Part shown: in pieces, positions 1 through 64,000 of the stretch | Position numbering within the stretch: the first letter of the stretch is position 1 | Layout of the letters: each line of letters starts with the position of its first letter | Assembly (NCBI RefSeq): GCF_009707545.1 | Contig: NZ_WLYK01000001.1 | Span: forward strand, 372,001 to 436,000 | Reading direction: 5' to 3' | DNA length: 64,000 nucleotides | Source of the DNA: Nakamurella alba | GTDB taxonomy: Bacteria > Actinomycetota > Actinomycetes > Mycobacteriales > Nakamurellaceae | The notes under the pieces: model-generated | The model's input: the letters and a program-made list of their open reading frames with translations, nothing else | Database searches by the model: none | Told to the model about the DNA's origin: nothing | Program-made: the position numbers and the translations under genes

Positions 1-431
1 ACGCCGGCCAGCTTCCGCAGCAGCCGGTGCAGTTGCGTGCGTTCGTCCGGCGCCAGCGGCGCGAGGAAGTCGTCCTGCACCTGCTGCACGATCTGCTCGA
101 GGGTCTCCAGCTCTGTGCGACCTCGGGCGTTGACCAGCACCAGATTCCGGCGCCGGTCCGCCGGGTCCGGCGAACGGTCGAGCAGCCCACGCGCCTCGAG
201 ATCGGCGATCACCGCAGTCACGTCACTGCGGTCCAGGCCGATGCGGCGGCCGAGCTCGGCCTGGCTCAGCGGACCGAACTCGTCGATCGCGGCGAGGGTG
301 GAGAAGTGCGCGTGGCGCATGGACCGCGCGTCGAGGCGTGCGGCCAGCAACTGCCGGGCAGTCAGTGCGTTCCGGGTCAGCAGGAAGCTCGGCAGGTCCC
401 GGGTCCGGGCCGGCGCCTCCAGGGGATCCAT
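1..431 (-). CDS. MarR-family transcriptional regulator, 3' end cut by window edge
   Basis: The minus-strand frame opens at ATG 429-431 and runs off the left edge without a stop, so about 143 residues are visible. It has the MarR winged-helix layout: a helix-turn-helix near residues 50-75 (LSQAELGRRIGLDRSDVTAVI) followed by the basic wing (DPADRRRNLVLV). MarR proteins are dimeric repressors that often respond to phenolics or oxidants. It lies divergent to the SnoaL-like gene, with about 94 bp between the starts, and two tandem inverted repeats in that gap are its likely operator. The ligand cannot be read from sequence. Only the C-terminal dimerisation end is missing. Confidence 0.88.
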   Translation of the reverse strand, partial: MDPLEAPARTRDLPSFLLTRNALTARQLLAARLDARSMRHAHFSTLAAIDEFGPLSQAELGRRIGLDRSDVTAVIADLEARGLLDRSPDPADRRRNLVLVNARGRTELETLEQIVQQVQDDFLAPLAPDERTQLHRLLRKLAG

Positions 432-480
432 GGTGGCAGCGTAGTGCCGGCCCTTGCCCTTCTGACTGCGCGCGCTTATC

Positions 481-510
481 GTTGGCACAACCAACATTGG
501 TCACGCCAAC
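481..510. promoter_or_regulatory. Tandem inverted-repeat operator between marR-type gene and SnoaL-like gene
   Basis: Two adjacent palindromes lie here. The first is GTTGG-cacaa-CCAAC (481-495). The second is TTGG-tcacg-CCAA, extended by a final C (497-510). The copies have the same arm and spacer geometry. They sit 16 bp before the SnoaL-like start and 50 bp from the MarR start, which fits autoregulation plus control of the divergent gene. Assignment to this MarR protein is inference. Confidence 0.6.
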
Positions 511-525
511 AAAGGGAGTGGTGTC

Positions 526-939
526 ATGACCGACCACCAGGAGATCGTCGCGGTACTCCGCCGGGTCTACGCGGCGATGGACGAGCACCGCTTCGAGGAC
601 CTGCGGGAGCTGTTCACCGACGACGTGACCGCATTGACCCCGGGCGGCCGGATGACCGGCCTCGACCAGCTGGTGGCCCAGGCCCGCAGAAACCACCGGG
701 ACTCGGACGGGCTGCAACACCTGATCGGTGCGGAGCTGGTCACCGTCACCGCTCCGGACACCGCCGAGCTTCGCGCCAACGTCGTCGCCGTGTTCGCCAC
801 CCGCGGAGCAGCTCCGACCTTCGCCCTCGGCGAGGTCTACCGGGCCCGCCTGCGGCGTACGGGCAGCCGGTGGCGGATCTGCGAGTTCGGCATGGAGCCG
901 CGCTGGAAGGTGGGGGAGCGGGCGCCGGTGCCGGCCTGA
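526..939 (+). CDS. SnoaL-like / NTF2-fold protein
   Basis: This encodes a 137-residue single-domain protein of the SnoaL/NTF2-like superfamily. Evidence is the length, the N-terminal helical region (EIVAVLRRVYAAMDEHRFEDL), the motif LFTDDVTALTP and the beta-rich C-terminal half ending in WRICEFGMEPRW. Members act as small cyclases, isomerases, dehydratases or ligand-binding proteins. No catalytic residue set is clear enough to name a substrate. ATG 526 follows the motif GGGAG at a workable distance. The gene is divergent to a MarR regulator and probably controlled by it, which suggests a role in detoxification or small-molecule response (inference). Confidence 0.75.
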   Translation: MTDHQEIVAVLRRVYAAMDEHRFEDLRELFTDDVTALTPGGRMTGLDQLVAQARRNHRDSDGLQHLIGAELVTVTAPDTAELRANVVAVFATRGAAPTFALGEVYRARLRRTGSRWRICEFGMEPRWKVGERAPVPA

Positions 940-953
940 GTCCTGGGTGACCG

Positions 954-1163
954 TCAGGCCTTCCGTAGCGCCTCCGGCGTGTGCACGGCGGTCTCGCCGG
1001 ACTTCTCGCTGCGCACCAGGTACTGCGGTTCGTCCTCGGACGCGTCGACCGTCCGGCCCGCCGCCTCGGTCCGGCTGGTGATCTTCCGTTCGACCGTGCC
1101 GTGGGTGGTGGTGCCGTGGGTCTGCCAGGACACCCGGTCACCCTTCTTGAGATCCTTGGCCAT
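954..1163 (-). CDS. DUF2945 (hypervirulence-associated TUDOR-type) small protein
   Basis: This 69-residue protein begins MAKDLKKGDRVSWQTHGTTT and ends in VHTPEALRKA, the compact SH3/Tudor-like pattern of DUF2945 proteins. These are common in bacteria and of unknown biochemical role. The start at 1161-1163 is preceded by a good GAGGAG ribosome site. It is convergent with the SnoaL-like gene, with 14 bp between the stops, and divergent from recC. No partner can be inferred. Confidence 0.82.
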   Translation of the reverse strand: MAKDLKKGDRVSWQTHGTTTHGTVERKITSRTEAAGRTVDASEDEPQYLVRSEKSGETAVHTPEALRKA

Positions 1164-1323
1164 CACGAGCTCCTCAGGCGTCGTTCGCGGTCCGATACGT
1201 GCCGGTGCCCACCGAGGACGTGCGGCCAAACGGTCGACTGTCGGACCCGTCGTGCAGTATGGGTTCCCGACAGCCGGGGGGCTGTCGGGAACACCCGGCG
1301 AGGCGGAGAGGGAGGGCGGGACG

Positions 1324-4300
1324 ATGGCGCTGCACGTGCACCGCTCCGAGCGGGCGGACGGCCTGGTCGACGGACTGGCGGGGGTGCTGGCGGAGCCGTT
1401 GCCCGACGTGTTCGCCGACGACGTCGTCGCGGTGCCGGCCCGGGGGATGGAACGCTGGCTGATGCAGCAGCTGTCCCACCGCCTGGGCGCGGTCACCGGG
1501 GAGCGCCGCGAGGCGGGGGTGTGCGCAGCGATCCGGTTCCCCTCGCCGGGAGCGGTGTTCGCCGGGTTGGTGCTCGGTACCGAGGACGATCCCTGGAGCC
1601 CGGAGCGCGCGGTGTGGCCGCTGCTGGAGGTCATCGACCTCGCGGCGACCGACCCGTGGTGTGCGGCCCTGGGGCGGCACATCGGCGCGGTCGACGCGCC
1701 TGACAGCAGTGCGCCCGGTGCCGTGATCCCGGTGTCCGAGGGGCCCGACGCGATCGAGGAGAGGCGCAGCCGGAGGTATTCCGTGGCCCTCCGGCTCGCC
1801 CGGTTGTTCTCGTCCTACGCGATGAACCGCCCCGCGGTGATCGAGGACTGGGCGAACGGCGGATCCGGGGACGGGCTCGGAGCGGCGCTGCCGGCGGATC
1901 TGGCGTGGCAGCCCCGGCTGTGGCGGTTGCTGGCCGACCGGATCGGCGCGCCCGATCCCGCCGCGCGCCTGGCTGCACCGCTGCGGATCGACCTGCCGCA
2001 GCGGGTGTCGTTCTTCGGGCTGACCAGGATCCCCGCCGCGCACCGGACCCTGCTGCACACCCTCGCGCGGGACCGCGACGTCCATCTGTGGTTGACGCAC
2101 CCGTCGCCGGCCCAGTGGGGCCGCGACGCGGTGCGGCACCCGCTGCTGCGTTCCCTCGGACGCGAGTCCCGGGAACTGGAAGAGGTTCTCGCGGCCGGCG
2201 ATGCCACGCACCACCCCGCCCCGGCGCCCCGGCGCTCGTTGCTCGGCGGGCTGCAGCGGGGGATCAGGGACGACGTCGCGCCGGACGGGGGTGCCCTGCC
2301 GCCGGACGGGACGGTGCAGGTACACGCCTGCCACGGTCCGGCCCGGCAGGTGGAGGTGCTGCGGGAGGTGCTGGTCGGGTTGCTCGCAGCCGATCCGACG
2401 CTCGAGCCGCGCGACATCCTGGTCGCCTGCCCGGACATCGAGACCTTCGCCCCGTTGCTGACGGCGGCGTTCGGGCTGTCCGAGATCGTCGGCGAGGACG
2501 GGCATCCCGGCCACCGGCTCCGGGTCAAGCTGGCGGACCGATCATTGCAGCAGACCAACCCGCTGTTCGGCGTCGCGGCCGCCCTGCTGGAGCTCGCCGG
2601 GTCCAGGGTCACCGCGTCGCAGGTGCTGGACCTGCTCGCACGCCCGGTGGTGCGACGCCGTTTCGGGCTGCGCGAGGACGACGTCGAGGTGCTCGCCGAC
2701 TGGGTGGCCGAGTCCGGTGTCCGATGGGGGCTGGATGCGGCATCGCGCGAGCCGTTCACGATGGAGACGGTCCGGGAGAACACCTGGCGGGCAGGCCTCG
2801 ACCGGATCCTGCTCGGCGTCGCCGGCGGTCCCGGCTCCATGGTGGCCGGGGCGCTGGCCCTCGACGAGGTCGGCAGCTCGGAGATCCTGTTGGCCGGCCG
2901 CTTGGCCGAGGCGATCGACCGGATCGACGCCGTGCTGGAGGTTTTCGACGGCGAGCACGAGGTCCAGGAGTGGTTGCGGCTGCTGCCGGACGCGGTCGAA
3001 TCACTGGCCGACGTGCCGACCGGCGACCGTTGGCAACAGGCCCAGCTGCGCCGCGAGTGTGCGGACGTGCTCGACCATGCCGACGGTGCGCCGATCCGGC
3101 TGCGACTGGGCGACGTCCGCTCCCTGCTCGCGGACCGGCTCGCCGGTCGGCCCACCCGGGCCAACTTCCGGACCGGCACGCTGACCGTCTGCACCATGGT
3201 GCCGATGCGGTCGGTGCCGCACCGCGTGGTGTGTCTGCTCGGCCTGGACGACGGCGTCTTCCCGCGACGCGCCTACCCGGACGGCGACGACGTGCTCGCC
3301 CGTGACCGCCGCCCCGGCGAACGGGATCCGCGAACCGAGGACCGGCAGTTGGTGCTCGACGCCCTGATGGCCGCCTCCGACGCCGTCGTGATCACCTACA
3401 GCGGCGCCGACGAGCGCACCGGCGCCCGCCGTCCCCCTGCCGTGCCGCTCGGCGAGATCCTCGACACCGTCAGGTCGCTGACCGGCCTGGAGGAGGACGA
3501 GCTGGTCGTGCGGCACCCGCTGCAGCCGTTCGACCCACGGAACGTCACGCCGGGCGCACTGGCTCCCGGACGGCCGTTCTCCCACGATCCTTCGGCGGTC
3601 GAGGCCGCCCGGGCGAGCGTGGGCCGTCGCGGCGCCCCGTTGGCCTTCACCGGGACCGTGCTCCCGCCCGCGGACGTCACCGATGTCGCACTGGACGAGC
3701 TGGTCCGGATGCTGACCGCCCCGGCCCGCGCCTATCTCCGGCAGCGGCTCGGCGTCTGGTGGCCGGACGACGAGGAGGACCCGGACGGCGGGGACGCGGT
3801 GGCGGCCGAGCTGAAGGGGCTGTCCGCGTGGAAGGTGGGCGACCGGATGCTGCAGGCCAGGCTGGACGGCGTACCGATGGAGGTCTGCCGGGAGCGCGAA
3901 CTCGCCCGCGGCGAACTCCCGCCCGGCCGCATCGGCGTGGGCCGCGTCGACGAGTTCGCGGCCGAGGTCGAGGAACTCGTCGAGGGCACGGTGCCGCTCC
4001 GGTCCGGCCCGCCGCGCACGATCGACGTCGACATCCCGCTGGGCGACGGTCGTGTCGTGCGCGGCTCGATCCCGGGCGTGTACGGGTCGTGCATCGTCCG
4101 GGTCTCGTACTCCAGCGAGAAGCCCAAGCAACGGCTGCAGGCATGGATCGAGCTGCTGGCCCTGAGTGCGGCCCTGCCCGGGGGCGGCTGGACCGCTGTC
4201 GGGGCGCGGAAAGCCACCGGACGGCCGATGAAGGCGATGCTGCCCGCCGTGGACGCAGCGGATGCCGTTGCGCTGCTCGAGGAACTGGTCGCGATCCGGG

Positions 4301-4629
4301 ATCTCGGGATGCAGGTCCCGCTGCCCGCACCTCCGGCGACGGCAGCGGTCTACGCCGGAGCGCGGCTGACCGGCGAAGGCGTCGTCGAGGCGACCCGGGC
4401 GGCCGAAGACGCGTGGAGCAAGAAGTTCGGCGATGCGGTCACCGACGGGAACCAGCGGATCTGGCGCACCGGTCAGCTGGACGAGTTGACGGGCACTCAG
4501 CTCGAACTCGGTGGACTGGGAGTCGCCGCCGATGATCCCCGGCTGGTCGGCGAGCACACGTCCTTCGGTCGGCTCGCCCGGATCGTCTGGGAACCGCTGC
4601 TCACCCGGGAACGGAGGATGCCGCTGTGA
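1324..4629 (+). CDS. recC: Exodeoxyribonuclease V subunit gamma (RecC)
   Basis: This encodes 1101 residues of RecC, the non-motor subunit that splits the DNA strands and scans for Chi within RecBCD during double-strand break repair. The N-terminus (LHVHRSERADGLVDGL, then VPARGMERWLMQQLSHRLG) is the typical RecC opening with an inactivated helicase fold. Further hallmarks are FFGLTRIPAAHRTLL and the middle motif CTMVPMRSVPHRVVCLLGLDDGVFPR, here broken by domain boundaries. ATG 1324 was chosen because of the GGGAGGGCGGG sequence just upstream and the family-like N-terminus; the frame stays open further upstream. The stop overlaps the recB GTG by 4 bp. Confidence 0.95.
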   Translation: MALHVHRSERADGLVDGLAGVLAEPLPDVFADDVVAVPARGMERWLMQQLSHRLGAVTGERREAGVCAAIRFPSPGAVFAGLVLGTEDDPWSPERAVWPLLEVIDLAATDPWCAALGRHIGAVDAPDSSAPGAVIPVSEGPDAIEERRSRRYSVALRLARLFSSYAMNRPAVIEDWANGGSGDGLGAALPADLAWQPRLWRLLADRIGAPDPAARLAAPLRIDLPQRVSFFGLTRIPAAHRTLLHTLARDRDVHLWLTHPSPAQWGRDAVRHPLLRSLGRESRELEEVLAAGDATHHPAPAPRRSLLGGLQRGIRDDVAPDGGALPPDGTVQVHACHGPARQVEVLREVLVGLLAADPTLEPRDILVACPDIETFAPLLTAAFGLSEIVGEDGHPGHRLRVKLADRSLQQTNPLFGVAAALLELAGSRVTASQVLDLLARPVVRRRFGLREDDVEVLADWVAESGVRWGLDAASREPFTMETVRENTWRAGLDRILLGVAGGPGSMVAGALALDEVGSSEILLAGRLAEAIDRIDAVLEVFDGEHEVQEWLRLLPDAVESLADVPTGDRWQQAQLRRECADVLDHADGAPIRLRLGDVRSLLADRLAGRPTRANFRTGTLTVCTMVPMRSVPHRVVCLLGLDDGVFPRRAYPDGDDVLARDRRPGERDPRTEDRQLVLDALMAASDAVVITYSGADERTGARRPPAVPLGEILDTVRSLTGLEEDELVVRHPLQPFDPRNVTPGALAPGRPFSHDPSAVEAARASVGRRGAPLAFTGTVLPPADVTDVALDELVRMLTAPARAYLRQRLGVWWPDDEEDPDGGDAVAAELKGLSAWKVGDRMLQARLDGVPMEVCRERELARGELPPGRIGVGRVDEFAAEVEELVEGTVPLRSGPPRTIDVDIPLGDGRVVRGSIPGVYGSCIVRVSYSSEKPKQRLQAWIELLALSAALPGGGWTAVGARKATGRPMKAMLPAVDAADAVALLEELVAIRDLGMQVPLPAPPATAAVYAGARLTGEGVVEATRAAEDAWSKKFGDAVTDGNQRIWRTGQLDELTGTQLELGGLGVAADDPRLVGEHTSFGRLARIVWEPLLTRERRMPL

Positions 4630-7600
4630 CCGGGAGTCCGCACGCACGATCCGCCACCGGCGCGCTGCCGGCGGCCGCCTTCGACGTCACCGGCGCACTG
4701 CCGTCCGGCACCACGGTGCTCGAGGCCAGCGCCGGGACCGGGAAGACCTGGACCGTCGCCGCCCTGGTCACCCGGTACATCGCCGAGGGGGTCGCCGCAC
4801 CGGCCGACCTGCTGGTCATCACCTTCGGCCGGGCCGCGAGCCAGGAACTGCGGGAACGGGTCCGGGCACGACTGGTCGAGGTCGAGCGAGCACTGGGCGA
4901 CCCGGCCGGCGCCCGTGCCTCCGACGACCCGCTGCTCCGGCACCTGGCCGACGACACCGAGCCCGAGGTCGCCCGGCGCCGGGACCGGCTGACCGCAGCG
5001 GTCGCCGACTTCGATGCCGCGACCATCGCCACCACACACCAGTTCTGCCAGCAGGTGCTCACCGGTCTGGGCGTCGCCGGCGACAGCGACGCCGGCACCG
5101 AACTGGTCGAGGACCTGGACGGCCTGGTGGTCGAGGTGGTCGACGACATCTTCCTCCGCGCGTTCGGCGGGACCGGCTCCGCCACGCCGCGTTTCGACCG
5201 GGCCACCGCGCTGAAACTGGGCCGGCGGGCGGTGGAGGACCCGCAGGCCGACATCGAGCCACAGGAGCACGAGCCGGGCAGCGACGGGCAGTGGCGGGTC
5301 CGGTTCGCCGGCGCCGTCCGGGCCGAGGTGGACCGCCGCAAACGGCGGCGCCGCCAACTCGGCTACGACGACCTGCTCAGCAGGCTCGCCGATGCGCTCG
5401 CGCCGGAGGACAGCCCGGCCCGGGACCGGATGCGCGACCGCTGGAAGATCGTGCTGGTCGACGAGTTCCAGGACACCGACCACGTGCAGTGGGAGGTACT
5501 GCGGCGGGCCTTCCACGGCTTCGCCACCCTGGTGCTGATCGGTGACCCGAAACAGGCGGTCTACGCCTTCCGCGGCGGCGACGTGGTCACCTACCTCACC
5601 GCCGTCGGCTCGGCCTCCGGCTCCGCCACCCTCGCCCAGAACTGGCGCAGCGACGCTGCTCTGGCCCACTCGCTCGAGGTGCTGCTGGGCGGCACGGCGC
5701 TCGGCGACGAGTCCATCCGGGTCGTCCCGGTGGAGCCCCGGCACACCGGGCGCCGGTTGCTCGGCGGGCCGTCGGACGCACCGTTCCGGCTCCGCGTCGC
5801 GCGCCGGGACCAGTTCTCGTCGGCGAAGAAGTTCCCGCCGGTGAACGACGTGCGGGCTCACATCGCCGAGGACCTGGCCGCCGATGTCGCCGCACTCCTG
5901 GCCTCCGGCGCCTCCTGGCAGGGCCGGCCGCTGGCCGCGGGGGACATCGCCGTGCTGGTCGGTACCCACGCGCAGGGCGACCTGGTGCAGGACGCGCTCC
6001 GGCGGGCCGGCATCCCGCGGGTGGTGTCCGGCGCGGAGAACGTCTACGCCTCCGACGCCGGCGAGTCGTGGCTGATCCTGCTGCGTGCGCTGGACCAGCC
6101 GCAGCGCGCACCGCTGGTCCGTGCCGCGGCGCTGACCCCGTTCCTCGGCCTGGACCCGGTTGCGCTCGGCACCGGCGGCGAGGAACTCACCGACCGCCTG
6201 TCCGGAATGCTGCGTGATTGGGCGGCGATCACCGCCCGGGGCGGCATCGCCGGGCTGCTGGAGACGGTCTCGCAGCGCACCGGCCTGTGGCGCCGCGTAC
6301 TGGGCGCCGAAGGGGGTGAGCGGCTACTGACGGATCTCCGGCAGGTCGGCGAAGGACTGCAGAAGGCCGCCACGGACGGTTCTCTCGGCATCCCCGGCCT
6401 GCTGGAATGGCTCACCGAGCGGCGGTTCGAGGGCACGCCGAGCTCCGACGAACGTGCCCGCCGACTGGACAGCGACGCCTCCGCGGTCCAGATCGTCACC
6501 CTGCACGCCAGCAAGGGCCTCGAGTACCCGGTCGTCTATCTCCCGTTCGTCGCCGACCGCTGGGTGCCGAACAACCCGGAGATGGCGCTGCTGCACGACG
6601 AGACCGGCCGCCGGATCATCGATCTCGGGGGTCCGAGGATGCCCGGCGCGTCGGACCGGTCCAGACGCGCGCTGGCCGAGGAGGCGGGGGAGACGCTGCG
6701 GCTGCTCTACGTCGCCCTGACCCGCGCGCAGTCCCGGCTGATCGCCTGGTGGGCGCCGACGAGGAACGCGGAACACTCGGCGCTGCACCGGATGCTGTTC
6801 GGCCGGCGGGACGACGGACGGATCCCCGACCGGGTGTCCGTGCCCTCCGACGAGGTGGCCTGGGAGCGGCTGCTGCAGTGGGAACGGGACGGCGCCTTCA
6901 CCGTCGAACTCGCCACACCGGCGGCCGCGGTGCCCGTGCCGTTGCCGCTGTCCGTCGACGACTTCGCCGTCGCACCGTTCGACCGCGAGGTCGACCTGCG
7001 CTGGCGCCGGACCTCCTACAGTGCGCTGACCGCGACCGACCACTACGTGCCCGGCTTCGTCGCCGACCTCGTCGATCCCGGCACCAGCGAACCGGAGGAG
7101 CCGGGCAAGGACGACGAGAACGACCTGACCTCCACCGCTCTCGGCCTCGGGGCCGGATCGTCGGTCGACCCCGGGTGGGAGGTGCCCTCGCCGATGGCCG
7201 ACCTGCCGACCGGCGCTGCCTTCGGCACCGTCGTGCACGCGGTGCTCGAGGACCTCGACCCGGACGCCGCCGACCCGACCGTCCCGTTGCGGGAGGCCTG
7301 CGGTCTGCAGCTGGCCCGCGCACCGATGCCGGTGTTGCCGGACGATCTCGCGGCCGCACTGCTGCCCTCGTTGCGCACCCCGCTCGGCCCGCTCGCCGAC
7401 GGCCGGACGCTGCTCGACTTCCCGGTGCGGGACCGGTTGTCGGAGTTGGTGTTCGAACTGCCGCTGGCCGGCGGTGACACGCCGGCACCCGCCGAGCCGC
7501 GGGTCGGTGACCTGGCCGGCGTGCTCGCCCGCCACCTGCCGGCGGGTGACCCGCTGGCCGCCTACCCCGACCGGCTGCGGGACCCGCAACTGGCCGGACG

Positions 7601-8015
7601 ACCGCTGCGCGGCTACCTCACCGGCAGCATCGACGCGGTCCTGCGCACCCCGGGCCAGCGCTACCTGGTCGCCGACTACAAGACGAACTGGCTCGGCGAC
7701 GGCCTGGACCCGACCGATCGCCGGTTGACCGCCTGGCATTACCGGCCGGAGGCGATGGCGGCCGAGATGATGCACTCGCACTACCCCCTGCAGGCCCTGC
7801 TGTATCAGGTGGCGCTGCACCGGTTCCTGCGCTGGCGGCAGCCCGGTTACGACCCGGACCGCCATCTCGGCGGCGTGCTCTATCTGTTCCTGCGCGGGAT
7901 GTGCGGACCGGACGGCCCGGAGGCCGACGGCGTACCGGCCGGTGTGTTCTCCTGGCGTCCGCCGGTGCAACTGGTCACCGAACTGTCCGCCGTGCTGGAC
8001 GGAGGTGTCGGATGA
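4626..8015 (+). CDS. recB: Exodeoxyribonuclease V subunit beta (RecB helicase-nuclease)
   Basis: This encodes 1129 residues of a UvrD/PcrA-type 3'-5' helicase joined to a C-terminal nuclease. The Walker A motif is at residues 34-41 (ASAGTGKT), Walker B is near 278 (VDEFQDTD), and a helicase motif V/VI region lies around HASKGLEYPVVYLPF and LLYVALTRA. The PD-(D/E)XK nuclease core is seen as LVADYKTNW near residue 1016. GTG 4626 overlaps the recC stop as GTGA, so translation is probably coupled. The last codon region overlaps the recD ATG in the same way. Chi-regulated resection of DNA ends is established for the family; the Chi sequence here is unknown. Confidence 0.96.
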   Translation: MTGSPHARSATGALPAAAFDVTGALPSGTTVLEASAGTGKTWTVAALVTRYIAEGVAAPADLLVITFGRAASQELRERVRARLVEVERALGDPAGARASDDPLLRHLADDTEPEVARRRDRLTAAVADFDAATIATTHQFCQQVLTGLGVAGDSDAGTELVEDLDGLVVEVVDDIFLRAFGGTGSATPRFDRATALKLGRRAVEDPQADIEPQEHEPGSDGQWRVRFAGAVRAEVDRRKRRRRQLGYDDLLSRLADALAPEDSPARDRMRDRWKIVLVDEFQDTDHVQWEVLRRAFHGFATLVLIGDPKQAVYAFRGGDVVTYLTAVGSASGSATLAQNWRSDAALAHSLEVLLGGTALGDESIRVVPVEPRHTGRRLLGGPSDAPFRLRVARRDQFSSAKKFPPVNDVRAHIAEDLAADVAALLASGASWQGRPLAAGDIAVLVGTHAQGDLVQDALRRAGIPRVVSGAENVYASDAGESWLILLRALDQPQRAPLVRAAALTPFLGLDPVALGTGGEELTDRLSGMLRDWAAITARGGIAGLLETVSQRTGLWRRVLGAEGGERLLTDLRQVGEGLQKAATDGSLGIPGLLEWLTERRFEGTPSSDERARRLDSDASAVQIVTLHASKGLEYPVVYLPFVADRWVPNNPEMALLHDETGRRIIDLGGPRMPGASDRSRRALAEEAGETLRLLYVALTRAQSRLIAWWAPTRNAEHSALHRMLFGRRDDGRIPDRVSVPSDEVAWERLLQWERDGAFTVELATPAAAVPVPLPLSVDDFAVAPFDREVDLRWRRTSYSALTATDHYVPGFVADLVDPGTSEPEEPGKDDENDLTSTALGLGAGSSVDPGWEVPSPMADLPTGAAFGTVVHAVLEDLDPDAADPTVPLREACGLQLARAPMPVLPDDLAAALLPSLRTPLGPLADGRTLLDFPVRDRLSELVFELPLAGGDTPAPAEPRVGDLAGVLARHLPAGDPLAAYPDRLRDPQLAGRPLRGYLTGSIDAVLRTPGQRYLVADYKTNWLGDGLDPTDRRLTAWHYRPEAMAAEMMHSHYPLQALLYQVALHRFLRWRQPGYDPDRHLGGVLYLFLRGMCGPDGPEADGVPAGVFSWRPPVQLVTELSAVLDGGVG

Positions 8016-10042
8016 CCGCCCCGGTCGACCCGATGGCCGCCGGCTTCGCGCTGCGCGCGACCGGCCTGCTGCGGGACTTCAACCAGGCCGGCCTGCTCGA
8101 CGCCGGCGACGTGCACGTGGCGTCCCGACTCTCGGCACTCGCCGGTGAGACGGACGAGACCGTCTCGCTGGCACTGGCTCTCGCTGTGGCCGCGGTGCGT
8201 GGCGGATCGGTGTGCGTGGACCTGACCGACCCGCCGGTCATCGACACCACCGAGGTGACCTCCGGCGCCACGGCGTCCGGGGCCGGCGTGGCGCCGGAGG
8301 CCGTCCCACCCTGGCCGGAGCCGGGACCCTGGATCGCGGCCGTCCGCCGGAGCCCGCTGACCGCCGACCTGGGGGCCGGGCCGGACCTGTTCGGTACCTG
8401 GTCCGACGACCTCACCGAAGGTTCCCGGCCGCTGCGGTACGACCGGGGCCTGCTCTACCTCGACCGCTACTGGCGGGACGAGTGCGACGTGGCCGCCGAT
8501 CTCGCCGCCCGGGAACGGTCCGCCGGACCGTCGGTCGACGCCGCGAGGCTGGATCGCGCGGTGGTGCGCTACTTCCGCGGCCCCGACGGCGACCCGCGCA
8601 CGGACGACCATGACGACAGGGCCGCGGAGCTGGAGGCGTGGGGGATCACCCGGCGGGCTGCGCGGACCGCGGCCACCCGGTGGACCACCGTGCTCGGCGG
8701 CGGCCCCGGGACCGGGAAGACCACCACCGTGGCCCGGCTCCTCGCCGTGCTCACCGAGATCTCCGATCCCGGCGCGCCCGGCTCCAGGAAACCTGGCAGC
8801 GCCACGGGTGTCGCCCCCGGACCGCTGCGGATCGCCTTGGCCGCGCCGACCGGGAAAGCCGCCGCCCGGCTGCAGGAGGCGGTGACCGCCGAGATCGGCG
8901 CCTCGGTCCGGCCGGTCGCGCCCGAGATCGCCGATCGGCTCGGCGCGCTGCAGGCATCCACCCTGCACCGATTGCTCGGCGCGGTCGGCGGTCGCGGGCT
9001 GACGTTCCGGCACGACCGCACCCACCGGTTGCCGCATGACGTGGTGGTCGTCGACGAGGCCTCGATGATCTCGCTGACCCTGATGGCCCGACTGCTCGCG
9101 GCGATGCGACCGGATGCGCGGCTGGTCCTGGTCGGCGATCCGGCCCAGCTCGCGTCGGTGGAGGCCGGTGCGGTGCTCGCCGACATCGTCGACGGGCTCG
9201 ACGGGCTCGACGGGGCGGGGTCCGCTCCCGTGAGCGGCGAGGAGGTCGACGGCGTCCCGTCCGGGGGCACCGTTCCGGGACGGGCGGCCGGGGCCGGGAT
9301 CGTCCGGCTCGAGCACAACTGGCGGTTCGGCGGCGACATCGCCCTGCTGGCGACGGCGGTGCGCCGCGGTGACATCGACGGGGCCACGGAGATCCTCGAC
9401 GCCTCGGGATCCGCGGTCGAGTTCCTGCCCGACGGCGGCACGGCCGGGGCGCGGGCGGATGTGGTCGCCGCAGGCCGGGACCTGCGGGCCGCCGCGATCG
9501 CCGGTGACGCCGCAGCTGCGCTGCGCCACCTGGACGCGCACCGTCTGCTGTGCGCTCACCGGGCGGGGCCGACCGGCGTCGATCACTGGCGCCGACAGGT
9601 GGAGGCTTGGCTCGCCGCCGACCGCGGTGAGCCGGAGAGCGGGCCCTGGTACCCGGGGCGCCCGGTGCTGATCACCGCGAACGACTACCCGCTGGGCCTG
9701 TTCAACGGCGACACCGGTGTGGTCGTGCTCGACGCCGACGGCGAGCCACGGGTGGTGTTCGCCCGCGGCACTGGCACCGTGTCCTTCCGGCCGACCCGGT
9801 TGGACCGGTTCGAGACCGTGCATGCGATGACGGTGCACCGCAGCCAGGGGAGCCAGTTCGGCACGGTCACCCTGGTGCTGCCGGAGGTCGGGTCTCCGCT
9901 GCTCACCCGGGAACTGCTCTACACCGCCATCACCCGCGCCCGGAACAAGGTCCGGATCCTCGGCGACCGGGAGGCCTTCGCCGCGGCCGTCGCACGGCCC
10001 GCCGCCCGGGCCAGCGGCCTGCGGGGCCGGTTGGGTGGCTGA
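8012..10042 (+). CDS. recD: Exodeoxyribonuclease V subunit alpha (RecD helicase)
   Basis: This encodes 676 residues of a 5'-3' superfamily 1B helicase, the fast motor of RecBCD. Walker A is GGPGTGKTTT near residues 229-238. The DEAD-like Walker B is VVVDEASMISL, and the C-terminus carries the UvrD-like motif VHRSQGSQFGTV and LLYTAITRAR. ATG 8012 overlaps the recB stop (ATGA) and gives the standard N-terminus; the frame continues upstream but inside recB. With recC and recB it forms a complete operon in the order C-B-D. Many actinobacteria rely on AdnAB instead, so a full RecBCD is worth noting. Confidence 0.95.
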   Translation: MTAPVDPMAAGFALRATGLLRDFNQAGLLDAGDVHVASRLSALAGETDETVSLALALAVAAVRGGSVCVDLTDPPVIDTTEVTSGATASGAGVAPEAVPPWPEPGPWIAAVRRSPLTADLGAGPDLFGTWSDDLTEGSRPLRYDRGLLYLDRYWRDECDVAADLAARERSAGPSVDAARLDRAVVRYFRGPDGDPRTDDHDDRAAELEAWGITRRAARTAATRWTTVLGGGPGTGKTTTVARLLAVLTEISDPGAPGSRKPGSATGVAPGPLRIALAAPTGKAAARLQEAVTAEIGASVRPVAPEIADRLGALQASTLHRLLGAVGGRGLTFRHDRTHRLPHDVVVVDEASMISLTLMARLLAAMRPDARLVLVGDPAQLASVEAGAVLADIVDGLDGLDGAGSAPVSGEEVDGVPSGGTVPGRAAGAGIVRLEHNWRFGGDIALLATAVRRGDIDGATEILDASGSAVEFLPDGGTAGARADVVAAGRDLRAAAIAGDAAAALRHLDAHRLLCAHRAGPTGVDHWRRQVEAWLAADRGEPESGPWYPGRPVLITANDYPLGLFNGDTGVVVLDADGEPRVVFARGTGTVSFRPTRLDRFETVHAMTVHRSQGSQFGTVTLVLPEVGSPLLTRELLYTAITRARNKVRILGDREAFAAAVARPAARASGLRGRLGG

Positions 10043-10250
10043 GATCGGGCGGCCTCGGGCGGGCTCGGGCGGCCTCGGGTGGGTGCGGTGATCCCTGAAG
10101 GCCGGCGACCACCCGGAGGCCGGGCCCTGTGCCGGGCGGACCGGTCACCTCTGGCACACCGACCGGGAGCCGCGGAGTGTGGTGAGGACGCGATCAGAGC
10201 CGGTCGGCGACGCCCGATGCGACGATCCCGACGACCCCGGCCCTGCGGTC

Positions 10251-10302
10251 GACAGCACCCGGGTGTCGGAGCCGACAGCACCCGGGTGTCGGAGCCGACA
10301 GC
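10251..10302. repeat. 23-bp direct repeat, about 2.3 copies
   Basis: The unit starts GACAGCACCCGGGTGTCGG and occurs at 10251-10273 and 10274-10296, identical by eye, followed by GACAGC of a third copy. Each unit contains the palindrome CACCCGGGTG, so transcribed RNA could form alternating hairpins. Function is unknown. Confidence 0.75.
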
Positions 10303-10350
10303 GGGGGTGACGTAGGTCGCGGTCGCCGACCCGCCGGCCGGACGTACGGT

Positions 10351-10366
10351 GTGAACCTGGGTTCAC
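10351..10366. promoter_or_regulatory. Palindrome upstream of thiolase (candidate operator)
   Basis: The sequence is GTGAACC-TG-GGTTCAC, a perfect 7-bp inverted repeat with a 2-bp centre, 47 bp before the thiolase start. Size and symmetry fit a TetR/GntR-type operator. The cognate regulator is not identifiable in the window. Confidence 0.5.
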
Positions 10367-10413
10367 CAATGCCGCCGGCCTGACGCGGGCCGGCCGTAGC
10401 GCGAGGAGGCGCC

Positions 10414-11610
10414 GTGGCGCACGCCGTGATCGTCGATGCCGTTCGTACCGCGAGTGGCAAGGGCAAGATGGGCGGGTCGTTGTCGGGCCTGCATCCGGTG
10501 GATCTGCTGGCGCAGACCATCAAGGGGTTGGTGGACCGGTCGGGTATCGACCCGGCGGTGATCGACGACGTGATCGCCGGCTGCGTGGGCCAGGCGGGGG
10601 AGCAGTCGTTCAACATCGCCCGCAACGCGGCGCTGGCGGCCGGGTTGCCGGTGGAGGTGCCCGGCACGTCGGTGGACCGGCAGTGCGGTTCCAGCCAGCA
10701 GGCGGCGCACTTCGCGGCGCAGGGCGTGATCGCCGGCGCCTACGACGTGGTCATCGCGGGTGGCGTGGAGTCGATGAGCCGCGTGCCGATGGGCTCGCAC
10801 TCGATGGGCAAGGACCCGTTCGGCCCGATGATGCACGCCCGGTTCGCCGCGGATCCGCTGGTGCCGCAGGGTATCTCGGCGGAGCTGATCGCGGCGCAGT
10901 GGAAGTTCGACCGGGAGGACCTGGACAGCTACGCCGCCCGGTCGCACCAGCGGGCCGCCGCCACCGCCGCGGCCGGCGGGTTCGCAAGGGAGATCCTGCC
11001 GCTGCCGGTGACCGCCGCCGACGGCAGCCAGGTCACTTTCGCGGCCGACGAGACGGTGCGCGCCTCGACCACGGTGGAGGGCCTGGCCGGGCTCAAGCCC
11101 GCGTTCCAGACCGAGGAGTACGCGCAGCGGTTCCCGCAGATCGGCTGGCACATCACTCCGGGCAACTCCTCGCCGTTCACCGACGGGGCCTCGGCGGTGC
11201 TGATCATGAGCGAGCAGCGGGCCAAGGAGCTGGGCCTGACCCCGCGGGCCCGGTTCCACAGCTTCGCGGTCACCGGCGACGACCCGCTGATGATGCTGAC
11301 CGGCCCGATCCCGGCGACCCGGAAGATCCTGGGCCGCAGCGGCCTGTCCATCGACGACCTGGACGCCTACGAGGTCAACGAGGCGTTCGCGTCGGTGCCG
11401 CTGGCCTGGCAGCAGGAGTTCGGCGCGGATCCGGAGAAGCTCAACCCGCGCGGTGGGGCGATCGCGCTCGGCCACCCGCTCGGCGCGTCCGGCACCAAGC
11501 TGCTCACCACGATGCTGCACCACCTCGAGGACACGGGCGGCCGCTACGGCCTGCAGACCATGTGCGAGGGCGGCGGCATGGCCAACGCCCTCATCCTCGA
11601 GCGTCTCTGA
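10414..11610 (+). CDS. Acetyl-CoA C-acyltransferase (thiolase)
   Basis: This 398-residue thiolase cleaves 3-ketoacyl-CoA with CoA, or condenses two acyl-CoAs. The nucleophilic cysteine is C91 (VDRQCGSSQQ), the catalytic histidine is H354 (ALGHPLGAS) and the second cysteine is C384 (MCEGGG). All three match the degradative thiolase arrangement. GTG 10414 follows a GAGGAG sequence. The gene stands alone, with a palindrome before it and a 23-bp perfect hairpin after it. Substrate chain length cannot be read. Fatty-acid or steroid side-chain beta-oxidation is likely, and a biosynthetic acetoacetyl-CoA role is possible. Confidence 0.93.
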   Translation: MAHAVIVDAVRTASGKGKMGGSLSGLHPVDLLAQTIKGLVDRSGIDPAVIDDVIAGCVGQAGEQSFNIARNAALAAGLPVEVPGTSVDRQCGSSQQAAHFAAQGVIAGAYDVVIAGGVESMSRVPMGSHSMGKDPFGPMMHARFAADPLVPQGISAELIAAQWKFDREDLDSYAARSHQRAAATAAAGGFAREILPLPVTAADGSQVTFAADETVRASTTVEGLAGLKPAFQTEEYAQRFPQIGWHITPGNSSPFTDGASAVLIMSEQRAKELGLTPRARFHSFAVTGDDPLMMLTGPIPATRKILGRSGLSIDDLDAYEVNEAFASVPLAWQQEFGADPEKLNPRGGAIALGHPLGASGTKLLTTMLHHLEDTGGRYGLQTMCEGGGMANALILERL

Positions 11611-11639
11611 GACCGCACCACAGCACACCTGCCCGACGG

Positions 11640-11693
11640 CAGGACTGCGGGTGCCGGCACCCGGCAGAGCGGGTGCCGGCACCCGCAGTCCTG
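11640..11693 (+). terminator. Strong hairpin after thiolase gene
   Basis: A perfect 23-bp inverted repeat has arms 11640-11662 and 11671-11693 and an 8-nt loop. Each arm contains the palindrome GGGTGCCGGCACCC. There is no U-tract, as is usual in high-GC actinobacteria. It starts 29 nt after the stop codon. Confidence 0.75.
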
Positions 11694-11725
11694 GGCGTCC
11701 GGCGGGTGAACTGACGGGATCTGGT

Positions 11726-11743
11726 CAGTTCTGTTCAGAACTG
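11726..11743. promoter_or_regulatory. Palindrome CAGTTCTG-TT-CAGAACTG upstream of ppdK
   Basis: This is an 18-bp perfect inverted repeat with a 2-bp centre, 221 bp before the ppdK start and beyond the thiolase terminator. It is a candidate operator for ppdK. The binding protein is unknown. Confidence 0.5.
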
Positions 11744-11963
11744 CGATCCCCAAGGTCGAACAGCCCCGCGCACGACTCCCCATGACAGCGTTGCCATCAG
11801 CGCACTTTCGATCGTCTGATTCGATCCAGAGACTGAAATCCCTTTCCGGGCAATCCTCTTGGTGAACAGTGCGTGCCATCCTTGCTCCCTCATCCGGACG
11901 CGGGCGTCGAGGTGTCGCCCCACGAAGGCGCACCGACCGGCCCGCCGTGTGCAAGGAGCCGCC

Positions 11964-14675
11964 GTGACGAAGTACGTCTACAAGTTCACCGAGGGCGACA
12001 AGGACCAGAAGGATCTGCTCGGCGGCAAGGGCGCGAACCTCGCGGAGATGACCCGGCTCGGCCTGCCGGTACCACCCGGGTTCACCATCTCGACCGAGGC
12101 CTGCCGGGAGTACCTGGCGCAGGGTGCGGAGCCCGGCGAACTGCGCGTGCAGGTGACCATGGCGCTGCGCAACCTGGAGGACGAGACCAACCGCCGGCTC
12201 GGCGACCGGCACGACCCGCTCCTGGTGAGTGTCCGCTCCGGGGCGAAGTTCTCGATGCCGGGCATGATGGAGACGGTGCTGAACGTCGGGCTGAACGATG
12301 CCAGCGTCAAGGGTCTCGCCGAGGCCAGTGGCGACGAGCGGTTCGCCTGGGACTCCTACCGCCGGTTGCTGCAGATGTTCGGCCGTACCGTCCTTGACAT
12401 CCCCGGCGAGGTCTTTTCCGACGCGATCGACAAGGCCAAGGCCACCCGGGGCGTGCTGTCCGACGTCGACCTGGACGTCGACGACCTGCGAGGGCTCGTC
12501 CGCGAGTTCAAGGACGCGGTGCTGGAGCACAGCGGGGCCGAGTTCCCGCAGCATCCGCGCGAACAGCTGGACATGGCGATCCGCGCCGTCTTCGACTCCT
12601 GGAACACCGACCGGGCCCGGCTCTACCGGCGCCGCGAGCGCATCCCGCAGGACCTGGGCACCGCGGTCAACGTCTGCACCATGGTCTTCGGCAACCTGGG
12701 CTCCACCAGCGGCACCGGAGTCGCCTTCACCCGGGACCCGGCGACCGGGCGGCCCGGCGCCTACGGCGACTACCTGCCCAATGCGCAGGGCGAGGACGTC
12801 GTCGCCGGCATCCGGAACACGCTGTCCCTGGAGGATCTGGCTGCCTCCGACCCGGCCTCGCACGCCCAGCTGCAGAAGGTCATGCGGCGGCTGGAGAACC
12901 ACTACCGCGACCTGTGCGACATCGAGTTCACCGTCGAACGCGGCCAGCTGTGGATGCTGCAGACCCGGGTCGGCAAGCGCACTGCCGCTGCGGCCTTCCG
13001 GATCGCCTCGCACCTGGTCGACGAGCAGCTGATCACCATGGACGAGGCCCTGTCCCGGGTGTCCGGGAACCAGTTGGCGCAGTTGATGTTCCCGCAGTTC
13101 GACCCGAAGGCCGAACGCACCCGGCTCACCAGGGGGATGGCCGCCTCCCCGGGTGCGGCCGTCGGCAAGGTGGTGTTCACCTCCGCCGAGGCGACCCGCC
13201 GCGCGGCCGAGGGCGACACGGTGATCCTGGTCCGCAAGGAGACCAACCCGGACGACCTCGAGGGCATGCTGGCGGCCGAGGGCATCCTCACCGCGCGCGG
13301 CGGGAAGACCAGTCACGCAGCGGTTGTCGCCCGTGGCATGGGCAAGACGTGTGTCTGCGGCGCCGAGGAGCTCGAGGTCGATGCGGTCGCCAAGCGGGTG
13401 CAGGTGGGCTCCACGGTCATTGCCGAGGGCGATCTGATCTCCATCGACGGCTCCACCGGCGAGGTGTTCATCGGTGCGCTCGAGGTCGTCCCGTCGCCGG
13501 TCGAGACCTACCTCGAACACGGCCTGGAGCGGGCAGTGGCCGAGGTGGACGAGCAGACCGCCGAACTGGTGCAGGCCGTCGACCGGTTGCTCGGGCATGC
13601 AGACCAGCGCCGCCGACTGCAGGTGCGGACCAATGCGGACACCGCCGAGGACGCACTCCGGGCACGGAGTCTCGGTGCGCAGGGCATCGGTCTGTGCCGG
13701 ACCGAGCACATGTTCCTCGGTGACCGCCGGGCGTTGATCGAGCGGGTCATCCTGGCCGACGACGCCGCCGGCCGGGACGAGGCTCTCGCGGCGTTGCTGC
13801 CGCTGCAGCGGCAGGACTTCGAGGACCTGCTGACGGCGATGGACGGGCTGCCGGTCACCATCCGGCTGCTCGACCCGCCGCTGCACGAGTTCCTGCCCGA
13901 CCGCACCGATCTCGCCGTCAAGGTGGCGCTCGCCGGAGCGGCCGGCACCGACACGGAGGAGACCCGGCAGGACAGGCAGATGCTGTGGGCCGTGGAGCGG
14001 ATGCACGAGTCGAACCCGATGCTGGGGTTGCGCGGTGTCCGGCTCGGCCTGCTGGTGCCCGGTCTGTTCGCGCTGCAGGTACGGGCGATCGCCGAGGCGA
14101 CGGTCGCCCGGCGCCGGGCCGGCGGCGACCCGAAGGTCGAGATCATGGTCCCGCTGGTCGGTTCCGTGATGGAGCTCTACCTGGTCCGCGACGAGTCGGA
14201 CGGCATCATCGCGGAAGTTGCTGCGGCGGAGGACATTCCGCTGCAGATCCCGATCGGCACGATGATCGAGCTGCCGCGGGCCGCGCTCACCGCGCACCGG
14301 ATCGCCGACGCCGCGGACTTCTTCTCCTTCGGCACCAACGACCTGACCCAGACGACCTGGGGCTTCTCCCGGGACGACGTCGAGGCGGCGGTGTTCGCCG
14401 CCTACCTGGAGAAGGGCGTGTTCACCATCTCGCCGTTCGAGGCGATCGACGCCGACGGCGTCGGCCGCCTCGTGCAGATCGCCGCGAAGGAGGGGCGGCG
14501 CACGAAACCCGAACTGAAGCTGGGTGTCTGCGGCGAGCACGGCGGTGACCCGGAGTCCATCCACTTCTTCCACGCCACCGGGCTGGACTACGTGTCCTGC
14601 TCGCCGTTCCGGGTCCCGGTGGCCCGGTTGGAGGCGGGGCGGGCCGCCGTCCACGGGGAGCCGGCCCGCCGCTGA
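11964..14675 (+). CDS. ppdK: Pyruvate, phosphate dikinase
   Basis: This 903-residue enzyme interconverts pyruvate + ATP + Pi with PEP + AMP + PPi, linking glycolysis and gluconeogenesis. It opens VYKFTEGDKDQKDLLGGKGA with the ATP-grasp N-domain. The phosphorylated histidine is H451 in GGKTSHAAVVARG. The C-terminal PEP/pyruvate TIM barrel carries GTNDLTQTTWGFSRDD and CGEHGGDP, with the catalytic cysteine near residue 856. GTG 11964 sits behind AAGGAG and gives the conserved N-terminus. Length matches bacterial PPDKs. It is a single-gene unit flanked by hairpins, and no PPDK regulatory protein is adjacent. Confidence 0.97.
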   Translation: MTKYVYKFTEGDKDQKDLLGGKGANLAEMTRLGLPVPPGFTISTEACREYLAQGAEPGELRVQVTMALRNLEDETNRRLGDRHDPLLVSVRSGAKFSMPGMMETVLNVGLNDASVKGLAEASGDERFAWDSYRRLLQMFGRTVLDIPGEVFSDAIDKAKATRGVLSDVDLDVDDLRGLVREFKDAVLEHSGAEFPQHPREQLDMAIRAVFDSWNTDRARLYRRRERIPQDLGTAVNVCTMVFGNLGSTSGTGVAFTRDPATGRPGAYGDYLPNAQGEDVVAGIRNTLSLEDLAASDPASHAQLQKVMRRLENHYRDLCDIEFTVERGQLWMLQTRVGKRTAAAAFRIASHLVDEQLITMDEALSRVSGNQLAQLMFPQFDPKAERTRLTRGMAASPGAAVGKVVFTSAEATRRAAEGDTVILVRKETNPDDLEGMLAAEGILTARGGKTSHAAVVARGMGKTCVCGAEELEVDAVAKRVQVGSTVIAEGDLISIDGSTGEVFIGALEVVPSPVETYLEHGLERAVAEVDEQTAELVQAVDRLLGHADQRRRLQVRTNADTAEDALRARSLGAQGIGLCRTEHMFLGDRRALIERVILADDAAGRDEALAALLPLQRQDFEDLLTAMDGLPVTIRLLDPPLHEFLPDRTDLAVKVALAGAAGTDTEETRQDRQMLWAVERMHESNPMLGLRGVRLGLLVPGLFALQVRAIAEATVARRRAGGDPKVEIMVPLVGSVMELYLVRDESDGIIAEVAAAEDIPLQIPIGTMIELPRAALTAHRIADAADFFSFGTNDLTQTTWGFSRDDVEAAVFAAYLEKGVFTISPFEAIDADGVGRLVQIAAKEGRRTKPELKLGVCGEHGGDPESIHFFHATGLDYVSCSPFRVPVARLEAGRAAVHGEPARR

Positions 14676-14697
14676 TCCGGCGCAGCGCCGGGGGCGC

Positions 14698-14727
14698 AGG
14701 GGGCCGACGTGGTAGCGTCGGCCCCCT
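14698..14727 (+). terminator. Hairpin terminator after ppdK
   Basis: A perfect 12-bp inverted repeat has arms AGGGGGCCGACG and CGTCGGCCCCCT around the loop TGGTAG. It lies 22 nt after the ppdK stop and immediately before the NUDIX gene. Confidence 0.8.
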
Positions 14728-14766
14728 GCCCTCGTGAGACCGCTGATCAGGAGCCCGATCCCACCG

Positions 14767-15255
14767 ATGCCGAGCGCACTGCACTCACTGAAGTCCACGG
14801 CCCGGACGGTCGCCTACTCCGCGTTCGGCAAGCTGCCGCCGCGGGTCCGCCGGGGCCTGGTCGGAGTGCTCACGCCGTCCTTCACCGTCGGCGCGCTGGC
14901 GATCCTGCACGACGGCGACAAGATCCTGTTCGTCCGGCAGCTGCACCGGCCCGGGTTGGCGCTGCCGGGCGGGCTGCTCAAGAAGGGCGAGTCGGCGCGG
15001 ACCGGATTGGCCCGGGAGCTGTCCGAGGAGATCGGCGTCGATCCGACCGGGCTGGCACCGGCGCCCGACACCGCTCACGTCGATCCGGCCAAGAAGCGCG
15101 TCGACCTGATCTGGCTGCTGCCGACCGACCGGCAGCAGGTCGAGGTGGCCACCGGCTCCGAGGTGCTGTCCTACGAGTGGCGCACGGCCGCCGACGGCGA
15201 GCTGACCCCGCAGACCAAGGAGATCCTGGCCGGGATCGCCTCCCGCCTGCCCTGA
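14767..15255 (+). CDS. NUDIX hydrolase
   Basis: This 162-residue NUDIX protein has a complete Nudix box, G-x5-E-x7-REL-x-EE-x-G, visible as GLLKKGESARTGLARELSEEIG. That run is centred on the conserved glutamates that bind the metal. The first residues form a short basic/hydrophobic region before the domain (FTVGALAILHDGDKILFV). Substrate is unknown; the family cleaves nucleoside diphosphates linked to other groups. ATG 14767 is preferred, with AGGAG 13 nt upstream. GTG 14734 in the same frame is possible but lacks a ribosome site and abuts the ppdK terminator. Confidence 0.88.
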   Translation: MPSALHSLKSTARTVAYSAFGKLPPRVRRGLVGVLTPSFTVGALAILHDGDKILFVRQLHRPGLALPGGLLKKGESARTGLARELSEEIGVDPTGLAPAPDTAHVDPAKKRVDLIWLLPTDRQQVEVATGSEVLSYEWRTAADGELTPQTKEILAGIASRLP

Positions 15256-15288
15256 TCGGCGGGGTGCTGCGATGACACGGATCCAGCC

Positions 15289-16074
15289 GTGACAACTGTG
15301 CCGGAGCCGGCCGGGGTGGTGCTCGCCGCGGGCCGCGGGTCCCGGATGAGCCCGCTGACCGATGTGGTGCCCAAGCCGCTGCTCACCGTCGGCAACGTGT
15401 CCCTGCTGGAGCTGGCGATCCGCCGGATGGAGCGACTGACCTCGTCGCTCGCCGTCAACGCCCACCACCTGGCGGACCAGATCGCCGCCGCGGCCGGGCA
15501 ACTGCACCCCGGCATCGAGGTGTCGTTCGAGCGGGAGAGGCTGCTCGGCACCGCCGGTGCGCTCTGGCAGCTGCGGGACTGGATCGACGGTCGGCCGGTG
15601 GTGGTGGCCAACAGCGACGTCTGGTTGCAGGGCCCGGTCGACCAGCTGCTCGAGGGCTGGGACGGCCGCCGGCCGCGGCTGCTGGTCAAGGACATGGGCC
15701 GGCCGGCCGACTTCGGCACGCTGCGGTTCCTCGGGGTGTCCACCGTTCCGGCGGACGTGGCCGCCCGGCTCGGCCCGGATCCGGACGGGTTGTACGCGGC
15801 GGTCTGGAAGAACGCCCACGCGTCGGGGGGACTGGAGTTCGTCGAGGTGGTGGGCGAGGCCCACGACTGCGGCACCCCGGCCGAGTTCCTCACCGCCAAC
15901 CAGCTCGCCGCCGGCACCGACTCGGTGGTCGCGCCGGATGCCGTGGTGGAGGGGACGATCCGCGAGGTGGTGCTGCTTCCCGGCGCCCGGGTGGCGGCGG
16001 GGGAGCACCTCGAGCGGGCGATCCGGGACGCCTGCGGCCACACGCTGGACGCGGGCGATACAGTCCGCCCGTGA
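15289..16074 (+). CDS. Sugar-1-phosphate nucleotidyltransferase
   Basis: This 261-residue protein of the NTP_transferase family couples a sugar-1-phosphate to an NTP, giving an activated NDP-sugar. The signature appears at the N-terminus as VVLAAGRGSRMSPLTD followed by PKPLLTVG. A middle motif LLGTAGAL and metal-binding NSDVW also fit. Length and arrangement resemble MurU-like and RmlA-like cytosolic enzymes, without the C-terminal hexapeptide repeat seen in GlmU. GTG 15289 comes 33 bp after the NUDIX stop. The stop overlaps the next gene by 4 bp (GTGA). The sugar is not determinable. Confidence 0.87.
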   Translation: MTTVPEPAGVVLAAGRGSRMSPLTDVVPKPLLTVGNVSLLELAIRRMERLTSSLAVNAHHLADQIAAAAGQLHPGIEVSFERERLLGTAGALWQLRDWIDGRPVVVANSDVWLQGPVDQLLEGWDGRRPRLLVKDMGRPADFGTLRFLGVSTVPADVAARLGPDPDGLYAAVWKNAHASGGLEFVEVVGEAHDCGTPAEFLTANQLAAGTDSVVAPDAVVEGTIREVVLLPGARVAAGEHLERAIRDACGHTLDAGDTVRP

Positions 16075-16724
16075 CCGCCCCCGGTACCACCCGTACCCAT
16101 GTGCCCGCCTGGCACCGGCTGCTGGGTCTGCTGCGGATCGCCTTCGCGCTGGCCACGTTGGCCGCCGTCATCGGGCAGATCGTCATCTCGACGGGACGTC
16201 CCGGGTTCCGGGTGGACAACTTCTTCTCGTTCTTCACGATCGAGTCGAACGTGCTGAACATGGTGGTGATGGGCGCCGCAGGGGTGCTTGCGCTCTCCGG
16301 TCGGTCGGCCACCCGGCTCGCCGCCTGGCGTGGGGCTGCCACGCTCTACATGACGATCACCGGTATCGTGTACGTCACGCTGCTGTCCGGTCTCGAGGCC
16401 TCGCTGCAGACGGCGACGCCGTGGGTGAACACGATCCTGCACTACCTGATGCCGGTGGTTGCGCTGGTCGACTTCCTCGTCGACCGCACGGTGCGGCCGC
16501 TCGGGTTCGTCCGGCCGGGGCTGTTCTGGCTGATCTTCCCGTTGCTCTACCTGATCTACAGCGAGATCCGCGGGCCGATCATCGACTGGTACCCCTACCC
16601 GTTCCTGAACCCGGACAACGGGATCGGCGGAGTGGTGGTGGCGAGCCTGGGCATCGCGGTGCTGGCCGTCGTGCTGACCTGGCTGCTCTGCTTCTCGACC
16701 CGGGCACGCACGCCTCGTCCGTAG
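16071..16724 (+). CDS. Pr6Pr-family integral membrane protein
   Basis: This 217-residue protein has about six hydrophobic segments, starting at LLGLLRIAFALATLAAVIGQ. The motif FFTIESNVLN and the block LHYLMPVVALVDFLVD are typical of Pr6Pr (FAR-17a/AIG1-like) bacterial membrane proteins. Eukaryotic relatives hydrolyse fatty-acid esters, but the bacterial function is not established. It is translationally coupled to the nucleotidyltransferase by a GTGA overlap, which may only reflect compact organisation. Confidence 0.83.
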   Translation: MTAPGTTRTHVPAWHRLLGLLRIAFALATLAAVIGQIVISTGRPGFRVDNFFSFFTIESNVLNMVVMGAAGVLALSGRSATRLAAWRGAATLYMTITGIVYVTLLSGLEASLQTATPWVNTILHYLMPVVALVDFLVDRTVRPLGFVRPGLFWLIFPLLYLIYSEIRGPIIDWYPYPFLNPDNGIGGVVVASLGIAVLAVVLTWLLCFSTRARTPRP

Positions 16725-16823
16725 ATCGCCGGCGGCTGCCCCCGATCTCGGGTGGCCGATGTCGTCAGGCCGGCGTTGGTCGGCCACCGTTCGTCAGGCC
16801 ACCCCGGCCTCGGATCTCCGGCG

Positions 16824-17576
16824 TCAGATGGCCGATGCGGGCAGCGGGGACAGATCCGACTGCCGCTGCCGGGACGGCCGGGCGGCGAGCAGTGCGTGGA
16901 TGCCGAGGAAGACCACCGCGAGCACCTCGGTCAGCGCCAGGCCGCGCTCGACCAGGCCCAGTGGGACCGCCTGCCACCAGCGCGTGGTGCTGCTGACCAG
17001 CATCGCGACCAGGATCCAGACGAACCACAACGGCGAGATCACCGCGAACCAGAAGGCGGTGCGGGAGGCCCAGCTGCGCACCTTGTCCGCGCGGACCAGC
17101 AGGATCACCGCGAGCGGCAGGGCCAGGAACGCGACCAGGCTGGCCATCCGGTGCACCGTGCCGCTGGCGCTCGGGCCGACGGACCAGTTGTGCTTGGGGA
17201 AGACGACCAGGGTGAGCATCCCGACCACCCACAGGGTCCCGAACAGGTGCCCGAACGACAGCTTCCGCATGCTGCCGGAGACCAGGGGAGCGGCGAAGAC
17301 GGCCAGCGAGCCGAGCGCCAGGGCGACCACGCCGGCGTTGAACACCCACGCCAGGTCGGACAGCCCGTACTCGCTGATGGTCCGGCGGACGAGGGAGGTC
17401 TGATTGGTCGGCGGGATGACGTGGAGCAGCCCGACCAGGACGATCGAGGACGCCGCCCCGACGACGCCGACGGTGCCGAGCACCCGGGCCGAGCGGGTCC
17501 GGTCGGCGGTCGTCGATGCGGTCCCGACGGTGCCGGTGGTGGTGGCGACGTTCACCGCGGTCTCGGCCACGGTCAC
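16824..17576 (-). CDS. DUF998-type integral membrane protein
   Basis: This protein of about 250 residues has a Thr-rich N-terminal tail and then roughly six membrane spans. The motif TISEYGLSDLAWVFNAG after the first span is the mark of DUF998 proteins, whose function is unknown. GTG 17574-17576 was chosen because GAGGACGAGAAGAG lies just before it; a GTG two codons later is also possible. The gene is convergent with the Pr6Pr gene and divergent from the L,D-transpeptidase, with a 403-bp shared upstream region. Confidence 0.85.
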   Translation of the reverse strand: MTVAETAVNVATTTGTVGTASTTADRTRSARVLGTVGVVGAASSIVLVGLLHVIPPTNQTSLVRRTISEYGLSDLAWVFNAGVVALALGSLAVFAAPLVSGSMRKLSFGHLFGTLWVVGMLTLVVFPKHNWSVGPSASGTVHRMASLVAFLALPLAVILLVRADKVRSWASRTAFWFAVISPLWFVWILVAMLVSSTTRWWQAVPLGLVERGLALTEVLAVVFLGIHALLAARPSRQRQSDLSPLPASAI

Positions 17577-17979
17577 CTCTTCTCGTCCTCGTGCCCTCCC
17601 GGTCGGTGCCGGACGGACTGCTTGCTCGGTGCACGACGGCGGGCCCCTGCCGGTTCGATCCGGTCGATCGCGGTGCACGGAACCGTGACCACGACCTGAA
17701 CCGGACCGGTACCCCCGGCGTCCTCCCCACCAACGGTACCGACGCCGGAATGGTGCCCGGTGTGACCGAAAACGTGCCGAAAGCCGCAGCCGGTGATCCG
17801 GGCGCTGGTCGTTCCGACATCACGATCGGGCGACAACTCGGCGGAACGGGAACCGGCTGCGCTCCGAAGCGTGTCAATAGGTGTAGGTCAACACGAGGTA
17901 AAGGCGCATGCGGCACCATGGGGGTGCCGTCGGCGCAGCAGCCGCCCGCGGCACGGGTGGCGAGGAGGGAGCGGTACAG
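17577..17979. other. Divergent intergenic region, DUF998 / L,D-transpeptidase
   Basis: This 403-bp region carries promoters for two divergent genes. An 8-bp inverted repeat CCGGCGTC/GACGCCGG (17715-17722 and 17741-17748) is present. An A/T-richer patch near 17872-17905 is the best place for the L,D-transpeptidase promoter. Nothing protein-coding is convincing. Confidence 0.5.
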
Positions 17980-19320
17980 ATGACGGGTCGACGGATGCGA
18001 CTGATGGGGATCGCGGCGGCAGCACTCGCCTGCGTGCTGGTGGCGGCCGGCTGCTCGCCGTCCTCGGGTCAGGCCGACGTCACCGATCCGGCCTTCGTCA
18101 CCACGCCCGCCACGACCGCCGCTGCGAGCACCCCGTCGAGCTCCCAGGTGACGGTCACCGTGCCGGCCGGGACCACCTCGGACACGGCCAGCGGCGGGAG
18201 CACGTCGACCACCCCGGAGCCGACCACACCCACCACCCCGTCCACCTCCTCCAGCACACCGCCGCCCGTTCCGGCAGCGAAGGTGACCACCACCCCGGCG
18301 ACCGGCAGCAAGGGGATCTCGCCGGTCGCGCCGATCTCGGTCAAGGTGGCCGAGGGCACGCTGCAGAAGGTCTCGCTGAAGAACTCGCAGACCGGCGTGA
18401 CCGTCGAGGGGAAGATGGCCGCCGACAAGCTGTCCTGGACGGTGACGCCGGAGCTGGGCTACGGCAAGAACTACACGCTCACCTCGACCGCGGTGAACGC
18501 CGAGGGCAAGGCCAGCACCCACGAGACCACCTTCGCCACCATCACCCCGGACAACCAGACCGATGCCTCCACCTTCCCCCGGGACGGCTGGAAGGTCGGT
18601 GTCGGACAACCGGTTTCGGTCGTGTTCGACGAGCCGATCACCGACAAGAAGGCCGCTCAGGACGCCATTACCATCTCCACGAACCCGAAGCAGGAGGGCG
18701 CCTTCCGCTGGTTCTCCGACAGCGAGGTGCACTGGCGGCCGAAGGTCTACTGGAAGCCCGGGACCAAGGTCTCGGTGAAGGTCGACATCTACGGCAAGGA
18801 CCTCGGCGGCGGCCTCTACGGCATGCAGGACGAGGCGTTCTCGTTCACCGTCGGCGACTCGATGATCGCGGAGATCGACGACAACTCGAAGATCATGGTG
18901 ATCAAGAAGAACGGCGCCGTGATCAAGGAGATGCCGGTCTCGTTGGGCAGCAACACCTATCCGACCTACAACGGCGTGCACGTGGTCGCGGAGTCCTACG
19001 AGGAGAAGATCATGGACTCCTCGACCTGGGGCCTCACCGGCACCGGCGCCTACCGGACCCGGGTCGAGTGGGCGGTGCGGATCAGCTCCACGGGCGAGTT
19101 CGTGCACGCCGCTCCCTGGTCGGTCTGGGCGCAGGGCAGCGAGAACGTCTCGCACGGCTGCGTCAACGTGTCCACCGAGAACGCCAAGTGGTTCTACGAC
19201 AACTTCACCTTCGGCGACATCGTCGACATCAAGAACACCGTCGGTACCGACCTGCAGTCCTGGGACGGCTACGGCGACTGGCAGCTGAGCTGGGACGTGT
19301 ACCGCCAGGGCTCCGCCTGA
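17980..19320 (+). CDS. L,D-transpeptidase lipoprotein with Ig-like domains
   Basis: This 446-residue lipoprotein cross-links peptidoglycan through 3-3 (meso-DAP) bonds. The signal peptide ends in the lipobox VAAGC, with lipidated C25. A Thr/Ser/Pro-rich stalk (about 35-95) leads to Ig-like domains and then the YkuD catalytic domain, whose motif SHGCVNVS holds H392 and nucleophile C394. This is the architecture of mycobacterial LdtMt2-type enzymes. ATG 17980 is preceded by GGAGGGAG, and upstream in-frame codons would destroy the signal peptide. It is monocistronic by position. Confidence 0.95.
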   Translation: MTGRRMRLMGIAAAALACVLVAAGCSPSSGQADVTDPAFVTTPATTAAASTPSSSQVTVTVPAGTTSDTASGGSTSTTPEPTTPTTPSTSSSTPPPVPAAKVTTTPATGSKGISPVAPISVKVAEGTLQKVSLKNSQTGVTVEGKMAADKLSWTVTPELGYGKNYTLTSTAVNAEGKASTHETTFATITPDNQTDASTFPRDGWKVGVGQPVSVVFDEPITDKKAAQDAITISTNPKQEGAFRWFSDSEVHWRPKVYWKPGTKVSVKVDIYGKDLGGGLYGMQDEAFSFTVGDSMIAEIDDNSKIMVIKKNGAVIKEMPVSLGSNTYPTYNGVHVVAESYEEKIMDSSTWGLTGTGAYRTRVEWAVRISSTGEFVHAAPWSVWAQGSENVSHGCVNVSTENAKWFYDNFTFGDIVDIKNTVGTDLQSWDGYGDWQLSWDVYRQGSA

Positions 19321-19480
19321 CCGTCCCTGCCCCGCCCCCGTGTGGCATGGATCAACATCGTCCGCAGGCCGTCCGGGGCAGGAAATGGGACTGGTGTGAC
19401 GGGTGGCGACGAGTTCGCCCCTGCGTCGGCGCCGGTACCCGGTGAAGCTCCTGACACCACGATCGGGCGGTGAGCGGCAG

Positions 19481-19538
19481 GTCGCGGCATCCGGGTGACG
19501 ATGCCCGTGTCAGTCTGTCCCTGTGACGATGCCGCGAC
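19481..19538 (+). promoter_or_regulatory. Inverted repeat covering the glycosidase start codon
   Basis: Perfect 11-bp arms GTCGCGGCATC (19481-19491) and GATGCCGCGAC (19528-19538) are separated by 36 nt. The right arm contains the ATG at 19529. An 11-bp direct repeat GTGACGATGCC (19495-19505 and 19523-19533) lies within the same stretch. In mRNA the start could be sequestered; this is inference. Confidence 0.45.
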
Positions 19539-22195
19539 ACTCCGCTACCGCGCCCGCCCATGAGCACCGGACCGCGGAGCATGCCCGGCTCGCCGAGGCG
19601 CCGGCCGCGGGCTCACCGTGGCGGCTGTGGGGCCCGTACCTGTCCGGCCGGCAGTGGGGGACCGTGCGGGAGGACTACAGCGCCGACGGTGATGCCTGGT
19701 CCTACCTGCCCTTCGAGCAGGCTCACGCCCGCGCCTACCGGTGGGGGGAGGACGGCCTCGGCGGGATCTGCGACCGGTTCGGCTTCCTCAACTTCTCCGT
19801 CGCGCTGTGGAACGGCAAGGACCCGGTGCTCAAGGAACGGCTGTTCGGGCTGACCAACGGCGAGGGCAACCACGGCGAGGACGTCAAGGAGTACTTCTGG
19901 GCGCTGGACGGCACGCCCACCCACTCCTGGATGCAGTGGATGTACCGCTATCCCCAGGCCGAATACCCGTACCGGCAGCTGCGCGAGGAGAACGCCCGCC
20001 GCGGCAAGCAGGACCGCGAGTACGAGCTCTCCGACACCGGCATCCTGGACCAGAACCGTTTCTTCGACGTCACTCTCACGTACGCGAAGGCCTCGCCCGA
20101 CGACGTCTGCATCGACGTCACGGTGACCAACCACGGTCCGGAGACCGCGCCGCTGCACGTGCTGCCGCAGGTCTGGTTCCGCAACACCTGGTCCTGGGGA
20201 CGGGACGACCGCACCCCCGACCTGCAGCCGCTGGACCCGCGGCTGGTCGGGCTGGACCTGCGGGCCGTCGAGTGCCGGCACAGCTTCCTCGGCCGCTACG
20301 TGCTGACGGCCGAGGGCTCGCCCGAGGTGCTGGTGTGCGCGAACGAGACCAATGCGATGGTGCTGTTCGGCGATCCGGAGAACCCGACCGAGTACACCAA
20401 GGACGGCATCGGCCGTCGGGTCGTGCACGGCGAGACCGGCGCCGTGCACTCGGGATCCGGGACGAAGGCGGCGTTCTGGTACCAGGTCGAACTGGACCCG
20501 GGCGCGTCGGCGAGGTTCCGGCTGCGACTCTCGATGAACGACCCGGAACCGACGACCTTCGGGCCGGCCTTCGACGCGGTGATGGCCGACCGGTCCGACG
20601 AGGCCGACGAGTTCTACGAGCACGTCATCCCGGACACCCTGGACGACGTCGACACTGCCGTCGCCCGTAAGGCTTTCGCCGGCCTGCTGTGGAACAAGCA
20701 GCTCTACCGGTACGACGTGCAGCAGTGGCTGGACGGTGATCCCGCCTACCCGGCCCCGCCGCCGCAGCGGCAATCGGCCGAGGGGCGGAACACCTCGTGG
20801 ACCCATCTCAGCCTGGCGGACGTCATCTCGATGCCGGACGAGTGGGAGTACCCGTGGTTCGCGTCCTGGGACCTGGCGTTCCACTGCGTCGCGCTGGCGC
20901 ACGTCGACCCGGAGTTCGCCAAGGAGCAGCTGCTGCTCCTGCTCCGCGAGTGGGCGATGCACCCGGACGGCCAGTTGCCCGCCTACGAATGGGCTTTCGG
21001 TGACGTGAACCCGCCGGTGCACGCCTGGGCGGCGCTGCAGGTGTTCCGGATCGACGGCGAGCACGACACCGACTTCCTCATGCGGGTGGCGACCAAGTTG
21101 CTGCTCAACTTCGCGTGGTGGGTGAACCGCAAGGACAGCGACGGGTCGAACCTGTTCGAGGGCGGCTTCCTCGGCATGGACAACATCGGCCTGTTCAACC
21201 GGTCCGCGGCGCTGCCGGCCGGGTTCCGGCTGGAGCAGTCCGACGCGACCAGTTGGATGGCCTTCTTCTGCCTGCAGATGTTGCGGATCTCGCTGGAGCT
21301 GGCGGCCGTGGCACCGCCGTTCGACGACGTGGCGACCAAGTTCCTCGAGCACTTCCTGGCGATCGCCCGGGCGATGAGATCCTTCGGTTCGCAGGACGTC
21401 TCGCTGTGGGACGACGAGGACGGCTTCTTCTACGACGTGCTGGTGCACCCGGACGGCGGGGTGCAGACGTTGCGGGTGCGGTCGATGGTCGGGCTGCTGC
21501 CGGTGCTGGCCGTGGCCGGGCTGCCGGTGGAGATCGCGGCGCTGCCGGACTTCGCGTCGCGGCTGGCCTGGCTGCAGCGCCGCCGGCCGGACCTGCTCGG
21601 CGGACTGGTCAGCGGTGCGGATCCGGAGGGCGACCGGCTGCTGGCGGTGCTGTCCGGCGATTCGCTGCGCCGGGTGCTGGAGCGGATGTTCGACGAGAAC
21701 GAGTTCTTCTCCGACCACGGGATCCGCTCGCTGTCCGCCTGCTACCGCGAGCCGTACCGGACGGTGGTCGACGGCCAGGAGATGACCATCGACTACGAGC
21801 CGGGCGAGTCGCAGAGCGGGCTCTTCGGCGGCAACTCGAACTGGCGCGGACCGATCTGGTTCCCGGTGAACGTGCTGCTCGCCGATGCGCTGAAGGTGCA
21901 CGGACGGCACCTGGGCGACGCCTTCCGGGTGACGGTGGCCGGGCAGGAGATGACCCTGCACCAGGCCTCGGACGAGATCGCGAGCCGGCTGGCCGGCATG
22001 TTCCGGCAGGGACCCGGCGGGCGGCGGCCGTGCGACGGGTCCCGGATCGAGGCCTCGGCCGATCCGCTCTGGGCCGGTCAGGTCACGTTCAGCGAGTACT
22101 TCGACGGCGATACCGGCGAGGGTCTGGGGGCCACACACCAGACCGGGTGGACCGCGTTGATCGCGCCCATGATGATCCGCCGGGGCGTGCGCTGA
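19523..22195 (+). CDS. GH63/MGH1-like glycoside hydrolase (glucosidase)
   Basis: This 890-residue protein lacks a signal peptide and is likely cytosolic. The C-terminal (alpha/alpha)6 region has SWDLAFHCVALAHVDP, GQLPAYEWAFGDVNPP, the acidic motif DYEPGESQSGLFGG and the GNSNWRGPIW box of GH63-related glucosidases. Substrates of relatives include alpha-glucosides, mannosylglycerate and glucosylglycerate, so an osmolyte- or trehalose-linked role is possible but unproven. GTG 19523 or ATG 19529 can serve as start; neither has a clear ribosome site, and both lie in an inverted repeat. Confidence 0.85.
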   Translation: MTMPRHSATAPAHEHRTAEHARLAEAPAAGSPWRLWGPYLSGRQWGTVREDYSADGDAWSYLPFEQAHARAYRWGEDGLGGICDRFGFLNFSVALWNGKDPVLKERLFGLTNGEGNHGEDVKEYFWALDGTPTHSWMQWMYRYPQAEYPYRQLREENARRGKQDREYELSDTGILDQNRFFDVTLTYAKASPDDVCIDVTVTNHGPETAPLHVLPQVWFRNTWSWGRDDRTPDLQPLDPRLVGLDLRAVECRHSFLGRYVLTAEGSPEVLVCANETNAMVLFGDPENPTEYTKDGIGRRVVHGETGAVHSGSGTKAAFWYQVELDPGASARFRLRLSMNDPEPTTFGPAFDAVMADRSDEADEFYEHVIPDTLDDVDTAVARKAFAGLLWNKQLYRYDVQQWLDGDPAYPAPPPQRQSAEGRNTSWTHLSLADVISMPDEWEYPWFASWDLAFHCVALAHVDPEFAKEQLLLLLREWAMHPDGQLPAYEWAFGDVNPPVHAWAALQVFRIDGEHDTDFLMRVATKLLLNFAWWVNRKDSDGSNLFEGGFLGMDNIGLFNRSAALPAGFRLEQSDATSWMAFFCLQMLRISLELAAVAPPFDDVATKFLEHFLAIARAMRSFGSQDVSLWDDEDGFFYDVLVHPDGGVQTLRVRSMVGLLPVLAVAGLPVEIAALPDFASRLAWLQRRRPDLLGGLVSGADPEGDRLLAVLSGDSLRRVLERMFDENEFFSDHGIRSLSACYREPYRTVVDGQEMTIDYEPGESQSGLFGGNSNWRGPIWFPVNVLLADALKVHGRHLGDAFRVTVAGQEMTLHQASDEIASRLAGMFRQGPGGRRPCDGSRIEASADPLWAGQVTFSEYFDGDTGEGLGATHQTGWTALIAPMMIRRGVR

Positions 22196-22238
22196 CCTGG
22201 TTAGGTGCGGGCGGCCGGGATTTGGCAGAGTGGTGGAC

Positions 22239-23108
22239 ATGAGCGAACCCACCTCCGGTGCCCCCGTCACCGTCCCGACCAAGGACCTGTCCGACGGCAC
22301 CACCATCCCGGCCCTCGGCTTCGGTGTCTGGCGGGTCGAGGACGACGTCGCCGAGACCGCCGTCGGCCAGGCCCTCGACGCCGGCTACCGGTTGATCGAC
22401 ACCGCCTCGATGTACCAGAACGAGACCGGTGTCGGCCGCGCGATCGCCTCCGCCGCCGACCGCGGGATCACCTACGACGACATCTACCTGACCACCAAGG
22501 TCAACAACGCCGACCAGGGCTACGACGAGACGCTGCGTGCGTTCGACGTGTCCGCGCAGAAGCTCGGCATCGACGTGCTGGACCTCTACCTGATCCACTG
22601 GCCGCTGCCTGCCCGCGGGCAGTACCTGGACACCTGGAAGGCGCTCGTCCAGCTGAAGGCGGACGGCAAGGTCAAGTCCATCGGTGTCTGCAACTTCCTG
22701 CCGGAGCACCTCGAGGTGATCATCGGCGAGACCGGGGTCGCGCCGTCGATCAACCAGATCGAGCTGCACCCCTACCTGCAGCAGAAGGAGGCGCGGGAGT
22801 TCCACGCCAAGCACGGCATCGTGACCGAGGACTGGTCCCCGCTGGGTGCCGGCGACAACAACCTGCTCGCCGACCCGACCCTCATCGAGATCGCCGCCCG
22901 TAACGGTGTGTCGCCCGCGCAGGCCGTTCTCGCCTGGCACCTGGCCATCGGCAGCGTCGTGATCCCGAAGTCCGTGACGCCCTCGCGCATCGTGGAGAAC
23001 CTCGTCGCGGCGACCGTCACCCTGCCCGCCGAGGACCTCGGCCTCATCAACGGCCTCGACAAGGGTGCCCGGACCGGCCCCGACCCGGCCACCTTCAACC
23101 CCTCCTGA
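22239..23108 (+). CDS. Aldo/keto reductase
   Basis: This 289-residue NADPH-dependent reductase has the TIM-barrel fold. The catalytic tetrad is visible: D54 and Y59 (LIDTASMYQNE), K87 (LTTKVNN) and H120 (LIHWP). The C-terminal cofactor region contains VIPKSVTPSRIVEN. It resembles the 2,5-diketo-D-gluconate reductase group used for small carbonyl detoxification. ATG 22239 fits the family N-terminus; GTG 22230 adds three residues. A hairpin terminator follows directly. Confidence 0.94.
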   Translation: MSEPTSGAPVTVPTKDLSDGTTIPALGFGVWRVEDDVAETAVGQALDAGYRLIDTASMYQNETGVGRAIASAADRGITYDDIYLTTKVNNADQGYDETLRAFDVSAQKLGIDVLDLYLIHWPLPARGQYLDTWKALVQLKADGKVKSIGVCNFLPEHLEVIIGETGVAPSINQIELHPYLQQKEAREFHAKHGIVTEDWSPLGAGDNNLLADPTLIEIAARNGVSPAQAVLAWHLAIGSVVIPKSVTPSRIVENLVAATVTLPAEDLGLINGLDKGARTGPDPATFNPS

Positions 23109-23515
23109 TCCGTTGCTTCTCCCTCGGCCCCGGCGCTTCTTGTGCCGGGGCCGGGGTGTTTCTGGGGTGCTACGAAGGGCGTGTTCGGGCTGCCAGGGTG
23201 CGGCGTGCGGGTCGGTGTAGTCAGGGAGCGGGCCGCGAATGCCGGGAGATGCCGGCCCGACGAACGCGGAGTACGGGGCCCGCTGACCCCCGGACTCGGG
23301 CATCGGAAGGCCCCGGAACCGGCCGGACGCAGTCGTTCTCGTCCGAGCCGGTGATGCCAGCGCACGTCGAGTGTCGTTCAGGGGCCGGTGAAGGAGTTCA
23401 TCAAGGGGTCTCCGCATTTCCCGGCCTCACAGCTACCGTGCCTGTTCCTGCAGGGCCGGTCGACGGGCATCGTCATTGCCCGCGCTCTCGTCGGCCGTGC
23501 AGCGACACCGCCGGG
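23109..23515. other. Intergenic region between aldo/keto reductase and immunity gene
   Basis: This 407-bp stretch contains the reductase terminator at 23122-23156. The rest (23157-23515) shows no convincing gene, RNA or repeat. It borders the variable toxin/immunity end of the rhs locus and may hold decayed sequence. Confidence 0.5.
23122..23156 (+). terminator. Rho-independent type terminator of the aldo/keto reductase gene
   Basis: The core arms CGGCCCCGGC (23125-23134) and GCCGGGGCCG (23144-23153) enclose a short loop, can extend by three more pairs with one G-U, and are followed by TGTTTCTG. Confidence 0.82.
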
Positions 23516-23833
23516 TCAGGTCGCCGCCGGCGGGGGCTCCTGCGCGAGATCAGCGCGCACCCGATCGCGAACCTCCCGCGCCCATTCCGCGTAGGTGTAG
23601 CCGAAGTCAGCTGGGTGAACCTCCGCGTCCATCTGATCTTCGAGAATTCGGGTAATCGTCTGGTCGTCGAACCGCAGCAATAAGTCGAGTTGCTCGATCA
23701 GTTCCACTTTCGCGGTGGTGCCACTCTTGAGGAATTCCTTGATCGGCTGCCAGGTGTCGTCGCCGGCGATCAATGGCCAGTCCTCGTCGTAGTAGACGTT
23801 CAGCAGATGCTGGATGCGGTAGTAGGTGCCCAA
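23516..23833 (-). CDS. CdiI-type immunity protein (cognate of Rhs toxin)
   Basis: This 105-residue acidic protein begins MGTYYRIQHLLNVYYDEDW and continues with DDTWQPIKEFL and a C-terminal WAREVRDRVRADL. The pattern matches contact-dependent inhibition immunity proteins of the CdiI_2 type by recollection of the family. It lies 18 bp downstream of the Rhs gene on the same strand, the normal place for an immunity gene. The start is TTG 23831-23833, supported by AAGGGGA about 7 nt upstream. Base composition is less GC-rich than its surroundings, as for the toxin tip. It presumably binds and blocks the RNase domain in the cytosol. Confidence 0.8.
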   Translation of the reverse strand: MGTYYRIQHLLNVYYDEDWPLIAGDDTWQPIKEFLKSGTTAKVELIEQLDLLLRFDDQTITRILEDQMDAEVHPADFGYTYAEWAREVRDRVRADLAQEPPPAAT

Positions 23834-23851
23834 CGTGAAGTCCCCTTCGGT

Positions 23852-26800
23852 CTACGGAGTTGACACTGGCTTCGGAAGCCCTGGGAATGATGTCTTGATA
23901 AGGTACCCAGTTGGCATCGTTGCATCCTTCTGGAGAACTACTCGATACTCTCGGAGCTTGGTGACCTTCAGCCCTTTCCTCCTTATCGAGGTTCCGATAA
24001 TCAATCGACTGCGATCGTCAATTTCTAGCGGATCGATGGATGAGGATGCGAGCCAAGCATCAATGTCTGACTTGCGCTTACGTAGGGTGCGACTGATCAG
24101 TCGCTCCGCGGTACGTCGATCACGAAAACTCGACGACTTGTGCACCTTCGGGTTGTCGGTCATTCGCTGGATGAGTTCAGGTTCCGATTTCCCCACATGC
24201 CACCTTAGCGTGTGTCCCCTCTCCCATGGAGTCTCGCCTTCATGAGCTTTCAGACCTCCGCCCGGAACGATATCGCTGGACTGGCACTTCAGCCCGAGCG
24301 GGTCGATCCAGCGGGTGGGGTTGAGGACGTAGCGGTGGGGATCGGGCGCGGGGGAGAGGCCGAGGGGGTCGGGGGAGAGGTAGCGACCGGTGGCCGGGTC
24401 GTAGTAGCGGCGGAGGTTGTAGTGCAGGCCGGTCTCGGCGTCGAAGTACTGGCCGGCGAAACGCAGCGGGCACCGCGACGGATCGGATCCGGTGCCGCGG
24501 GACAGACCCCACAGCGTCGGGTCGGACGACCACACGACCTCCCGCCCGTCGACCGTCACCAGCGCGGTCGGTGACCCGGCGAGGTCGGTCAGCACGGCGA
24601 AGAGCTGCTCCCCACCGGGACCGGTCTCGTGCTGGAGGATCGGGGTCCAGTCGTCGTACTCCCAGCCTGTGACGCCGTCCTCGCGGATCTCCTCCATCAG
24701 GCGGAACTCGTCCCAGGCGAAACGGACGACCTCGAGCACGGTCCCGTCGGCCGTCCGGTGCTCCTTGCGGCGACGTCGGAACATGCAGTCGTAGCTGTAG
24801 AACCAGCTGGTGCCGTCGGGCAGGTCGACCCGGATCAGTTGGTCGTCGGCGTCCCAGACGAAATGGGTCGATTCGCCGGTCCGGACATCGCGCTTGGAGA
24901 TCAACCGGCCGTCGGCGTCGTACGAGTACCCGACGTCGCCGGCCCTGGTGAGCAGGGTGCCGTCGTAGGTGCGGCGCTCCGTCACGCCGTCGAGATCGGC
25001 GGTGACGACGTTGCCGGACGGGTCGTAGCCGTACCGTTCCCGGCCCGAGGGGCCGCCGACCACCGCCACCCGGCCACCCGGGTCGAGCTCCCAGGACCGC
25101 GACCCCGACCGGTCGGAGGAGCCGATCATGGTGCCGTCCGCCAGCCGCCGGATCCGCAGGTCACGGATCTCTGCGTTGCCGCCGGCCGGCAGTCCGTCAT
25201 CGAGTGGCACCTCGGATGCGAATGCAGGCTGACGGAACACCTCGCTGCCGGCCGGTACCGGGCCATCGACGTCAGAAGCGACCCCGCACGGACCTGCGGC
25301 ACCACCGCCCGGGGCAGGGTCCCGGGACCCTGCCCGCTGCGCGACCAAGTCACCGACGGCATCGAGTTCGTCGACCACGGTCAGCCCGCCGGTGAAGTCC
25401 CGCCGGATGGACCGCCCTGCGCGGTCGTAGGAGTAGGTGACGTCGATGCCGCCGGTGCAGAGCGCGGCTACCCGGCCGGCCGGGTCGTAGGTCCAGAAGG
25501 TCTCGCGGCCGGAGGGCAGCCGCCGCGCGGACACCGCGCCGACCGCGTCGAACCCGACCAGCAGCTCCATCCCGTCGGTGAGCTCCACCGCCAGATCGCC
25601 GTCGTGGCCGATCAGGGTGGAGGTGTGCTCACCGGCGGCCTCCATCAGGTCGCCGCGCCCGTTCCACTCGAACCGGATCGTGTCCTGATCGGTCGACTTC
25701 GCCGAGATCCGGCCCAGCTCGTCGCGCTCGAAGCGCACCTCCTGACCGGAGGCGTTGCGCCGCAGCACCGGCTCGCCGAGCTCGTCGTAGGCGAAGGTGC
25801 AACGCCGGCCGTTGAAGTCGGTCTCCGCGACCACCTGCCCGGCCGGGTCGTACTCGTAGCTCCAGCGCAGACCCTCCGGGTTGACCACACCGGTCAGCCG
25901 CAGCTCGGTGTCGTACTCGAACCGGAACACCGCGCCGTCCGGATCGGTGCGCGACACCGGCAGGTCGAGCATCCCGATGGTCCAGCGGGTGACCGCGCCG
26001 ACCTCGTCGATCTCCTCGACCAGGTTGCCCTCGGCGTCCCACCGCGACCGGCGCACCGACCCGTCCGGTCCGAACAACGCAGCGAGCCGGCCTTCCACCG
26101 TCCAGCTGCGGATCTCGGCGCCGCCGTCCGGCAGCACCGTCCGGCGGGTCCGGCCGAAGGCGTCGAGTTCGAACCGGGTCACCTCGCCGGTCGGTGCGGT
26201 GATCCCGGTGAGTCGCCCGGCAGCGTCGCTGTCGAACACGGTGACCGCGCCGAGTGCATCGGTCTCGGTCGCCGGCACGCCGGTGGAGCGATAGGTCCGC
26301 CGTGTCACCTCGTCGCCGGGCCCGGTCTCCACCAGCAGATTGCCGAGGTCGTCGTGCTCGAAGGTGGTGACCCGGCCGTCCTGGTCGGTGAGCCGGGCAG
26401 GCCGCCCGTGGCCGTCCCGCTCGATCCGCACCTGGCTGCCGTCCACTTCGATCCGCTCCAGCAACCGCCCCTGCGAGTCGCGGACGTACTGGACGGTGCG
26501 GCCCAGCGGATCGGTTTCGGTGACCACCCGGTCGAAGGAGTCGTACAGCGCGCTGCGGGTCCGTCCGATCGGGTCGACGGTGCGCACGACCTGGCCGTCC
26601 TCGTTGTACTCGTGCAGGCTGACCGCGCCGGTCGAATCGGTGACCGTGGTACGGCCCAGGCCGTACGAGAACCCGTAGGAGAGCAGCTGTTCCCGCCCGG
26701 AGGTACGGACGCAGCGGGACTCCTCGTCGTAGACGTAGGCGTACCAGACGCCGTTGCGGTCCTCCCAGCCGGTGACCCGACAGGCGGCGTCGTAGCTGAG

Positions 26801-28573
26801 TTTCAGCGGCAGTCCCGAGGAGTTGACGATCCCGCTGACACCCTCGGCGACGTGCTGGAACCGGACGACATCGACCATGCCGCCTGGGGAATCGGGGTCG
26901 ATCAGGCCGATCCACTCGTAGCGCCCGTGCGCCGATGCGACCAGGACCTGGTACCCGCCGGAGTGCGAGATCTCGTACACCAGACCGGCACTCGTCCGGC
27001 GGAAGTCGATCCGGTTGCCGACGACGTCGGTGATGGCATGCAGCAGCAGGTTCTCGCCGAACCATCGGGTGATGTACTCGACCGGGTCGAGCACCTGCCA
27101 TCCGGTACCGTCACGACGCAGCTCCCACCGCCGGGATCCCCAGCGCGCCACCACGACTCCGCTTGCCGGCAACGCCGCGGCACCCTCGAAGAGCAGGGCC
27201 GATCCGTCCTCGGTGAGCAGCACCATGTCGTCGCCCGGCTGCGGCAGCAGGCGCTGATCCAGCGTCGATGCCCAGGACTGCCCGAATCCGCCGCCCCATC
27301 GGTAGGAGCTCAGATGGGTGCGGACCAGCACCAGCGGCAGCACCGACGGCAGCTCGAGATCGACGTGATGCATGACCATCTCGCCGGTGACCACGTCGAT
27401 CGGGTCGCTCGCGCAGGTGCGGCCGCGCAGCGGCATCCGGGTGCTCGCCGAGCCGAGCCCGGCATCACCTGCCCGCCCGCCTGCGGCCGCGGACCCAGCC
27501 GGAGCGGACCCAGCCGGAGCAGATCCCGCGCCCGCACCACCGGACGTCGCACGTGGACCACCGGACTTCGCGGCTCCGGAGCCGCCGGTACCGCCCGCCT
27601 TCGACCCTCCGCGCGCCCCGAGCGCACCCAGCCCGACCACCATGGCCAGGTCGGCCAGGGACGCCTCACCGGTCGCCACCTGGTACCCGGTCACCGCGAC
27701 ATCCGCTGCCATCACGGCCTTCGCCGCCCGCACTCCCGGGACGAGACCCAGCGCATCCAGGCCGATCTGGGACCAGGATCCCTCGCCGGTGGTCACCTTG
27801 ACGCCGACGTCCATGGCGACCGCGGCGGCGCCGGTGGCCAGCGCGATGGGCCCGGCGATCGGGGTGAAGATCGGGATCAGCGCCAGCACCCCGGCGATCC
27901 CGGAGATCGTCTTCAGCAGCGACGACAGGCCCTTGATCGCGTCGATCCGCTCGCGCACCCAGTCGGACACCGAGTCGCACAGGCTCTCGAACCACCCGGG
28001 TGGCTCCTCGAACCGCAGGTCCTGCGCCTTCCGGATCTCCGACACACAGGTCTGCACGGCGAGCGAGTGCTCGGCCTGCACGCCGTTGGCAGCGTCGATG
28101 GTCTGCTGCAGGACGGCCCGGGAGCTTTCGAGATCGGCGGTGGCGGCGGGTGTCCCGGAGACGTACGGCGCATCCGACCCGGGCGGGTCAGCAGCGTCAG
28201 CAGCAGCGGCAGCACTGTCGGCGGCCGTCGCCGAGGCGACATCCGCCTCGGCCGCACCGACCAGCGCCTGCTGGGCGTCCCGATCGGCGACCAGCCCGGT
28301 CAGCCGGCCCTGGAACTCCTCCAGCCGGTCGGCGTAGCCGGACAGCGCACCCGCGACCAGTGTCCAGGCCTGGGCGGTGGTCTCCAGGCGCGGCGGGAGG
28401 TCGGCGTCCATCCGCTCCCGGTAGAGATCGCCCTCGTCACCGGCGAACTCGGTGGCGTCCAGCCGCCGGATGTCGGCCGCCGCCGTCGATGTCGCGCCGG
28501 CGAAGCTGCTCCAGCCGGCCGCCGACGCCCTGATCTCCGCCGGGCTCCCACCCAGCACGAACGGATCCCCCAC
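23852..28573 (-). CDS. Rhs-repeat polymorphic toxin with RNase A-like C-terminal domain
   Basis: This encodes about 1573 residues. The first ~130 are a helical WXG-like, putative type VII export domain, and a hydrophobic stretch lies at about 217-262. A DUF6531 segment precedes many YD/RHS repeats. The core ends in RYLSPDPLGLSPAPDPHRYV and DPLGL. The last 143 residues (nt 23855-24283) are the toxin: GGGLKAHEGE, GHTLRWHVGK, SSFRDRRTAERL and YLIKTSFP. These fit the bacterial RNase A-like CdiA-CT family. GTG 28573 follows GGAGGGG and gives the usual N-terminus. The toxin part is much lower in GC than the core, a sign of tip exchange. Confidence 0.9.
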   Translation of the reverse strand: MGDPFVLGGSPAEIRASAAGWSSFAGATSTAAADIRRLDATEFAGDEGDLYRERMDADLPPRLETTAQAWTLVAGALSGYADRLEEFQGRLTGLVADRDAQQALVGAAEADVASATAADSAAAAADAADPPGSDAPYVSGTPAATADLESSRAVLQQTIDAANGVQAEHSLAVQTCVSEIRKAQDLRFEEPPGWFESLCDSVSDWVRERIDAIKGLSSLLKTISGIAGVLALIPIFTPIAGPIALATGAAAVAMDVGVKVTTGEGSWSQIGLDALGLVPGVRAAKAVMAADVAVTGYQVATGEASLADLAMVVGLGALGARGGSKAGGTGGSGAAKSGGPRATSGGAGAGSAPAGSAPAGSAAAGGRAGDAGLGSASTRMPLRGRTCASDPIDVVTGEMVMHHVDLELPSVLPLVLVRTHLSSYRWGGGFGQSWASTLDQRLLPQPGDDMVLLTEDGSALLFEGAAALPASGVVVARWGSRRWELRRDGTGWQVLDPVEYITRWFGENLLLHAITDVVGNRIDFRRTSAGLVYEISHSGGYQVLVASAHGRYEWIGLIDPDSPGGMVDVVRFQHVAEGVSGIVNSSGLPLKLSYDAACRVTGWEDRNGVWYAYVYDEESRCVRTSGREQLLSYGFSYGLGRTTVTDSTGAVSLHEYNEDGQVVRTVDPIGRTRSALYDSFDRVVTETDPLGRTVQYVRDSQGRLLERIEVDGSQVRIERDGHGRPARLTDQDGRVTTFEHDDLGNLLVETGPGDEVTRRTYRSTGVPATETDALGAVTVFDSDAAGRLTGITAPTGEVTRFELDAFGRTRRTVLPDGGAEIRSWTVEGRLAALFGPDGSVRRSRWDAEGNLVEEIDEVGAVTRWTIGMLDLPVSRTDPDGAVFRFEYDTELRLTGVVNPEGLRWSYEYDPAGQVVAETDFNGRRCTFAYDELGEPVLRRNASGQEVRFERDELGRISAKSTDQDTIRFEWNGRGDLMEAAGEHTSTLIGHDGDLAVELTDGMELLVGFDAVGAVSARRLPSGRETFWTYDPAGRVAALCTGGIDVTYSYDRAGRSIRRDFTGGLTVVDELDAVGDLVAQRAGSRDPAPGGGAAGPCGVASDVDGPVPAGSEVFRQPAFASEVPLDDGLPAGGNAEIRDLRIRRLADGTMIGSSDRSGSRSWELDPGGRVAVVGGPSGRERYGYDPSGNVVTADLDGVTERRTYDGTLLTRAGDVGYSYDADGRLISKRDVRTGESTHFVWDADDQLIRVDLPDGTSWFYSYDCMFRRRRKEHRTADGTVLEVVRFAWDEFRLMEEIREDGVTGWEYDDWTPILQHETGPGGEQLFAVLTDLAGSPTALVTVDGREVVWSSDPTLWGLSRGTGSDPSRCPLRFAGQYFDAETGLHYNLRRYYDPATGRYLSPDPLGLSPAPDPHRYVLNPTRWIDPLGLKCQSSDIVPGGGLKAHEGETPWERGHTLRWHVGKSEPELIQRMTDNPKVHKSSSFRDRRTAERLISRTLRKRKSDIDAWLASSSIDPLEIDDRSRLIIGTSIRRKGLKVTKLREYRVVLQKDATMPTGYLIKTSFPGLPKPVSTP

Positions 28574-28764
28574 GGACCACCCCTCCCACCCGTGCCGCGG
28601 CCCCGCGCCGCACGCCCCCTGCACCGGCCCCCGCCGGTGGATGATCACGCTAGCCAAGCCGCGAGCGACCGCCGGGAGTTGTGCACACAGCGCAGGTCAC
28701 AGGGGCCCGGAACGACAGATGCTCCACGCCACAGGTGGCGGGGAGCATCCGGGAGTTCGGGGGA

Positions 28765-30579
28765 TCAGTCCTTGGGGTAGAGCCCGTCGAGCACGTCCAT
28801 GTACTGCTTCTCGACCGTCTTGCGGCGCACCTTGAGCGACGGGGTCAGCTCGCCGTCCTCGATGGTGAGGTCGCGGGGGAGGACGGCGAACTTCTTCACC
28901 GTCTCCCAGCGGTCCAGCTTCGAGTTGAGCTCGTCGATGCCGCCCTGTACCAGGGCGGTCACCTTCGGGTCGGCGGCGAGCTCGGCGGGCGACCTGCCGG
29001 CCAGGCCGTTCCGCTCCGCCCACCCCTTGATCGCATCCGGGTCCAGGGTGATCAGGGCACTGACGAACTTGCGGCCGTCGCCGTGCACGATGATCTGCGA
29101 GGAGTACGGGAACACGGCCTTGAAGATGCCCTCGACCTTCTGCGGCGCCACGTACTTGCCGCCGGAGGTCTTGATGAGGTCCTTCTTGCGGTCGGTGACC
29201 CGGAGGTAGCCGTCGACCAGCTCGCCGATGTCGCCGGTGTGCAGCCAGCCGTCGGCGGACAGCACCTCCTCGCTGGCCTGCTGCAGGTTGTGATAACCGC
29301 GCATGACACCGCCGCCACGGATGAGGATCTCGCCGTCGGCGGCGATGATGAACTCGGTGCCGGGCAACGGCGGGCCGACCGTGCCGATCCGGACGTCCTG
29401 CGGCAGGTTCACCGCGCAGGCGGCGGAGGTCTCGGTCAGCCCGTAGCCCTCCAGGATCACCATGCCGGCGCCGTCGAACCACTCGGCGACCTCGCGGGCC
29501 AGCGGGGCGGATCCGGAGACGAAGAACTTGATGCGGCCGCCCATCGCGGCGCGGATCTTGGTGAAGACCAGCTTGTCGGCCAGCCGCAGTTTGAACCCGA
29601 GGGCGCCGCCGACCTCCTTGCCCTGCTGCCGGACCTTCGACGCCGCCAGGCCGACGCCGACCGCCCAGTCGAAGATCTTGGCCTTGAGGCCGCCCTCGCC
29701 CTGGGTGCGCAGGGTGACGCCGGACTTCACCTTCTCGAAGATGCGCGGGGCGCCGGCCATGAACGTCGGCTTCACCTTCGCCAGGTTCTCCACGATCGTT
29801 GTCAGGTCGCCGTGAACCGCTGTGCAGAAACCGATCTCGAGCTGCATGCCGATCAGCATCTTGCCGAAGACGTGCGAGAGCGGCAGCCACAGGTACTGCA
29901 GGTCGTCCTCCTGCAGGATGCCGAGCTTGGAGACGGCGCTGCCCTCGTAGCTCCAGTTGGCGTGCACCAGCCGCACGCCCTTCGGCCGGCCGGTGGTGCC
30001 GGAGGTGTAGATGAGGGTGGCCAGGCTCTCCGGCCCGACGGTGCCGATGCGGTCGGTGACGGTCGCCTTGTCCTTGGCCAGCCGGGCCTTGCCGCGGGCG
30101 ACCAGGTCGGCCCAGGCCAACACCTCGACTCCGGAGTCGCCGCCGAGCGAGGCCGCCTCGCCGGTCATCGAGACCACTGCGCGCAATCCGGGAAGGCTGC
30201 CGGAGAGCACCTTCTCGACCTGGGCGGCGTCCTCGGCGATGACCACCACCGACTCCGAGTCGGCCAGGATGTAGTTGACCTCCTCGGCCTCGGTGGAGGG
30301 GTAGACCGTGGTGGTCGCCGCGCCGGCGCACATGATCGCCAGGTCCGCGAGGATCCACTCGATCCGGGTGGACGAGGCGATCGCCACCCGCTCCTCGGAC
30401 TGCACGCCGAGATCGACCAGCCCGGCGGCGAGTTCCCAGACCTTGTCCCGGGTCTGGGCCCAGGACAGGCCCTTCCACTCCTCGCCGTCCAGGTACTTGA
30501 AGGCAGCGCCGTTGGGCGTGGCCTCGACCCGATCGACGAACTGCTGCGCGAACGACACGCCGCCGGTCGTGGTGGGCAT
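28765..30579 (-). CDS. Long-chain fatty-acid-CoA ligase (AMP-binding, FadD15-like)
   Basis: This 604-residue acyl-adenylate-forming enzyme activates fatty acids to acyl-CoA. The AMP-binding P-loop is YTSGTTGRPKG, followed by the adenine motif GYGLTETSA, the hinge WLHTGDIGELVDGYLRVTDR and the C-terminal lysine region SLKVRRKTVEKQY. The order and length match the FadD15 / long-chain AMP-dependent synthetase group. ATG 30577-30579 has GAGGAGGACGAGG immediately upstream. It lies 115 bp downstream of the LLM oxidoreductase on the same strand and may be cotranscribed, but the spacing allows its own promoter. Confidence 0.95.
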   Translation of the reverse strand: MPTTTGGVSFAQQFVDRVEATPNGAAFKYLDGEEWKGLSWAQTRDKVWELAAGLVDLGVQSEERVAIASSTRIEWILADLAIMCAGAATTTVYPSTEAEEVNYILADSESVVVIAEDAAQVEKVLSGSLPGLRAVVSMTGEAASLGGDSGVEVLAWADLVARGKARLAKDKATVTDRIGTVGPESLATLIYTSGTTGRPKGVRLVHANWSYEGSAVSKLGILQEDDLQYLWLPLSHVFGKMLIGMQLEIGFCTAVHGDLTTIVENLAKVKPTFMAGAPRIFEKVKSGVTLRTQGEGGLKAKIFDWAVGVGLAASKVRQQGKEVGGALGFKLRLADKLVFTKIRAAMGGRIKFFVSGSAPLAREVAEWFDGAGMVILEGYGLTETSAACAVNLPQDVRIGTVGPPLPGTEFIIAADGEILIRGGGVMRGYHNLQQASEEVLSADGWLHTGDIGELVDGYLRVTDRKKDLIKTSGGKYVAPQKVEGIFKAVFPYSSQIIVHGDGRKFVSALITLDPDAIKGWAERNGLAGRSPAELAADPKVTALVQGGIDELNSKLDRWETVKKFAVLPRDLTIEDGELTPSLKVRRKTVEKQYMDVLDGLYPKD

Positions 30580-30694
30580 CCTCGTCCTCCTCGACGTCGC
30601 GGTGGGGCTGCTCCCACCTGCTCTCCTGCTACGACCCTACGTGGTCGCGGCGGATCCGACACGCCCGGAGCAGGCCTCGAGCCGGCCCGCGGCC

Positions 30695-31711
30695 TCAGAT
30701 CCGGAGCTGCGGGGCGACCTCGGCGGCGAAGCGGGCGGTGGTCGCCGCGACGAGATCCGCGGGTGCGTCCCGGGATCCGGCGACCATGACGATGCGGTCC
30801 AGGCCGAGGTCGAGCAGCGAGCACAGCCGGGACGCGCACACCTCCGGCGGCCCGACCACGGCGAAGCGACCGACGAAGTCGTCGTCGAGCACCGCGACGT
30901 GGCCGGCATCGCCCAGGCCGTGCCGTGCCTCGTCGTACTGAACACCGACCGACCGGACGACCGCGGCGTCGGCCTCGGTGAAGTCGGCCGGCGCCGGATG
31001 CATCGACGAGAAGTGCACGAAGATCGCGGTGCTGCCGCGGACCAGGTCGCAGGCCACGTGCACGTCGTCGTGCACCGCGATGTTCAGGTACGCACCGATC
31101 CGCAGGTCCGCCGGATCCATGCCGGCGGCCGTCCGGGCCTGCCGCGCGGTGGCCACGGCCGTGGCAATCCGCTGCTCGTCGGCGCCGACGGTCAGCATGA
31201 CGCGGTCGGCGTGCACCGCGGCGTCCGCGACCGTGCGCGGCCCGGTGGCGGCGACCTCGACCGGGACCGGTGGGCACCGGCCGTCGGCAACGGCATCGGC
31301 GATCCAGCCGATCCGCCCCTCACCGGTGCCGTCACCACGCAGGAAACCGCTTGCTGCGACGACGAACTCGCGCAGCTGACGGGCACCTGGCGCCGCCAGC
31401 CCGGCCTGGGCCAGTGCCGAGTCACCGCGGCCGATGCCGAGCACCATCCGGCCGCCGGACTCCAGCTGCAGGGTGGCCGCCGCGGCGGCGGCCACGGCGG
31501 GATGTCGGGTGACCGGGTTGATCACCCCGGTGCCGAGACCGAGCGTGCTCGTCCGACCGGCCAGCACGGCGAGTTCGACGAACGGATCGGCGACCAGGTG
31601 CTGGCTGTCGGCGAGCAGCATGCCGTCGAAGCCGAGGTCCTCGGCGACGGCCCCGGCGTCCGCGGTCCGGCCCGGGACCGGGAACCCGTGCAGCCAGACC
31701 TGACCGGTCAC
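30695..31711 (-). CDS. LLM-class flavin-dependent oxidoreductase
   Basis: This 338-residue protein of the luciferase-like monooxygenase superfamily uses FMN or F420. It begins VWLHGFPVPGRTADAGAVAE. Barrel motifs DGMLLADSQHLVADP, LGLGTGVINPVTRHP and MVLGIGRGDSALAQAG match the F420-dependent branch common in actinobacteria. The GTG at 31709-31711 overlaps the transglutaminase stop by 4 bp, so the two are translationally coupled. That makes it an apparent fourth member of the ATP-grasp/alpha-E/transglutaminase operon. Cofactor and substrate cannot be fixed from sequence. Confidence 0.9.
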   Translation of the reverse strand: MTGQVWLHGFPVPGRTADAGAVAEDLGFDGMLLADSQHLVADPFVELAVLAGRTSTLGLGTGVINPVTRHPAVAAAAAATLQLESGGRMVLGIGRGDSALAQAGLAAPGARQLREFVVAASGFLRGDGTGEGRIGWIADAVADGRCPPVPVEVAATGPRTVADAAVHADRVMLTVGADEQRIATAVATARQARTAAGMDPADLRIGAYLNIAVHDDVHVACDLVRGSTAIFVHFSSMHPAPADFTEADAAVVRSVGVQYDEARHGLGDAGHVAVLDDDFVGRFAVVGPPEVCASRLCSLLDLGLDRIVMVAGSRDAPADLVAATTARFAAEVAPQLRI

Positions 31712-32676
31712 CGCAGCCGGGTGACCCGCACGGTGACCGTGTTCCCGGTGGCATCAGGTCCGGCGTAGACGCCCTTGACCGGCGGGACGTCGGTGTAGTC
31801 GCGGCCACGGCCGACGACCACGTGGGCCAGTCCGGGAGGGGCACCGTTGGTCGGGTCGAAAGCGTTCCAGGCCCCGTCCCACCACTCGACCCAGGCGTGC
31901 GACTGGCCGACGACCGCGCGGCCGATCTCCGACTCGGGCGCCGGGTGCAGATACCCGGAGACGTACCGGGCCGGGATGCCGGTGGCCCGGATCAGTGCGC
32001 AGACAAGGTGGGAGAAGTCCTGGCAGACACCGCGTTTCTCCTCCCAGGCCTCGACCGCGGAGGTGTGCACGCCGGTGGCGCCCTGTTCGTAGCGGACCAC
32101 CCGGCGGACCAGGTCGCAGGCCGCGCGCGCCGCATCGGCCGGCGTCGCCGCCTCCTCGCGGATCTTCTCGGCGCGCCCGGCCAGCTCGTCCGACAGCTCG
32201 GTGAGAGCGGTGGGGGTGAGGAACTCCTCGAACCGGTCGTTCGCGTCGCTCGCGGACAGCTCCTCCCACGAGAGCGGTTGGCGTGCAGGATCTTCCGGCG
32301 GTGTGAAGGTCTCGACGGTGGAGGTCGAGGTGATCGTCAGGTGCCGGTGCGGCCGGTGCAGGTCGAACGCGGCGACCCGGGTGCCGTAGTAGTCGGCGTA
32401 CGCGGTCACACCCTCGAACGGATCGATCTCCATCCGGGAGGACAGCACCGACTGGCCCGGCTCCTCCAGCGGTTGCATGCGCACCTCATTGTAGGAGGTG
32501 GTGACCGTGTCCGGGTAGGTGAGTTCGGTCCGGTGGACGATCATCAGTCGCCACATCTCGGTCGGGTACCACAGGCCCTGCGTCTGGGTCTGGGTGTGCG
32601 CCTGGGTCTGCTGCTGAGTGGCGTACAGCGGGGTCGCGTATTCAGCCGTGAAGTCAGGCATCTCGGACGAGGTCAT
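31708..32676 (-). CDS. Transglutaminase-like protein
   Basis: This 322-residue protein has an N-terminal beta domain (about 40-125) and a transglutaminase-like cysteine protease core. The catalytic triad is C218 (RGVCQDFSHL), H260 (GQSHAWVEWW) and D274 (FDPTNG). It corresponds to Rv2409c of M. tuberculosis. Residues 20-33 are unusually Gln/Thr-rich (TQQQTQAHTQTQTQ). ATG 32676 has GGAG 11 nt upstream; a later ATG 15 bp in is possible. It lies 52 bp after the alpha-E gene and overlaps the LLM gene. The family may make or cut isopeptide/amide bonds; the substrate is unknown. Confidence 0.92.
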   Translation of the reverse strand: MTSSEMPDFTAEYATPLYATQQQTQAHTQTQTQGLWYPTEMWRLMIVHRTELTYPDTVTTSYNEVRMQPLEEPGQSVLSSRMEIDPFEGVTAYADYYGTRVAAFDLHRPHRHLTITSTSTVETFTPPEDPARQPLSWEELSASDANDRFEEFLTPTALTELSDELAGRAEKIREEAATPADAARAACDLVRRVVRYEQGATGVHTSAVEAWEEKRGVCQDFSHLVCALIRATGIPARYVSGYLHPAPESEIGRAVVGQSHAWVEWWDGAWNAFDPTNGAPPGLAHVVVGRGRDYTDVPPVKGVYAGPDATGNTVTVRVTRLR

Positions 32677-32728
32677 CGGTGGGTGCTCCGGTTCGGCCGG
32701 GGGCGAGCGGTGGGCATCGGTGCGCGGC

Positions 32729-33703
32729 TCATCCGACGACCGCCGGGATGTCCGTCGCACCGATGTTCGCCCAGGTGACGTCGTCCCCGCGGCGGAAGAA
32801 CGAGGTGGTGACGGCATTGTGCGCACTGGCCACGGTGCGCTGCAGCGAGGACAGCAGCGACTGCAGTTCGGTGGTCAGCTCGGTGCCGGTGCGGTAGTCC
32901 AGTCCGGTCCGGGTGCGGCCGACAATGCGTCGCGCGCTGGACGGGTCGCGGCGCGGGTCCCGTTGCTGCGCACCGACTCCCGACTCCAGCTCGGCCAGCG
33001 ACGACTCGGCGGCGGTCAGGGCCCGCAGCACCGACCGCGGGAAACGCCGGTCCAGCAGCACGAACTCGATCGCCGTGCGCGGCCCCACGGACCCGCCGTG
33101 GTCGCGGACGTAGGGCTCCCAGCCGCCGCACGCCGACACCAGCGCCCGCCACGGCGGCACCGAGCCGGTCTGCGAGTCGGCGGCGGCCAGCAGCCGGATG
33201 GTCATGTCCGCCCGCTCCAGGGCGCGGCCGACGGCGAGGAAGTGCCAGCCCTCGTCGTGGCTCATCACCTCGTCGACCAGACCGGCGGCGATCGCACACC
33301 TTTCGCCGACCCAGCGCAGGTAGGTGTGCGGGCCGCCGCCGGTGGCGGTGCGGCCGCGCAGTCCGTGCCAGGTGACGTTGAGGCACTCCCACACGGACAG
33401 CGGCAGCGTGTCGCGGACGCCGCGGGCGTTGTCCCGCGCCGCGATCAGCGCACCGGACACCGACGACGCCTTCTCGGTGTCGAACACCAGGGTCCGCACC
33501 AGGCGGCCGGAGTCGGCGCCCTCCAGATCGGCGTCGCCGGTCAGCCCCATCGAGTCGACCAGCGACCGGATCACCTGGTGGTCGGTCTGCCAGGAACCGG
33601 TGGGCAGCAGGTGCAGGTAGGTGTCCAGGATCCGCGCGGTGCAATCCGCCCGCTCGACGTGCCGGCCCAGCCAGTACAGCGATTCCGCGATCCGGCTCAG
33701 CAC
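32729..33703 (-). CDS. Alpha-E domain protein
   Basis: This 324-residue, almost entirely helical protein begins MLSRIAESLYWLGRHVERAD, the hallmark of the alpha-E domain. Further conserved motifs are FDTEKASSVSGALIAARDNARGVRD, in short pieces, and the C-terminal FFRRGDDVTWANIG. It corresponds to Rv2410c. GTG 33703 is chosen because it lies inside the last codons of the ATP-grasp gene (7-bp overlap), giving coupled translation. Comparative genomics (Aravind group) groups this domain with circularly permuted ATP-grasp and transglutaminase proteins in a predicted peptide-synthesis or tagging system; biochemistry is lacking. Confidence 0.92.
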   Translation of the reverse strand: MLSRIAESLYWLGRHVERADCTARILDTYLHLLPTGSWQTDHQVIRSLVDSMGLTGDADLEGADSGRLVRTLVFDTEKASSVSGALIAARDNARGVRDTLPLSVWECLNVTWHGLRGRTATGGGPHTYLRWVGERCAIAAGLVDEVMSHDEGWHFLAVGRALERADMTIRLLAAADSQTGSVPPWRALVSACGGWEPYVRDHGGSVGPRTAIEFVLLDRRFPRSVLRALTAAESSLAELESGVGAQQRDPRRDPSSARRIVGRTRTGLDYRTGTELTTELQSLLSSLQRTVASAHNAVTTSFFRRGDDVTWANIGATDIPAVVG

Positions 33704-35337
33704 GTCGTGGTCCCCCTGGAATCGGTACCGGCCTGCTGCTGCTGGCCCTGCTGGCCGCGCAGCGGTTGCTGCTCGAAGGTCGGTGTGATCGGTGGTTCGA
33801 AGAAGAACCCGCCGGTCAGTTCGGAACTGGTCTGCTGACCCACCGGCACCCCGGACTCGGTCCACGGCAGTTCCTCGACCTCGGGCGCCGGGACGTGGTA
33901 GTCGCCGGCGTCGGCCAGCACCCAGGTGTCCTTGGACCCGCCGCCCTGCGAGGAGTTGACCACCAACTCGCCCTCGGGCAGCGCCACCCGGGTCAGCCCG
34001 CCGGGCAGCACCCACACGTCGTTGCCGTTGTTCACCGCGAACGGGCGCAGGTCGACGTGCCGCGGCCGCATCTTGTCGCCGATCAGCGTCGGCACGGTGG
34101 ACAGCGCGATCTCGCGCTGGGCGATGAACCCGCGCGGGTTCTCCAGGATCGCCTCGCGGGCCTTGGCCAGAGTGGCGGAGTCGGCGCGGGAACCGATCAC
34201 GATGCCCTTGCCGCCGGAGCCGTCGACCGGCTTCACCACCAGCTCGGTGAGGTGTTCGAGCGCGTACTCGCGGTGGTCGGGCACCTCCATCCGGTAGGTG
34301 TCCACGTTCGGCAGGATCGGGTCCTCGCCGAGGTAGTACCTGATGATGTCCGGGACGTAGGTGTAGACGAGCTTGTCGTCGGCGATGCCGTTGCCCACCG
34401 CGTTCGCGATGGTCAGGTTGCCGGCCCGGGCGCAGTTGACCAGGCCCGGCGAACCCAGCAACGAGTCCAGCCGGAACTGCAGCGGGTCGAGGAACTCGTC
34501 GTCCACCCGGCGGTAGATGACGTGGACCGGCATCTCGCCGGCGGTGGTCCGCACGTAGACCCGGTTGTTGCGGCAGATCAGGTCCCGGCCCTCGACCAGC
34601 TCGACGCCCATCTCCCGGGCGAGCAGCGTGTGCTCGAAGTACGCCGAGTTGTAGACACCCGGGGTGAGCACCACGACCGTCGGGTCGCTGACGTTCGGCG
34701 GCGCCACCGCGCGCAGCGCCGCCAGCAGCCGCGCCGGGTACTCGGCGACCGGCCGCACGTCCTGGTCGGCACCGGCCTCGCCCAGCACCTGGGCGACCGC
34801 CTGCCGGTTCTCCAGCACGTAGGACACGCCGGACGGCACCCGGACGTTGTCCTCCAGCACCCGGAAGGTGCCCTTCTCATCGCGGATCAGGTCGACGCCG
34901 GAGATCACGATGCGGGCGCCGTCCTGCGTGGACATCCCGGCGACCTGCCGGTGGAAGTGCGGGGAGGTGGTGACCAGCCGGCGCGGCACCACCCCGTCGT
35001 CGAAGATCCGGCCGGGCCCGTAGCAGTCGGCCAGGAACATCTCGAGCGCCTTGACCCGCTGCGGCACCCCCTGCTGCACCGTCTGCCACTCGGCGGAGGT
35101 GACGATCCGCGGGATCAGGTCCAGCGGGAACGGGCGCTCGACACCACCCAGTGCGAAGGTGATGCCCTGGTCCAGGAACGTCCGGCCCATGATGTCGGCG
35201 CGGGCCTTCAGATCGGCCGCGGTGAGCTGCTGCAGCGTTCCGTAGACCGACTCGTAGGCCGTCCTGATCTCACCCGGGCCGGCGAACATCTCGTCGAAGG
35301 CCCGGCCGAACGGGTATTCCGCGAAGAGGTCGGCCAT
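33697..35337 (-). CDS. Circularly permuted ATP-grasp protein
   Basis: This is the Rv2411c-type protein, 546 residues from ATG 35337. Motifs are FDEMFAGPGEIRTAYESVYG, DCYGPGRIFDDGVVP, VLEDNVRVPSGVSYVLENR and VVKPVDGSGGKGIVIG, the last a nucleotide-binding loop. Such proteins are predicted amino-acid or peptide ligases using ATP. The C-terminus is Gln-rich (LRGQQGQQQQAG). The start is uncertain. ATG 35337 is preceded by TAGCGT and a 7-nt gap, a leaderless pattern. ATG 35373 and ATG 35403 (AGGAC nearby) extend it by 12 or 22 residues. It heads a four-gene overlapping or tightly packed operon. Confidence 0.92.
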   Translation of the reverse strand: MADLFAEYPFGRAFDEMFAGPGEIRTAYESVYGTLQQLTAADLKARADIMGRTFLDQGITFALGGVERPFPLDLIPRIVTSAEWQTVQQGVPQRVKALEMFLADCYGPGRIFDDGVVPRRLVTTSPHFHRQVAGMSTQDGARIVISGVDLIRDEKGTFRVLEDNVRVPSGVSYVLENRQAVAQVLGEAGADQDVRPVAEYPARLLAALRAVAPPNVSDPTVVVLTPGVYNSAYFEHTLLAREMGVELVEGRDLICRNNRVYVRTTAGEMPVHVIYRRVDDEFLDPLQFRLDSLLGSPGLVNCARAGNLTIANAVGNGIADDKLVYTYVPDIIRYYLGEDPILPNVDTYRMEVPDHREYALEHLTELVVKPVDGSGGKGIVIGSRADSATLAKAREAILENPRGFIAQREIALSTVPTLIGDKMRPRHVDLRPFAVNNGNDVWVLPGGLTRVALPEGELVVNSSQGGGSKDTWVLADAGDYHVPAPEVEELPWTESGVPVGQQTSSELTGGFFFEPPITPTFEQQPLRGQQGQQQQAGTDSRGTTTC

Positions 35338-35420
35338 GGCCGGAACGCTAGGTTCGGCGTGTTGCACGGTCATGACACTGCATTGTGGACCTGTTACGTG
35401 CATGTGTCCTGGGCGGGTGG

Positions 35421-35473
35421 GCGGACTAGTCCGCGATTCACATGATCATCTTCGGTGCGCGTCGATGATCATG
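35421..35473. promoter_or_regulatory. Palindromes between ATP-grasp operon and CDF gene
   Basis: Two symmetric elements lie in the divergent gap. GCGGACTAGTCCGC (35421-35434) is a perfect 14-bp palindrome. CATGATCATC (35441-35450) and GATGATCATG (35464-35473) form a perfect 10-bp inverted repeat with a 13-nt spacer. Each repeat arm contains TGATCA. Either could be an operator for one or both flanking units. Confidence 0.5.
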
Positions 35474-35564
35474 GCCGGCGGCCGGCCCCGCCCCGCACCC
35501 CCGGTCGTCGCCCCGTTGTGCGACGATGCGCCCCACGTCGGAGCGGTCGGAAGGGGAGGTGCAC

Positions 35565-36512
35565 GTGAGCACCGAGGGCGGCACGAAGGCGATCATCGCG
35601 GCGTTGTTCGCGAACCTGGGCATCGCCGTCACGAAGTTCATCGCGTTCCTGGTGTCCGGCTCCTCGTCGATGCTGGCGGAGTCGGTGCACTCGCTGGCGG
35701 ACTCCGGGAACCAGGTGCTGCTGCTGGTGGGCGGCCGGCGCGCCAAGCGGGCGCCCACCCCGGACCATCCGTTCGGCTTCGGGCGCGAGCGGTACGTCTA
35801 CGCGTTCATGGTCGCGATCATCCTGTTCTCGGTCGGCGGCGTGTTCTCGATCTACGAGGGCGTGCACAAGCTCGAGCACCCGGAACCCATCGAGCAGGCC
35901 TGGTTGCCGCTGACCGTGCTGGCGATCGCCATCGTGCTGGAGAGCTTCTCGCTGCGGACCGCGCTGCGGGAGTCGGCGCCGCTGCGCAAGGGCATCACGC
36001 TCTGGCAGTTCGTCCGCCGCGCCAAGTCGCCGGAGCTGCCGGTGGTGCTGCTGGAGGACATCGCGGCGCTGGTCGGCCTGGTGCTCGCCTTCGTCGGGGT
36101 CGGTGTCGCGGTGCTCTCCGGCGACGGGATCTGGGACGGCATCGGCACTGTCGCGATCGGTGTGCTGCTGGTGCTGGTGGCGATCGTGCTCGGCATCGAG
36201 GTGAAGAGCCTGCTGATCGGCGAGGGCGCGAGCCCGGAGGACTCCGAGCGGATCCGCGCCGCGGTGGAGGCCGGCGACGACGTCGAGCGGATCATCCACA
36301 TGAAGAGCCTCTACCTGGGCCCCGACGAACTGCTGGTCGGGATGAAGGTCGCCGTGCCCGCGTCGGACACCGCTGCCGAGATCGCCGCCGCCATCGACGC
36401 GATCGAGGCCCGTGTCCGCGCCGCGGTGCCGGTGGCGCGCGTCCTGTACATCGAGCCGGATCTGCTCCGGGACCGTGCGCCGGCCGCTCCGGCCCCCGAG
36501 ACGCCGCACTGA
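35565..36512 (+). CDS. Cation diffusion facilitator family transporter
   Basis: This 315-residue protein exports divalent cations (Zn, Fe, Mn or similar) by proton exchange. About six membrane spans are visible, beginning IIAALFANLGIAVTKFIAF. The CDF signature SGSSSMLAESVHSLADSGNQ holds the metal-binding aspartate/histidine region, and a second acidic site is in VLLEDIAALVG. The C-terminal cytosolic domain (about 215-300) is the regulatory ferredoxin-like fold. GTG 35565 has GGGGAGG 7 nt upstream. Metal specificity cannot be read. Confidence 0.9.
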   Translation: MSTEGGTKAIIAALFANLGIAVTKFIAFLVSGSSSMLAESVHSLADSGNQVLLLVGGRRAKRAPTPDHPFGFGRERYVYAFMVAIILFSVGGVFSIYEGVHKLEHPEPIEQAWLPLTVLAIAIVLESFSLRTALRESAPLRKGITLWQFVRRAKSPELPVVLLEDIAALVGLVLAFVGVGVAVLSGDGIWDGIGTVAIGVLLVLVAIVLGIEVKSLLIGEGASPEDSERIRAAVEAGDDVERIIHMKSLYLGPDELLVGMKVAVPASDTAAEIAAAIDAIEARVRAAVPVARVLYIEPDLLRDRAPAAPAPETPH

Positions 36513-36624
36513 TCCGGACGTTTCACCCGTTCGGCGTGGTTCCGAGCTGTCGAGAGCTGTCCGCGGCTGCGTCATGGGTGCGAGCGGGCGGTCGCCGATC
36601 GCCTCCGGTCCCCCAGGAGCGCCC

Positions 36625-37116
36625 ATGAACAGCACCCCGATCCACGTGTCCGTCTCGGTCGAGAGCGACATCGATCCGGTCACCCTCTACGACCTGGTCA
36701 GCGACATCACCACCGTCGGCGACCGCAGTCCGGAAACGGTCTCGGCCCGGTGGACCGGCGAGCTGCGGGAACCGGTCGTCGGTGCGCGGTTCAAGGGCAG
36801 CAACCGCCTCGGGATGTTGCGCTGGTCGACCCGCGCCACGGTCACCGCCGCCGACCGCGGGTCCCGATTCGCCTTCCGGGTGGCCGGCACCGGCGGCCCG
36901 CTGTGGACCTACACCTTCTCGCCGCGGCCGGACGGTGCGCACGGATGTGTGGTCACCGAGTCGGTGGAGCAGTTCGAACCGTCACCGGGCATCCAGCAAT
37001 GGCTGCGGCGGCGGGCCGGGGTCACCGACCGGGCCGCGCACCTGGCCGCCGGCATGCGGACCACGCTGGACCGGCTGTGCGCGGCCGCGTCTCCGGTTGT
37101 CAGCGGGAAGAGTTGA
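36625..37116 (+). CDS. SRPBCC (START/Bet v1-like) family protein
   Basis: This 163-residue polyketide-cyclase/dehydrase-like protein belongs to the SRPBCC superfamily, which binds hydrophobic ligands. It opens IHVSVSVESDIDPVTLYDLV and has VVGARFKGSNRLG and WTYTFSPRPDG in the strands lining the cavity, with a C-terminal helix. ATG 36625 has CAGGAG upstream. It lies 112 bp after the CDF gene and is convergent with the MATE gene, stops 3 bp apart. Ligand unknown. Confidence 0.83.
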   Translation: MNSTPIHVSVSVESDIDPVTLYDLVSDITTVGDRSPETVSARWTGELREPVVGARFKGSNRLGMLRWSTRATVTAADRGSRFAFRVAGTGGPLWTYTFSPRPDGAHGCVVTESVEQFEPSPGIQQWLRRRAGVTDRAAHLAAGMRTTLDRLCAAASPVVSGKS

Positions 37117-37119
37117 CGG

Positions 37120-38439
37120 TCAACGGGTCTCGCCGAGGACCAGCCAACGCCCGGACCGGACCCGGAGCGCCATACCGATGAACCGGATCACGATGAAAGT
37201 TGCCAGGCCGGCCCACACCCCGGCGATGCCCCAGCCGAACACCAACGACAGCACGGCGATCGGCACGTAGCCGCCGAAGGCGCCGATCAGCGTGATGGTG
37301 CGCAGGAACGTGTGGTCGCCGGAGCCGAACAGCACCCCGTCCAGCGCGAACAGCACCCCGCCGATCGGCGCCATGGCGACCAGGAACGGCCACAGCAGAT
37401 GGGCCTGCTGCCAGACGTCGGGATCATTGGTGAAGATCCGCGGGACCAGGTACCAACCGGCGGCGAGCAGGCCGCCGAACACCAGGCCGGCCACCAGACC
37501 CAGCCGGGTCACCCGCCAGGCCGTCGACCGGGCCGTCGCCTCGTCGTTGCCGCCCAGCGCGGCACCGATCAGTGCCTGCGCGGCGATGGCGAACGAGTCG
37601 AGCAGCAGTGCGATGAGATTCCAGAGCTGCATGCCGATCTGATGTGCCGCGAGCTCGGCCGCACCCATCCGGCCGGCGGCACCGGCGGCGGTGAGGTAGG
37701 AGGCCTGGAACGCCAGCGCCCGGATCACCAGGTCCCGGCTGATCACCAGCTGCCGGCCCATCACCGACCGGTCCGGCCGCAGCGGTACCTGCTCCCGGCG
37801 GATCGCCCGCAGGCACAGCAGCGCGCCGGTCCACTGGGCCAACACGTTCGCGACGGCGGACCCCTCCAGTCCCCAGCCTGCCGTGTAGACGAGCAGCGGC
37901 GACGCGGCTGCGGACAGCACGTTGGCGATGGTGACGATCACGACCGGGGTCCGGGTGTCCTGCACACCGCGCATCCAGCCGTTGCCGGCCAGCACCAGCA
38001 GGATGCCCGGCAGCCCGAGGATCGCGATGCGCAGCCAGGACTCGGCGGCCTGCGCCACCGGACCGTCGGACCCGACGATCACCCGGACCACCGGCCCGGC
38101 GACCAGCTGGCCCACGGCGACGGCGGCCAGGCCGATGAGCAGCGCCAGCCAGGACGCCTGCACTCCTTCGCCGACGGCGGCGGCGCGCCGTCCGGCGCCG
38201 AAGAACCGGGCCGCGCGCCCGGTGGTGCCGTACTCCAGAGCGGTGCCGACCACGGCCAGCAACGTCATCACCGCGCCCGCGGCGCCCAGACCGGCCAGTG
38301 GCACGTCCCCGAGGTGACCGACGACGGCGGTGTCGACCAGCAGGAACAGCGGTTCCGCGGCCAGCACCACGAAGGCGGAGGCGGAGAGCGACAGGATGCG
38401 GCGGGTCGGGACGTGCGGCGGTGGGGATGCCTTCGCCAC
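37120..38439 (-). CDS. MATE-family efflux transporter (DinF-like)
   Basis: This 439-residue protein with about 12 membrane spans is organised as two MATE repeats. Key motifs are LSLSASAFVVLAAEPLFLLVD followed by TAVVGHLGDVPLAGLG near the N-terminus, and the second-half equivalent RALAFQASYLTAAGAAGRMG. MATE proteins export cationic drugs or metabolites using sodium or proton gradients; the DinF group is closest. The GTG at 38437-38439 has GGCGGGAG immediately upstream. It is divergent from the thiamine-binding-type gene, with 74 bp between the starts. Confidence 0.92.
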   Translation of the reverse strand: MAKASPPPHVPTRRILSLSASAFVVLAAEPLFLLVDTAVVGHLGDVPLAGLGAAGAVMTLLAVVGTALEYGTTGRAARFFGAGRRAAAVGEGVQASWLALLIGLAAVAVGQLVAGPVVRVIVGSDGPVAQAAESWLRIAILGLPGILLVLAGNGWMRGVQDTRTPVVIVTIANVLSAAASPLLVYTAGWGLEGSAVANVLAQWTGALLCLRAIRREQVPLRPDRSVMGRQLVISRDLVIRALAFQASYLTAAGAAGRMGAAELAAHQIGMQLWNLIALLLDSFAIAAQALIGAALGGNDEATARSTAWRVTRLGLVAGLVFGGLLAAGWYLVPRIFTNDPDVWQQAHLLWPFLVAMAPIGGVLFALDGVLFGSGDHTFLRTITLIGAFGGYVPIAVLSLVFGWGIAGVWAGLATFIVIRFIGMALRVRSGRWLVLGETR

Positions 38440-38500
38440 TCCCGCCCCCTCTGCACTCCTGCTCCGGCCGGGCCCCGGCGGGCAGCCGGGACGACCGGCA

Positions 38501-38513
38501 TAGATTCTGGACC
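38501..38513 (+). promoter_or_regulatory. Leaderless-type promoter of the thiamine-binding protein gene
   Basis: The -10-like hexamer TAGATT (38501-38506) is followed by 7 nt and then ATG 38514, with no ribosome site between. This is the standard actinobacterial leaderless arrangement, with transcription starting at or near the A of ATG. No clear -35 is visible. Confidence 0.6.
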
Positions 38514-38846
38514 ATGTTGATCGCGTTCTCCGTCGCCCCGTCCGGAACCGGCGAGCTGTCGCCGGTTGATCCCGCGGGAGGGTCGGGTGACGGCTCGGTG
38601 TCCGCGGCCGTCGCGGCGGCCGTGCAGGTGGTCCGGGAGTCCGGGCTGCCGCACCGTACCGACTCGATGTTCACCACCCTCGAGGGCGAGTGGGACGAGT
38701 GCATGGCCGTGATCAAGCAGGCCTGCGAGGTGGTCGGGCGCTACGGGTCACGGGTCTCACTGGTGCTGAAGGCCGACATCCGGCCCGGCCGTACCGGGGA
38801 GATCGACGGCAAGGTCGCGCGGGTGGAGAGGCTGCTCGGGAGCTGA
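38514..38846 (+). CDS. MTH1187-type thiamine-binding protein (DUF77)
   Basis: This 110-residue protein begins MLIAFSVAPSGTGE and has the family motifs VRESGLPHRTDSMFTTLEGEWDE (shown only in part) and VSLVLKADIRPGRTGEI. DUF77/MTH1187 proteins form tetrameric ferredoxin-like folds that bind thiamine or pyrimidine, and often accompany thiamine transport genes. None is adjacent here, so the role is probably cytosolic binding. The ATG lies 7 nt after a -10-like TAGATT and probably yields a leaderless mRNA. Confidence 0.9.
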   Translation: MLIAFSVAPSGTGELSPVDPAGGSGDGSVSAAVAAAVQVVRESGLPHRTDSMFTTLEGEWDECMAVIKQACEVVGRYGSRVSLVLKADIRPGRTGEIDGKVARVERLLGS

Positions 38847-39276
38847 CACCCGGATCGCGCCGGGCTCGGGCCGTTGGAGCGTGCCGGCGCTGTCCGATCG
38901 GGTCAGCGCACCGGGTTCACGGAGCGAGCCGGAACGTACGAACGGCCGACCGGTACGGTGCCCGGTCGGCCGTTCTGGCGAGAAACCGCTGCCTGGAAGC
39001 GGTTCCGCTGGTCTTGGGGGAGCGGGAGTCCCGCGCTCGTGTGATGAGAGTGCGCCACGGAACACGGTTCCGCACAAGTTTTTGATGTGAGTCGGATGTG
39101 AGCGCCACCGGCGCGGACGGCTGGATCGGACACGGTGTGCGGTCCTGCTCCGTTCGGTCCGAAACTGTCGGCGGGCCCGTTGCTCCGTCGGGTCCGCGCG
39201 CTGTCGTTCGCCACGCCGACCGCGGCTTCGGCGCACCCGCGGTGCCCCGGTTGCGTGGCCGGGGCAGAATGGTGAC
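38847..39276. other. Hairpin-rich intergenic region
   Basis: This 430-bp region contains the terminator at 38940-38975. It also has smaller inverted repeats: AACCGCT/AGCGGTT (38984-39004), GCGGGA-G-TCCCGC near 39023-39035 and GGAAC-acg-GTTCC (39059-39071). An A/T-richer spot around 39075-39095 follows. No gene was recognised; a small structured RNA cannot be excluded. Confidence 0.5.
38940..38975 (+). terminator. Hairpin terminator after thiamine-binding protein gene
   Basis: Perfect 14-bp arms GAACGGCCGACCGG (38940-38953) and CCGGTCGGCCGTTC (38962-38975) enclose an 8-nt loop, 94 nt after the stop. Confidence 0.75.
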
Positions 39277-39771
39277 GTGGGCGGTACACCGACGGAGGAC
39301 AGCGTTCCGGGGGACCAGGTCGATCAGGTGATCACTGCGTCCCGGCTGCTGGTCGGCATCGCCGCGCGCTCCATGGCCGCGGTCGAGGACGAGGTGACCG
39401 TGACCCAGCTGCGGGCCTTGGTGGTGCTGAGCACCCGTGGCGATCTGGACCTGCGCGGGCTGGCGGACGCGATGGGCGTGCACCCGTCGAACGCGACCCG
39501 CCTGTGCGACCGACTGGTCGCGGCCGGCCTGGTCGTCCGCCGCGACAACCAGAACGACAGAAGGCATCTCGTGCTGACGGTGACGTCGCGCGGCCGGGCG
39601 GTGGTGGACGCGGTCACCGAGGCGCGGCGGCAGGCCGTCGGCGATGTGCTGGAGCGGTTGGCGCCGGAGCGGCGGGGCGCGGTGGTCGATGCGCTGGCCG
39701 AGTTCGCGCGGGCCGGCGGGGAGCCGGCACCGGACGACCTGCGCAAGATGGGCTGGCCGGACCACTCCTGA
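39277..39771 (+). CDS. MarR-family transcriptional regulator
   Basis: This 164-residue protein has a MarR winged helix-turn-helix: LDLRGLADAMGVHPSNATRLCDRLV (about 57-80, split here) and the wing DNQNDRRHLVL. The N-terminal dimer helix contains QVITASRLLVGIAARS. GTG 39277 has no clear ribosome site; CAGAAT lies 6 nt before it, so a leaderless mRNA is possible. It is convergent with sod across a shared hairpin terminator. Targets and ligand are unknown. Confidence 0.87.
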   Translation: MGGTPTEDSVPGDQVDQVITASRLLVGIAARSMAAVEDEVTVTQLRALVVLSTRGDLDLRGLADAMGVHPSNATRLCDRLVAAGLVVRRDNQNDRRHLVLTVTSRGRAVVDAVTEARRQAVGDVLERLAPERRGAVVDALAEFARAGGEPAPDDLRKMGWPDHS

Positions 39772-39907
39772 TCGACCCGGTCGGAGATGGACCTGGTCGG
39801 CCCGGGCCGTGTGCGTCGTGAAGACCGCCGTGCCGCCCGCAGGTCCCGGACAGATCGGCGCTCCGGGCATGCTGTCGGACCTGCTGTCGGCCCTGACGGA
39901 TCCGGAC

Positions 39908-39951
39908 ACACCGCGAGCCCCGGCCCGGGAACGGGCAGGGGCTCGCGGTGT
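39908..39951. terminator. Bidirectional terminator between marR-type gene and sod
   Basis: Perfect 14-bp arms ACACCGCGAGCCCC (39908-39921) and GGGGCTCGCGGTGT (39938-39951) surround a 16-nt loop between convergent genes. Confidence 0.8.
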
Positions 39952-40004
39952 CCTGCTGAGGTCGGTCGGCCGGGCGAATCGGCCGTCCGTCTCCCGCGTC
40001 CGAT

Positions 40005-40628
40005 CTACAGAGTGATCAGACCGGCGGTCTTGGTCTTGGCGGCGTCGAACCGCGCCTGCGCGTCGGCCCAGTTGACGACGTTCCACCAGGCCTTGATGTA
40101 GTCGGCCTTGACGTTCTTGTACTGCAGGTAGAACGCGTGCTCCCACACGTCCACCAGGACGATCGGGATCTGCGCCGCGGGGATGTTCCCCTGCTGGTCG
40201 TACAGCTGGAAGATGTTCAGCCGCTGGCCCAGGGTGTCCCAGGCCAGGATCGACCAGCCGGAGCCCTGGATCGTGGTGGCGTTGGCGGTGAACTGCTTCT
40301 GGAAGGCGTCGAACGAGCCGAAGAACTCGTCGATCGCGGCCGCCAGCTCGCCGGTCGGCTTGTCGCCGCCGTCCGGGGACAGGCTCGGCCACCAGATGGA
40401 GTGGTTGATGTGACCACCGAGGTTGAAGGCGAGGGTCTTCTCCATGCCGCCGAGCGGGCCGAAGGCCTCCTTCTCGCGGGCTTCGGCCAGCTGGTCCAGC
40501 ACCTGGTTGGCCGCGGTCACGTAGGCCTGGTGGTGCTTGGTGTAGTGCAGCTCGGTGATCTCGCCCGAGATGTGCGGCTCCAGGGCCGCGAAATCGTAGG
40601 GGAGTTCGGGGAGGGTGTAGACGGCCAT
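40005..40628 (-). CDS. sodA: Superoxide dismutase, Fe/Mn family
   Basis: This 207-residue dismutase converts superoxide to peroxide and oxygen. The metal ligands are H28, H76 ([10 protein letters not shown]), D160 and H164 (DVWEHAF). The position that is histidine in the iron enzyme of M. tuberculosis appears to be Gln in YDQQGN, which favours manganese; this is inference. There is no signal peptide. The start is ATG 40626-40628, with AAGGAG-like sequence before it. The upstream gap contains TATAGG-like sequence near 40780 that could be the -10, at low confidence. Confidence 0.96.
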
Positions 40629-40890
40629 GAGGGCTCCTTCGACACGGCAACGTTCGGACGGTGCGGGACGGCCGGGTGGGTACCCCGCCGACCCCGCGGT
40701 GGAACTGGGTGCAGCACGTGGGTCGTTCGTCGGGTCCGGCGCCGACCGTGGAAATACCGGCGCAGCACCAACTCACCTGACCCTATACCCGTGTTTCCGG
40801 CAGGTATCAGGGGCATGGGAGATGGCTCACCCGTGGAACATCCGGGCCCGTCGGGGTGTTGTTGTGGGGTCCGTCCGAGCGCGGGCGAGC

Positions 40891-42666
40891 TCAGCCCCAG
40901 GGCGGGATGATGGTCCGCGCGGTCAGCTCGGACTGGGTGATCGGGTCGCCGTTGAGGATCGGCAGCATCCACAGGAAGTTCGCCACCACGATGCCGACGT
41001 AGAGCGAGACCATGGCGATCAAGAGGTATCTGCGTTCCATCCCGACCTTCGCCCGGCCGAGGATGTCGCCGAGGACCAGGCTGATGCCGATCACCAGGAA
41101 CGGGGCCAGCGAGGCGGCGTAGAAGAAGTACATCTGCCGGTCCAGGTTGGCGAACCACGGGATGTAACCGGCGCCGTAGCCGACCAGCACGGCGGCGTAC
41201 CGCCAGTCGGTGCGGCCGATCGCCCGCCACAGCGCCCAGGCCAGCACGAAGAACGCCAGGAACCACATGGCCGGCAGGCTGATGATGAAGATCCGGGCGA
41301 CGCAGTCGTTGCTGCCGTCGCCGCAGGACATGTTCGACCCGACGTAGGTCAGCACCGGGCGCAGCCCCATCGGCCAGGTCCAGGGCTTGGACTCCCACGG
41401 GTGCCGGGACGCGACATCGTCCGGGGTCAGCAGCGTCGAGTGGAAGTCCAGCATGCGCCAGGTCCAGGTCCACAGGGTGTTGTCCCAGAGTCCGGCCAGC
41501 CACTTGAAGAACCCGGTGTCCCAGGCGCCGCACGGGTTGCCCTCGGCGGTGCAGATGACGTTCCGCGGGAAGGCCGTCTCGGAGAAGAACCAGGCCCACC
41601 AGGAGGCGATGTAGGTACCGATCGGGATGACCGCCAGCGACCACAGCCCGGGGGCCAGGTCACGCCGGACCACCGCCGCGACCGGTCGGCGGACGCCGGC
41701 CTCCTTGCGCGCCAGGATGTCCCAGATGATCGTCAGGATGCCGAAGGCGGCGACCCAGTAGATGCCGGAGTACTTGATCCCGGTGGCCAGGCCCAGGCAG
41801 ATGCCGCAGCCGAACCGCCACCAACGGGCGCCGAGCGCGATGCCGGCCCGCTCGCCGGAGCGGGCCCAGAAGCCCGGCCCCTTGGCCGGTTCGTGCAGGA
41901 AACCGCCGAAGGTGGCCGCCTCCAGCCTGGCCCGCACCTGGTCCCGGTCGGCGATCAGGCAGGCGAAGGCGGCGATGACGAACAGCTCCTGGAACACGTC
42001 CAGCAGCGCGGCCCGGGCCAGCACGTGGGACAGGCTGTCGCAGATGATCAGTACCCCGGCGATGCCGCCGATCAGGGTGCTGCTGGTCATCCGCCGGACC
42101 ACGCGGATCACCAGCAGGATGATGATCGTGCCGGCGACCGCGGAGGAGAAGCGCCAGCCGAACGAGTTGTAGCCGAACAGCCACTCGCCGATCGCGATCA
42201 GCTGCTTGCCCAGCGGCGGGTGCACGACGACCCCATACGCCTGGTTGTCCTCGACGCCCAGGTTGCGCATCACCTCGGCGGCCTGGACGGCGTAGTACTT
42301 CTCGTCGAACAGCGGGGTGCCGACGCCGCCGCTGCTGCCGCCGTCCACCGCGTTGCCCAGGCCGACGAACCGCAGCACGCCGCCGATCAGGGTGAGCAGC
42401 CCGGTGACCAGCCAGCCGCGGGCCCGGTCGCTGGGCAGTCCGGTCGGACGACGACGCTCCGGCCGTACCGGGGGCAGGAACGGGGGCACCTCGCCGATCG
42501 CCACCACGCCGCGGGCCGGATCCGGCCGGGACTGCCGCAGGTCGTCCTCGTCCAGGCCCAGCACCGTCGGCCGGGCGACCAGGTCGTCGGGCCCGAGCGG
42601 GCCGGGTGGGGTGTCGTGTTCCGTGCGGTCGTCGGCAGCGGCGTCAGCGGCCGGCGGGGCGGTCAT
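40891..42666 (-). CDS. pmt: Polyprenol-phosphate-mannose:protein O-mannosyltransferase (PMT)
   Basis: This 591-residue integral membrane GT39-family enzyme transfers mannose from polyprenyl phosphate to exported proteins. A disordered Pro/Asp-rich cytosolic N-terminus of about 75 residues precedes the first span. The catalytic loop is FDEKYYAVQAAEV, with DE as the key acidic pair, followed by HPPLGKQLIAIGEWLFGYN. Around ten hydrophobic segments follow. It matches Rv1002c of M. tuberculosis, which is likewise divergent from rsmI. ATG 42664-42666 gives the normal N-terminus. Confidence 0.95.
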   Translation of the reverse strand: MTAPPAADAAADDRTEHDTPPGPLGPDDLVARPTVLGLDEDDLRQSRPDPARGVVAIGEVPPFLPPVRPERRRPTGLPSDRARGWLVTGLLTLIGGVLRFVGLGNAVDGGSSGGVGTPLFDEKYYAVQAAEVMRNLGVEDNQAYGVVVHPPLGKQLIAIGEWLFGYNSFGWRFSSAVAGTIIILLVIRVVRRMTSSTLIGGIAGVLIICDSLSHVLARAALLDVFQELFVIAAFACLIADRDQVRARLEAATFGGFLHEPAKGPGFWARSGERAGIALGARWWRFGCGICLGLATGIKYSGIYWVAAFGILTIIWDILARKEAGVRRPVAAVVRRDLAPGLWSLAVIPIGTYIASWWAWFFSETAFPRNVICTAEGNPCGAWDTGFFKWLAGLWDNTLWTWTWRMLDFHSTLLTPDDVASRHPWESKPWTWPMGLRPVLTYVGSNMSCGDGSNDCVARIFIISLPAMWFLAFFVLAWALWRAIGRTDWRYAAVLVGYGAGYIPWFANLDRQMYFFYAASLAPFLVIGISLVLGDILGRAKVGMERRYLLIAMVSLYVGIVVANFLWMLPILNGDPITQSELTARTIIPPWG

Positions 42667-42720
42667 GCGGACGATCGTAGGGTGAACGGATGATGCGCCG
42701 GGTGAAGTGGGTCGACTGAG

Positions 42721-43602
42721 GTGGATCCGGCCGCCGTCCCTGCCACTGTTCCCGCCGCCGACGCACCGTTCCCCGGCGCCGGGGTGCTGGTGCTGGCCGG
42801 CACCCCGCTGGGCAGGGTGTCCGACGCCTCGCCGGGCCTGGCCGCGGTGCTGACCGCCGCGGACGTGATCGCCGCCGAGGACACCCGGCGCTTCCACCGG
42901 CTGGTCACCGATCTCGGCGTCACCGTGCGCGGGTCGGTCGTCTCCTACTACGAGGCCGTCGAGCAGAGCCGGATCCCGGCGCTGATCGGCCAGCTGCAGC
43001 AGGGGCTGACCGTTGTCCTGGTCACCGACGCCGGCATGCCGTCGGTGTCCGATCCCGGCTACCGGTTGGTCGCGGCGGCCGCGGCCGCCGGGGTGCGGGT
43101 GACCTCGGTGCCCGGCCCGTCGGCGGTGCTCACCGCGTTGGCGCTGTCCGGGCTGCCGTCGGACCGCTTCACCTTCGAGGGCTTCCCGCCGCGCAAGCCC
43201 GGCGCCCGCCGGTCCGCGCTGCTGGAGCTGGCCGGGGAGCGCCGGACGATGGTGTTCTTCGAGTCCGTGCACCGGCTGGACGAGACGCTGGCCGCCATGG
43301 TCGACGTGTTCGGCGCCGACCGGCCGGCAGCGCTGTGCCGGGAGCTGACCAAGACCTACGAGGAGGTCCGCCGCGGCACCCTCGGCGAGATCACCGCCGG
43401 CGCCGGTGATGTCCGCGGCGAGGTGACCCTGGTGATCGCCGGAGCGTCCGGTGCCGTCGACCAGGAGGTCACCGACGAGCAACTGGCCGCCGAGGTGGCC
43501 GAGCTCGTCGGCGGCGGGGCGTCCCGCAAGGACGCGGTCGGTGAGATCGCCGCCCGCCGCGGCCTGCCGCGCCGCCGGGTGTACGACGCCGCCCACCGCT
43601 GA
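42721..43602 (+). CDS. rsmI: 16S rRNA 2'-O-methyltransferase RsmI
   Basis: This 293-residue tetrapyrrole-methylase-fold enzyme methylates C1402 of 16S rRNA at the 2'-O position. The N-terminal motif is LVLAGTPLGRVSDAS and the SAM site includes AAEDTRRFHRLV, then VLVTDAGMPSVSDPGYRLV. The late motif is FFESVHRLDETLAAM, and a winged-helix-like tail ends in RRRVYDAAHR. GTG 42721 lies 54 bp from the divergent pmt start. The pmt/rsmI arrangement is conserved in actinobacteria. Confidence 0.95.
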   Translation: MDPAAVPATVPAADAPFPGAGVLVLAGTPLGRVSDASPGLAAVLTAADVIAAEDTRRFHRLVTDLGVTVRGSVVSYYEAVEQSRIPALIGQLQQGLTVVLVTDAGMPSVSDPGYRLVAAAAAAGVRVTSVPGPSAVLTALALSGLPSDRFTFEGFPPRKPGARRSALLELAGERRTMVFFESVHRLDETLAAMVDVFGADRPAALCRELTKTYEEVRRGTLGEITAGAGDVRGEVTLVIAGASGAVDQEVTDEQLAAEVAELVGGGASRKDAVGEIAARRGLPRRRVYDAAHR

Positions 43603-43613
43603 CCGCCCCACCT

Positions 43614-43718
43614 GGCGCGAGGATCTTCATCGCCGACGCGTGTGAAAGTTGCGGGATTGGGACGGGTGGGGCGGTTGTCGCCATTTTCGGACGCGCCTGC
43701 GATGAAGATCCTCGCGCC
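43614..43718. repeat. Long inverted repeat between rsmI and yqeY-type gene
   Basis: Perfect 20-bp arms GGCGCGAGGATCTTCATCGC (43614-43633) and its reverse complement (43699-43718) flank 65 nt whose ends also pair imperfectly (about 15 of 21 positions by eye). The whole 105 nt could fold into one long hairpin. It could be a terminator, an intergenic repeat or a small non-autonomous element. Confidence 0.7.
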
Positions 43719-43824
43719 GGGCAGGGGCAGGGCGGCAGGAACGTCGGTGCGCGGACCGGGCCTGCCGGGCTACCGTGCGGAAGCCGACCGGACGGACCGG
43801 CCGGGACGACGAGGTGAACCACCG

Positions 43825-44292
43825 ATGAGCACGCTGAAGCAGACGCTGCGGGACGACATGACGACCGCGATGAAGGCCAGGGACACGCTGACCCTGGGCA
43901 CCCTGCGGATGGCGCTGGCCGCGATCACCACCGAGGAGGTCTCGGGCGACACCGCCCGCGAGCTGTCCGACGCCGACGTGCAAAAGGTGCTCGCCCGCGA
44001 GGTGCGCAAGCGCAAGGAGGCCGCGGAGGCTTTCGCCGGCGCCGGCCGCGCCGAGCTCGCCGACAAGGAGAAGGCCGAGTCCGAGGTGCTGCAGGCCTAC
44101 CTGCCGCAGCAGCTCACCGACGACGAGGTGGCCGCCCTGGTGGCCGAGGCCGTCGCCGAGGTGGCGGAGACCGTCGGCGCCGCACCGACGATGAAGCAGA
44201 TGGGCCAGGTCGTGAAGCTGGCCCAGGCGAAGGCGGCCGGGCGGGCCGAGGGCGGCCGGATCGCCGGTGCGGTGAAGAAGGCTCTGTCCTGA
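43825..44292 (+). CDS. GatB/YqeY domain protein
   Basis: This 155-residue protein is a stand-alone version of the GatB tail domain. It starts MSTLKQTLRDDMTTAMKARD and contains LGTLRMALAAITTEEV, a long charged helical middle, and the terminal GGRIAGAVKKALS. The domain binds tRNA in GatCAB; stand-alone forms have no settled function. ATG 43825 follows GAGGTG. A methyltransferase gene follows after 20 bp. Confidence 0.92.
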   Translation: MSTLKQTLRDDMTTAMKARDTLTLGTLRMALAAITTEEVSGDTARELSDADVQKVLAREVRKRKEAAEAFAGAGRAELADKEKAESEVLQAYLPQQLTDDEVAALVAEAVAEVAETVGAAPTMKQMGQVVKLAQAKAAGRAEGGRIAGAVKKALS

Positions 44293-44312
44293 CCGGAGCA
44301 CCGCTCGACCCG

Positions 44313-44999
44313 ATGCAGGTGCGGGCGCAGTCGGTCCACGACGACGGCACCGAGGACCGGGCGACCCAGCAGGAGCGCACCCGGGTCGCCTACGACACCG
44401 TCGCCGAGTCCTACGACGAGTTGCTCCGGGACATGATCGGGACACACCCGCTCGACGACGCCGTGCTCGCCGCGTTCGCGGACCAGGTCCGCGAGCTCGG
44501 CGGCCCGGTGCTCGAGGTGGGATGCGGTGGCGGCCGGATCACCGGGCACCTGGCGGCGGCCGGGCTGATGATCTCGGGCAGCGACCTGTCGCCGGGGATG
44601 ATCGCCGTGGCGCGCCGCCGGTTCCCGGAGGTGTCGTTCGACGTCGCCTCGATGACCGGCGGCCCGCTCGCACCGAACGGTTCGCTGGCCGGGGTGCTGG
44701 CCTGGTACTCGGTCATCCACCTGCTGCCGACCGACCGGCCGATCGCGTTCGCCGCGATGCACGCGGCCCTGCGGCCGGGCGGCCGGGCGCTGGTGGCCTT
44801 CCAGGTCGGCACCGACCGGCGCCTGCTGCAGCAGGCCTACGGTCACGAGATCGCGCTGGACGTCTGGCGTCTCGACCCGGACCTGATCACCGCCGAACTC
44901 GCGGAGGCCGGGTTGCACGTGGACGCCCGGGTAGTGCGCGCCCCGAGCGGACCCGAGAAGGCCGATCAGGCCTTCCTGTTCGCCCGCCGGGACCGGTAG
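44313..44999 (+). CDS. Class I SAM-dependent methyltransferase
   Basis: This 228-residue protein has the Rossmann methyltransferase motif I VLEVGCGGGRITGHLA and the acidic SAM-ribose position ISGSDLSPGM. The post-motif region VLAWYSVIHLLPTDRP is like ubiquinone/menaquinone or small-molecule methyltransferases. The upstream YDTVAESYDELLRD is typical of the type-11 group. ATG 44313 lies 20 bp after the YqeY stop. The acceptor is not deducible. Confidence 0.88.
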   Translation: MQVRAQSVHDDGTEDRATQQERTRVAYDTVAESYDELLRDMIGTHPLDDAVLAAFADQVRELGGPVLEVGCGGGRITGHLAAAGLMISGSDLSPGMIAVARRRFPEVSFDVASMTGGPLAPNGSLAGVLAWYSVIHLLPTDRPIAFAAMHAALRPGGRALVAFQVGTDRRLLQQAYGHEIALDVWRLDPDLITAELAEAGLHVDARVVRAPSGPEKADQAFLFARRDR

Positions 45000-45028
45000 A
45001 CCGGCCGGACAGCACGGGCCGGTACCGA

Positions 45029-45063
45029 GATCCCCCGAACGGAGTGCAACCGGATCGGGGGTC
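45029..45063 (+). terminator. Possible hairpin terminator after methyltransferase
   Basis: The arms CCCCCGA (45032-45038) and TCGGGGG (45055-45061) can extend with a one-base bulge, 30 nt after the stop. Confidence 0.5.
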
Positions 45064-45081
45064 CGCTGCGTCCGACACTCC

Positions 45082-46323
45082 ATGAGAGCCATCACCACAG
45101 CGCGCCGCCCGCGCACCGCAGCACTGCTCGCCGCTCTGGCCGCGGCGGCCCTGCTCGCCGGTTGTGCCGGCGGAGCGGTGGCCGGATCGCCGACCGGGAC
45201 CTCCGGCAGCACCGTCCCGACCACGGCAACGTCACAGACTTCCGGGACCACCGGGGCGACGCAGTCGTCGCAGGTCACTCCCGCCCAGGTCCCGGGGTAT
45301 CCGACACGTCCCGACCGGCCGGTGATCTCGGTCGTTCACACGATGGCCGGCGTCGGCGGAATCAGCGGTGAGCAGCGACTGGTCGTCTACGGCGACGGCA
45401 CAGTGCTGCGACCGGACGAGGACGGGACCGGTTGGACGGTGGCGGTTCTCGCCCCGGGAGAGCTCGACGCACTGATGATCCGGGCGACGGAGCTCGGGCT
45501 GCTCGGGGATCTGGACATGGGCGAGCCGGGGATCACCGACTCCCCGTGGACCACGATGACGATCACCCTGGCCACCCGCGAGATCGAGCACCGCGTCTAC
45601 GCGCCCGGCTACGAGGAAGGTCTGACCGGGGCGCAGGTCGACCACCGCCGCGCCTTCGGGGCGCTGTCCGCGGAGATCGCCGGACTGGCCGGTGACCGGC
45701 TCACCGCACCCGCTGCGCCGTACGAGGTCTCGCGCTACCGACTGATGGCCAGGTACCTGCCGCTGGACGGCGATCCGGTGCCGGAGCAGACCTGGGGTGG
45801 TCCGACTTCCCTCCGGGAACTGCTGGGGGACAGCGGGTGTGCTGAACTGGCCGGCCAGGATGCCGCTGCGGCCGCTGTTCTGTTGGCCGGGACCGAGGAC
45901 GACGTGATGGTCGGTGGCGCCCTGACCGTCGGCGTCTCCACGGGGGTGGCGACCCCGGAGTCCCTGTGGTTGTCCTTCGTGCCGCTGTTGCCCGGCGACG
46001 AGGGCTGCCCCTCGACCGGTGCTCCCGCCAGCGAGCTGACCGCGCCCTGGCCGGGGGAGAACCGCCGCCCGGCGACGGCCTGGGAGCAGTGGATCGCCAC
46101 CCAGTCCGTGCACGAGGCCGGTGCGGACGGCCTGCTCGGCCCGGATGCCTCCAGCGCCGCCGATCTGACCTGGTACGACCTGACCTTCTCGGTGGCCACC
46201 GCCGACGGTCGGACCGTCGTCGACGTCACCGCGCAGCACAGGCACTCCGGGTCGGGGGACGACCCGCAGACGTTCGCGGTGCGGGTCGACGCGTCGACCG
46301 GGGAGCTGCTGGAGCACCGCTGA
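45082..46323 (+). CDS. Putative lipoprotein of unknown function
   Basis: This 413-residue protein carries a signal peptide of basic residues, an Ala/Leu core and the lipobox LLAGC, with cysteine near residue 28. A Thr/Ser-rich linker follows. The body (RPVISVVHTMAGVGGISGEQRLVVYGDGTV onward, in pieces) suggests a beta-rich extracytoplasmic fold; conserved Cys in GDSGCAELAG and DEGCPSTG may form a disulfide. I do not recognise the family. It stands upstream of gnd, 110 bp away, with no obvious functional link. ATG 45082 gives an intact signal. Confidence 0.8.
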   Translation: MRAITTARRPRTAALLAALAAAALLAGCAGGAVAGSPTGTSGSTVPTTATSQTSGTTGATQSSQVTPAQVPGYPTRPDRPVISVVHTMAGVGGISGEQRLVVYGDGTVLRPDEDGTGWTVAVLAPGELDALMIRATELGLLGDLDMGEPGITDSPWTTMTITLATREIEHRVYAPGYEEGLTGAQVDHRRAFGALSAEIAGLAGDRLTAPAAPYEVSRYRLMARYLPLDGDPVPEQTWGGPTSLRELLGDSGCAELAGQDAAAAAVLLAGTEDDVMVGGALTVGVSTGVATPESLWLSFVPLLPGDEGCPSTGAPASELTAPWPGENRRPATAWEQWIATQSVHEAGADGLLGPDASSAADLTWYDLTFSVATADGRTVVDVTAQHRHSGSGDDPQTFAVRVDASTGELLEHR

Positions 46324-46433
46324 CCGGTCCCGGGCTGCACGAGCCGAGCACGGTCGGGCAGGATGGACCGGCCGGATCACCGTCCGGCTCAGTCGCGAAG
46401 CATCGCAGCCCGGATCGACGAGGAGCACCGCAC

Positions 46434-47882
46434 ATGACCGAGAGCCCGAAGGCAGAGATCGGAGTCACCGGTCTGGCGGTGATGGGGTCCAACCTGGCAC
46501 GCAACTTCGCCCGGAACGGTTTCGTGACCGCGGTGCACAACCGCTCGTACGCCAAGACCCAGGCGCTGCTGGAGGAGCACGGCGGGGACGGCACGTTCGT
46601 CGGGTCGGAGTCTGCGGCGGACTTCGTGGCGTCGCTGGCCACGCCGCGCAAGATCATCATCATGGTGAAGGCCGGTGGCCCGACCGATGCGGTGATCGAC
46701 GAGCTGGCGGAGCTGCTGGAGCCGGGGGACATCCTGGTCGACGGTGGCAACGCGAAGTTCTCCGACACGATCCGCCGGGAGGCGGCCATGCGGGAGAAGG
46801 GCATCCACTTCGTGGGATGCGGCATCTCCGGTGGTGAGGAGGGCGCCCTGCTGGGGCCGTCGATCATGCCGGGCGGGTCGAAGCAGTCCTACGAATCGCT
46901 GGGCCCGATCCTGGAGAAGATCTCGGCGCACGTGGACGGGGCGCCGTGCTGCACGCACATCGGCACAGACGGTGCCGGGCACTTCGTGAAGATGGTGCAC
47001 AACGGCATCGAGTACGCCGACATGCAGCTGATCGCGGAGGCCTACGACCTGCTGCGCCGGGGTGCGGGGCTGTCGCCGGCGCAGATCGCGGACATCTTCG
47101 CCGAGTGGAACAAGGGCGAGCTGGACTCGTTCCTGATCGAGATCACCGCGCAGGTGCTGGCGCAGGTCGACGCGACCACCGGTGGTCCGTTCGTGGACAT
47201 CGTCAAGGACGTGGCGGGGATGAAGGGCACCGGGACGTGGACGGTGCAGACCGCGCTGGACCTGGGTGTGCCGGTGTCCGGGATCGCCGAGGCGGTGTTC
47301 GCGCGCGGGCTGTCCTCGCAGGGCGAGCAGCGGGCGGCGGCGCAGCAGGTGGGTCTGCCGGGGCCGCAGGAGCAGTGGCCGATCGAGGACCTGGACGTGT
47401 TCGTGGCGACGGTGCGGGTGGCGCTGTACGCGTCGAAGATCGTGGCCTACGCGCAGGGGTTGGACGAGATCCAGGCCGGGGCGAAGGAGTACGGCTGGGA
47501 CATCGATCTCGGTGCGGTGGCGCGGATCTGGCGGGGCGGCTGCATCATCCGGGCGGTGTTCCTCAACCGGATCACCGAGGCCTATGACACCACCGCGGAG
47601 AAGCCGTTGTCGCTGCTGTTCGCGCCGTACTTCACCGAGGCGATCGGCGGGGCGCAGGGGCCGTGGCGGGACGTGGTGGCCGGGGCGGCGCGCTACGGCA
47701 TCCCGACGCCTGGATTCTCCTCGGCGCTGGCCTACTACGACGGGCTGCGGGCCGAGCGGCTGCCGGCGGCGCTGATCCAGGGGCAGCGGGACTTCTTCGG
47801 CGCGCACACCTACCAGCGCACCGACAAGGAAGGCACCTACCACGTGCTGTGGTCCGGCGACCGCAGCGAGGTGCAGTCCTGA
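46434..47882 (+). CDS. gnd: 6-phosphogluconate dehydrogenase, decarboxylating
   Basis: This 482-residue enzyme oxidises 6-phosphogluconate to ribulose-5-phosphate and CO2 in the pentose phosphate pathway, usually producing NADPH. The dinucleotide motif is GLAVMGSNLARNFARNG. Substrate motifs are GCGISGGEEGALLGPSIMPGG (cut here) and FVKMVHNGIEYADMQL, the latter holding the catalytic lysine. The C-terminal block ALIQGQRDFFGAHTYQR is diagnostic. ATG 46434 has AGGAG 8 nt upstream. Length matches the classical homodimeric family. Confidence 0.96.
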   Translation: MTESPKAEIGVTGLAVMGSNLARNFARNGFVTAVHNRSYAKTQALLEEHGGDGTFVGSESAADFVASLATPRKIIIMVKAGGPTDAVIDELAELLEPGDILVDGGNAKFSDTIRREAAMREKGIHFVGCGISGGEEGALLGPSIMPGGSKQSYESLGPILEKISAHVDGAPCCTHIGTDGAGHFVKMVHNGIEYADMQLIAEAYDLLRRGAGLSPAQIADIFAEWNKGELDSFLIEITAQVLAQVDATTGGPFVDIVKDVAGMKGTGTWTVQTALDLGVPVSGIAEAVFARGLSSQGEQRAAAQQVGLPGPQEQWPIEDLDVFVATVRVALYASKIVAYAQGLDEIQAGAKEYGWDIDLGAVARIWRGGCIIRAVFLNRITEAYDTTAEKPLSLLFAPYFTEAIGGAQGPWRDVVAGAARYGIPTPGFSSALAYYDGLRAERLPAALIQGQRDFFGAHTYQRTDKEGTYHVLWSGDRSEVQS

Positions 47883-47933
47883 CCCGCTGACACCTGACGG
47901 GGCGGAGCCGGCTGCGAGGAGGCGTCCGGGCGG

Positions 47934-49100
47934 ATGACCGGCGTGCTGCTGTGGATCACGGTGGTGCTGGTCGGCGTCGTGGCGTTGCTCGTCGCGGTCC
48001 GGCTCCGGTCGCGGGCCACCGCCTCGCCGGACCTGCGGGCCGCGTCCCGGGCGCTGGAACTCGTCGGCTCGGCCGTGCCGCCGCTGCGGCACGGCCTGGA
48101 CCGGGAGTCGGCTGCGGTGGCCCTGCCGCCGCTGCGCCGGCTGCTGGCCACCGACGGGGTGGCGCTGCTCGGGCCGGACGGCGAGGTGCTCGGTGCGGAC
48201 GGCCCGGCGGGCCGACACGCCGCCGAGATCACCGGCGCGGCAACGGAAGCCGCGGCCTCCGGGCGACGGAGCGTGGTGCGGCTGGCGCTGTGCGGCAGCA
48301 CGGACTGCACCGCGGCCCGGGCCCTGCTCCAACCGCTGGTGGTGGCCGGCCGCCCGGCCGGGGTGCTCGCCGTGCTGGCCGGCAGTTCGGTCGGGCCGCA
48401 CCTGGTGACGGCCACCGACGAGTGTGCCCGGTTCGTCAGCGGCCAGCTGGAGCTGGCCGGCGCCGACTCGGCCCGGGCCGACCTGGCGCGGGCCGAGGCG
48501 CGGGCGCTGCGGGCACAGATCTCCCCGCACTTCGTCTACAACTCGCTGGCCACCATCGCCGCCTTCGTCCGCAGCGACCCGGACCGGGCCCGCGACCTGC
48601 TGCTCGACTTCGCCGACTACACCCGCTACTCGTTCCGTTCGGCCGGCGACTTCACCACGCTGGCCGACGAACTCGGCAACATCGACCGGTACCTGGCGCT
48701 GGAGCGGGCCCGGTTCGGCGACCGGCTGCAGGTGCGGCTGCGCATCTCGCCCGAGGTGCTCGGCGTGGTGATGCCGTTCCTCGCGGTGCAGCCGCTGGTG
48801 GAGAACGCCGTCCGGCACGGGCTCGCGGACCGGCCGGACGGCGGCACGGTGACCATCGAGGCGGCCGACGTCGGCGCCGACTGCGTCATCTCCGTCGAGG
48901 ACGACGGCATCGGGATGGATCCGGCGACGGTCGGGGTGCACGACGCGGGCGAGACCCACGTCGGTCTCGGCAATGTCGACGACCGGCTGCGGGCCGTCTT
49001 CGGCGAGGACTACGGGTTGGTGGTGGAGACCGCACCGGGGGCGGGCACCAAGGTGGTACTGCGGGTGCCGAAGTTCGCGCCGGGTGTGCGGGTGGACTGA
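47934..49100 (+). CDS. LytS/YehU-type sensor histidine kinase
   Basis: This 388-residue kinase has one N-terminal membrane span (about 4-24) and a GAF-like region (about 55-165). The His_kinase domain has phosphoacceptor H199 in QISPHFVYNSL. The HATPase has VQPLVENAVRHGL, EDDGIGMDP and GLGNVDDRL. It lacks the long multi-span input domain of classical LytS, so signal detection is probably cytosolic through GAF. The LytTR regulator gene follows 49 bp on. Relatives BtsS/YpdA in E. coli sense pyruvate, and the downstream symporters support a carboxylate-sensing role (inference). Confidence 0.92.
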   Translation: MTGVLLWITVVLVGVVALLVAVRLRSRATASPDLRAASRALELVGSAVPPLRHGLDRESAAVALPPLRRLLATDGVALLGPDGEVLGADGPAGRHAAEITGAATEAAASGRRSVVRLALCGSTDCTAARALLQPLVVAGRPAGVLAVLAGSSVGPHLVTATDECARFVSGQLELAGADSARADLARAEARALRAQISPHFVYNSLATIAAFVRSDPDRARDLLLDFADYTRYSFRSAGDFTTLADELGNIDRYLALERARFGDRLQVRLRISPEVLGVVMPFLAVQPLVENAVRHGLADRPDGGTVTIEAADVGADCVISVEDDGIGMDPATVGVHDAGETHVGLGNVDDRLRAVFGEDYGLVVETAPGAGTKVVLRVPKFAPGVRVD

Positions 49101-49149
49101 CCCGGCCGGGATCCGGCCGCGCGCCCCGGAACTGTGGGAGCATCCCCGC

Positions 49150-49941
49150 ATGACCGCACTCGCCGAGGAGGGCCTGGTGGTGCTCGCCGTCGACGACGAG
49201 GAGCCCGCCCTGGCCGAGCTGGTCCACCAGCTGTCCCGGGATCCGCGGATCACCACGGTCCGTACCGCGCACGACGCGACCGGTGCGCTGCGCGAACTGC
49301 AGGACCGGTCGACGCCGGTCCCGGACGCGGTGTTCCTGGACATCAGGATGCCCGGGCTGGACGGGATGGAACTGGCCCGGGTGATCGCCGAGCTGCGTAC
49401 CCCGCCGGCCGTGGTGTTCGTCAGTGCGCACGACGAACGGGCCGTCGAGGCCTACGACATCGGAGCCGTGGACTACGTTCTCAAACCGATCCGGGCGCAG
49501 CGACTGACCGCGGCGGTGGACCGGGTCAGCCGGCTGACGCGGTCCGGGACGGCCGACCGGGAGCAGCGGGCCGCACCGGCCGACGAGACCATCGCCGTGG
49601 AACTGGCCGGCGCCACCCGGCTGATCCCGCGGTCCACGGTCTGCTGGGTGGAAGCGCAGGGCGACTACGCGCGCCTGCACGTGCAGGACGGCAGCTCGCA
49701 CCTGCTGCGGGCGCCCATCTCCACCCTGCAGCAGCGCTGGGAGGCAGCCGGGTTCGTCCGGGTGCACCGCAGCTTCCTGGTCGACCTGGCCCGGATTACC
49801 GAGCTGCGGGCGATGCCGGGCGGTCACCAGGTCACCCTCGGCAACCACCCGCGCTGTCCTGAGATCCCGGTGGCCCGGCGACATCTCAAGGAACTGAAGG
49901 ACCGGCTGTTCGCCGCGGACGCGCTCGGCCGGGCGCGGTAG
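49150..49941 (+). CDS. LytTR-family response regulator
   Basis: This 263-residue protein has an N-terminal receiver domain with acidic pocket D15/D16, phospho-acceptor D64 (FLDIRMPG) and K112 (YVLKPI). A linker (about 115-145) leads to a LytTR DNA-binding domain with CWVEAQGDYARLH and FVRVHRSFLVDLARI. LytTR domains bind direct repeats in target promoters. It forms a pair with the kinase just upstream. ATG 49150 has GGGAG upstream. Candidate targets are the symporter genes that follow. Confidence 0.93.
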   Translation: MTALAEEGLVVLAVDDEEPALAELVHQLSRDPRITTVRTAHDATGALRELQDRSTPVPDAVFLDIRMPGLDGMELARVIAELRTPPAVVFVSAHDERAVEAYDIGAVDYVLKPIRAQRLTAAVDRVSRLTRSGTADREQRAAPADETIAVELAGATRLIPRSTVCWVEAQGDYARLHVQDGSSHLLRAPISTLQQRWEAAGFVRVHRSFLVDLARITELRAMPGGHQVTLGNHPRCPEIPVARRHLKELKDRLFAADALGRAR

Positions 49942-49944
49942 CCG

Positions 49945-50313
49945 GTGGCGGTCGAGCGGCCCCGGCGGGTGCGGGTGGTGCTGGCGGACCGGCGTCCCGC
50001 GCCGGCCCCGGTGCCGCCGGAGGACGAGGTGCGCGAGCAGACCGAGGTGGGCCGGCTGCTGGTCCGCGGACTGATGCGGGCGCAGCTGGCGCTGGCACTG
50101 CGGCTGGCCGCCATCGCAGTGCTCGGGGTGGGCACCTGGCCGGCGCTGTTCGCGGTGGTACCCGGTCTGGCGGAGATGCGCTGGCTCGGCGTGCCGCTGC
50201 CCTGGTGGGTGCTCGGGGTGGCCGTCCCGCTGGTGGTGCTGGTGGTGGCGCGGGTGTTCCTGCGCCAGGCGGTCCGCAACGAGGACGAGTTCACCGCACT
50301 GCTCCGCCGATGA
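49945..50313 (+). CDS. Small membrane protein upstream of SSS symporter
   Basis: This 122-residue protein has a charged, Pro-rich N-terminus and two hydrophobic spans, about 52-75 (LRLAAIAVLGVGTWPALFAV) and 84-106. I do not recognise the family, but it holds the place that DUF485 small subunits occupy beside ActP-like transporters and has the same two-span layout. GTG 49945 lies 3 bp after the response-regulator stop, so translation is likely coupled. It probably assists the adjacent symporter (inference). Confidence 0.72.
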   Translation: MAVERPRRVRVVLADRRPAPAPVPPEDEVREQTEVGRLLVRGLMRAQLALALRLAAIAVLGVGTWPALFAVVPGLAEMRWLGVPLPWWVLGVAVPLVVLVVARVFLRQAVRNEDEFTALLRR

Positions 50314-50350
50314 CAGCCGTGGTGGTGCCGATGGGAGCGGTCGGATCAGC

Positions 50351-50418
50351 GGCGCTGTCGGATGAACGGCGCTGTCGGATGGACGGCGCTGTCGGATGAA
50401 CGGCGCAGCCGGATGAAC
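50351..50418 (+). repeat. Four tandem 17-bp repeats carrying the symporter start codon
   Basis: The unit GGCGCTGTCGGATGAAC occurs at 50351-50367, 50368-50384 (one change), 50385-50401 and 50402-50418 (two changes). Each holds an ATG in the sequence GGATG. The last copy contains the start of the downstream symporter, and the first ATG is in the same frame 51 bp earlier. Confidence 0.85.
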
Positions 50419-51900
50419 AGCGGGCTCGGTGCCTCAGTGCCGTCAGCTGTGGCCGTCGGGCTGGTGGTGCTGGCGACCGTGCTGATCGGTGCCTACGGCC
50501 AGCGGCTGTCCCGCACGACCGGCGACTTCCTGGTGGCGTCGCGGATGGTGGGCCCGACCTGGAATGCGGCGGCCATCTCCGGCGAGTACCTCTCCGCCGC
50601 ATCCTTCCTCGGCGTCGCCGCGCTGATCGTGCAGTTCGGCGCCGATGCCCTCTGGTACCCGATCGGTTTCACCGCGGGCTACCTCGCGCTGCTGCTGTTC
50701 GTCGCCGCACCACTGCGCCGCTCCGGTGCCTACACCGTGCCGGACTTCGCGCAGATCCGCTGGGGATCGCTGCGGCTGCGCCGGCTGGCGACCGTGGTGG
50801 TGCTGGTGATCGTCTGGCTCTACCTGGTGCCGCAGCTGCACGGTGCCGGGCTGCTGCTGCAGTACCTGGTCGGCGTCCCGCGCTGGGTGGGGGTGGTCGG
50901 GGTCGCCCTGGTGGTCACTGCCAGCGTGGTCGCCGGCGGGATGCGGTCGATCACCTTCGTGCAGGCCTTCCAGTACTGGCTCAAGCTCTCCGCGGTGGCC
51001 GTCCCGGTGGTGGTGATGATCGCGCTGCTCCGCGGTGACGCCTTCTCGGCGCTCGACACACCCTGGGCAGCACCCGGTCTCGGCTTCGGTGGCGGTGCTG
51101 CGCTGCCGGAGGTCTACTCGGTGGTGATCGCCACCTTCCTCGGCACGATGGGCCTGCCGCACGTGCTGGTCCGCTTCTACACCAACTCCGGGGGCGGCGC
51201 GGCGCGGCGGACCACGGTGCAGGTGATCACCCTGCTCGTCGTCTTCTACTTCTGCACGGTGCTGCTCGGGCTCATCAGCCGGTCCGCCGGTGCCGACCCG
51301 GCCGGCGGTGACCTGGTGATCCTCGGTGTGCCGGCCCGGGCGCTGGACGGCAGTGCCGCCACCGCCGGCACCGTGCTCGCCGCGATGATCGCGGCCGGCG
51401 CGGTGGCGGCCTTCCTGTCCGCCTCCTCCGGCCTGCTGGTGGCGGCCGCCGGGGTGATCTCGACGGACGTGCTGCCCGGCCGGGTGCGGGACTTCCGGGT
51501 GGCGGCGGTGCTCGGGGTGCTGGTGCCGGTGGCGGTCGCGCTCGGTGCCGGCGGCACCGACATCGTCCGGGTGGTGGGCATGGCCTTCGGGTTGGCGGCC
51601 TCCACCTTCTGCCCGCTGCTGGTGCTCGGCATCTGGTGGCGCGGGGTGACGGTGGCCGGTGCGGCGGCCGGGATGCTCTGCGGCGGCGGGCTCGCGCTCG
51701 GGGCGGTGACCGCCGGCATCGTGCTGGGCGACCGGGCCGGCCGGTGGTCCTGGCTGCTGGAACAGCCGGCGGTGATCAGCGTTCCGGTCGCCTTCGCGGT
51801 GATGATCGGGGTGTCGCTGGCCACCCGGCGGACGGTGCGCCCGGAGGTGGACGCCGTCCTGGCCCGGCTGCACCTGCCCGGCACCCTGCACCACCGCTGA
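50413..51900 (+). CDS. Sodium/solute symporter (SSS) family
   Basis: This 495-residue transporter has about 13 membrane spans. Typical motifs are FLVASRMVGPTWNAAAISGEYLSAASFLG (cut here) at the start and FQYWLKLSAVAVP in the middle. TFLGTMGLPHVLVRFYTN fits the acetate/proline symporter group. Start ATG 50413 lies in the last of four 17-bp repeats, and an in-frame ATG at 50362 would add 17 residues. It follows the two-component genes and a small membrane protein, pointing to regulated uptake of a short carboxylate. Substrate unproven. Confidence 0.9.
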   Translation: MNSGLGASVPSAVAVGLVVLATVLIGAYGQRLSRTTGDFLVASRMVGPTWNAAAISGEYLSAASFLGVAALIVQFGADALWYPIGFTAGYLALLLFVAAPLRRSGAYTVPDFAQIRWGSLRLRRLATVVVLVIVWLYLVPQLHGAGLLLQYLVGVPRWVGVVGVALVVTASVVAGGMRSITFVQAFQYWLKLSAVAVPVVVMIALLRGDAFSALDTPWAAPGLGFGGGAALPEVYSVVIATFLGTMGLPHVLVRFYTNSGGGAARRTTVQVITLLVVFYFCTVLLGLISRSAGADPAGGDLVILGVPARALDGSAATAGTVLAAMIAAGAVAAFLSASSGLLVAAAGVISTDVLPGRVRDFRVAAVLGVLVPVAVALGAGGTDIVRVVGMAFGLAASTFCPLLVLGIWWRGVTVAGAAAGMLCGGGLALGAVTAGIVLGDRAGRWSWLLEQPAVISVPVAFAVMIGVSLATRRTVRPEVDAVLARLHLPGTLHHR

Positions 51901-52141
51901 CACCGCACCGGCAGCACTCCGTCACCGCCACGGAGATCTGCCCACCACCCCGGCCGACGACCGTTCGACCGGCCCGGGACCGCCGTTCGTCGCACCGGTG
52001 GTGCCGCTGTCCGCAGCCACCGCCGCGGCTGCTGTGCGCGCCGCCGCCGGGTTCCTAGTGTGAGGCCGACCACAGAGCCGGTGGCCCCTGACGATGCTGT
52101 CGCCTCGTCGGTCGGTCACCCCGACGACGAGGAGGTCGTGC

Positions 52142-52480
52142 GTGTCGTCCGAGACCGACGTATCCGGCAGGTCCGAGACGGACTTCGAACACCTGCAGGC
52201 CACACCCGAGTTCGCCCGGCTGCGAAGGGCGTTGCGCCGCTTCGTCTTCCCGATGACGGTAGCGTTCCTGGCCTGGTACCTGCTCTACGTGCTGCTGACC
52301 GCGTATGCGCGGGACTTCGTGTCCACCAAGGTCTTCGGGTCGGTGAACGTCGGCTTCCTGCTCGGCTGGGGCCAGTTCGTGACCACCTTCGGGATCGCGA
52401 TCCTGTACAGCCGGTACGCCGACCGCAAGCTCGACCCGCAGGCCGAGCAGATCCGCGAAGAGGCGGGGGAGCACCGATGA
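52142..52480 (+). CDS. DUF485 small membrane protein
   Basis: This 112-residue protein has two hydrophobic spans (about 36-57 and 72-95) and the family motifs ALRRFVFPMTVAFLAWY and LLGWGQFVTTFGIAILYSRYA. DUF485 (YjcH-like) proteins commonly precede and are coupled to acetate permease genes. GTG 52142 follows GAGGAGG. Its stop overlaps the ActP-type ATG by 4 bp (ATGA). It probably forms or stabilises a complex with the transporter in the membrane. Confidence 0.92.
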   Translation: MSSETDVSGRSETDFEHLQATPEFARLRRALRRFVFPMTVAFLAWYLLYVLLTAYARDFVSTKVFGSVNVGFLLGWGQFVTTFGIAILYSRYADRKLDPQAEQIREEAGEHR

Positions 52481-54153
52481 GCGCACCGTTCCTGACCTTC
52501 GACGGCACGCCCGTCGCCGCCGAGGCCACCGCGTCGGACGGCCACCAGACGCTGACCATCATCCTGTTCGGGGTGATCGTGGCTGGCACCCTGGGCATCA
52601 CCATCTGGGCCAGCCGGCAGAACCGCAGCGCCGCCGACTTCTACGCCGGCGGCCGGTCCTTCACCGGCATGCAGAACGGCCTGGCCATCGGCGGCGACTA
52701 CATGTCGGCGGCCTCGTTCCTCGGCATCACCGGGATCATCGCGCTCTACGGCTACGACGGGTTCCTGTACTCGATCGGATTCCTGGTGGCCTGGCTGGTG
52801 GCGCTGCTGCTGGTGGCCGAGCTGATGCGCAACACCGGCAAGTTCACCATGGCGGACGTGCTGTCGTTCCGGATGCGGCAGCGGCCGGTGCGGACCGCGG
52901 CGTCGATCTCCACCGTCGTGGTGTCGATCTTCTACCTGCTGGCGCAGATGGTCGGTGCGGGAGAACTGGTCTCGCTGCTGCTGGGCATCAGCAGCGCCGC
53001 CGCGAAGAACGGGATCATCGCCCTGGTCGGCGTTCTCATGATCGTCTACGTGGTCTTCGGTGGGATGAAGGGCACCACCTGGGTGCAGATCATCAAGGCC
53101 GTGCTGCTGCTGGTCGGCACCGGCGTGCTGACGGTGTGGGTGCTGGCCAAGTACGGCTTCAACATCTCCGGCCTGATGGACGCGGCGGCCAACGCCTCCG
53201 GCAAGGGCGACGCCTTCATCCAGCCGGGCCAGCGGTACGGCGTCGAGAGTGCCGACGCCACCAAGACACTCATCTCCAAGCTGGACTTCATCTCGCTGGG
53301 CCTGGCACTGGTGCTGGGGACCGCCGGGCTGCCGCACATCCTGATCCGCTTCTACACCGTGCCGGACTCCAAGGCCGCCCGGAAGAGCGTCAACTGGGCG
53401 ATCGGGATCATCGGGCTCTTCTACCTGATGGTGCTGGTGCTCGGCCTCGGGGCGGCGGCCCTGGTCGGCGGCGCGGCGATCACCGCGCAGTCCAAGGGCG
53501 GCAACACCGCGGCACCACAGCTGGCCGAGGCACTGGGCGGACAAGGCACCACGCTCGGCGCTGCGATGCTGGCACTGATCGCGGCCGTCGCCTTCGCCAC
53601 CATCCTGGCGGTGGTCGCCGGGCTCGCCCTTGCGTCCTCGGCCTCGGTGGCACACGACCTGTACGCCAACGTGATCCGCCGCGGCAGGGCGACGGATGCA
53701 CAGGAGGTGCGGGTCGGCCGGATCGCGGCGGTGGTGATCGGGGCGGTCGCCATCGCGCTGGCCATCCCGGCGCAGAGCCTGAACGTGGCCTTCCTGGTGG
53801 CGCTGGCCTTCGCCATCGCCGCCTCGGCGAACCTGCCGGCGATCCTGCTGTCGTTGTTCTGGAAGAAGTTCAACACCCGGGGCGCCACCTGGGGCATCTA
53901 CGGCGGCCTCGGATCCGCCCTGGTGCTGCTGGTGTTCTCGCCGAACGTCTCCGGCACCGCGACCAGCCTGATCCCGTCCGCGGACTTCGACTGGTTCCCG
54001 CTGGCCAACCCCGGCCTGGTGTCGATCCCGCTCGGTTTCATCTTCGCCATCGTGGGCGCGCTGACCAGTTCGGAGCACGACAAGGCCAAGTGGGCCGAGC
54101 TGGAGGTGCGCTCCCTCACCGGCCTCGGGGCCGAGAAGGCTGTCGGGCACTGA
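52477..54153 (+). CDS. actP: Cation/acetate symporter (ActP-like)
   Basis: This 558-residue SSS transporter of the ActP/MctC group takes up acetate and related monocarboxylates. It has around 13 spans. Motifs are FYAGGRSFTGMQNGLAIGGD, FLGITGIIALYGYDGFLYS and TAGLPHILIRFYTVPD, with the C-terminal MKGTTWVQIIKAVLLL region in span 6. ATG 52477 overlaps the DUF485 stop. Together with the LytS/LytTR pair and a second SSS symporter it makes a carboxylate-uptake island. A strong 19-bp hairpin follows. Confidence 0.94.
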   Translation: MSAPFLTFDGTPVAAEATASDGHQTLTIILFGVIVAGTLGITIWASRQNRSAADFYAGGRSFTGMQNGLAIGGDYMSAASFLGITGIIALYGYDGFLYSIGFLVAWLVALLLVAELMRNTGKFTMADVLSFRMRQRPVRTAASISTVVVSIFYLLAQMVGAGELVSLLLGISSAAAKNGIIALVGVLMIVYVVFGGMKGTTWVQIIKAVLLLVGTGVLTVWVLAKYGFNISGLMDAAANASGKGDAFIQPGQRYGVESADATKTLISKLDFISLGLALVLGTAGLPHILIRFYTVPDSKAARKSVNWAIGIIGLFYLMVLVLGLGAAALVGGAAITAQSKGGNTAAPQLAEALGGQGTTLGAAMLALIAAVAFATILAVVAGLALASSASVAHDLYANVIRRGRATDAQEVRVGRIAAVVIGAVAIALAIPAQSLNVAFLVALAFAIAASANLPAILLSLFWKKFNTRGATWGIYGGLGSALVLLVFSPNVSGTATSLIPSADFDWFPLANPGLVSIPLGFIFAIVGALTSSEHDKAKWAELEVRSLTGLGAEKAVGH

Positions 54154-54190
54154 GGGTTCGTCCCTCGGGGTCTGAAGTGCCGGTGGAACG

Positions 54191-54230
54191 CCGGAGGCCG
54201 GGTACGACGCTCGTCGTACCCGGCCTCCGG
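54191..54230. terminator. Hairpin terminator between actP and MFS gene
   Basis: A 19-bp perfect inverted repeat (CCGGAGGCCGGGTACGACG, 54191-54209, and its complement 54212-54230) effectively forms an 18-bp stem with a 4-nt loop. It lies between convergent stops and can act on both strands. Confidence 0.85.
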
Positions 54231-54243
54231 TCGTGCAGGTGGA

Positions 54244-55782
54244 TCAGGCGGGCTCGGGCACCGCGGTCGCCGGAACGGTGACCTCGGCGCGGGCCTCGCT
54301 GCGGCGCGGCGTGCCGCGGACGGCGAACAGCACCAGCAGCACGGTGGCGGCCAGGAAGCCGGCGGCCACCAGGAAGCCACGGTCGGCGCCCACCACGAAG
54401 GCGTGCTCCGCGGCCTCGGCGGCGGTCGCACCGACCGGCGGGACGGCGCCACGCGAGGCGGCACCGAACACGGTGACCAGCACGGCCAGGCCGAGCGCAC
54501 CGCCGACCTGCTGCGTGACGTTGACCAGCCCGGAGGCGGCGCCGGCGTCGGCCGGCTGCACCCCGCGCAGCGACAGCGCGGTCAGCGGCACGAAGGCCAG
54601 GCCGTTACCCAGACCGAACAGGATCAGCGGGAACAGCAGGTCCAGGTAGGACGAGTCGGCGTGCAGCTGGGTCAGCCAGAGCAGACCCAGGGTGGACACC
54701 GACAGCGCACCGGCGATCAGCCACTTGGTCGGCAGCTTCTCGGCCAGCACCCGGGCGGAGAGCTGGGAGGCGGAGAAGACCATGACGGTCAGCGGCAGGA
54801 ACGCCAGGCCGGACTGCAGGGCCGAGTAGCCGAGCACGTCCTGCAGGAACTGGCTGAGGAAGAAGAACATCCCCATCATCCCGGCGACCAGCAGCAGCCG
54901 GGCCACGTAGGACACGGCGCGCTCCCGGTCGGCGAACAGCCGCAGCGGGGTGATCGGCGAGGTGGCCCGCAGTTCGACCGCGATGAAGGAGGCCAGCAGG
55001 ATCACGCCACCGGCGAAGGCGGCGATGGTCAGCGGGTCGCTCCAGCCGTCGGAGGCCGCACGGACGAAGCCGTAGACCAGGCCGGTGGTGCCCAGCGTGG
55101 AGGTGACGGCGCCGGCGAGGTCGAAATGACCGGTACGGCGAGGGGTCTCGGACATCGCGACGATCGCGCCGACCAGCACGGCGATACCGATCGGGACGTT
55201 GACGAAGAACACCCAGCGCCACGACGCCCACTCGGTGAGCATGCCGCCGGCGATCAGGCCGAGGGCGGCACCGCCGATGGACACCGCGGTGAAGTAGCCG
55301 AGCGCCTTGGTGCGCTCCCTGGCCTCGGGGTACATCGTCATCAGCAGGGCCAGCGCGGACGGCGCGGCCATCGCGGCACCGACGCCCTGCAGGGCGCGGG
55401 AGGCCAGCAGCAGGCCCTGGCCCTCGGCGAACCCGCCGGCCAAGGATGCGGCGGCGAAGATGCCGATGCCGATGAGGAACACCCGGCGGCGGCCCAGCAG
55501 GTCACCGGCGCGGGCGCCCAGCAGCAGCAGGCCACCGAAGACCAGCGTGTAGGCGTTCACCACCCAGGACAGGCCGGTGGGCGTGAAGCCGAGCGAGGAC
55601 TGCAGGTCGGGCAGCGCGATGTTCACGATGCTGGCATCCAGCACGATCATCAGCTGCGCGGTGAGCACCAGTGCGAGCACCAGGCCGCGGGAGCGCTGCC
55701 GGCGACCTCCCGGTGCTGCGGTGGGGGCACTCGTCGCGGTGCCGGCCCCTGCGGGCCGGTCCACGGAGGACTGGACGGACAT
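54244..55782 (-). CDS. MFS drug efflux transporter, DHA2 (14-span) family
   Basis: This 512-residue permease begins with a Ser/Thr/Ala-rich tail, then LVLALVLTAQLMIVLDASIVNIALP, the motif D1/A region of EmrB/QacA-like exporters. GARAGDLLGRRRVFLIG is the MFS motif A loop. WRWVFFVNVPIG is the motif typical of 14-span DHA2 proteins. ATG 55780-55782 has GGAAGGAA 8 nt upstream. It is divergent from a TetR gene, with a palindrome over its promoter, so it is probably a TetR-repressed multidrug or metabolite exporter. Confidence 0.94.
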   Translation of the reverse strand: MSVQSSVDRPAGAGTATSAPTAAPGGRRQRSRGLVLALVLTAQLMIVLDASIVNIALPDLQSSLGFTPTGLSWVVNAYTLVFGGLLLLGARAGDLLGRRRVFLIGIGIFAAASLAGGFAEGQGLLLASRALQGVGAAMAAPSALALLMTMYPEARERTKALGYFTAVSIGGAALGLIAGGMLTEWASWRWVFFVNVPIGIAVLVGAIVAMSETPRRTGHFDLAGAVTSTLGTTGLVYGFVRAASDGWSDPLTIAAFAGGVILLASFIAVELRATSPITPLRLFADRERAVSYVARLLLVAGMMGMFFFLSQFLQDVLGYSALQSGLAFLPLTVMVFSASQLSARVLAEKLPTKWLIAGALSVSTLGLLWLTQLHADSSYLDLLFPLILFGLGNGLAFVPLTALSLRGVQPADAGAASGLVNVTQQVGGALGLAVLVTVFGAASRGAVPPVGATAAEAAEHAFVVGADRGFLVAAGFLAATVLLVLFAVRGTPRRSEARAEVTVPATAVPEPA

Positions 55783-55851
55783 GCGGACTTCCTTCCGACG
55801 CCAGGTGGCGTACTCTTGCGCTAAGCGGAGGCTTCCTCGAAGTGGAGCTGG

Positions 55852-55893
55852 CCTCCGGATAGAACTATACGGAGGGTGCCTCCGGTTCTGCAA
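55852..55893 (-). promoter_or_regulatory. Promoter and operator of the MFS exporter
   Basis: On the minus strand TTGCAG (55888-55893), an 18-bp spacer and TATAGT (55864-55869) form a good sigma-70 promoter. A 24-bp imperfect palindrome, CCTCCG ... CGGAGG (55852-55875, 10 of 12 positions matching), covers the -10. A second GGAGG-gtg-CCTCC repeat (55871-55883) lies in the spacer. This is the expected site for the divergent TetR repressor. Confidence 0.65.
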
Positions 55894-56048
55894 GTGGATG
55901 CTGCCGTGGACTGGTGTCGATCATGGTGTCGCCGGTGTCACTGCAGGTCGGACCACCGGCAGCAGTCGGAAACGCAGTGGATGTCGGTATCGTCGGGACC
56001 GGAGGGACCCCGCCGGGGACCGACGGAGGAGTGACAGGAGCGGTGGAC

Positions 56049-56681
56049 GTGACGACCAGGACCCGGCTCGCCGAGGCGCCGGACCGCGCGGCGCCGGCGA
56101 CGCCCGCCGTGAAGCCGCTGCGCGCCGACGCGCGCCGTAACCGCGACAAGGTGCTGGCCGCCGCCGCGACCGCGTTCACCGCGAACGGCGTCGACGTCTC
56201 GCTGGAGGACATCGCCCGCCAGGCCGGGGTCGGCATCGGCACCCTCTACCGGCACTTCCCGACCCGGGAGGCGCTGGTCCTCGGCGTCTACCGGCAGCAG
56301 ATCGACGAGCTGGACGCCACCTCGCTGCGGCTGCTCGACGAGTTGCCGCCGGGAGAGGCGCTGCGGGAGTGGATGCACGCCTTCGTGAACTACGCGGCGG
56401 TCAAGCGCGGCATGGTCGGACTGCTCAAGTCGATGATGGAGACGGACAGCGAGCTGTTCGTCGACGCGAAGGCGACGCTGCACGCGGCCGCGAACAGGCT
56501 GCTCAACGCCGCCCGCGAGTCCGGCGAGATCCGGCCCGACTTCGGCGGTTTCGGGCCGCCGGAGCTGTTGCGGGCGATGGGCGGGGTGTGCATGGCCACC
56601 GACCAGCCGGCCGCCGGCCCGGTGGCGGTGGCCCTGATCGACCTCATCTACGACGGGCTCCGCTACCGCGCCGGTTCCTGA
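56049..56681 (+). CDS. TetR-family transcriptional repressor
   Basis: This 210-residue regulator has an N-terminal helix-turn-helix (DVSLEDIARQAGVGIGTLYR, then HFPTREALVLGVY) and a variable ligand-binding C-terminal half. GTG 56049 has AGGAG 8 nt upstream, whereas the longer in-frame region upstream is less convincing. It is divergent to the MFS exporter and probably represses it. Inducing ligand unknown. Confidence 0.9.
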   Translation: MTTRTRLAEAPDRAAPATPAVKPLRADARRNRDKVLAAAATAFTANGVDVSLEDIARQAGVGIGTLYRHFPTREALVLGVYRQQIDELDATSLRLLDELPPGEALREWMHAFVNYAAVKRGMVGLLKSMMETDSELFVDAKATLHAAANRLLNAARESGEIRPDFGGFGPPELLRAMGGVCMATDQPAAGPVAVALIDLIYDGLRYRAGS

Positions 56682-56729
56682 CCCCGGTCCGGTCGCGGCG
56701 GCCCGGGAAAGCCGATGGCCGACGCGCAC

Positions 56730-56741
56730 TAATCTGGGTGC
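56730..56741 (+). promoter_or_regulatory. Leaderless-type promoter of metG
   Basis: The -10-like TAATCT (56730-56735) is followed by 6 nt and the ATG of metG. No ribosome site is present in between, which fits a leaderless transcript. Confidence 0.6.
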
Positions 56742-58559
56742 ATGAGTTCCGTCCTGACCGCGGTGGCCTGGCCCTACGCCAACGGCCCCCGCCACATCGG
56801 CCACGTGTCCGGCTTCGGCGTCCCCTCCGACGTCTTCTCCCGCTACCAGCGGATGGCCGGCAACGACGTGCTGATGGTGTCCGGGACCGACGAGCACGGC
56901 ACGCCGATCCTGGTGCAGGCCGACCAGGAGGGGGTGTCGGCACGCGAGCTCGCCGACCGCTACAACCGGGTCATCGTCGGCGACCTGCAGGGGCTCGGCC
57001 TGTCCTACGACCTCTTCACCCGGACCACCACCCGCAACCACTACGCGGTGGTGCAGGAACTGTTCCGCACGGTGCACCGCAACGGGTATCTGGTGCCGCG
57101 CACCACCATGTCGGCGATCTCGCCGTCCACCGGCCGCACCCTGCCCGACCGCTACATCGAAGGCACCTGCCCCATCTGCGGGTACACCGCGGCCCGCGGC
57201 GACCAGTGCGACAACTGCGGCAACCAGCTGGATCCCGTCGACCTGATCGAGCCGCGCTCGCGGATCAACGGCGAGACACCGAAGTTCGTCGAGTCCGAGC
57301 ACTTCTTCCTGGACCTGCCGGCCCTGGCGGGGGCGCTCGGCGACTGGCTGCGCACCCGGAACGACTGGCGCCCCAACGTGCTCAAGTTCTCGCTGAACCT
57401 GCTCGACGACCTCCGCCCGCGGGCGATGACCCGCGACATCGACTGGGGTATCCCGGTTCCCCTGGACGGCTGGCGCGAGCGCGGCGACAAGAAGCTGTAC
57501 GTCTGGTTCGACGCGGTGATCGGCTACCTGTCCGCGAGCATCGAGTGGGCGCGCCGCTTCGGCAAGGACGCCGACCAGTGGCAGAAGTGGTGGAGCTCGG
57601 ACTCCGGCGCCGCCCAGTACTACTTCATGGGCAAGGACAACATCACCTTCCACTCGCAGATCTGGCCGGCCGAGCTGCTCGGCTACGACGGCCTGGGCGA
57701 GCGCGGCGGTGCCCCGGGCACCTTCGGCGGGCTGCAGCTGCCCACCGAGGTGGTCTCCAGCGAGTTCCTCACCATGAGCGGGTCGAAGTTCTCCACCTCC
57801 CGGAAGACGGTCATCTACGTCGGTGACTTCCTGAAGGCCTACGGTCCGGACGCGCTGCGCTACTTCATCGCAGCCGCCGGCCCGGAGAACCAGGACGCCG
57901 ACTTCACCTGGGAGGAGTTCGTGCGGCGCACCAACTTCGAGCTGGCCAACGAGTGGGGCAACCTGGTCAACCGCTCGATCTCCATGGCGCACAAGAACTT
58001 CGGTGAGATCCCGCAGCGCGGTGCCCTGCAGGACGTGGACGCCGAGCTGCTGGCGGCCGCCGGGAAGGGCTTCGACACCGTCGGGGACCTGTTGGCGCGC
58101 AGTCGGTTCCGGGCCGCCTCCGGTGAGGCGATGCGGGTGGCGGCGCTGGCGAACAAGTACCTGTCGGAGACCGAGCCGTGGAAGCTGGGGGCTGACAAGG
58201 AGCGGCAGGGCACCGTGCTGCACACGGCGCTGCAGGTGGTCGACGACGTCAAGACCATGCTGACGCCTTTCCTGCCGCACTCCAGCCAGTCGGTGTTCGC
58301 CGCGCTCGGCGGCGAAGGTGTGTGGGCGGCGCAGCCGGAGATCCACGAGGTCACCGACTTCGACGACGACGTCGAGGGTGTCGGCGTGCCGCCAGTGCGC
58401 GACTACCCGGTGCTGACCGGTGATTACGCCGCCGAGCAGGCGCGGTGGGTGCGGACGGAGATCACCAGCGGACGCCGACTGCAGAAGCCGAGCCCGCTGT
58501 TCACCAAGCTCGACCCGGGGCTGGGCGAGACCGGCCCGGACTGGGCGCCGATCGCGTGA
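56742..58559 (+). CDS. metG: Methionyl-tRNA synthetase
   Basis: This 605-residue class I synthetase charges tRNA-Met. The HIGH motif is at residues 18-21 ([10 protein letters not shown]). A zinc knuckle is seen in [19 protein letters not shown]. The KMSKS-like loop is [10 protein letters not shown], a form common in actinobacteria. The anticodon-binding helical domain covers about 410-540. There is no C-terminal Trbp111-like domain. The first of the coupled metG-tatD pair, it overlaps tatD by 4 bp. The order metG-tatD-rpfB matches M. tuberculosis. Confidence 0.96.
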
Positions 58560-59401
58560 CCGTGCACGAGGCGGTCGCCGACAGGAAGCCGGCGCCCGTC
58601 CCGGAACCGCTGCCCGCCCAGGTGGTGGACGCGCACACCCACCTGGACGCCTGCGGCTGTCTCGACGCGGCCGACGTGGTGGCCGCCGCTGACCGGGCCG
58701 CGGCGGTGGGGGTGACCCGGCTGGTGACCGTCGCCGACGACCTGGCCTCCGCCCACTGGGCGGCCCGGGCCGCCACCTGGGACCCGCGGGTGTTCGCGGC
58801 GGTCGCCCTGCACCCGACCCGGGCCGACACGCTCGACGACGCCGCCCGCCGGGAGATCGAGTCGCTCGCGGGCTCCGACCGGGTGGTGGCGATCGGCGAG
58901 ACCGGTCTGGACTTCTACTGGGACGCGGCGCCGCACGATGTGCAGCGGGAGGCCTTCGCCTGGCACATCGACCTGGCCAAACGGACCGGCAAGGCGCTGA
59001 TGATCCATGACCGGCAGGCGCACGAGGCGATCTTCGACGTGCTGGACGGCGAAGGCGCCCCGGAGACCGTGGTCTTCCACTGCTACTCGGGCGACGCGGA
59101 GATGGCCCGTCGCTGTGCCGACCGCGGGTGGGTGCTCTCCTTCGCCGGACCGGTGACGTTCAAGAACGCCCGGGACCTCGCCGAGGCGGCCGCCGTGATC
59201 CCGGGTGATCTGTACATGGCCGAGACCGATGCACCGTTCCTCACCCCGCACCCGCACCGTGGCCGACGCAACGAGCCGTACGCACTGCCGTGGACGGTCC
59301 GGGCCCTGGCAGCGCTCCGTGATGTGGATCTCGATACCGTCTGTGACCAGGTGCGGGGGACCGCGGAACGGGTGTACCGACTGCCGCAACCGACGGCCTG
59401 A
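58556..59401 (+). CDS. tatD: TatD-family hydrolase
   Basis: This 281-residue metal-dependent TIM-barrel hydrolase has [10 protein letters not shown] at the N-terminus, [24 protein letters not shown] and HCYSGDAEM, which hold the metal-binding His/Glu/Asp set. [21 protein letters not shown] is the family end motif. TatD proteins act as 3'-5' DNases/RNases in DNA repair, and as D-aminoacyl-tRNA deacylases in some lineages. GTG 58556 overlaps the metG stop (GTGA), so translation is coupled. Confidence 0.94.
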
Positions 59402-59489
59402 AATCGTCACCGCGTGCACGGTCCGGCCGTGCGCAGGGCGCCCACGGCGTACGAACGGCTGAAGTGTCGACGCGCGAGCGGCCGTGAGG

Positions 59490-59540
59490 TTGCCGGTCCG
59501 TGCCCCTGTCGTTATTGTCTTGTGACAACGGCCGGGATGG
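59490..59540 (+). promoter_or_regulatory. Promoter and conserved leader start of first rpfB-type gene
   Basis: The -35 TTGCCG (59490-59495), a 17-bp spacer and -10 TATTGT (59513-59518) form a promoter. The 30 bp from 59511 match 61632-61661 upstream of the second rpf gene at 25 positions by eye. Later, CTGCCCGGGCA occurs 20 nt before the start in both genes (59666-59676 and 61760-61770). Confidence 0.65.
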
Positions 59541-59627
59541 GGAAGTTCCGGGTGTCGGGGCAGGTGCAGTACCGGCGAGGCCCGTGCGAGTGTGCGCGGA
59601 AGGCTTCCGGTGCCGCCCTGCCTTTGA

Positions 59628-61439
<1,812 letters not shown>

Positions 61440-61467
61440 TCCGCTCTGCCGTGACGACCGGCACATC

Positions 61468-61504
61468 ATCGGCACCCGACCGCAGGCTGCGGCCGGGTGC
61501 CGAT
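61468..61504 (+). terminator. Hairpin terminator after first rpf gene
   Basis: Perfect 11-bp arms ATCGGCACCCG (61468-61478) and CGGGTGCCGAT (61494-61504) are present; outer bases also pair, and GTGTCTTT follows. Confidence 0.82.
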
Positions 61505-61609
61505 GTGTCTTTCCGGTCAAAGGTCCGGCGGGTCATTCCGGCAGGCATGTCACACGGGTGGCGGATTCGCATCGGCGTATCAGCAACAATGTTTTCGACA
61601 ATGTCCGGT

Positions 61610-61661
61610 TTGCTTCTCGGTGAATGTTCTTGTTATCGTCCTGTGATAGCCGCCGGGATGG
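61610..61661 (+). promoter_or_regulatory. Promoter and conserved leader start of second rpfB-type gene
   Basis: The -35 TTGCTT (61610-61615), an 18-bp spacer and -10 TATCGT (61634-61639) form a promoter. GTTATCGTC and CCGGGATGG, continuing to 61661, match the first rpf gene. ACAATGT direct repeats lie just upstream, a possible activator site. Confidence 0.65.
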
Positions 61662-61790
61662 TCCGAAGAGATCTCCGGCGTCGGCAGGTCAGCGGTCGCA
61701 TCGGTTCGTCGGGGGTCGATGCGCTTCGCACCCACAGGTACTGCCGCCGCCGGCGCACCCTGCCCGGGCACCTCGACCACCCGGAGATCC

Positions 61791-63461
61791 GTGAGCAAGC
61801 ACCGCGCCGCCGACGACGACAGAGCCGACCGGCCTGATCAGTCCTGGCAGCGGCTGCTGGCCGCCGCCGAGGCCGGCGAGCCCGGCGCCACCCAGCTCCG
61901 GCCGGGCGGGCGACGCAGCCGTCGCGCCGCCGAGGACGAGGACTCCTCGGGCACCGTCATCTCTGCTGAGCCGGCCGTCGTCGCTGCCGACCTTGTTGCT
62001 GCTGACCCCGCCGCCGCTGCCGAGCTCGCGGCCACCGATCCGGCTGCCGGTGCTGTCGTCGGGTCCGGGGCTCCGGATCCGGGCGCCATCGAAGCCGGCG
62101 CCGCCGATGTCAGCGCTGTCGATGCCACCGACGAGATCCCCGTGCCCGCGGCGCTGACCTCCGTCGACATCGAGGAGCCCGCGGACGCCACCGCGGAGAT
62201 CCCTGTTGTCACCGATGAGCAGGGCGAAGACGACCCGACGGGCCGCGAGCGGGCCGTGTCGGCAGTCGACGAGGTGCGGTTGCGTCGCGGATGGCGCAAG
62301 CCGGTGCTGATCGGCGCAGCCGCGGCGCTGTGCCTGCTCACCGCGGGTGGCGGCACGGCCCTCGCGTTGCGCAAGCAGGTCACCCTGGTCGTCGACGGCC
62401 AGACCACCCAGATCTCGACCTATGCCGGCACCGTCGCCGACGCGCTGGCCGCCGCCGGCATCGACGAGGGTCAGCACGACGTGCTCGCGCCGTCCGCCGG
62501 CAGTTCCATCTCCGACGGGTCGACCATCGTGATGGAGCGGGCGCGGAAGCTGACGCTGACCTGGAACGGCAAGCAGCAGGACGTCTGGACCACCGCCCGG
62601 ACCGTCGACGAGGCGCTCGCCGATCTCGGCGTCGGCGACCAGCGTGGCCGGACCCTGTCACTGTCGGCGGACCGCTCGCGGGACATCCCACTGGACGGCA
62701 TGGCGGTCACCGCGACCAGCACCGTCCGGGTGGAACTGTCGGTCGGCGGTGCGGCGGCCACCGAGCAGGTCACCGGTGCGACCACCGTCGGCGAGCTGCT
62801 CACCGAGCACGGCGTGACGCTGGGCGCCTCGGACACCGTCGAGCCGGCCGTGTCGACCACACTGGCCGCCGGGATGTCGGTCGTGGTCAACCGGGTCGTC
62901 ACCACCTCGGTGACCGAGAAGAAGGCGCTGGCCCAACCGGCCGACCGCCGCGTCGAGGACAAGAACGTCGATCTGGGGACCACCGTCGTCGCCACCAAGG
63001 GCAGCGCGGGCGAGGAATCCGTCACCTATCGCGTCACCACGGTCAACGGCACCGAGACCGCGCGGGTGGTCACCGGCCGGAAGGTGCTCACCGCGCCGGT
63101 GTCCTCGCTGATCAAGGTCGGCACCCGCACCCCCGAGCCGGGCACCCCCGCCGAGGCGGCATTGGCCGAGAAGAAGTTCACCTACGACGGCGAGCAGGTC
63201 TTCACCCACGACACCACCTTCGGCGTCGACTGGGACGGGCTGGCCTTCTGCGAGTCCACCCACAACCCGAAGGCCGTCAACGCCTATCCGTCGGCCGGCC
63301 TGCCCACCTACGGCATGTTCCAGTTCGACATCCCCACCTGGGAGTCCGTCGGCGGGTCCGGCAACCCGATGGACGCCACTCCCTCCGAGCAGTTGATGCG
63401 GGCCAAGCTCCTCTACCTGCAGCGCGGCCTCGAGCCCTGGGCCTGCCGCGACTCCGCCTGA
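61791..63461 (+). CDS. rpfB: Resuscitation-promoting factor, RpfB-like (three DUF348 copies)
   Basis: This 556-residue paralogue has a long acidic cytosolic N-terminus and one membrane span near residues 185-205. Three DUF348 repeats follow (VTLVVDGQTTQI, LTLTWNGKQQDVW and VRVELSVGG), then a G5 domain and the Rpf catalytic domain. The catalytic glutamate is about E488 in FCESTHNP. The Rpf domain has a longer loop and the sequence YGMFQFDIPTWESVGG. GTG 61791 follows GGAG and is placed like the TTG of the first copy. Three DUF348 plus G5 is the RpfB pattern. ksgA would be expected next, outside the window. Confidence 0.93.
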   Translation: MSKHRAADDDRADRPDQSWQRLLAAAEAGEPGATQLRPGGRRSRRAAEDEDSSGTVISAEPAVVAADLVAADPAAAAELAATDPAAGAVVGSGAPDPGAIEAGAADVSAVDATDEIPVPAALTSVDIEEPADATAEIPVVTDEQGEDDPTGRERAVSAVDEVRLRRGWRKPVLIGAAAALCLLTAGGGTALALRKQVTLVVDGQTTQISTYAGTVADALAAAGIDEGQHDVLAPSAGSSISDGSTIVMERARKLTLTWNGKQQDVWTTARTVDEALADLGVGDQRGRTLSLSADRSRDIPLDGMAVTATSTVRVELSVGGAAATEQVTGATTVGELLTEHGVTLGASDTVEPAVSTTLAAGMSVVVNRVVTTSVTEKKALAQPADRRVEDKNVDLGTTVVATKGSAGEESVTYRVTTVNGTETARVVTGRKVLTAPVSSLIKVGTRTPEPGTPAEAALAEKKFTYDGEQVFTHDTTFGVDWDGLAFCESTHNPKAVNAYPSAGLPTYGMFQFDIPTWESVGGSGNPMDATPSEQLMRAKLLYLQRGLEPWACRDSA

Positions 63462-64000
63462 TCGCTGACCGACGCGCCGGACGGGGGATCGTTGATCAGC
63501 CGCACCCGCAAAGGAGCTGATCGGTGCCATTCAACCGTAGAAGGCGCGGGTGAACGGCACGGATGTGCCGCCGACCGAGGTGGTCCGCCACCATCCCGGC
63601 CCCGGCCGATCCGTCCGTTTCCGGCACCGTCCTGGCGCCAGGCCGGGAGGCGGGCTCCGATCGGTGCCTTCTGACCGCGGAAGGCGCGGGTGAGCGGCAC
63701 GGATGTGCAGCCGACCTGATCCGCAGCCCCGTCCGGTCCGTCCGCCTCCGGCACCGTCCTGGCACCAGGCCGGGGAGGTGGGTTCCGATCGGTGCCTTCT
63801 GACCGCGGAATCCACGGCTGAACGGCACGGATGTGCAGCCGATCTGATCCGCAGCCCCGTCCGGTCCGTCCGCCTCCGGCACCGTCCTGGCACCGGGCCG
63901 GGACGCGGGCGCCGATCGGTGCAGTCCGACCGCTGAATCCACGGCTGAACGGCACGGATGTGCAGCGGCGGGACGTCGGCTCGGTGGTGCGACCCTCGGC
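63462..64000. other. Right-edge non-coding region
   Basis: This 539-bp stretch after the second rpf gene is mostly taken up by the tandem repeat at 63519-63972. No gene is convincing: open frames on both strands arise from the repeat, whose unit lengths (140, 128 and 127 bp) are not multiples of three. Confidence 0.65.
63519..63972. repeat. Long-period tandem repeat, about 3.5 units
   Basis: Units begin GATCGGTGC at 63519, 63659, 63787 and 63914, giving lengths of 140, 128 and 127 bp plus a partial unit. Each contains AACGGCACGGATGTGC or a close form, and the full units share TCCGGCACCGTCCTGG or a close form. The sequence diverges slightly in each copy. Function is unknown. Confidence 0.8.

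Follow-up and report, generated by a model that had tools for sequence, protein, structure and literature searches.

Is the combination of an RNase A-like toxin and a CdiI-type immunity gene on an actinobacterial Rhs carrier an exceptional one, and is such a toxin likely to be active if a tyrosine considered important in its characterized homologue is replaced by phenylalanine? These questions are raised by a locus in the window, i.e., the whole stretch of 64,000 nucleotides of Nakamurella alba DNA that was analysed, which belongs to a high-GC genome of 6.05 Mb in 29 contigs. Judged by its sequence, the locus is an ordinary bacteria-against-bacteria weapon, composed of an Rhs shell, an RNA-cutting tip and a matching antidote gene. 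The following features make up the locus:

23852..28573, minus strand: Rhs-type polymorphic toxin, 1573 amino acids, GTG start (open reading frame and Pfam/NCBIfam domains)
28106..28552, minus strand: putative T7SS secretion signal domain PF21725, residues 8-156 (score close to the cut-off; backed by a paralogue)
27188..27406, minus strand: DUF6531, residues 390-462 (Pfam)
24290..24487, minus strand: Rhs-associated core TIGR03696 (Rhs_assc_core), residues 1363-1428 (NCBIfam)
23882..24217, minus strand: RNAse_A_bac toxin domain PF18431, residues 1453-1564 (Pfam and structure match)
23516..23833, minus strand: CdiI_2 (PF18593) immunity protein, 105 amino acids, TTG start (Pfam, AAGGGGA Shine-Dalgarno sequence, predicted pI 4.4)

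A first-pass annotation had named a type VII-like N-terminus, an RHS core, an RNase A-like tip and, within 18 bp, a CdiI-type gene, and these assignments as well as their coordinates agree with the Pfam and NCBIfam matches. The GTG start of the toxin frame is preceded by a purine-rich Shine-Dalgarno sequence, the protein harbours 13 RHS_repeat matches (Pfam), and its Rhs-associated core stops just ahead of the tip junction DPLGLKCQ, while 18 nt separate the toxin stop codon from the TTG start of the CdiI_2 gene. Accordingly, the locus combines RHS/YD repeats, an Rhs-associated core and a variable C-terminus with an immunity gene, as expected of an Rhs polymorphic toxin. No Pfam domain of the CdiBAI type (filamentous haemagglutinin repeats, CdiB transporter) was found in the carrier, which has Rhs repeats instead.

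The tip scores far above chance against the RNAse_A_bac model, as anticipated by the earlier annotation (91.4 bits versus a gathering cut-off of 27, E 8.9e-26, model positions 1-113 of 113). Its sole solved relative is chain B of PDB entry 5E3E, the CdiA-CT toxin of Yersinia kristensenii (“Ykris”; E 3e-20, 40% sequence identity). An AlphaFold model of the tip (mean pLDDT 92) superimposes on this toxin chain with a Z score of 17.1 and 1.4 Å over 114 residues, and the next structural matches are vertebrate angiogenin and RNase A (Z about 5). The modelled tip is thus a bacterial RNase A-superfamily fold like that of CdiA-CT Ykris. Scanning genome contigs for tip homologues with the single protein gave no match; an alignment-based scan yielded 147, and from these a multi-phylum set of 80 named loci was retained. 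Neither viral contigs nor phage records contained a close homologue. Resolution of the tip gene tree is poor, and the window tip has a long branch in it.

The 105-residue neighbour likewise passes the profile comparison by a wide margin (CdiI_2, 38.3 bits versus a gathering cut-off of 26.7, E 2.3e-9). Its AlphaFold model (mean pLDDT 94) matches 5e3e_C with a Z score of 13.9 and 1.5 Å over 91 residues and contains the all-helical fold of CdiI Ykris; moreover, a profile built from CdiI_2 neighbours retrieves 5e3e_A at 6e-34. Since both proteins match partner chains of 5E3E, the two members of a structurally characterized complex have their counterparts in the window. They are also predicted to carry opposite charges, with a basic tip (pI 10.8) and an acidic immunity protein, which is what would be expected of an antidote covering an RNA-binding groove.

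The pairing itself is known already, and its crystal structure was solved for Y. kristensenii ATCC 33638 (5E3E; Batot et al. 2017, as reviewed in PMC9086364). The proposal that an RNase A-like toxin and a CdiI_2 protein meet here by chance or in a novel combination, which the first-pass annotation had put forward as an “unusual pairing”, therefore has practically no probability left: 5E3E is exactly RNAse_A_bac plus CdiI_2, and a census of neighbouring genes led us to reject the proposal. The genes directly downstream of profile-found RNAse_A_bac domains were inspected in 397 same-order genomes and 396 genomes from the phylum, and 22 of 25 downstream neighbours scanned in this actinobacterial census are CdiI_2 by Pfam. 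The same holds for 45 of 76 downstream genes in the multi-phylum census of the 80 named loci, making this pairing the commonest one in both samples. A CdiI_2-like neighbour is present at 79 of 106 loci according to a model built partly from the same data, and this count is therefore biased upward. A few census loci were counted twice under different handles.

The window locus and CdiA-CT/CdiI Ykris are alike in toxin family and fold, immunity family and fold, gene order and the His/Arg/Thr residues. They differ in the carrier, which is an Rhs protein with a T7SS-like N-terminus in the window and a CdiA/CdiB two-partner system in Y. kristensenii, as well as in the gene gap of 18 bp and in the phenylalanine that the window tip has in place of Tyr278. 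More distant members of the RNase A superfamily are MafB2-CT/MafI2 of Neisseria meningitidis and Ribocin of Pseudomonas aeruginosa, which share the fold (PMC9970974, PMC13189344) but hardly resemble CdiA-CT Ykris in sequence. The catalytic residues of MafB2 differ, as do the role of Ribocin and the immunity fold of MafI2.

The catalytic positions of the tip were mapped with the residue numbers of the 5E3E chain (168-281), and their occupancy was taken from an alignment of 50 homologues:

24197..24199, minus strand: His1459, corresponding to the general base His175 of Ykris; present in 50 of 50 homologues
24164..24166, minus strand: Arg1470, corresponding to Arg186 of Ykris; present in 49 of 50 homologues
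23891..23893, minus strand: Thr1561, corresponding to Thr276 of Ykris; present in 50 of 50 homologues
23885..23887, minus strand: Phe1563 at the position of Ykris Tyr278 (Tyr 27, Phe 20, Met 3 of 50)

The equivalents of His175, Arg186 and Thr276 are thus kept in the window tip, and the Tyr278 equivalent is absent. The earlier reading of a phenylalanine after TS in the motif YLIKTSFP, at the position of the tyrosine, was correct. The residue is not distinctive, however: phenylalanine is found in 20 of the 50 aligned homologues, and a motif count over 106 loci yields 50 Tyr, 26 Phe, 26 Met and 4 Val. Phenylalanine is hence the common second state of this column and does not mark the window protein out; on the evidence of the alignment, the tyrosine seen in the type member is not a defining residue of RNAse_A_bac. 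With this column left out, a tip tree was obtained that is poorly resolved and in which Tyr and non-Tyr states interchange at least 18 times.

Does the substitution imply that RNase activity disappeared together with the tyrosine hydroxyl, so that the tip would be an inactive, degenerate remnant accompanied by a leftover immunity gene? His175, Arg186, Thr276 and Tyr278 of the Ykris toxin are reported to be necessary for full activity (PMC9086364), and Phe1563 replaces one of the four. Yet the frame is open, the His, Arg and Thr residues are intact, and the partner gene is kept at a distance of 18 bp with a good ribosome-binding site. Moreover, 23 of the 26 Phe-bearing toxins retain a CdiI_2-like neighbour, and therefore phenylalanine at this position is probably not a sign of inactivity. 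In view of these features, and of how common the residue is, we judge a degenerate tip to be very improbable. A tip that is probably active with phenylalanine agrees with MafB2, in which a valine superimposes on Tyr278 and is dispensable (PMC9970974), and disagrees with Ribocin, where the equivalent tyrosine is needed (PMC13189344).

About half of the homologues sampled have another residue in place of the tyrosine that is deemed catalytic in the sole solved structure, which makes the role of this tyrosine directly testable. We advance only tentatively, as a doubtful proposition, that the Phe- and Met-bearing toxins, the window tip included, might use a different general-acid step compared to the Ykris enzyme, possibly combined with a different RNA preference. 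If so, the role of the tyrosine as derived from one structure would not be descriptive of the family.

The Streptomyces group of RNAse_A_bac toxins forms the main exception to the common pairing. Its members bear methionine at the Tyr278 position (L082, L084, L086, L088, L093, L098, L099, L104, L109, L110, L116, L117, L125, L126, L128, L131 and L135) and are mostly followed by a non-CdiI_2 gene coding for about 190-220 amino acids, which possibly represents another immunity family directed at this toxin fold.

The less common aspect of the window locus is its carrier. In a pattern test with short flanks, only the window locus among the actinobacterial search loci had an Rhs core beside RNAse_A_bac. 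The earlier suggestion that an actinobacterial Rhs carrier is unusual thus holds for the actinobacterial copies sampled, but Rhs-borne copies exist elsewhere: RHS, RNAse_A_bac and CdiI_2 occur together at three gammaproteobacterial loci. These pairs from Pseudomonas (L065, L074) and Vreelandella (L071) resemble the window in having an RHS core, an RNAse_A_bac tip and an adjacent CdiI_2 gene. The Vreelandella protein, a VgrG-Rhs fusion, even ends in TSF as does the tip motif of the window, and it differs in its VgrG-type (type VI) N-terminus. The RNAse_A_bac/CdiI_2 pair is accordingly found on CdiA as well as on Rhs proteins of type VI and of T7 type; with the window, the known hosts of this cassette include an actinobacterial Rhs carrier that is probably secreted by a type VII system.

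Within the genus, the carrier is more widespread than the tip: an RNase A-like tip is found in 1 of 17 congeneric genomes and carrier-related sequence in 10. In two congeners (L039, L040) the shell is 47-51% identical, and the tip is an EndoU or a Tse2-like ADP-ribosyltransferase domain. The same Rhs carrier is therefore equipped with EndoU, Tse2-like or RNase A-like tips, i.e., tips are swapped within the genus. The genome of the window also encodes a paralogue whose shell is 45% identical as far as the DPxGLKCQ junction, which both proteins share; beyond it lies another tip, for which no Pfam or NCBIfam match was obtained and in which deaminase-like HAE and CxxC motifs are present. The tip also differs from the shell in nucleotide composition. 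GC content is 0.54 in the tip versus 0.72 in the shell, and GC3 amounts to 0.57 in the tip, 0.89 in the shell and 0.79 in the immunity gene. The sharp GC3 drop at 23855-24283 (the minimum for any equally long shell stretch is 0.80) is the signature of a foreign cassette; the low values are consistent with a cassette acquired from elsewhere, and the low-GC tip was probably obtained in this manner.

How the toxin leaves the cell is best approached through the paralogue, which adjoins EccC-like, EccD-like and two WXG100 genes in an ESX-like cluster:

locus L142 (G000:C5), 13016-17692, minus strand: paralogous Rhs toxin, 45% identity
locus L142 (G000:C5), 6571-8058, 8049-12251, 17858-18154 and 18302-18814: genes of the ESX-like cluster around the paralogue

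The T7SS_signal match of the window protein is marginal (28.2 bits versus a Pfam cut-off of 27), and a genome search with the same model gave 32.8 bits for the window protein and 44.8 for the paralogue. EccC is present in the genome above its cut-off; EccB (PF05108) was not found at a sensitivity that detects positive controls in relatives, and no ESX genes or WXG100 partners flank the window copy, while such genes do flank the paralogue. The secretion route is unproven, because the window copy lacks adjoining ESX genes and the genome lacks a detectable EccB. These two observations, together with the marginal signal score, speak for export by a non-ESX/T7SS route (e.g., a Sec-type or unknown pathway) that would leave the toxin and immunity functions unchanged. 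Such a route is rather unlikely, given that the paralogue with the same N-terminus sits in an ESX-like cluster (EccC, EccD, WXG100) and that a comparable architecture is found in the type VII (T7SSb) Rhs toxin LrhA of Listeria monocytogenes (PMC10327511). LrhA shares a helical N-terminus, DUF6531, RHS repeats and a C-terminal toxin with the window protein and has WXG100-type genes nearby, as does the paralogue; it differs in belonging to a Firmicute T7SSb and in having a tip without identification. The carrier family is thus probably a type VII substrate, for which the neighbourhood of the paralogue is the best evidence.

Taken together, we consider it highly probable that the window locus is the toxin-immunity module of an Rhs polymorphic toxin, consisting of a probably T7-targeted shell, an RNA-degrading tip and a CdiI_2 antidote in an exchangeable cassette. 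The architecture, the predicted fold, the residue conservation, the identity of the partner and the tip exchange among congeners, on which this reading is based, are shown by the analysis. By analogy to the carrier family and the paralogue, the N-terminal helical domain would most likely target the protein to the ESX/type VII apparatus, and the RHS repeats would form a shell enclosing the toxin. The released C-terminal domain would then enter a competing cell and, as suggested by homology, degrade RNA in a metal-independent manner, with His1459 acting as the general base together with Arg1470 and Thr1561. The Ykris toxin is described as cutting tRNA and rRNA unspecifically (PMC13189344), and homology therefore does not imply tRNA-specific cleavage. 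As in the 5E3E complex, the CdiI_2 protein would bind the basic active-site groove, thus protecting the producer and its kin. The tip and the immunity gene would have arrived as an exchangeable cassette joined to the DPxGLKCQ end of the shell.

Multiple RNAse_A_bac copies are found in two genomes of the same order, six in G093 (L012, L023, L025, L027, L028 and L029) and four in G069 (L003, L022, L024 and L026). Some of these copies are truncated or form an in-frame fusion with a CdiI_2-like stretch (L026), which suggests tandem tip/immunity cassettes.
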